Shown here in pieces: positions 1 to 23,033 of a DNA stretch of 23,033 bases. The notes below the pieces were generated by a model that saw only the letters and a program-made list of their open reading frames with translations, did not search any database and was not told the DNA's origin. The position numbers and the translations under genes are program-made. Each line of letters opens with the position of its first letter. Positions within the stretch are counted from its first letter, which is position 1. Source of the stretch: a virus; the IMG/VR virus record IMGVR_UViG_3300020428_000092, positions 1 to 23,033 of that record. One strand, written 5' to 3'.

Positions 1-2062
1 CTCCGTATGCGTTTGAACAGTTAAGGGCACGAATTGTACCACCTGATTCTGTATTTAAACCTTTATCACAATAGTATGTGAAGACTGATACTAACTCAGC
101 ACGACCACCATTGACAACTGAAACACCTTTACCATCTGTATTAATTTGAGTAAAGTCATTTGAAATCATTGACTTGTTACCAGTCGCTTGAGCATTACCA
201 TCAATCATTATACCTGTAGTACCTGTATTAACAGAAGTACAGTTATGAATATATGGCGAAGCAGTTGTAATTGCACCACTAGGGTCAAGAGATACTACAT
301 TAGCACCTGTTGTCATACCTTGCATAGTCATAAATGAAATGTAGTTTGCATTGTTCGTTAAGAACATTGAAGTTACATTGTTTGCTTTAACACTTGCAAC
401 TTTCATAGTTAGAGTAGCGCCACCGCCACCTCCTAATAAACCGTCTGCAATAGTTAAGTCATCACCAACTGCAAAGTAACAACCACCAAAAGTTGGTGTT
501 ACCGTAATTGTAGATGAACCATCAATTACTACTGTTGCTTTTAAACCTACACCTGAACCACTTGCTGTTGTAACTGCAATGTTAGTATATGTTCCTGGTG
601 TTCTTGAAGCGTCATTAGCTCCAACTGTACCGATAGTTAAACATTCTGTTGAGTTACCAGCTGCTGGTTCTACTTTTGTTCCTCTTAAAGAGTCACCGAA
701 AATTGTTACATTAGGTGGAACTCTAATTGGGAAAGTTTCTTCGTAAGTACCACCGTTAACTCTAATAGTATCACCACCTGTAATTGTTTCTACAGTAAAT
801 GTGATAGCTGCACTTGGACTTCCAACCACATTGGCTGCGATTGTAGCAGTATTTCCTTCTGCCCAACCTTGTCCGTTTTTAACGATTGTAATTATTGGTG
901 CTGATGAACCGTCTGTAGTTACATCTGCAAGAGTACCTGTACTTGAACCACCTGTTACTGAAACACCTCTATATGTTCCTGGTGTTCCGCCTGTACCACC
1001 TGAAATTGCACCCATTTGAGAAATACCATTGTAAGTAGCCATTTGACAAGCTTTCTTAATACTTGCAAAAGGTAATTCTTCTGTACCTGGATTTGAATCT
1101 GAACCTTGAGCACTTACATATAATTGTTGACCATGATTTGGCGAAGCATATTTTAATGTAAGACCATCTGCACCAACAACTAATCTATCACCAGCACGAC
1201 CTATTGGTAATCTTTGTGCTTGTGTTCCGTCTCTAGTGATTAAATCACCTTCAGCAGACATAACACCTGCTGGGTCACCTTGGGTATATAATGCCCAATC
1301 AGAACCTAAAGCAGTTGGTAGAACATTTTGGTTATCTCGTTTTGCTCTATAAGTTGAATTTTGATATATTACTGTTTGACCAATTAAGTAAGCAGTACCA
1401 CCTGAATAATCACCTTGTAGTGATACACCTTCTACTAATAAATCAGCGTAAGATGTATTAGTTGGTAATTGACCTGCTGATGTAGTAACTTTAAATACAT
1501 AAACATTACCACCGTAGTTTACAACATCTCCAGTTTCATAAACTGTTCCTGAAGCCCATGTACCCTCTACTTTAAAACCTGTTGTTAAAACTTTCCAATA
1601 ACTTGCGTTGTTATATGGTGTTTGGCCAGTTGCAGCCGCTTCGGCGATATAAGAATAACCACCGTAAGTTACGATATCTCCAATTTGATAAGCAGTTGAG
1701 TTTGACCAACTGTCTTCAAATTCTACACCGCCAACATATAAACTGAATTTATTGACATCTAAAACTGTTGATGAACTAGTATGTGCTGAAGTACAAATGT
1801 AAACACTTGAACCGTATTTAACAAGGTCATCTACTTTGTAAGCAGTTGAATTGGCATATGTGCCTTTCCATTCTTGACCTGCTGTTAATTTATTCCATTT
1901 ACTAGCTGCTAAATCTGTTTCGAATGTTCCTGATGTATGGTTGAGCAAACAGGCAAAGGCATTACCACCATACGAAACAATGTCATCTTTAATATAGGCA
2001 GTCGAAGTCGCCCAATTACTTTTGTATGTAAATTTTAGTCTACCTAAAACAAAATCTGCCAT
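1..2062 (-). CDS. tail spike/fibre protein with CBM-like repeats and beta-helix region (3' end beyond window)
   Basis: An open frame reads leftward from an ATG at 2062 to the window edge without a stop, giving about 687 residues with the C-terminus missing. Residues 12-262 hold five tandem repeats of about 50 residues with the pattern W...TAY..GD.V.YGG..Y, which resembles CBM5/12 chitin-binding-type modules. Residues 268-305 form a short fibre linker (GDLITRDGTQ...LPIG). From about residue 313 the motif GSDSNPGTEELPF and the repetitive beta-rich sequence after it look like the start of a right-handed parallel beta-helix. Known phage proteins with this layout are tail spikes or fibres that bind host surface glycans. 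It is the last gene of the left structural block seen here and lies 9 bases after the gene at 2072-2476, so it probably shares that gene's late promoter. The receptor-binding role is inference; the domain layout is read directly. Confidence 0.8.
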   Translation of the reverse strand, partial: MADFVLGRLKFTYKSNWATSTAYIKDDIVSYGGNAFACLLNHTSGTFETDLAASKWNKLTAGQEWKGTYANSTAYKVDDLVKYGSSVYICTSAHTSSSTVLDVNKFSLYVGGVEFEDSWSNSTAYQIGDIVTYGGYSYIAEAAATGQTPYNNASYWKVLTTGFKVEGTWASGTVYETGDVVNYGGNVYVFKVTTSAGQLPTNTSYADLLVEGVSLQGDYSGGTAYLIGQTVIYQNSTYRAKRDNQNVLPTALGSDWALYTQGDPAGVMSAEGDLITRDGTQAQRLPIGRAGDRLVVGADGLTLKYASPNHGQQLYVSAQGSDSNPGTEELPFASIKKACQMATYNGISQMGAISGGTGGTPGTYRGVSVTGGSSTGTLADVTTDGSSAPIITIVKNGQGWAEGNTATIAANVVGSPSAAITFTVETITGGDTIRVNGGTYEETFPIRVPPNVTIFGDSLRGTKVEPAAGNSTECLTIGTVGANDASRTPGTYTNIAVTTASGSGVGLKATVVIDGSSTITVTPTFGGCYFAVGDDLTIADGLLGGGGGATLTMKVASVKANNVTSMFLTNNANYISFMTMQGMTTGANVVSLDPSGAITTASPYIHNCTSVNTGTTGIMIDGNAQATGNKSMISNDFTQINTDGKGVSVVNGGRAELVSVFTYYCDKGLNTESGGTIRALNCSNAYG
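1277..2029 (-). repeat. five tandem ~50-residue carbohydrate-binding-like repeats
   Basis: Within the partial fibre gene, residues 12-60, 63-110, 113-160, 163-212 and 214-262 share an opening aromatic residue (W, or Y in the last), then TAY or TVY, then D/Q-x-V and a YGG-type turn followed by an aromatic. The period is close to 50 residues (150 bases). The copies have diverged in sequence, so this is a protein-level repeat, not a recent DNA duplication. The pattern resembles CBM5/12 modules of chitinases and phage fibres. Confidence 0.7.
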
Positions 2063-2071
2063 TTGTTATCC

Positions 2072-2476
2072 TTATGCTTTCCAGTTTTCAGTTGCGCCAT
2101 CTTGACCATCATTGTAAGTATAGTTGTTCATGTATCTTGCAACTAAAAAACCATTACTATTTAAGTAATATGTTAATTTGTTATTATCAAATCTCGAACC
2201 ATCATAATATTTCGCACCACCATTATTCTCATGTTCACTTATGCCCGAGTCTGTTGTTCCTTTTTGAGAAGCGTTTTTGGTTCCTGCGTCAACATCTTCT
2301 ATTCCACCAAATGCAATATCTGAACCATCTGTCAAATCTACACTATCAGAACCGGCGAAATGTGCTTTAGTATAATACAATAAACCGTCAGCGTCTTTTC
2401 TTAAACCATGAAAAGCGTACTCTTCATTGTCTGTTTTAGCTGCTGTGCTTTGTTGTTTATTTACTAAAAATGACAT
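2072..2476 (-). CDS. putative virion structural protein, 134 aa
   Basis: A soluble, acidic, Asn/Gly/Asp-rich protein with no transmembrane segment or enzyme motif. Its opening (MSFLVNKQQSTAAKT) and its aromatic, Gly-rich second half suggest a small beta-structured virion or fibre-associated protein. The start is well supported: AGAAGG lies about 8 bases upstream of the ATG, and a perfect late promoter octamer sits 22 bases upstream. It is the first gene of a late transcript that continues into the fibre gene at 1-2062. I do not recognise a named family, and the structural role rests on context. It could be an assembly factor or adaptor for the neighbouring fibre. Confidence 0.6.
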   Translation of the reverse strand: MSFLVNKQQSTAAKTDNEEYAFHGLRKDADGLLYYTKAHFAGSDSVDLTDGSDIAFGGIEDVDAGTKNASQKGTTDSGISEHENNGGAKYYDGSRFDNNKLTYYLNSNGFLVARYMNNYTYNDGQDGATENWKA

Positions 2477-2498
2477 ATAAAAAACCTTCTCTTTGTAC

Positions 2499-2506
2499 TA
2501 TTTATA
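2499..2506 (-). promoter_or_regulatory. T4-type late promoter, TATAAATA
   Basis: On the minus strand this is a perfect match to the T4 late -10 element recognised by the gp55 sigma-like factor. With the usual geometry the transcript would start near 2493, leaving a leader of about 17 bases that contains AGAAGG before the ATG at 2476. No -35 element is expected for this promoter class. Confidence 0.8.
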
Positions 2507-2513
2507 CCTTTTT

Positions 2514-2861
2514 TTAACTCACTTCCAAAATAGAAGCAAATGCTTCTACATCTGGTGCTGATGAATCCATACTTACTTCTGCAACCACTCTTATAATATC
2601 GTTTTGTTCTAAATTGATAGGTTTATCCATCATTAGAGTATCACCTTGAGCAATTGATACAGACTTGGCCAAGTATTTAAATGTACTGCCACCGTCTGTT
2701 GTACACAATACATCTACATTAGCAGTATTAACTGCTGACTTGTTAGTTACATATAAAGCATGAATAACTCCACCACCACTCGTTCCAGCCGTGTACAAAT
2801 TCGCACCTGCGCCGTTTACTGTTGGTACTGTTAATCCTGCGTTTTTAAATGCACTTGCCAT
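2514..2861 (-). CDS. small virion structural protein, 115 aa, beta-rich
   Basis: A Gly/Ala/Val/Thr-rich protein with no charged clusters or membrane segment. The alternation of short hydrophobic stretches (HALYVTNKSA, DTLMMDKPINL, DIIRVVAEVSM) predicts a beta-sandwich of the kind seen in small phage fibre or decoration proteins. The ATG at 2861 follows GGATAAAG, a reasonable ribosome site. It lies 3 bases after the stop of the gene at 2865-3284, within the operon that begins at the 5512 promoter, and is followed by a fresh late promoter for the next unit. The name rests on composition and position; no catalytic motif is visible. Confidence 0.6.
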   Translation of the reverse strand: MASAFKNAGLTVPTVNGAGANLYTAGTSGGGVIHALYVTNKSAVNTANVDVLCTTDGGSTFKYLAKSVSIAQGDTLMMDKPINLEQNDIIRVVAEVSMDSSAPDVEAFASILEVS

Positions 2862-2864
2862 TCT

Positions 2865-3284
2865 TTATCCACCAAATACTATTGCAAAAGCAAGACTATC
2901 ACCTTCTGTTGATAATGCCTCACCTGTTGCGTTTGTTAAATTTCCAGTAGTAACAATGGTACCAGATACATTTGGTATCAATACCGTGTTATCACTAGTC
3001 GGATTGACCGCTCTTACATATGTTTCGTAAGCGTCGGAAGTCCCTTCAAAAACTAAATCACTATTATTTAATTTAATAGGGTTTGTAGTTTCAAATCCAC
3101 TAGCAGTTACCTGTTGCAAAGTAATAGCAGCGGCACCACCAATTTCTACGATTGCATTGTTACTATCTTTACCGTAAAATTTCTTATCAGCAAAGTTAAC
3201 TGCAATCTCACCTTGTACCAAATCTCCTGTTGCTGGTACCGAGGTAGCTGTGAAACTTCTTTTAGGTTTAAGAACTGTAGCCAT
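2865..3284 (-). CDS. fibre-like structural protein with NPT-D-LP module, 139 aa
   Basis: The N-terminus carries the phage fibre signature ATVLKPKRSF...LVQGEIAVNFADKKFYGKD, close in form to the opening of the 571-residue fibre protein upstream (ATVIQLKRSS...LGEAAYTY). Residues about 75-114 (VFEGTSDAYET...NPTSDNTVLIP...GTIVTTG) match a module in the protein at 19347-20165. The C-terminus ends in FGG, echoing the GGTY and GGSF endings of two neighbours. These features mark a small beta-rich fibre or fibre-tip protein. It is 3 bases from the next gene and 5 bases from the previous one, in the same late operon. The exact position in the virion cannot be told. Confidence 0.7.
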   Translation of the reverse strand: MATVLKPKRSFTATSVPATGDLVQGEIAVNFADKKFYGKDSNNAIVEIGGAAAITLQQVTASGFETTNPIKLNNSDLVFEGTSDAYETYVRAVNPTSDNTVLIPNVSGTIVTTGNLTNATGEALSTEGDSLAFAIVFGG

Positions 3285-3289
3285 TTAGT

Positions 3290-3526
3290 TTACTTCTTCA
3301 ATTGTTTCTTAATTCTTGATACTAACTTAGCTTTTGTCAGTCTTCTATCTAATTCTATACCTAACTTTCTACCTAGTTTTTCTAATTCTACTTTTGTTTT
3401 TTTATTTAAGTCTTTAGTATTAACTTCCATTGATTTTTTTAACATCAATGGTTTCTTTTTTGCATAAGTTTTAAAGTTAAAACCAGGGGCTCCTTTAACA
3501 AAAAAATCTATAATTCTACTCCACAT
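3290..3526 (-). CDS. small basic protein with SAP/Rho-N-like C-terminal helices, 78 aa
   Basis: Very lysine-rich, with no cysteine. Residues about 37-77 (TKDLNKKTKVELEKLGRKLG, then ELDRRLTKAKLV and a basic tail) fit the two-helix SAP/HeH/Rho-N-like pattern seen in small marine phage proteins, where 'T K x E L E x x G R x x G I E L D R R' is followed by a lysine-rich helix. Such domains often bind nucleic acid or act as small adaptors; the role here is unknown. Its ATG shares one base with the stop of the fibre gene upstream (TAATG), so translation is probably coupled. The gene contains an 8-bp inverted repeat around codons 26-33 (see the separate entry), and an in-frame ATG lies in one arm. 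Confidence 0.6.
   Translation of the reverse strand: MWSRIIDFFVKGAPGFNFKTYAKKKPLMLKKSMEVNTKDLNKKTKVELEKLGRKLGIELDRRLTKAKLVSRIKKQLKK
3427..3451. repeat. 8-bp perfect inverted repeat inside the small basic gene
   Basis: CCATTGAT at 3427-3434 and ATCAATGG at 3444-3451 are exact inverted copies separated by a 9-base loop. On the plus strand the stem is followed by a T-rich run (3452-3461), as in an intrinsic terminator. The coding strand here is minus, where no T-run follows, so it would not terminate the structural operon. On the minus-strand mRNA it could hide or expose the internal ATG that falls in the distal arm. Confidence 0.45.
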
Positions 3527-5241
3527 TAATATGTTCCTCCATCAATCGTTGTAACTGTAACTGCACCCGAAGCAACTGCAAAGTTGTCCGAATGAAAAGA
3601 AGCCACACCAATATTTGATGTAGTTGCTAATTCACCAGCGATTGTTAATTTATTACCAGTAGCAGTAGTATTTAATCCTTCTCCTGCTAAAAATTCTAAT
3701 ACTTGACCAAGTCTAACTTGACCTTGTGTTGATGATTCATCTGCAAAGTATAATGGGTCAGTAAGTTTAGCACTTGAAATTGAACCAGCTAACATTGCGT
3801 CTGTAATACCTGAAGCTTTAACTCTTAATGCGTCTGAACTAACTTCAATTGAAGAATCATCTACTTCAACATCCATTTGGTTACCAGTTTTACTTAAAGC
3901 TGCACCTGCTGTAATTTGACCTGCACCAGAGAATTGTGATACATCTAAAGCAGTTGAACCAAATGTTGGAGCGCCTGTGTGTGTAAATGTATAACCGTTA
4001 TTGGCGTTAGCAGTACCTTCTTCAACGAATACGAAAGAACCACCTGTTAATTCTGCTGGTTGGTCTTCAGGAGTTGCTCTTGTTAAAACCCAATTTGATG
4101 AGTTTGAACCTACATTAGTTACAACATAGATACCGTTTTGAGCAGCTGTTGATTGGTCTTTAACTAAAACCCTATCTGCAACACTTGGCGAAACACCATC
4201 AAGTGATAATGTTGCCTGTGTACCAGAGTTTGTTAAAGTTGCACCTACACCTGAACTTCCGTTTGAATAAGTTGCTGTTAAGTTAGCAGTTGTACCAACT
4301 CTACAAGATGGTTTAGTATCTAAACCTTGAGCAACTTGGTCAACATAAGCTTTGTTTGCTAATGAGTTAGTTGTAAAACCACTTCTATCTTCGTAACCAC
4401 TAGGAACTGTAACTGTACCTGTTCCGTGAGGAGTTAAAGTAATATCTTTATTTGAAGCAGTTGTAGATACATCTTGACCGTTAAGTGTTAAATCGTCAAC
4501 TACTAAACTTGTTAAACCTGCAAATGCTGTTACCGTAGCACCTAGGTTAACTTGCGTTGAACCTATTGTAACATTTGGATTTGCTATGTTTGCGTTTGAA
4601 ATAGCAGCAGAACCAGATAAGTTAGAGTTAGTAATATTGGTTGCTGATATTGTTAATTTGTTTGCTGATAAAGCAGTTGTAATACCTGAACCACCTTCGA
4701 AATCAAAAATTTCGTTAGTAGCATAATCTTCTGTAGCATTACTGTCATCTTGAAAAGTTAAAATCTGGTCAACTGTAGCGAAATCTAAATTACCTGAACC
4801 GTCTGTTTTAAGGAATTGGCCGGCAGAACCATCTCCGTCAGGTAGTACGAATGTTGTTGTTGAAGTAACTTGATTAGGTGCTTTAAGTCCTATAAACGCC
4901 GTACCATTGTTAGTACCTTCGTTTAATTTTAAAGTACCACCATTACTTGCGTGGTTACCAACGATTACCTCGTCAACAGCTTTGTTGCTGTCAACTAATA
5001 TTGCTGAATTTGCTGTTAATGTTCCGGTAACATGGTCTAATAACGCTGTAAAATATTTACCACCGATTACATCAATCGAGTTTGCGTCACCGTTTCCGTC
5101 AACACCACCAGTACCAATGAAAAATCTATCACCGTTATTGGCCTGTGTTCCTGTTCCGTATGTATAAGCTGCTTCACCTAATTTTAGTGTACTAGGTGCT
5201 GAAGTTGCCGAACTTCTTTTGAGTTGTATTACTGTTGCCAT
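3526..5241 (-). CDS. modular tail fibre protein, 571 aa
   Basis: A long Gly/Ser/Thr/Asn-rich protein with typical phage fibre organisation. The N-terminal ATVIQLKRSS...PSTLKLGEAAYTY is the conserved attachment-type opening seen in T4-like cyanophage fibre proteins. A linker near residues 138-155 (DGSAGQFLKTDGSGNLDF) recalls other fibre linkers. Residues about 300-440 form the widespread fibre module with QGLDTKPSCRV, DRVLVKDQ, NGIYVV, WVLTRA and FVEEG. The C-terminal part is repetitive and ends GGTY. No chaperone or peptidase domain is obvious. It sits mid-operon, 3 bases from the gene at 5245-5490 and overlapping the next start by one base. A trimeric host-recognition fibre is inferred. The C-terminal ~130 residues are likely the most variable, host-specific part. 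Confidence 0.82.
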   Translation of the reverse strand: MATVIQLKRSSATSAPSTLKLGEAAYTYGTGTQANNGDRFFIGTGGVDGNGDANSIDVIGGKYFTALLDHVTGTLTANSAILVDSNKAVDEVIVGNHASNGGTLKLNEGTNNGTAFIGLKAPNQVTSTTTFVLPDGDGSAGQFLKTDGSGNLDFATVDQILTFQDDSNATEDYATNEIFDFEGGSGITTALSANKLTISATNITNSNLSGSAAISNANIANPNVTIGSTQVNLGATVTAFAGLTSLVVDDLTLNGQDVSTTASNKDITLTPHGTGTVTVPSGYEDRSGFTTNSLANKAYVDQVAQGLDTKPSCRVGTTANLTATYSNGSSGVGATLTNSGTQATLSLDGVSPSVADRVLVKDQSTAAQNGIYVVTNVGSNSSNWVLTRATPEDQPAELTGGSFVFVEEGTANANNGYTFTHTGAPTFGSTALDVSQFSGAGQITAGAALSKTGNQMDVEVDDSSIEVSSDALRVKASGITDAMLAGSISSAKLTDPLYFADESSTQGQVRLGQVLEFLAGEGLNTTATGNKLTIAGELATTSNIGVASFHSDNFAVASGAVTVTTIDGGTY

Positions 5242-5244
5242 AGA

Positions 5245-5490
5245 TTAAAAACTTCCGCCGTTAAATGTTAATGTTCCTGTTGTCGTTACTATTTCGGTTC
5301 TAGCGACCCATTTAGCATCCGAAGAACGATACTGTATTAATGCACCATCATTTAAATCTGTCGTATCAACATCACCTAATAATTTTAATTGTAAAGAAGA
5401 ATTATCAGCAGCTGCACCAGATGGTAGCGTTACTGAAACTTGTTGAGGTCCTGTGCTACTAGTATTAATCTTTGCTGTTATATCTGCCAT
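5245..5490 (-). CDS. small fibre-associated structural protein, 81 aa
   Basis: A short beta-rich protein. The central LGDVDTTDLNDGALIQYR followed by W is a common phage fibre segment (L.DVD...L.DG..L.Y......W). The end, TLTFNGGSF, resembles the endings of the 571-residue fibre (GGTY) and the 139-residue protein (FGG). The ATG at 5490 is preceded by GAGAGAG and by a perfect late promoter, so this is the first gene of a late unit that runs through the large fibre gene. It may be a fibre base, tip or adaptor protein. Confidence 0.65.
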   Translation of the reverse strand: MADITAKINTSSTGPQQVSVTLPSGAAADNSSLQLKLLGDVDTTDLNDGALIQYRSSDAKWVARTEIVTTTGTLTFNGGSF

Positions 5491-5511
5491 TAATTTTCTC
5501 TCTCTTTACTA

Positions 5512-5519
5512 TATTTATA
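5512..5519 (-). promoter_or_regulatory. T4-type late promoter, TATAAATA
   Basis: A perfect minus-strand late octamer 22 bases upstream of the ATG at 5490. The predicted start near 5506 gives a leader of about 16 bases with a purine-rich GAGAGAG ribosome site. The spacing is the same as at the promoter upstream of 2476, which strengthens both calls. Confidence 0.8.
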
Positions 5520-5536
5520 AGAAATAGGTAGTTTAA

Positions 5537-5878
5537 TTATAAAGAAACTTGAGGAGTAACGGTAATAATGCCTTCAATCACTCTAGTTATATTTCCACTA
5601 GAGGTTTGTGTGATTTCCAAGTCATAAACATAACGACCAGGAGATAGAGCTGCCGTTTGAGCGGCTGTCATAGTTAAGGCAACTAGACCACTTGAAGGCG
5701 TACTTGATACTGTAGCCGTGATTGTACTTCTAGTTTTTGTTGATTCGTAACCTTTTGCCATCTTGGCAGTTGCTGTATAACCTGTGAGGTCAAAAGCATT
5801 TGCGTTCAGGTCTTTGACTGTTACATCCGAAGAGAAATTTGTCCCTTGGTCTATAACTAAATTTGCTCTAGCAGCCAT
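5537..5878 (-). CDS. Ig-like virion protein (BppU-N-like), 113 aa
   Basis: The sequence runs ANLVIDQGTNFSSDVTVKD, LTGYTATAKMAK, SSGLVALTMTAAQTAALSPG, RYVYDLEIT and ends with an I-x-G-x-I-T-V-T-P strand. This order of strands is typical of a family of small Ig-like virion proteins in marine T4-like phages, related in form to the N-terminal domain of lactococcal BppU baseplate proteins. It has no catalytic motif. It follows the gene at 5882-6097 by 3 bases and so shares the late promoter at 6129-6136. Its likely place is the baseplate or fibre base. The family resemblance is from memory of the pattern and was not searched. Confidence 0.65.
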   Translation of the reverse strand: MAARANLVIDQGTNFSSDVTVKDLNANAFDLTGYTATAKMAKGYESTKTRSTITATVSSTPSSGLVALTMTAAQTAALSPGRYVYDLEITQTSSGNITRVIEGIITVTPQVSL

Positions 5879-5881
5879 TTA

Positions 5882-6097
5882 CTATTCCTTGTCTTTTTTA
5901 ACTTCTGGTTCTTTATAATCTTTTAAACCTTCAACAATTTTACCATTGTAATAGTTAGTCAAAACATCAATTTTTTCCATCTCCATTTCAATTCTTACTC
6001 TATTTTGTTGAACTTCTTGTCTTGCCATAATGTGTCTTTTTACCGGTTCTGGTAACAAATTCTCATCATAGTCTTTTCCATCAATCTTGATACTCAT
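5882..6097 (-). CDS. DUF6447-like small protein, 71 aa
   Basis: The opening MSIKIDGKDYDENLLPEPVK followed by a charged helical region (QEVQQNRVRIEMEMEKIDVL) matches the layout of DUF6447, a short marine phage family that begins with a '-I-D-G-K-x-Y-D-' strand followed by a helix and a heptad-like segment. The acidic/basic C-terminal tail is probably disordered. The start is supported by GGAG five bases before the ATG and by a late promoter 32 bases upstream. Its role is unknown. It opens the transcription unit just downstream of the accessory island. Confidence 0.6.
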   Translation of the reverse strand: MSIKIDGKDYDENLLPEPVKRHIMARQEVQQNRVRIEMEMEKIDVLTNYYNGKIVEGLKDYKEPEVKKDKE

Positions 6098-6128
6098 GTT
6101 TTCTCCTTCATTGTATTATCAATATTAC

Positions 6129-6136
6129 TATTTATA
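6129..6136 (-). promoter_or_regulatory. T4-type late promoter, TATAAATA, overlapping an accessory-gene stop codon
   Basis: A perfect minus-strand octamer that overlaps the TAA stop (6132-6134) of the last gene of the leftward accessory operon. The predicted start is near 6123, with a leader of about 26 bases carrying GGAG before the ATG at 6097. It gives the structural genes downstream their own promoter, so they do not depend on readthrough from the accessory operon. Confidence 0.78.
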
Positions 6137-6698
6137 CTCCTTTTTCAAAGGGTATTTCAAGGTCCTTTGGATAAATTAGTCTTTGACAACCACCATAATA
6201 GTCTTTCTTTGATGGCGTTACCCAATATCTGTCCTCACTTACTGTTAAATTACCACCATAATCTTCATTATAATGTTGAGCCCATAGTTTTAAAAACTTA
6301 TGACCTCTTTGTCTGCTTACAAAGTAGAACTCATAATCATAATTCTCTTTTATAAACTGAATTTGTTGATGTAGAAATATTTGAGCTAAATGATATTCGC
6401 CGTCATACTTCTTTGTACCACCTTTTTCTCTAATATCTTTAGTGTAATAAAATCTATTTAAAACTCTAAACACATTTGGTTTCCAAGTCTCTCTATTATA
6501 GATACTTGATATAACCTTAACCTTATGGTCTTCGACACCTACTGTCAAAGCTAATTGGTCATCTAAATGAAAATTGCCCCAATTCTTCCACAATGGGTCA
6601 GATTGTTGCTTTAAGATATCATCTATTATTTTTTCAAACTGTATTCTGTATTCTGGCGTTAATTGGTCAGGTCTAGCTGTATAACTTTTTAATTTCAT
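6132..6698 (-). CDS. unknown protein, possibly GNAT-like acyltransferase, 188 aa
   Basis: I do not recognise the family with confidence. The middle (ALTVGVEDHKVKVISSIYNR, then VFRVLNRFYYTKDIR) and the later helix-strand stretch (AQIFLHQQIQFIKENYDYEF, YFVSRQRGHKFLKLWAQHYN) resemble the strand order of GNAT-fold proteins encoded by marine phages. No clear acetyl-CoA R-x-x-G-x-G/A loop is visible. The frame stays open to 6788, but that extension lies inside the preceding gene and encodes an unlikely hydrophobic leader, so I chose the ATG at 6698, which overlaps the upstream gene by 26 bases. It is the last gene of the leftward accessory operon; its stop overlaps a late promoter. Confidence 0.55.
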   Translation of the reverse strand: MKLKSYTARPDQLTPEYRIQFEKIIDDILKQQSDPLWKNWGNFHLDDQLALTVGVEDHKVKVISSIYNRETWKPNVFRVLNRFYYTKDIREKGGTKKYDGEYHLAQIFLHQQIQFIKENYDYEFYFVSRQRGHKFLKLWAQHYNEDYGGNLTVSEDRYWVTPSKKDYYGGCQRLIYPKDLEIPFEKGV

Positions 6699-7407
6699 CT
6701 TGTTTGTTCTTCCAAGTTTCGGCCATAACATAAGCAATACTATACTTTTTATCATCAGCCGTACCTGCACCACCAATACCATTGTCATAAGTCATAAAAT
6801 ATTCTGAAGCTTCATAACCTAAATGTTTGACATGATAATCATTCAATGCTTCTCTTTGCAATGCGTAATTAAGTTGTACAGGATTATTTTCTTCATTCAT
6901 CATATCAAACAAAATATTCTTTTTTAAGTGGTCAAGAAATACACCAAATTTTTTACCTCTATGATTTTTAGAAGTCCATTGACAAGAACTATACCAAGAA
7001 TTTTTTAAACCTAATAATTTTTGAGGTTTGACTACATCTGTTCCTCTTCGAACACCCTCTTTCTTGCTAGCGCAAACATCAATAAAATATTCTACTGGCA
7101 TTTGTCTAGCTGCATATGTAGCTATAACTTCGTCATCTTTCTTTAAAAGTAAAACAAAAGATTTCATTTGTCTAATTAAACCAAAAAATTCTCCTTTTGT
7201 TGCTAACTCTTCGTCATCAAAAAAAGTATCCATACCATAAGGGTAGTCATCTTTACTTTGAGACATAAGGTGTTTTTTCAGTCCAACTAAATCGTCTGAA
7301 ATTTCTACATCAATACCGTTATCACTAAAATATTTCATTAGCTCTTTATGTATATTTGTAAATTGTGTTCCATCTAATTGGAACTCTTTGTGATTGTCTA
7401 TAATCAT
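6673..7407 (-). CDS. GNAT-like acyltransferase, 244 aa
   Basis: Several GNAT-fold features appear in the expected order. A hydrophobic strand followed by a turn and a second strand (SFVLLLKKDDEVIATYAARQ, residues 83-102) fits beta2-beta3. A long helix begins after HRGKKFGVFLDHL (residues 149-161), where RGKKFG stands in for the acyl-CoA-binding R-G-x-G-x-G/A loop. LNDYHVKHLGYE (188-199) is the late 'Y..LGF' element that closes the fold. Family members transfer acetyl or other acyl groups from CoA to amines, and the acceptor here is unknown. The ATG overlaps the stop of the preceding gene as ATGA. GNAT membership is moderately sure; activity is not, because the CoA loop is degenerate. Confidence 0.6.
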   Translation of the reverse strand: MIIDNHKEFQLDGTQFTNIHKELMKYFSDNGIDVEISDDLVGLKKHLMSQSKDDYPYGMDTFFDDEELATKGEFFGLIRQMKSFVLLLKKDDEVIATYAARQMPVEYFIDVCASKKEGVRRGTDVVKPQKLLGLKNSWYSSCQWTSKNHRGKKFGVFLDHLKKNILFDMMNEENNPVQLNYALQREALNDYHVKHLGYEASEYFMTYDNGIGGAGTADDKKYSIAYVMAETWKNKQDEIKKLYS

Positions 7408-8174
7408 AATTCTTTTACTACCTTTTTTCTAAACTCTTTTTTAAATAGAGCTTGAAATATAATTTTATATTGTGTCTCTCTATTCATGTTAACGACCCAA
7501 TGTTTCTTTCCTGTGTTTGTCCACATTAAGCAACCCTCATATGAAGGCATAACCTTATTGTTAAAAACTGCCTCACATGAATCTACATGATTTAAACATA
7601 AGTTAAAAACATTACACATATCAAAAGCATGTAATTTTTCACCACCTAATAACGGTATACTGCCGTCTGGTATATCATCATGTTTAGTTACTATTCCACC
7701 TGGTTCTAAAGCAGTTACAAAAATATAACCAACATGTAAATATGGAAATATCGCACTTTCAAAAAACTTCTTTAAAGTAGGACTGAATTCTGCAATGTCT
7801 GTCCACTTTCTTTCATTCTTAATATAATTCCATCTGTCTTTATATTCCCATTCGTCTTTGTAAACAGGTTTAAATTTCAATATTTGGTCTTTACTAAAGC
7901 CTGTCTCATTAAGAAACATGGCCGTTCTCCAACCTCTCGCTTCAATTAACTGACTACCCTCTTCGGTACCAGGTAAAGAACGATTACTTTCATAATCATC
8001 ATAACCCTTTTGATTGTCTTTATTACCACCATCAAAAGGTTTACTCCAATATTTATCAGGTATATTCTTCACATCTTCAAGAATCTCCTGTGTTGGCCAA
8101 CTCCAAAACTTACTTATATCTACCCAATCATTATTTTGAGCAATGTGATAAAACTCTTTATTTTCCGTTCTCAT
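7404..8174 (-). CDS. AspH-type 2-oxoglutarate/Fe(II) oxygenase, 256 aa
   Basis: The C-terminal half has the pattern of aspartyl/asparaginyl beta-hydroxylase-like enzymes: ALEPGGIVTKHDD with HxD at H165/D167, a strand with NLCLNH about 25 residues later, TNTGKKHWVVN with the distal iron ligand H225, and R232 (NRETQYKIIF), placed to bind 2-oxoglutarate. All three iron ligands are present, so the enzyme is probably active. The family uses O2 and 2-oxoglutarate to hydroxylate amino-acid residues or small molecules. It overlaps the neighbouring genes by 17 and 4 bases in the accessory operon. It is one of three 2OG-type proteins in this operon. The first ~100 residues are aromatic and Lys/Asp-rich without a recognised domain. 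Confidence 0.8.
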   Translation of the reverse strand: MRTENKEFYHIAQNNDWVDISKFWSWPTQEILEDVKNIPDKYWSKPFDGGNKDNQKGYDDYESNRSLPGTEEGSQLIEARGWRTAMFLNETGFSKDQILKFKPVYKDEWEYKDRWNYIKNERKWTDIAEFSPTLKKFFESAIFPYLHVGYIFVTALEPGGIVTKHDDIPDGSIPLLGGEKLHAFDMCNVFNLCLNHVDSCEAVFNNKVMPSYEGCLMWTNTGKKHWVVNMNRETQYKIIFQALFKKEFRKKVVKEL

Positions 8175-8964
8175 TTTTCCATTCTAACCATTCATAAAAT
8201 AAGGGCACTTTTGTGTCCTTTTTACTTCGACCCATCCATAGACTCTTTGTTGGTTGTAAGTCTAATTTTGTACAGAATGAGTCTGCCACATGTCTATATT
8301 TATCATAGAAGTAATCAGGCTTAAATCCAGTCAACTGATTTATCATACCAAGACCAACTAAATTGTTATATGATACATCTTTATACATTTCAAAATGTTT
8401 GATTGGTGTTTTAGAGTATAATATGCCTATTCTATGGTATTGTATACCAAACATCTTACTAAAACTAAAAGAAGCATAACTGACATTACTTAAATCATAT
8501 GTACCTTGTAAACCACAATTACCTGCCCACGCAAGGTCTATGAAAGCAGGTCCTTTTAATATAGTTTGTGTAGTAGGGTGTTCTTCTGCCGTATCATAGA
8601 AAGGTAAACTTAAAAATGGTGTTCTATTTCTTAATGTATTTCCACTCTCAGCATATATTCTTGCATGAGCAAGATACGATTTATATTCTTTGTCTGCAAC
8701 AACAGGTCTTAAACCATGTTCAAGCATAGTTACATGTATAGCTTCTGTTATGCCATTTGTAATATACACATAAGGAAAATTTTTAAGTCCTTTTACTTTA
8801 AACTTGCCTTTATTAAACCATTCAGGAAAAGACCTAATAAATGATTTGACCATTTCTTCTTTATTTTGAGTTATATAATCATGGTCATAAACATCATTAA
8901 AATATCTTTTAATGGTATCTGTAACTTCAGGAAATTGAATAGGGTATGTTGCTGTTAAATACAT
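8158..8964 (-). CDS. PLP-dependent fold-type I aminotransferase-like protein, short, 268 aa
   Basis: It has hallmarks of class I/II aminotransferases such as the HisC type: YVYITNGITEAI (residues 65-76, the cofactor phosphate loop), AFIDLAWAG with D143 to pair with the pyridine nitrogen, and ASFSFSKMFGIQYHRIG with K170 as the Schiff-base lysine and R178 near the phosphate. Family members are usually 350-400 residues. This one stops at 268 and appears to lack much of the C-terminal small domain that holds the substrate-carboxylate arginine. It may therefore accept an unusual substrate, work as a heteromer, or catalyse a different PLP reaction. It overlaps the class III aminotransferase gene by 10 bases, which suggests consecutive or joint action. 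Confidence 0.75.
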   Translation of the reverse strand: MYLTATYPIQFPEVTDTIKRYFNDVYDHDYITQNKEEMVKSFIRSFPEWFNKGKFKVKGLKNFPYVYITNGITEAIHVTMLEHGLRPVVADKEYKSYLAHARIYAESGNTLRNRTPFLSLPFYDTAEEHPTTQTILKGPAFIDLAWAGNCGLQGTYDLSNVSYASFSFSKMFGIQYHRIGILYSKTPIKHFEMYKDVSYNNLVGLGMINQLTGFKPDYFYDKYRHVADSFCTKLDLQPTKSLWMGRSKKDTKVPLFYEWLEWKNENGK

Positions 8965-10073
8965 TCTTTAATATTCTCCATAAATTTGTGATAATCTTCT
9001 TGCGTCATTATATAAGGCAAACAATATACAGCTGTTGTCATATTTTCTGAGCCGTCTTCTAATATGTAACCTCTTTCTCTCATCTTCTTTATAAATGTTA
9101 ATGATTGTTTTGGTGTTTCAAAGTCTATTGCACCCATACAACCAATCTGTCTATGTTCTTTTACATTTTCTAATCTAATACTAAATCTATCATGGTTAAG
9201 CAACCATTCGTTTCTTTGTTCTAATTCTTTTAACATTACAAAACCTGCACTAGAACCAACTGGATGACCTGAAAAAGTAAAACCGTGATTAAACATTTTA
9301 TTTTGTTTCTCAATTCTTTCATTTATTAAACAAGCACCCATTGGAAAGTATCCGTTTGTTATTGCTTTGCCTAATACTAATATGTCAGGTTTAAAATTAT
9401 ATTTTTCAAAACCAAACAAAGGTCCTAACTTTCCAAAACCTGTAACTGTTTCATCAAGTATAACATAACCACCAGATTCTTGATATTCTTCTAAAATATC
9501 CCAGCATGAGTGTTCCCATTCATAAACACCACCTGCACCAACAACTGGTTCTATAATTACAAATGATAAATCAAAAAGACCTTTACAGTTAGCATATAAA
9601 TCATCTGCTCTTTCAAACTTGTAAATACTCATAGGGTTTTGAATACCCCAAAACTTATTAATACCTTGGTCTGAAACATTGGCACTTAATATAGTAGAAC
9701 CATGGTAACTATGTTCGCCACATATTGCAACATTTTTACCTGTAAGTTTTATAGCAGTTTCTACGGCAGTCGAACCAGAGTTTGTAAAGTAAACTCTATT
9801 CATATTTGTTTTTTTACATAATGCTTCGGCATATCTTTCTGTAGTCTCACTTTGATTGCCTGAAAAATTACTTGCATAAGGAAGTTTATTAAGTTGATTT
9901 GTCATTGCAGCTTTCATAATGTCATTACTATAACCTAAAGGTGTTGTCCATAATCCTGACATTGTATCTGTTAAAAGCTTGCCATTCTCCAGAGTAAGTG
10001 TATAATCTTTAGCTGAGACCACCCTATCCGTGTGAGAATTAAGTTTAGCAAACGACATTATTTCTTTCGACAT
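8955..10073 (-). CDS. class III PLP-dependent aminotransferase, 372 aa
   Basis: A clear class III (omega-type) aminotransferase. It carries YFTNSGSTAVETAIKL (phosphate loop, residues 95-110), HSYHGST (121-127, ring-stacking region), IIEPVVGAGG (173-182), LDETVTGFG with D207 contacting the cofactor nitrogen, and DILVLGKAITNGYFPMGA with catalytic K236, followed by FSGHPVGSSAG. All key residues are present. The family includes GABA, ornithine, diaminobutyrate, DAPA and glutamate-1-semialdehyde enzymes; I cannot assign the substrate. At 372 residues it is slightly short. Two starts are possible: ATG at 10073, or ATG at 10058, which shares a base with the upstream stop as TAATG; the longer form overlaps the preceding gene by 16 bases. 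Confidence 0.9.
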   Translation of the reverse strand: MSKEIMSFAKLNSHTDRVVSAKDYTLTLENGKLLTDTMSGLWTTPLGYSNDIMKAAMTNQLNKLPYASNFSGNQSETTERYAEALCKKTNMNRVYFTNSGSTAVETAIKLTGKNVAICGEHSYHGSTILSANVSDQGINKFWGIQNPMSIYKFERADDLYANCKGLFDLSFVIIEPVVGAGGVYEWEHSCWDILEEYQESGGYVILDETVTGFGKLGPLFGFEKYNFKPDILVLGKAITNGYFPMGACLINERIEKQNKMFNHGFTFSGHPVGSSAGFVMLKELEQRNEWLLNHDRFSIRLENVKEHRQIGCMGAIDFETPKQSLTFIKKMRERGYILEDGSENMTTAVYCLPYIMTQEDYHKFMENIKECI

Positions 10074-10483
10074 AATAGATACCCCCTATAGTCTGGTGTT
10101 AAATCTGCCATACTTGCAACCTCATAACCTAAACGCCTATTAAAATCTACATGCTTTCTGTTACAACAACTCCAGTTTACAGACCATAAATCTTTTGTGT
10201 ATTCAGGAAGATATCTTCCTAATTTTATACCTGCACCATGTTTAGATGATTCTAAAAAACCATCATACATTTCATTCTCGCAAATAGTATAAAAATATAC
10301 TGCTTCTAATCCACTATGTCCAAAATGTCCTAACCATTGCTCAGGACTAGTATAGAATTTTTTAAGTTGAGGCCAATACTTACTACCAATTAACAAATGT
10401 TTTTTCCACTTATAAAAGTCTTGGTGCCATTCGTCTTGAAAGTTAAATGTAAGGGCTTGAGCAGTAGTAATTTCTTTAATCAA
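10058..10483 (-). CDS. GNAT-like small protein with TTG start, 141 aa
   Basis: Only the C-terminal part shows a recognisable pattern: WSVNWSCCNRKHVDF followed by NRRLGYEVA (residues 100-123) resembles the 'N..A..FY.KLGF' closing element of small phage GNAT proteins. The N-terminal half (GHFGHSGLEAVYFYTICENE) could supply the central strands, but no clear CoA loop is visible, so acyltransferase activity is uncertain. The initiator is TTG: there is no in-frame ATG nearby, AGGA lies six bases upstream of the TTG, and the gene overlaps the preceding stop by 8 bases. It lies between the TauD-like gene and the class III aminotransferase gene. Confidence 0.55.
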   Translation of the reverse strand: MIKEITTAQALTFNFQDEWHQDFYKWKKHLLIGSKYWPQLKKFYTSPEQWLGHFGHSGLEAVYFYTICENEMYDGFLESSKHGAGIKLGRYLPEYTKDLWSVNWSCCNRKHVDFNRRLGYEVASMADLTPDYRGYLLCRKK

Positions 10484-11171
10484 TTGGTATCCTATTCATC
10501 ACTCTTTTATCCATTTTATCAAAAGCCCACCTTTTATGTAAAGTCAACCATTGGTCACTTAATACTAAATCGCCATCCTCCCAATCATGGTGGTACTGGT
10601 ATTTCTCTTGCATACAATGGCTTTGTAACATATCAAATAATTCTTGGTCGCCATTCCAGGCCATTATTTGATAGAATGGAAAGAACATTCCAGTAAGTCC
10701 TGCCTTATTTGTATGTATTAGATTGTGTATTAGTTTCTTATTATGATGTTCTTTAAAAAAAGGGTCTGGTGTATATAATCCTTTCTTAAATCCACATGTA
10801 AAAGTTATATCTTTAATTTGTTCTTTAATATCATCTGACAAGTCTTGATATGCCTTATAGTTGTCAATCCAACTTGTTCTACTTCCTTTTGTTCCTTCTT
10901 TCGCATAAATCCAAACAATACCTGCTCTATCGGGGTCGCTAGGTTTATTAGCATGCCAATCTAGTGTTTCGTCTGTTCCGAATAATGCACCTCTGGTAAC
11001 TCTTTGCATACCAGGAATAATTCTCATTACACTATGTCTATCATCATCTGGTTTAAAAACAGGACCAATATCTTCTGCAATTTTCATTTGGTCTTCTGGA
11101 CTTACATCAAGGCCTAATTTTGTTGCTACTATTCTTTCTTTATATATTACTTCTGCTGAAAATTTTGACAT
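10476..11171 (-). CDS. TauD/TfdA-like 2OG oxygenase homologue with HxN motif, 231 aa
   Basis: The order of elements matches the TauD/TfdA family: TLDWHANKP (69-77) where the first iron ligands should be, IVWIYAKEGTKGSRTSWIDN (85-104, the 'LYA...G.T.W.D' strand), KAYQDLSDDIKEQI (106-119), and DLVLSDQWLTLH with the distal His at 212, followed by R213 and R223. The unusual point is residue 75: the expected Asp/Glu of HxD/E is Asn, giving H73-A-N75. Loss of the carboxylate is known in 2OG halogenases, where Gly or Ala replaces it, and in inactive homologues, so canonical hydroxylase activity is not assured. It overlaps the flanking genes by 25 and 8 bases. Confidence 0.72.
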   Translation of the reverse strand: MSKFSAEVIYKERIVATKLGLDVSPEDQMKIAEDIGPVFKPDDDRHSVMRIIPGMQRVTRGALFGTDETLDWHANKPSDPDRAGIVWIYAKEGTKGSRTSWIDNYKAYQDLSDDIKEQIKDITFTCGFKKGLYTPDPFFKEHHNKKLIHNLIHTNKAGLTGMFFPFYQIMAWNGDQELFDMLQSHCMQEKYQYHHDWEDGDLVLSDQWLTLHKRWAFDKMDKRVMNRIPID

Positions 11172-11758
11172 ACTATCCTCATACTTTCTTCATTACAATT
11201 TATATTCATTACTAACATAGTTGTATCATCATCAAAACCAAATAAACTATGTACTTTGTTTGTGTTAATAAAATAAGCTCTACCCTCATCTAACATTTGT
11301 AAATGATTATCTAACATAAACACATGGTAAGGAAAATTAAAGTTTTTAATAGGCACCAGAATTCTAAAGTTTTTTTGTTCTAAACTTATTTGGTCTCTAT
11401 GTGGTGGAAAGAAACCACCTTTTCTTATGTTTATAAAGTGTGTTCTTTCTAAATGTTTTCCCCAAGGTTCTACTAATTTTTGTGTCTCTTCACTCTTATA
11501 GTAAACATCTGTAAAAGTTTTAAAACTAGATTCTTTATATTGAGTACCGTGTAATTTATTATACTGATAAAATGAATCTAAATCAATACCACCTAGTTTG
11601 CCATCTAAACTTGTAACACTTAATCCGTATCTATTGTTTGGTGTTCTTGGATTGTATTTGTGCCAATCAAAGTCTTTTATTTCCTCTTCTAGTTTTTTAA
11701 TATGACATTTAAACTTCAAAGGTATAATATCACCATATCTTAATAATTTTTCGTACAT
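11147..11758 (-). CDS. AspH-like 2-oxoglutarate/Fe(II) oxygenase, 203 aa
   Basis: It has a full facial triad in an AspH-like arrangement: HFINIRKGGFFPPHRDQ with H120-x-D122, FRILVPI with R132 as probable 2-oxoglutarate contact, and GRAYFINTNKVHSLF with distal H170, followed by a final beta strand (TMLVMNINC). Short phage-encoded members of this family are common in marine myoviruses, but their substrates are unknown. Candidates include Asp/Asn/Pro residues, free amino acids or sugars. The start shares a base with the stop of the upstream gene (TAATG) and is preceded by AGGA. It is the second gene of the leftward accessory operon, and its C-terminal 25 bases overlap the TauD-like gene. Confidence 0.8.
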   Translation of the reverse strand: MYEKLLRYGDIIPLKFKCHIKKLEEEIKDFDWHKYNPRTPNNRYGLSVTSLDGKLGGIDLDSFYQYNKLHGTQYKESSFKTFTDVYYKSEETQKLVEPWGKHLERTHFINIRKGGFFPPHRDQISLEQKNFRILVPIKNFNFPYHVFMLDNHLQMLDEGRAYFINTNKVHSLFGFDDDTTMLVMNINCNEESMRIVCQNFQQK

Positions 11759-12405
11759 TATATTCCTACCACCATAAATCTTTTAAATTTTCCAAGGTCT
11801 AATTCTCCACTCCAATGAATTGTTTTTAGACCACACTTCTCTTCAAATTCTTTTAAGTCTCTATTACAATTTATATGTTCCGTTAACTCGTTATAATTAT
11901 TAGATTGTAAAATAACCAAAGCTCTTTTCTTTCTTTTAGATAACCATTCATCTAATACTTTTTGTTCTATGTGTTCACATGAGGTACAAATAATAATATT
12001 ATAATTATGTGTGTATTCAAAATCACTTATATTAGCAGTTTTGAATTTTACATTTTTATGTAGATGTTGGCCTATCTCTTGACATTTTGGATCCATATCA
12101 AAACTAGTAACTTGAAATTTAGTTTCCTCTTGTATCTTTGAAGCAAGTAAACCATACCAACCAGCAGCCACCAAAATATTTGGTACTTCATATGCACTAA
12201 AGAAATTGCTGGCATTTTCAATTAACCAGTCTTTACTTTTCTGTTGATTATCGTTATATGAGTTTGCAATAGATTTAACAATCTCATCTTCGCTAGATTT
12301 ACCTAGAGCCTGTAATAGGTCATTATTATTATAATATGCCTTACTCAATTTTTTAACAAAATCATCATTAGTAAATTCACTAATCACTTTAAATATATTC
12401 ATCAT
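11758..12405 (-). CDS. SAM-dependent methyltransferase-like protein, 215 aa
   Basis: A Rossmann-type methyltransferase pattern is readable: PNILVAAGWYGLLASKI (residues 75-91) in the place of motif I, with AAGWYG replacing the usual GxGxG; SFDMDPKCQEIG (101-112) as the acidic ribose-binding strand; YNIIICTSCEHIEQKVLDEWL as the catalytic-loop strand; and C-terminal strands ending RFMVVGI. The first ~70 residues are helical and may bind the acceptor. The acceptor is unknown. The start is ATGATG, with a perfect late promoter whose expected +1 lies only about 3 bases upstream and no Shine-Dalgarno in that leader, so the transcript may be nearly leaderless. It is the first gene of the leftward operon. 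Confidence 0.65.
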   Translation of the reverse strand: MMNIFKVISEFTNDDFVKKLSKAYYNNNDLLQALGKSSEDEIVKSIANSYNDNQQKSKDWLIENASNFFSAYEVPNILVAAGWYGLLASKIQEETKFQVTSFDMDPKCQEIGQHLHKNVKFKTANISDFEYTHNYNIIICTSCEHIEQKVLDEWLSKRKKRALVILQSNNYNELTEHINCNRDLKEFEEKCGLKTIHWSGELDLGKFKRFMVVGI

Positions 12406-12413
12406 AACAATAC

Positions 12414-12421
12414 TATTTATA
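12414..12421 (-). promoter_or_regulatory. T4-type late promoter driving the leftward accessory operon
   Basis: A perfect TATAAATA on the minus strand, with its last base nine bases upstream of the ATG at 12405. The usual late-promoter geometry puts the transcript start near 12408. The three structural-gene promoters leave 16-26 base leaders with ribosome sites, so this short leader is distinctive. It implies that the nine leftward accessory genes are expressed with the virion genes late in infection. Confidence 0.72.
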
Positions 12422-12445
12422 CCTCTCCTAGGAGCTGCCTAAATA
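12414..12445. promoter_or_regulatory. imperfect inverted repeat joining two divergent operons, with probable weak rightward late promoter
   Basis: The 32 bases are centred on the perfect 10-bp palindrome CTCCTAGGAG (12425-12434). The outer arms are TATAAATA on the minus strand and CCTAAATA on the plus strand (12438-12445), at exactly mirrored positions. Reading outward from 12425 (plus) and 12434 (minus), 17 of 21 positions agree. CCTAAATA matches the late octamer at 6 of 8 bases, so it may be a weaker rightward promoter with +1 near 12451, three bases before the ATG at 12454. The palindrome could be an operator or simply the remnant of an inverted duplication. Confidence 0.5.
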
Positions 12446-12453
12446 TGGATTAG

Positions 12454-13587
12454 ATGATGAAAGATAATGGAACTTATTGCCCTTTGATATTCAACGAAAT
12501 CTATGCCGACAGCTCTGGCGAATATAGATTATGTTGTCATGCTAGAACTACACCAGTTTCTAGGAAATACAAATCGCAAACACACAAACCTTTTGAATAC
12601 TTTAACTCACCAGAAATGGAAGAGAAAAGGAACGCTGTGCTTTGTGGAGAAAAGTTGCCAGAATGTATAAAATGTTATACAATGGAAGAATCTACTGGTA
12701 CATCATACAGGACAAAAGCATTAAAAAGATTAAAAAACAAAATGCCACCATTAAGTGTAGATAAAGTTACACTCAAATTAAGAATTAATGGTACCTTTTG
12801 TAATTTAAGTTGTTATATGTGTATACCTTACAACTCTTCTACAAGAAGAAATGAAATGAATAAAATATATCCAGAAGGCTGGGACTTCTTTTCTGAAAGT
12901 GATTATGTATCAGTAAAAAGTAAAGAATGGTATTTGATTGTAAATGACATAATTGATAACATTGAAAGAGTTGACACTATTCATATTACAGGTGGCGAAC
13001 CTTTACAGTTACCTAAACATTGGGAAATGTTAGACTTAATACCAGAAGAACATGCCAAAAATATAGAGTTGCAATATGACACGAATTTTACAGAGCTTAG
13101 ATATAAAAACCATTCAGTATGGGATATAGAAAACAAGTTTAAAAAAATACATTGGGGTATATCATGTGACCATTATGGTAAAAAATTAGAATATATCAGA
13201 TATCCTATTGACATTAAAAAATTTGAAGCTAATTTACGAGAGACTAAAGACTTTCAAACAAGAAATCTAAATTGTACAACCTCATTATTAAATGTGGAAG
13301 ACTTGACATCAATTAAAGATTACTACAAACAAAACTTTAATATAGAAGTAAAATTTACTAGTGTTGTTATGACACCAAAAATATTATCAATAAGAAATCT
13401 ACCAGAGGAGAAAAAACAACAACTTATTAATAGATACGAACATATACCAGAGTTTGCTTATGTATTAAGTGAATTGAAAAAAGGAGGAAACTCTACAGAC
13501 TTAAAAGCAGGTATAGAGTATATGAAAAAACTTTCTAAACAAAGAAATATGAACCACGCTGAACTATGGCCACAATATGATAACTAG
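12454..13587 (+). CDS. radical SAM protein with N-terminal twitch/SPASM-like cysteine domain, 377 aa
   Basis: The radical SAM signature CX3CX2C is present as TFCNLSCYMC (C116, C120, C123), with the SAM-binding GGEP at 180-183 after strand DTIHIT. Before it, residues 1-80 hold C9, C27, C28, C64, C71 and C74 in a pattern (CPLIFNEIYADSSGEYRLCC ... CIKCY) that normally occurs as a C-terminal SPASM or twitch domain binding auxiliary Fe-S clusters. Here it precedes the core. Relatives often modify peptides, though sugar and cofactor substrates are also known. Start: ATGATG at 12454; GGA seven bases before the second ATG may favour 12457. It is the first gene of the rightward operon and overlaps the next by 11 bases. 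Confidence 0.85.
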   Translation: MMKDNGTYCPLIFNEIYADSSGEYRLCCHARTTPVSRKYKSQTHKPFEYFNSPEMEEKRNAVLCGEKLPECIKCYTMEESTGTSYRTKALKRLKNKMPPLSVDKVTLKLRINGTFCNLSCYMCIPYNSSTRRNEMNKIYPEGWDFFSESDYVSVKSKEWYLIVNDIIDNIERVDTIHITGGEPLQLPKHWEMLDLIPEEHAKNIELQYDTNFTELRYKNHSVWDIENKFKKIHWGISCDHYGKKLEYIRYPIDIKKFEANLRETKDFQTRNLNCTTSLLNVEDLTSIKDYYKQNFNIEVKFTSVVMTPKILSIRNLPEEKKQQLINRYEHIPEFAYVLSELKKGGNSTDLKAGIEYMKKLSKQRNMNHAELWPQYDN

Positions 13588-14194
13588 ACGAAAATGTATT
13601 AATTTAGATATAACTTATAGATGTACTTTACAATGTTCAAAGTGTAATAGAGAAATCTTTAGACAAAGAGGACAAAAAGTACCAGGCCATGATATGTCTA
13701 TGGAAGAGTTTAAAAAGATATATGATTATTTTGATGAAATAACTTTTTGTGGTCAAGTATCAGACCCTATCTTTAATCCAAATTTTATTGACATGTTAAA
13801 AATGTGCCATGATAGAAAAGTTAATATACATACGGCGGCTTCGCATAAACCTTGGGACTGGTATATGAAAGCCTTTGACGCCTGTAAACACGCAAGGTGG
13901 GAGTTTGGTCTTGATGGCGTACCAGAAGAAAGCCACAAATATAGAGTAAATCAAGATGGTTCTAAAATATGGGATTTAATGTGTGCTGGTAGAGAAAAAG
14001 GTCTTAAAATAGTTTGGCAATATCTTGTCTTTGATTATAATGAAAATGACATAGACGCTTGTAGGCAAATGGCAGAATTTAAAGAGATAATGTTTAAGAC
14101 AACTTTATCATCTAGGTTTAGTATTGAACAATCATTAAAACCTAAAAATTCTGATTTAAGATTAGATACTCATAAACATAAGGCGGGACAATGA
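13577..14194 (+). CDS. radical SAM core protein, 205 aa
   Basis: INLDITYRCTLQCSKCNRE carries the CX3CX2C cluster (C16, C20, C23) right at the N-terminus. TFCGQVSDPIFNPNF (56-70) takes the place of the GGEP motif, in the 'G..GDP..NP' form seen in MoaA- and SPASM-type radical SAM enzymes. Later segments (FGLDGVPEESHKYR, KIVWQYLVFDYNENDID) fit the remaining barrel strands. It ends at 205 residues, without an auxiliary cluster domain; the next gene, overlapping by ATGA, supplies a matching cysteine-rich domain, so the two may work as one split enzyme. The substrate is unknown. The start overlaps the previous gene by 11 bases. Confidence 0.85.
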   Translation: MITRRKCINLDITYRCTLQCSKCNREIFRQRGQKVPGHDMSMEEFKKIYDYFDEITFCGQVSDPIFNPNFIDMLKMCHDRKVNIHTAASHKPWDWYMKAFDACKHARWEFGLDGVPEESHKYRVNQDGSKIWDLMCAGREKGLKIVWQYLVFDYNENDIDACRQMAEFKEIMFKTTLSSRFSIEQSLKPKNSDLRLDTHKHKAGQ

Positions 14195-14553
14195 ACAAAT
14201 TAAAACCTCAATGTTTATATAAACACGATAAACAAGACCATTCAAAAACATATGGTCATAGTGCTAAAGGTTTTATTTTACCTTGTTGTTGGTGTGATAC
14301 AGTTAATCCAGAAACCGACACTCAATTAATGAAGTTAATGAAAGAAGAATTGTTGTTAGAAAACAATAACTCAATAGAAGATATTATAGACTCTCCAGAA
14401 TGGAATGAGTTTTATACAAATATTACGACACCAGAAAACTATGATAAGGTGCCAAAAGTATGTAAAAGATATTGTACAGTTAATGATGATGGTACACAAA
14501 AATTATGGAAAAAAGAATTTAAATATGGAGCAGACGGAAAGTTAGTTAAATGA
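14191..14553 (+). CDS. stand-alone SPASM-like cysteine-rich protein, 120 aa
   Basis: Six cysteines are arranged as in the auxiliary Fe-S domain of radical SAM-SPASM enzymes: C8 (KPQCLYK), C32-C33-x-C35 (FILPCCWCD) and C91/C95 (VCKRYC), with the SPASM-type phrase SIEDIIDSPEWNEFY between them (compare 'iwns.e...r' in typical SPASM domains). It has no core CX3CX2C of its own. Its ATG overlaps the stop of the radical SAM gene at 13577-14194 (ATGA), so it is probably the detached C-terminal half of that enzyme, acting in trans. A fused ancestor split by a frameshift is possible; the clean ATGA junction and separate start favour a stable two-gene form. Confidence 0.7.
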   Translation: MNKLKPQCLYKHDKQDHSKTYGHSAKGFILPCCWCDTVNPETDTQLMKLMKEELLLENNNSIEDIIDSPEWNEFYTNITTPENYDKVPKVCKRYCTVNDDGTQKLWKKEFKYGADGKLVK

Positions 14554-15326
14554 TAAAAATATTTACAGTATATTTTGAAGGCAAATATAAACCAGAGTAT
14601 GTATCTAAACTCTATAGAGGACTAAAAGCAAATTGTAAAGTACCTTTTGAATTTATTTGTTTGTCTGATACAAAAGAAGTTGAAGCTGATAGAGTTATTA
14701 TGTTGCCAAAATGGTCTAATATAAAACTGCATTGGCATAAACTAAAATTCTTTAGCCCTTTATTTGGAGACCAAAAACCTGGTGATGATATCATAGTATT
14801 AGATATTGACCAAATTATAGTTAATGATGTTACAGAAATGATTAACTATCCTGTAGGAGAAAACGAAATAGTTACTTACAGAAAATGGTGGAAGAAAGGC
14901 GACCCCAATTCAGGCAATACAGTTAGATTAAATGGTGGTTGGTACAAATTTAAATCAGGTTCTTTAAAATTTGTTTGGGAGAAATTTACCAAATCATCAA
15001 AGAGTATTGACAAGTGGTGTTTACACTATTTTAAGAATGGTACAGTACACTATAAATATTATGGAGAACAAAACTTTGTTGAAGATACTTGCCTAGAGAA
15101 TGGTGTAAAAATAACTCACATGCCTGGCGAATGGATTGTTAAAGTCAATAGTGAAAAAGATAGAAACCACTATCATCAATTAAAGTATATGAAAGAGTTT
15201 GGTAAAGAATATATGATACTTGATAAACCACATGATGATATTAAAATAGTACATTTTGCTGGTGCTGAAAAATTAGATACAATACATGATTGTGATTTTG
15301 ATTGGATAAAGGATTATTGGAAATGA
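14550..15326 (+). CDS. DxD glycosyltransferase (GT-A, GT8-like), 258 aa
   Basis: The N-terminal MIKIFTVYFEGKY and the strand PFEFICLSDT suit a GT-A nucleotide-sugar fold. HWHKLKFFSPL leads to DDIIVLDIDQIIVND, with DxD at 85-87 for the metal and sugar nucleotide. The late motif KIVHFAG (about 232-238) is the 'H-F-x-G' metal-binding element of GT8-like enzymes. It has no transmembrane segment or signal peptide, so it acts in the cytoplasm. The donor and acceptor cannot be assigned. It overlaps both neighbours by 4 bases (ATGA), in the middle of the rightward operon. A second, smaller DxD protein ends the same operon. Confidence 0.78.
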   Translation: MIKIFTVYFEGKYKPEYVSKLYRGLKANCKVPFEFICLSDTKEVEADRVIMLPKWSNIKLHWHKLKFFSPLFGDQKPGDDIIVLDIDQIIVNDVTEMINYPVGENEIVTYRKWWKKGDPNSGNTVRLNGGWYKFKSGSLKFVWEKFTKSSKSIDKWCLHYFKNGTVHYKYYGEQNFVEDTCLENGVKITHMPGEWIVKVNSEKDRNHYHQLKYMKEFGKEYMILDKPHDDIKIVHFAGAEKLDTIHDCDFDWIKDYWK

Positions 15327-15979
15327 TACCTGAACAAATCTTCATAGATAAAGATGTTAACAAAATAGCTATTAGTAATTCTGGTGGTTTAGATTCTTCT
15401 TTAATGACTTATCTATTATGTAAATATATAACTGATAATAATTTAAATGTCGAAGTTTATCCTATGCACGGTATTGACAATACAAGACCAACATCTCCAG
15501 AAAATGTACAAAACATTATTAATTTTTTAAGAGAACAATTTCCTAAAGTAAAAATACACGATATGCTTACATGGGATAATACTAAAGATTGGATTGTTCC
15601 TAAAACTAAAAAAGACTCAGCAGGTTTAACTAAACATTGTGTAGAAAATAATATAACTCATATCTATGGTGGAAGAACTGCAAATCCACCACCAGATGTT
15701 ATGCACCAAATTGGAATGAAAGCTATGCAATCTGAAAGAATACACAATAACGACAAAGATATTTCTGAAAGAATTAGAGGTGGTTATTTAATAAGACCTT
15801 GGGTTAATGTAGATAAAAAGTTTATCTATGACTTATATGTAAAGTTTAATTTATTAGAAACATTAGCACCTTTAACATGGAGTTGTATTGGTTTTGCTGA
15901 CGCTACAAACTTCTTTTCCAAACCTTGTGGTAAATGTGAATGGTGTAAAGAGAAAAAATGGGCATTTGGTTATGATTGA
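15323..15979 (+). CDS. QueC-like PP-loop ATPase, first paralogue, 218 aa
   Basis: KIAISNSGGLDSSLMTYLL holds the PP-loop SGGxDS (residues 20-25), which binds ATP in N-type ATP pyrophosphatases. Near the end, TWSCIGFA (C188) and PCGKCEWCKEKKWAFG (C202, C205, C208) form a four-cysteine set like the zinc site of QueC, which makes 7-cyano-7-deazaguanine from a carboxylate through an amide. The sequence between differs from standard QueC, so the substrate may be another carboxylic acid; PAPS-reductase-like or tRNA-modifying relatives share the PP-loop. The ATG at 15323 overlaps the glycosyltransferase stop by ATGA; an upstream in-frame start at 15302 is inside that gene and less likely. Confidence 0.75.
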   Translation: MIPEQIFIDKDVNKIAISNSGGLDSSLMTYLLCKYITDNNLNVEVYPMHGIDNTRPTSPENVQNIINFLREQFPKVKIHDMLTWDNTKDWIVPKTKKDSAGLTKHCVENNITHIYGGRTANPPPDVMHQIGMKAMQSERIHNNDKDISERIRGGYLIRPWVNVDKKFIYDLYVKFNLLETLAPLTWSCIGFADATNFFSKPCGKCEWCKEKKWAFGYD

Positions 15980-16676
15980 TGTAGAAGACTATAGAATAAA
16001 AAAAGCAGAAATGGTATTCATGTCGTTATCAGGTGGTGCTGATTCGGCAATTCTATTCTATCATGCCTGTGATGTTATGCCTGATAAAACATTTTTAGTT
16101 TGGTCAGGTTCAGATATTGGTAGACCTAATTTAAAAGAGGCCAAGGCAGTATATAATTTTGTTAAAGAAAAATATCCAAAAGTAAATATATTACCTCATC
16201 ATACATTTGAGTATAGTGTTAGAAAATATCCACAAACTATAGACCAAACAAAAACTGAATGGGATCCTAAAAAAGACCCTAAATCAATCTTTCATAGACA
16301 AGAAGAATTAAAATTAAAAATTGTTCACGAACCAGATTTATGTTTAAACGGTATGACTTCACATCCACCAGAAGAAGCAATTAAAGAATTTAAATTAGAT
16401 GTTGATGAAGGCCATGGAATATTAGAAAAAAGAAGACAAAAAACAAGAAGTCCTTGGGGGCAAAATATGACACCTAGTGGTAAACATGTTCACTACTATA
16501 GTCCTTTTATGCAAAAAGATAAAAGTCATGTTAAAGATATGTATGTTAAGTATGGTGTTTTAGATACATTATTTCCTTTAACTGCCAGTTGTATTGGTTG
16601 GCCAGATAAAGTAACACTACCTTGTAAAGTATGTGTTTGGTGTAAAGAGAGACTTTGGGCATTTGGAACTTATTAG
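15972..16676 (+). CDS. QueC-like PP-loop ATPase, second paralogue, 234 aa
   Basis: VFMSLSGGADSAILFYHA carries SGGxDS at 20-25. The C-terminal cysteines are C207 (ASCIGW) and C218/C221/C224 (PCKVCVWCKERLWAFG). It matches the preceding gene at both ends (SGG.DS and SCIG...PC..C.WCKE..WAFG) and in size, so the pair came from a tandem duplication, but the central parts are very different. This suggests two related but distinct ATP-driven steps, or a heterodimer. Start at 15972: the frame stays open further upstream inside the neighbouring gene, but the ATG overlapping its stop by 8 bases fits the operon. The next gene begins immediately after the stop. Confidence 0.75.
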   Translation: MIDVEDYRIKKAEMVFMSLSGGADSAILFYHACDVMPDKTFLVWSGSDIGRPNLKEAKAVYNFVKEKYPKVNILPHHTFEYSVRKYPQTIDQTKTEWDPKKDPKSIFHRQEELKLKIVHEPDLCLNGMTSHPPEEAIKEFKLDVDEGHGILEKRRQKTRSPWGQNMTPSGKHVHYYSPFMQKDKSHVKDMYVKYGVLDTLFPLTASCIGWPDKVTLPCKVCVWCKERLWAFGTY

Positions 16677-17060
16677 ATGAAAATATTAATTTACGGACAT
16701 AGTGGTTCCGGTAAAACCACATTAGCAAAACAACTTGCTGAACATTATAAGATACCAAACTTTAATGGTGATGATGTAAGAAAAATGTTTAATGATTGGC
16801 ACTTTGAAATAAACGGCAGAAAAATACAAGCAATGAGAATGAGAACTTTATCTAATATGGTTGAAGATTGTATTGTTGATTTTATTTGTCCTTTAAATCA
16901 CTATAGAAAATATTATGATTACACCATCTTTATGAACACCATAGAAAAATCAAAATATGAAAATACAAACTTAATATTCGAATCAGGTGAACCTAACCTA
17001 GAAATTAAAAATTGGAAATATAATATAAAGGAAATAATTGATGAGATTAATTTGTTGTAA
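16677..17060 (+). CDS. adenylylsulfate-kinase-like P-loop kinase, short, 127 aa
   Basis: ILIYGHSGSGKTTLAKQL carries a Walker A loop (G7-T14). FNGDDVRKMFND (29-40) corresponds to the 'DGDNxRxxLN' region of APS kinase, with R35 present, and NMVEDCIVDFICPLNHYR (60-77) to its 'A..I.SP...R' segment. APS kinases are about 180-200 residues; this protein has lost most of the lid and C-terminal part, so its substrate may differ: a nucleotide, a sugar or another hydroxyl group. Phage P-loop kinases of this general type are known in DNA base modification and RNA repair. Its start directly follows the preceding stop, and its end overlaps the last gene by 20 bases. Confidence 0.7.
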   Translation: MKILIYGHSGSGKTTLAKQLAEHYKIPNFNGDDVRKMFNDWHFEINGRKIQAMRMRTLSNMVEDCIVDFICPLNHYRKYYDYTIFMNTIEKSKYENTNLIFESGEPNLEIKNWKYNIKEIIDEINLL

Positions 17061-17616
17061 TACAGGCGAAAGATTTGGTCAATGGTATGTTGACAATCTA
17101 AAACATATGATAGATACATACTCTGGTTTAAAGTATGATAGTTTTGAAGTTATTACGGAAGAACTGTACGAGGGCGTTTTTAATAAACTTCAAATGTTTG
17201 ATAAGTTTAGAGACGGAGAAAACCTATACTTTGATTTAGACATTGTTATAAAGAATAAAGTACCTGATTTAATTAGAAAAGATGTAACTGTATTGAATGC
17301 CTGGTGGAGAGAACAAGAACATACACCATTAAACTCTTCTATTATATCTTGGACAGGAGACCAATCATACATCTATAAAAAGTTTATGGAAAATCCTGAC
17401 TATTATCAAGTTAAGTATAATAGAGGTATAGACCAATTTTTACATGAGAACTTTGATATTAAAACTTATCCAGATTCAACTTACTATTCTATAAAAGGTC
17501 GTGAGTATGATGAAGAAGATACAAACTACAGTATTTGTATTTTTAATCAAAGAAAAATATTAATGGAAGATGGATGGTCAGGTTGGTGGAAAAAATACTT
17601 TATTGAGAATTTTTAA
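17041..17616 (+). CDS. small DxD glycosyltransferase-like protein, 191 aa
   Basis: LICCNTGERFGQWYVDNLKH begins a GT-A-like fold, and GENLYFDLDIVIKN carries DxD at 65-67, the same position relative to the strand as in the larger glycosyltransferase of this operon (VLDIDQIIV). FNKLQMFDKF before it parallels 'HKLKFFSPL' there, so the two are probably related. Several tryptophans in the second half (NAWWREQ, GWSGWWKKYF) could form the acceptor site. I chose the ATG at 17041, with AAGGA eight bases upstream, over the in-frame TTG at 17038. It overlaps the kinase gene by 20 bases and, tail to tail, the minus-strand gene at 17600-18073 by 17 bases. Confidence 0.65.
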   Translation: MRLICCNTGERFGQWYVDNLKHMIDTYSGLKYDSFEVITEELYEGVFNKLQMFDKFRDGENLYFDLDIVIKNKVPDLIRKDVTVLNAWWREQEHTPLNSSIISWTGDQSYIYKKFMENPDYYQVKYNRGIDQFLHENFDIKTYPDSTYYSIKGREYDEEDTNYSICIFNQRKILMEDGWSGWWKKYFIENF

Positions 17617-18073
17617 TTTTATAAACTATACTTAATGCCTCAAATGGTGTTTTAGCTAATCTTAATTGTTTTTTCAATTCAGTATCTTTAGATTGTTTGA
17701 TAAAATCTTGTTCAAAACAATACAACTTTAAATTAAATAACTTTTCTAAATTATCTTCGTCAAACTCCACAAAGAACTCATACATTTCTTTAAAGTATTC
17801 TTTACTCAAATCACTAATAACTTTTTGTGCTAACTCTTCTTCTTTAGCAGCTCTCATTATACCTTGATTAAAGGCTTTCTTTTGTTCTTTTAAATATCTT
17901 TTTGTGTTTGAGTGTATAGTTTCTATATCAACTACTTTAGATAAATCTTGATAAACAGGATGTTCGGGATTAAAATGAATTGCTTGTACACCTTCTTTTG
18001 TGGTTACCTCTATTAATGTTCTATTGGCATCCAAAAAGTGTGCGTTGATATAATTGTCTTTCGTAATCTGCAT
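17600..18073 (-). CDS. unknown phage protein, paralogue of the next gene, 157 aa
   Basis: I do not recognise a named family. The N-terminal ~60 residues (MQITKDNYINAHFLD..., EV, EGVQAI, F, then the IHSNT region) align with the protein at 18095-18397, so the two arose by duplication. The rest is helical and charged (KKAFNQGIMRAAKEEELAQK, then ELKKQLRLAKTPFEALSI) and extends beyond the paralogue. It has no catalytic motif or membrane segment. Its 3' end overlaps the last gene of the rightward accessory operon by 17 bases tail to tail, and no terminator is visible between them, so antisense transcription across this boundary is likely. Confidence 0.55.
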   Translation of the reverse strand: MQITKDNYINAHFLDANRTLIEVTTKEGVQAIHFNPEHPVYQDLSKVVDIETIHSNTKRYLKEQKKAFNQGIMRAAKEEELAQKVISDLSKEYFKEMYEFFVEFDEDNLEKLFNLKLYCFEQDFIKQSKDTELKKQLRLAKTPFEALSIVYKIKNSQ

Positions 18074-18094
18074 AATATAAACCTTTATAATGTA

Positions 18095-18397
18095 TTACTT
18101 GTCTAAATTCTTTTTTACTTCTTCGCCTTTTTTTGTAAGAACTAATCCTTCTCTTTCAGCAATTTCAATAACATTTCTTTCAAATGATTTTCTTTGTGCT
18201 TTATGAAAAGAGTATGTATTTGCTTTTAAATCTTCTGTAGTAACAATAGTTAACAGTTGTTTACCTACATCACTTTCCCAATCAGCTGGCATAATAAAAG
18301 GAATAATTTGTTTTCCTTCTCTTAAAAGAACTTCAACTTGCGAATGTTCTCCATCTAGGTAATGAGCAGATACATAATTGTTTTTTGTAATATTCAT
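18095..18397 (-). CDS. unknown phage protein, short paralogue, 100 aa
   Basis: No family is recognised. The opening MNITKNNYVSAHYLD, the later EVLLREG and the IVTTEDLKANTYSFHKAQRK stretch match the protein at 17600-18073 in order and spacing, followed by a charged helix (RNVIEIAEREGLVLTKKGEE). The shared N-terminal unit therefore spans about 75 residues, and the two proteins differ in their C-terminal tails. It lies 16 bases after the virion protein gene at 18414-19337 and is probably expressed with it. AAAGGA about 11 bases before the ATG may be the ribosome site. Confidence 0.55.
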   Translation of the reverse strand: MNITKNNYVSAHYLDGEHSQVEVLLREGKQIIPFIMPADWESDVGKQLLTIVTTEDLKANTYSFHKAQRKSFERNVIEIAEREGLVLTKKGEEVKKNLDK

Positions 18398-18413
18398 AAA
18401 ATTATTTATCCTT

Positions 18414-19337
18414 TTAGTATTGAGTTATTTTCAAATACCATGTTGTACCTGTAGTTACTGAACCACCAGGAAACTCTTGAGCTCTGTAGTCATCACCAAC
18501 TTGGTTTGTTGTATATGTTGAACCGTTTAATACAGTATTTGCTATAGCAGTACCAATTGTATTTCCTGTTCCGTTTATGTTGTAAGTAATTCTGGAACTA
18601 GTAGAGTTAACAGCTGCATATCTCATCATAGTTTTTAAATAAGCACTAAATGATGAATTTGAAATTTGTTGTAAATCATTATCACTTCTAACTGTTAACA
18701 TTTCTGGATAAGATTGTGCGTTACCATTTTGTTTATGTATGTAAAAAGAAGTAACAGTAAAAGGTTGGTCTAACGCCTCTGGAATACCAGCTGCCGTATA
18801 AGCACCTGTATTTGCTCTAGTGTCAATAAAAACTGGATTGCCGTCTACCAAAGTTGCACCTGAAACACTATTTGATGTTGCTAAGAAATAAGCACCACCT
18901 TGTTGATAAGTTGTAGAACCAGTTGTAATCTGGTCAATAGCAGGAAAAATAAAAGTATCCATCATATCTGTTTGTGTCATTGCTTTAAAATTACCACCGT
19001 CATAGTAAATAGGAAATTTTATATTATTTGTATCTGCTTCATTAGATAAACTGCCTGTTGTATTTAAATTTATACAAGCATAGTTTACAGAAACAGTTGT
19101 TGGGTTTGCTGTTGTACCTGAACCAGGAAATGATGTACTGTTACTTGAATAAGAACCGGCCTGTAATCTAGTATCTGTTTGAGTACCTAAATTACCACCA
19201 CTTGAAACTCTACTTAAAGTTACAGACGGTGCCGTACCATATTGGTAAGCACATTCATCCAAGATTGTTTGTTTTTGAGCGGCTGAAATTTCTCTTATGT
19301 TGCCGTTGTCATAATATAGTGGAGTACGAACTGCCAT
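18414..19337 (-). CDS. virion structural protein with two YYD-G-N repeats, 307 aa
   Basis: Gly/Ser/Thr/Asn-rich, with no enzyme motif. Two related units open with TPLYYDNGNIREISAAQKQT (residues 4-23) and, about 105 residues later, FPIYYDGGNFKAMTQTDMMD; each is followed by a helix and then beta-rich sequence. This 'P-x-Y-Y-D-x-G-N' opening is familiar from virion proteins of marine T4-like phages. The C-terminal part ends in GTTWYLKITQY, a plausible buried strand. It stands 9 bases downstream of the fibre-like gene at 19347-20165 in the right structural block. Its position in the particle (baseplate, fibre or neck) is not determined. Confidence 0.68.
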   Translation of the reverse strand: MAVRTPLYYDNGNIREISAAQKQTILDECAYQYGTAPSVTLSRVSSGGNLGTQTDTRLQAGSYSSNSTSFPGSGTTANPTTVSVNYACINLNTTGSLSNEADTNNIKFPIYYDGGNFKAMTQTDMMDTFIFPAIDQITTGSTTYQQGGAYFLATSNSVSGATLVDGNPVFIDTRANTGAYTAAGIPEALDQPFTVTSFYIHKQNGNAQSYPEMLTVRSDNDLQQISNSSFSAYLKTMMRYAAVNSTSSRITYNINGTGNTIGTAIANTVLNGSTYTTNQVGDDYRAQEFPGGSVTTGTTWYLKITQY

Positions 19338-19346
19338 AGTTTACTC

Positions 19347-20165
19347 CTATGTTCCAGCGGCATACAAAGTCTTTACTGCTGTACCGGCTGAATTGTAAAT
19401 GATTAATGTTTGTAGATTATTTAATTCTGCTGAACCTACTGAATCATCTGCCATATGAGTAAGTGTTACAACATTAGTTGAACCAGTTGTAATGACCGTT
19501 CCATCTTCGTTTGGTAATAAGATTGTTCTATCTGCTGTAGGGTTAACTACATTTAAAGTTGTTTCGTTTGCGTCATCAGCTGAACCTTCAAAGGCAATAA
19601 ATTTATTCTGTGCTAATACAAGAGTAGAACCAAATACAGTAAATCCTGATGATGATTCAATGTTATTATTACCTGATGGATTGATTGATGTAACACCAAA
19701 AGTTGCCGTACTACCGGCAGTTATTGTGCTTGAAACTTGTAAAGCGTCATTGATATTAACTACTGTTGAATCGCTTGAAGATAATTGATTGTTTTCTATT
19801 CTTAAAGTACCTGCATTAAAAACACCTGGAACTGTTAAAGCACTTGGTACTGTAACCTGACTACCAAATGACATTGTAACTGTATCAGGTGAACTTACTG
19901 TAGCTGTAATTTGATTTGATGTACTTGCAAATTTAATTGTTTGACCAGAACCAACTGCCTGTGTAGCAGAAGCGTCATCTTCAATTATGAAACCTTGAGC
20001 AGCCGTTACAACAGCGTTAATCTCATTAACTGCACCAATAACCGAGGTTGCTGATAATGAATTGTCTAGTGTTGCAATATCTCCAAAATCATTAGCCGCT
20101 AAGCTATTGATTTTGACACGCATTTGTTCAAGTGTATCTGTTTTTTCTATACTTGTTACAGCCAT
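19347..20165 (-). CDS. fibre-like virion protein, 272 aa
   Basis: The N-terminal ~55 residues form a helical region (DTLEQMRVKINSLAANDFGD, then SVIGAVNEINAVV) of the kind that starts coiled-coil trimers in phage fibres. The remainder is beta-rich and Ser/Thr/Gly-rich. Residues about 187-228 (FIAFEGSADDANET, NPTADRTILLP, GTVITTG) match a module of the 139-residue protein at 2865-3284 in the left block. The C-terminus (LNNLQTLIIYNSAGTAVKTL) is a short strand pair. It begins 1 base after the small coiled-coil gene. A trimeric fibre or fibre-connector role is inferred from composition and the shared module. Confidence 0.7.
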   Translation of the reverse strand: MAVTSIEKTDTLEQMRVKINSLAANDFGDIATLDNSLSATSVIGAVNEINAVVTAAQGFIIEDDASATQAVGSGQTIKFASTSNQITATVSSPDTVTMSFGSQVTVPSALTVPGVFNAGTLRIENNQLSSSDSTVVNINDALQVSSTITAGSTATFGVTSINPSGNNNIESSSGFTVFGSTLVLAQNKFIAFEGSADDANETTLNVVNPTADRTILLPNEDGTVITTGSTNVVTLTHMADDSVGSAELNNLQTLIIYNSAGTAVKTLYAAGT

Positions 20166-20166
20166 A

Positions 20167-20385
20167 TTATTTTACCATGTCCTTTATCATCTTTTTAATT
20201 TCAAATAATTCTTTCTTTAGACTATTTATCTCTCGGCATGTACGCCTTATTTGATTACTTTGTTCTTGTCTTTCTCTATGTCTGAACATGTATAATTCAT
20301 ATTCTGACTTATTTGTGTTAATAATAGCATTTGTTTCTGTATCTCTTACTAAATCATTAAAATTTTCAACACGAAGTTTTGCCAT
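20167..20385 (-). CDS. small coiled-coil protein, 72 aa
   Basis: It begins MAKLRVENFNDLVRDTETNAIINT, a conserved opening of a small cyanophage/pelagiphage protein family of unknown role. The opening is followed by an E/R/Q-rich helix and a leucine/isoleucine heptad stretch (INSLKKELFEIKKMIKDM) predicted to form a coiled coil. There is one cysteine and no membrane segment. It is separated by 1 base from each neighbour, so translation is coupled to the large structural gene upstream. It may be an assembly or oligomerisation factor for the neighbouring fibre proteins; that role is inference. Confidence 0.6.
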   Translation of the reverse strand: MAKLRVENFNDLVRDTETNAIINTNKSEYELYMFRHRERQEQSNQIRRTCREINSLKKELFEIKKMIKDMVK

Positions 20386-20386
20386 A

Positions 20387-23033
20387 TTATACCGCCAATG
20401 CTATTCCTCTCATATCCTTAATTACTGGTGGATAAGATGAATTTGTTCCTTTTAGTACAATCTTAATTTGAAAAGCACTAAAAGATTCAATATCTGATTT
20501 TGAATATTTATATTCTCTAAATGTAAGGTTATCTTCTGCTGGTGCTACTGCTGTATCTTCTTCGCCAGCAAGATTGAAAGGTGTCCATGCAACATTTTCA
20601 ATATCTCTAGATTCAGCGGCTGAAGTTGCTCTAAAGTAAACTTCAACGCTTGATGTTGTTCTTACATTTGAAGTTAATCTAACATCTAAAGCAGTTGCTG
20701 GATTTTCTAATGTAACTGAACGAGTACAGTAAACAGCACTTGATGATGTTCCTGTATTTTTAGTATCATCAACAAAGTCTGGTGTATTACCACTTGTTGG
20801 TTGATTTAATCTATTTTGAATTGCATATACACTCATTCTTTGAGTATCAATAGCAGGAGACAATTTAGTGTTTGTAGTTGTAAATGTACAGTTAATCATT
20901 AATGATTTAGCACTTGACATTTCATTTGTTTCATTTATTGTACTTGCGACCATTTGAGGAGCAGTAAAGTAAATATTATCATTTGCGTTTACACTAATTG
21001 CATTAGCAGCTGTTGTTAAAGCAAATTCTGATTGTGTTCCGTGTAATGCTTTACCACTTGTTGGTCTCATTGTATAACCAATTGATGTACCAGGAACTTC
21101 CATAGTTTGTACTGCAATTTGAGAAACATCCATCATTCTATTTTGTGTAGCAGCTACTACTGCACCACCAACATCACCTGAAGCTGTTGCATTTGAACCT
21201 AATGTAATATCATAACTATCTAAAGTTATATTTGAAATACTTGTATGTGTAGTATTGAATAGTGAATGTGCAAGACCATTGTAAGTGCCACTTGCTACAC
21301 CTGAAATTGTAACATTGTTTGATGTGCCGTGCATACCATGGTTTGGATGGAAAACTCTAACTACACCTGAACCACTTATTGTTCTAAATGGATTTGCTCT
21401 TAATGTTCTTGTTGGTAATGCGTCATTAGCTAATGAAACTGTACCAGTAGTTTGACTGAACTCAGCTCTATTTAAAATAAACTTAGCGTCTTCGTTTTGT
21501 TCAGCAACCCATGTTGAACCGTTTTGTGATTTAAATAAAACACCAGTATAAGGTTGTTGAGAGATTGTTCTATCAGAACCTAATACTTTTTCTCCAAGTC
21601 TACCAACATACATGTTATAGTTATTTGAGTTTGCTAATACAACAAAACAATACTCAACATTTTCTTGTATGTAAACTGGACTATCAAAAGTAAATTTAGT
21701 TGCAACATCACCTAGTGAACTTGTACTTACTGAACTAGGATTTAAAGTTTTTTCTGAAAAAGGTAATATTGTTTTTCCAGGATAACCATTTACAACTTCT
21801 CTAATTTGTACAGTTATCGGAACATTATCATCTTTAGTTGAGAAATATAAATCTATATCAGTTAAGAAAACACCACCAACATCATCAATTAAGAATGTTT
21901 GTGCTAATGGGTCAACCCAACCAATCGTTCTCGTAGAATCTCTAGTTGATGTTCTAGCAATTGTTCTAGTATCGCCTGTTACTGTTTCTCTAACAAGTCT
22001 AGGCTGTCTAGTTGAAATAATTGTATTTTGTACAGTTTCTAAAATACCTCTAGCAACATAATCTGCTTCTGCTGAAGTTTGAACTGAACCGTCTAGTTGC
22101 GAATTTGTTGAACTGTCTGTTAATCTGAATACTCTTTCACCTGTACGCCATCTTGGATTTGCGTTATTAGTTGGGTCAGGAATTGCAAAAGTACCTGATA
22201 CAGAACCGTTAGCGTCTGTAACTAAATTACCACCAAGTGAACCACCTGTAGGAGTACAATAAGCTGTAATTGCTTGTTCATCAAAGAAAGGATAAACTCT
22301 TGTAAAAGGTTTCATTCTTGTACCAGTAAATGTAATTGTTCTACTTCTAATAAATGGAACAAATGCAACTGAAATAACTCTATCGCCAATACTGTTTCTT
22401 ACAACTTGAGGAACTAATCTTTGTCTAATACCTGAACGAGTTTGATTTACTTGTTGAACTGTAGTAACTTCTGTTCTTCTAAAGACTCTTCTACCACTTC
22501 TTTGGTTACCTGAAACATCACGACTTTGTTGGTCTATTGGTTGACCTGACCAAGAATCTTGCCATTCATTCCAAACTGTTCCAATCTCAACACCATTTAA
22601 TGCTTCATTACCTAAACCTGAAACTAAAGTATCAAAACCACCTGTGTTATTAATAACTAGCTCTGGACTTCTTTCTGTTTCTTTCCATTCATCTGAATCT
22701 GGAGTTAATGCAACTGAACCTGACCAGTTGAAAATATCAAATGGGTTTACATTTTGAGTTTTACTTGCGAACGGTTGTGAAATTAATGTTGTAGCTGAAT
22801 AAGGCAAAGTTAGTAAGTCACCAGTTTTTTGATAACCATTAACTGCTCTGTCAGCAGGAACTAATGCTGTTCCGTCATCATCAATTTCTATAAGTGAAAC
22901 GGCGTCCTCGTTAAACATAGGTCTTAATTCACCTTTTGCCATGTCCATTGAAACTTTGTAATCTTTATTTCCTACATTACCAATACCATGACCTGTAAAG
23001 TTATCTACGATAAATCCATTTTTAAATCTATCA
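20387..23033 (-). CDS. large DUF4815-like virion structural protein, 5' end beyond window (at least 881 aa)
   Basis: The open frame continues past the first internal Met at 22948 to the window edge, and the added residues (DRFKNGFIVDNFTGHGIGNV, then GNKDYKVSMDMAKGELRP) fit the conserved N-terminal block of DUF4815-type proteins of marine T4-like phages. The true start therefore lies outside the window. Other family-like features are WVDPLAQTFLIDDVGGVFLT, then GYPGKTILPFSEK and beta-sandwich sequence with repeated Ser/Thr/Asn stretches (NNVTISGVASGTYNG). The protein is thought to be a tail- or baseplate-associated structural component; the exact role is not known to me. It is the upstream-most gene of the right block, so its promoter is outside the window. 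Confidence 0.75.
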   Translation of the reverse strand, partial: DRFKNGFIVDNFTGHGIGNVGNKDYKVSMDMAKGELRPMFNEDAVSLIEIDDDGTALVPADRAVNGYQKTGDLLTLPYSATTLISQPFASKTQNVNPFDIFNWSGSVALTPDSDEWKETERSPELVINNTGGFDTLVSGLGNEALNGVEIGTVWNEWQDSWSGQPIDQQSRDVSGNQRSGRRVFRRTEVTTVQQVNQTRSGIRQRLVPQVVRNSIGDRVISVAFVPFIRSRTITFTGTRMKPFTRVYPFFDEQAITAYCTPTGGSLGGNLVTDANGSVSGTFAIPDPTNNANPRWRTGERVFRLTDSSTNSQLDGSVQTSAEADYVARGILETVQNTIISTRQPRLVRETVTGDTRTIARTSTRDSTRTIGWVDPLAQTFLIDDVGGVFLTDIDLYFSTKDDNVPITVQIREVVNGYPGKTILPFSEKTLNPSSVSTSSLGDVATKFTFDSPVYIQENVEYCFVVLANSNNYNMYVGRLGEKVLGSDRTISQQPYTGVLFKSQNGSTWVAEQNEDAKFILNRAEFSQTTGTVSLANDALPTRTLRANPFRTISGSGVVRVFHPNHGMHGTSNNVTISGVASGTYNGLAHSLFNTTHTSISNITLDSYDITLGSNATASGDVGGAVVAATQNRMMDVSQIAVQTMEVPGTSIGYTMRPTSGKALHGTQSEFALTTAANAISVNANDNIYFTAPQMVASTINETNEMSSAKSLMINCTFTTTNTKLSPAIDTQRMSVYAIQNRLNQPTSGNTPDFVDDTKNTGTSSSAVYCTRSVTLENPATALDVRLTSNVRTTSSVEVYFRATSAAESRDIENVAWTPFNLAGEEDTAVAPAEDNLTFREYKYSKSDIESFSAFQIKIVLKGTNSSYPPVIKDMRGIALAV

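Follow-up and report, generated by a model that had tools for sequence, protein, structure and literature searches.

An all-or-none six-gene enzyme cassette ends at a late promoter motif in the hypervariable host recognition cluster of a T4-like pelagimyophage

SAR11 bacteria are the most abundant bacteria of the surface ocean and are infected by pelagimyophages. In these phages, the site between VrlC and the neck genes has already been reported to hold glycosyltransferases and radical-SAM cassettes (Zaragoza-Solas et al. 2020, PMC7029224), and the hypervariable region was formerly ascribed to host recognition and lipopolysaccharide (LPS) change with no functional unit named. The island described here resembles that host recognition cluster in its VrlC-to-neck site and in its fibre and glycosyltransferase genes. 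Two other described systems are also similar. Pelagibacter phage Mosig EXVC030M (MT647606) has the same slot with a divergent layout and encodes homologues of g04, g07, g08, g09, g11, g12, g13, and g17 at 26-55% identity. The T4-like Campylobacter phages CP220 and CPt10 (PMC2853527) are rich in radical SAM genes and have a central module that is swapped whole; they show weak similarity to g11.

We analyzed a 23,033-nucleotide stretch of viral DNA, referred to as the window herein, which is part of a T4-like pelagimyophage of the SAR11 type. On a 44.5 kb contig, the fibre genes of the window continue to a neck protein, the head-tail adaptor Ad2 (phrog_211, E 2e-41). Since this contig matches the window at 99.96% identity, it is not independent of it, and we rejected it as separate support. 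The island therefore lies between VrlC and the neck genes, within the host recognition cluster, and shares the hypervariable content, fibres, and glycosyltransferases of that cluster. It consists of 17 tightly packed ORFs (6132-17616) that form two divergent operons separated by 48 bp, with almost no intergenic room (Table 1). The minus-strand operon comprises g01-g09 (6132-12405), and the plus-strand operon g10-g17 (12454-17616). Single-protein scans of viral contigs gave almost nothing, and alignments of two to three sequences were used instead. Most island proteins are conserved in diverged phages at 25-78% identity, which implies that the ORFs are genes and not chance reading frames. The likelier starts are 6698 for g01 (in place of 6788, which probably lies too far upstream), 15323 for g14, 15972 for g15, and 17041 for g17. 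The first-pass annotation is upheld in its description of 17 genes in two divergent operons and of a tailoring island among fibre genes.

Table 1. Positions of the island genes, promoter motifs, and flanking landmarks in the window
Feature	Coordinates	Strand	Basis or remark
s09, first gene of conserved fibre-side flank	5882..6097	-	adjoins island in most relatives
Late promoter motif TATAAATA of fibre operon; cassette's fibre-side breakpoint	6129..6136	-	overlaps g01 stop codon (6134-6132)
g01, GNAT-fold acyltransferase-like, last cassette gene	6132..6698	-	AlphaFold + Foldseek/VIA; conserved in 11 relatives
g02, GNAT-fold acyltransferase-like	6673..7407	-	AlphaFold pLDDT 88.8; GNAT matches Z up to 12.7; alignment of 12
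g03, candidate 2OG-Fe(II) oxygenase, Asp/Arg-hydroxylase-like	7404..8174	-	PF05118 E 0.035; H165-x-D167, H225
g04, short fold-type-I PLP enzyme, HisC-like	8158..8964	-	PDB profile match E 0.0024
g05, class-III aminotransferase	8955..10073	-	PF00202 E 8.3e-50
g06, GNAT-like 141-aa protein, first cassette gene	10058..10483	-	conserved in 10 relatives
g07, TauD/CarC-type protein	10476..11171	-	PF02668 E 8e-27; best PDB match CarC
g08, Asp/Arg-hydroxylase-like 2OG oxygenase	11147..11758	-	PF05118 (Asp_Arg_Hydrox) in 7/18 relatives, best 7.6e-7
g09, methyltransferase-like, first gene of left operon	11758..12405	-	Methyltransf_31 in 5/16 relatives, best 2.6e-5
T4-type late promoter motif TATAAATA upstream of g09	12414..12421	-	exact motif also in L006, L028
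g10, N-terminal-twitch radical SAM protein	12454..13587	+	NCBIfam NF033640 E 1.5e-76
g11, radical SAM protein without own SPASM domain	13577..14194	+	PF04055 E 8.4e-7
g12, stand-alone SPASM-like protein, paired with g11	14191..14553	+	cysteine motifs; g11-g12 neighbours in relatives
g13, glycosyltransferase-like with DxD	14550..15326	+	phrog_1962 E 5.8e-15; D85-I-D87 invariant in 13
g14, QueC-like PP-loop enzyme	15323..15979	+	SGGLDSS; C188/C202/C205/C208; weak QueC/TilS matches
g15, QueC-like PP-loop enzyme paired with g14	15972..16676	+	SGGADSA, QueC-type cysteines; phrog_1550 E 3.6e-8
g16, small P-loop kinase	16677..17060	+	phrog_10255 E 2.2e-20
g17, glycosyltransferase-like (DxD), VrlC-side island end	17041..17616	+	L-Y-F-D-L-D invariant in 12
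s10, small conserved protein at VrlC-side flank	17600..18073	-	same place in Mosig + other relatives
VrlC (C-terminal part)	20387..22948	-	landmark; host recognition cluster opens here; 64% identity to Mosig VrlC

The unit that stands out within the island is a cassette of six minus-strand genes, g06, g05, g04, g03, g02, and g01 (10483-6132). When four diagnostic genes were followed through 68 non-redundant viral loci, all were present in 10 and all absent in 53, the other 5 being cut by a contig end; the cassette is thus inherited all or none in independent phages, and 2x2 co-occurrence tests also counted for this. Its genes are closely joined, with a 10-nt overlap of g05 and g04 in 10 of 13 loci and a 17-nt overlap of g04 and g03 in 9 of 13. 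Cassette presence is scattered over the tree of the adjoining fibre genes, requiring at least seven gains or losses (8 changes, against 8.8 for random placement), so that its placement is no different from random. The genes g07-g17 mix freely with carbamoyltransferase, DegT aminotransferase, epimerase, and sulfotransferase modules, and the syntenic relatives L006 and L028 lack g07 and g16. Because g07-g17 vary independently, the sequence comparisons indicate that the 17 genes are a mosaic rather than a fixed pathway, with only g06-g01 indivisible. The proposal of one 17-gene pathway was consequently abandoned, while the expectation of conserved gene groupings was confirmed, as the co-occurrence check did not find independent scatter without pairing.

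The fibre-side end of the cassette is sharp. Homology breakpoints fall within ~30 nt of the cassette's final stop codon in seven phage pairs, and phages with fibre genes of ~77-93% DNA identity are wholly different past this point. For instance, the fibre genes of L016 and L189 are 93% identical in DNA and only one of the two phages carries the cassette, which implies that the neighbouring fibre proteins can function in its absence. The motif at the breakpoint, TATAAATA, occurs exactly in 32 of 34 distinct junctions, compared with ~2 expected per 46 shuffled sequences, where the shuffles ignore the relatedness of the junctions. It was found upstream of g09 in three lineages as well as at fibre operon junctions; the late promoter motif of the first-pass annotation is real, that in front of g09 being kept in both syntenic relatives. 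Across the whole window, the enrichment of the motif was not significant (6 vs 4.3), and the motif is therefore informative only through where it sits and how well it is kept. Together, the cassette and its breakpoint suggest that enzyme modules can be exchanged at a boundary formed by a viral late promoter.

Most enzyme calls of the first-pass annotation survived by profile, fold, relatives, or motif, with reservations for g07 and g06. Profiles and folds confirmed g01, g02, g05, g07, g10, and g11, g08 and g09 were confirmed through relatives, and motifs or weak matches stand behind the rest. Within the cassette, the class-III aminotransferase g05 has D207 and K236 invariant in 10 sequences and also matches a daptide aminotransferase model with a score under its cut-off. 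The invariant residues D143, S-x-SK170, and R178 accompany the weak match by which g04 is a probable HisC-like PLP enzyme, and g03 keeps the H-x-D...H metal triad of a likely 2OG oxygenase in an alignment of 11. A GNAT fold is predicted for both g01 (pLDDT 88.5; GNAT hits by Foldseek and VIA with Z up to 12.3) and g02. The acetyl-CoA pyrophosphate loop [RQ]xxGxG/A has a degenerate form in g02 (window sequence RGKKFG) and is not recognisable in g01, which leaves the acyltransferase activity of g01 uncertain; g06 appears only GNAT-like. Searched against PDB sequences, the profiles of g02, g03, g06, g08, g10, g13, and g17 found no credible match. A pattern scan for g03 in 84,980 bacterial and archaeal genomes found no relative, and cellular relatives of g05 are generic, ~30% identical, unlinked, and without the other cassette genes; on both counts we rejected a cellular origin of the cassette.

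Outside the cassette, g08 has an invariant HxD...H triad (H120-x-D122, H170). In g07, however, H-x-N replaces the expected H-x-D in all 14 sequences, with N at the Asp position in the CarC alignment, and the HxD/E...H metal triad of 2OG-Fe(II) oxygenases is therefore missing. The radical SAM protein g10 scored 258 bits against NF033640 (cut-off 170); a cellular scan for this N_Twi_rSAM family in 289 genomes of one class found no strict match, and the control genomes were likewise unmatched. With the curated QueC model, g14 and g15 reached 17-21 bits against a cut-off of 150, and g16 exceeded the APS_kinase cut-off (25.6 vs 21.1 bits). No curated family matched g17, whose call comes from its invariant DxD. 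Motifs or weak matches likewise suggest the assignments of g13, g12, g14/g15, and g16.

The most likely role of the slot is that of a late-expressed, exchangeable tailoring module that decorates a fibre or host-surface glycan or protein. At a late stage of infection, TATAAATA late promoters would drive transcription of the fibre operon and of the left operon, which begins with g09. The slot would house exchangeable enzyme modules, the defining one being the translationally coupled g06-g05-g04-g03-g02-g01, which most likely makes or installs one unusual amino or acyl-amino substituent through putative amination by g05/g04, hydroxylation by g03, and acylation by the GNATs. Variable radical-SAM, PP-loop, and glycosyltransferase steps from the right operon would assemble this substituent or link it to a glycan or protein, on phage fibres or on the infected cell's surface. 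Recombination at the late promoter embedded in the cassette end would generate new versions, so that a whole chemistry could be swapped with the fibre genes undisturbed.

Supporting this account, besides the all-or-none inheritance, the gene overlaps, the repeated gain and loss, the breakpoints at the promoter motif, and the outcome of the cellular scans for g03 and g05, are the recurrence in the slot of glycosyltransferase-like genes (g13-like in 28 of 68 groups, g17-like in 34 of 68), the sugar enzymes that fill the other operon of L021 and L024 (DegT, a GDP-mannose-dehydratase-like epimerase, and carbamoyltransferase), and the position in the host recognition cluster (PMC7029224). Weighing against it are the dispensability of the cassette to the adjoining fibre proteins, HTVC008M and Melnitz, which have none of the island genes in the stretches compared, the unrecognisable acetyl-CoA loop of g01, the shuffled controls that ignore junction relatedness, and the timing, as a host-surface change made late would be late for superinfection exclusion. 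In its entirety, from hypervariable tailoring slot and six-gene cassette to exchange at the embedded promoter, we hold the account with evenly divided confidence. A bolder version, which we offer tentatively and consider unlikely as it stands, has the slot dedicated to the chemistry of the receptor-binding apparatus, placing a new group on fibres while the fibre proteins are kept and swapping whole multi-enzyme cassettes at a late promoter that also serves as recombination point, with the cassette as a virus-only pathway without cellular counterpart.

Several other readings draw on the same genes. The island might instead remodel the host LPS O-chain for serotype conversion or receptor masking, as the authors of PMC7029224 read the glycosyltransferases of the cluster. 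The commonness of g13/g17-like genes in the slot, the DegT, epimerase, and carbamoyltransferase genes of sister islands, and fibre proteins that do without the cassette all fit this reading. However, the g09 promoter motif is a late one, the island of the window lacks profile matches to dehydratase, epimerase, DegT, and nucleotidyltransferase, and its aminotransferase is class-III rather than DegT; we regard O-chain remodelling as a minority possibility. Slightly less probable is a RiPP-like system, in which the enzymes modify ribosomal peptides or virion protein directly, not a glycan. Here the chemistry is suggestive: radical SAM/SPASM, QueC-like PP-loop, and GNAT proteins, the Asp/Arg-hydroxylase-like 2OG enzymes, the joining of radical SAM with SPASM/twitch parts in g10-g12, weak NCBIfam matches of g11 that include peptide maturases, and the below-cut-off daptide match of g05. 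Yet the island contains no precursor-peptide gene and no gap big enough for one (the peptide could be encoded elsewhere), and no equivalog cut-off was passed, the N_Twi_rSAM model that did pass being a subfamily model of unspecified substrate.

Small-molecule pathways often employ class-III aminotransferases, GNATs, and 2OG oxygenases, and the enzyme classes of the island would suit a late-made diffusible molecule or cofactor for infection metabolism. The recurring glycosyltransferase-like genes, the exchange beside the fibre operon, and an island without transporter or ligase make this improbable. Known thymidine hypermodification sets use enzyme classes resembling those of the island, and the QueC-like PP-loops and a g16 that shares ~40% identity with phage kinases of unassigned role could likewise suggest DNA hypermodification (pyrimidine decoration or 7-deazaguanine via kinase, PLP, radical SAM, PP-loop, and GNAT proteins). 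We consider this very improbable, with deazaguanine and hydroxymethyl-pyrimidine modification both disfavoured, given that 10 relatives of 139-177 kb had no match to thymidylate-synthase-family enzymes (ThyA-family dUMP/dCMP hydroxymethylase) and nine of 139-177 kb none to TGT/DpdA or QueD (the genome of the window phage itself is incomplete), that the promoter motif is late, and that restriction systems are rare in SAR11 according to PMC7029224. A link of g16 to a DNA-modification kinase was also rejected, its best phage relatives adjoining NADAR, methyltransferase, or phosphatase genes with no recognisable hypermodification set. Decoration of virion protein or glycan, among the targets first suggested, stays the leading reading, and DNA is disfavoured.

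There are also differences from the described systems. The main text of PMC7029224 names no aminotransferase or oxygenase in a word search, and in its available part divergence of the cluster is called gradual, in contrast to the sharp breakpoint at a late promoter motif seen here; that part contains no account of a six-gene cassette inherited all or none or of the late-promoter breakpoint. For CP220 and CPt10, no class-III aminotransferase/2OG/GNAT cassette is reported and neither a fibre location nor a boundary promoter is described in the available portions of PMC2853527. In Mosig, g05, g03, g02, g06, and both PP-loop genes are unmatched; its island has a carbamoyltransferase, nitroreductases, a DegT-type aminotransferase, and additional MoaA-like radical SAM genes. 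Like the QueC family (7-cyano-7-deazaguanine synthase), g14 and g15 have SGGxDS and four C-terminal cysteines; unlike QueC, they score far under the cut-off, and no QueD/TGT partner was found in relatives. What is new here is a mosaic island with an all-or-none six-gene cassette and a late-promoter breakpoint. A defined cassette, sister phages that share fibres and differ in the cassette, and a precise exchange point make this a testable system, in which cassette exchange at a genetic switch probably changes virus-particle or host-surface chemistry. Arbiol et al. 2010 reportedly described promoter-borne recombination in T4-type phages, with regulatory sequences as points of module exchange. 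Compared with that T4-type case, the exchange point in these marine phages is a late promoter motif located where the last enzyme gene ends.

We scanned IMG/VR eight times with island genes g05, g08, g10, g11 and g15, as single sequences and as alignments, and obtained 103 viral loci in 68 non-redundant groups, the window's own population counted. The collections searched are metagenomic and fragmentary. Six genes at the fibre-side end of the island, g06 to g01 (the cassette), were found to be all or none: the diagnostic genes g02, g03, g05 and g06 were complete in 10 of the 68 groups, absent from 53 and partial in 5, a share that does not estimate natural frequency since island genes served as retrieval bait. 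In all five partial groups, the contig end falls inside or beside g05. The diagnostic genes are accompanied by close g04 and g01 homologues; distant relatives of both were also found elsewhere, so these families extend beyond the cassette. The genes run g06-g05-g04-g03 and then either g02-g01 or g01-g02, with overlaps of 10 nt (g05/g04) and 17 nt (g04/g03) conserved in most loci. One extra gene could be held between g02 and g01 in L014, L018 and L020, and between g01 and g02 in L023 and L024. The cassette was not found in cells by pattern-based scans, which distant relatives can escape.

Overlapping ORFs bore out the first-pass annotation's claim of 17 genes in two divergent operons. Outside the cassette, the island is modular, with g10-g11-g12, g14-g15, g13 and g17 recurring in differing combinations. 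In sister islands, we found as replacements a carbamoyltransferase, a DegT aminotransferase, a GDP-mannose-dehydratase-like epimerase or a sulfotransferase. The left operon of the related locus L006 is syntenic, lacking g07 and carrying a different gene between g09 and g08. Another locus, L030 (20.5 kb), has three consecutive pairs of g11-like radical SAM and g12-like SPASM genes, which suggests that this pair was duplicated. Two small paralogous proteins, s10 and s11 (~34-36% identity), lie where the slot ends towards VrlC, and s10 holds this position in many relatives.

The comparisons point to exchange of the cassette as one block, with a breakpoint on its fibre side. In seven phage pairs with a common fibre block (~77-93% identical) and different islands, DNA similarity ends ~30 nt or less from the last cassette stop codon; in the pair L022/L150, s08 precedes s09 and some similarity returns upstream of the cassette. 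We found an exact TATAAATA, the late promoter motif of the fibre operon, at the breakpoint in 32 of 34 distinct junctions, mostly 26-43 nt 5' of the s09 start, against a chance expectation of ~2 per 46 shuffled sequences, the shuffles preserving base composition and ignoring relatedness of junctions. In the loci of the other two junctions, s08 comes ahead of s09, and the stretch inspected there was not the equivalent position. A copy upstream of g09 is retained in L006 and L028. Work on cyanophages has used TATAAAT as its T4 late promoter query (PMC3037559). When mapped onto a tree built from the adjoining fibre proteins s09-s06, cassette presence required 8 changes versus a mean of 8.8 with shuffled labels, an approximate number because this was a quick tree of 35 rows with some long branches; its starred branches by themselves require at least 7.

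Family calls were firmest for g05 (class-III aminotransferase), g07 (TauD-type) and g10 (N-twitch radical SAM), and we infer individual enzyme functions at family level. GNAT folds were found in g01 and g02, and g03 and g08 retain the 2OG-oxygenase metal triad. CarC, the nearest solved structure to g07 by sequence, locates the metal-binding Asp position, at which Asn is invariant (H-x-N, 14/14 phage sequences) in this TauD/CarC-type protein. This replacement implies that g07 may be catalytically unusual or inactive, being perhaps either a non-oxygenase or an enzyme with an altered metal site. Both g14 and g15 retain the SGGxDS motif of the PP-loop, together with four cysteines of QueC type, and score far below the cut-off of the QueC model.

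The cassette genes, which are co-inherited and coupled, are consistent with a short pathway, in which a PLP enzyme pair, one 2OG hydroxylase and two to three proteins of GNAT type would make or add an aminated, hydroxylated, acylated group. The right operon, which encodes radical SAM proteins and glycosyltransferase-like ones, might build groups and attach them to a protein or glycan. Action at the virion or host surface at assembly time is suggested by the late promoter motifs and by the location in the fibre operon. Fibre DNA is 93% identical between phages differing in the cassette, which counts against a strict fibre substrate; fibre decoration, if any, would thus be optional. Close behind this surface-modification pathway is LPS remodelling by the island, the published reading of the region, and RiPP-like protein modification by island enzymes is possible. 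DNA modification, a target the first-pass annotation had allowed, is disfavoured, as relatives, including genomes of 139-177 kb, yielded no ThyA, TGT or QueD family proteins, the window phage's own genome being incomplete.

Positions of features in the window and in L011, a locus from the same virus population
Feature	Sequence	Position	Strand
Cassette, g06 to g01	window	10483-6132	minus
g07	window	10476-11171	minus
g01 stop codon	window	6134-6132	minus
TATAAATA including g01 stop codon	window	6136-6129	
TATAAATA upstream of g09	window	12421-12414	
s10, s11	window	17600-18397	
2OG oxygenase to probable membrane protein	L011	10861-13173	
Heme oxygenase-like, bilin-reductase-like genes	L011	13166-14417	

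The closest VrlC to that at the window's right edge belongs to Pelagibacter phage Mosig EXVC030M (64% identity, best of 1,541 phage records matched), and we infer the host from the nearest cultured relatives. The VrlC-to-neck-gene region is the pelagimyophage 'host recognition cluster', which PMC7029224 describes as a large island that lacks synteny and contains fibres, glycosyltransferases and radical-SAM cassettes acquired by gain. An IMG/VR contig of 44.5 kb includes the window in full, with 99.96% DNA identity, and hence represents the same population rather than independent evidence; the rest of the fibre genes and a neck protein are present on it as well. Beside the neck genes, L011 encodes a 2OG oxygenase (phrog_81, E 2e-33) and two further proteins, one of them probably a membrane protein (phrog_14035), then a probable heme oxygenase-like gene, called by eye only, and a bilin-reductase-like gene (phrog_7278, E 1e-19). 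The latter two resemble the phage bilin cassettes of cyanophages.
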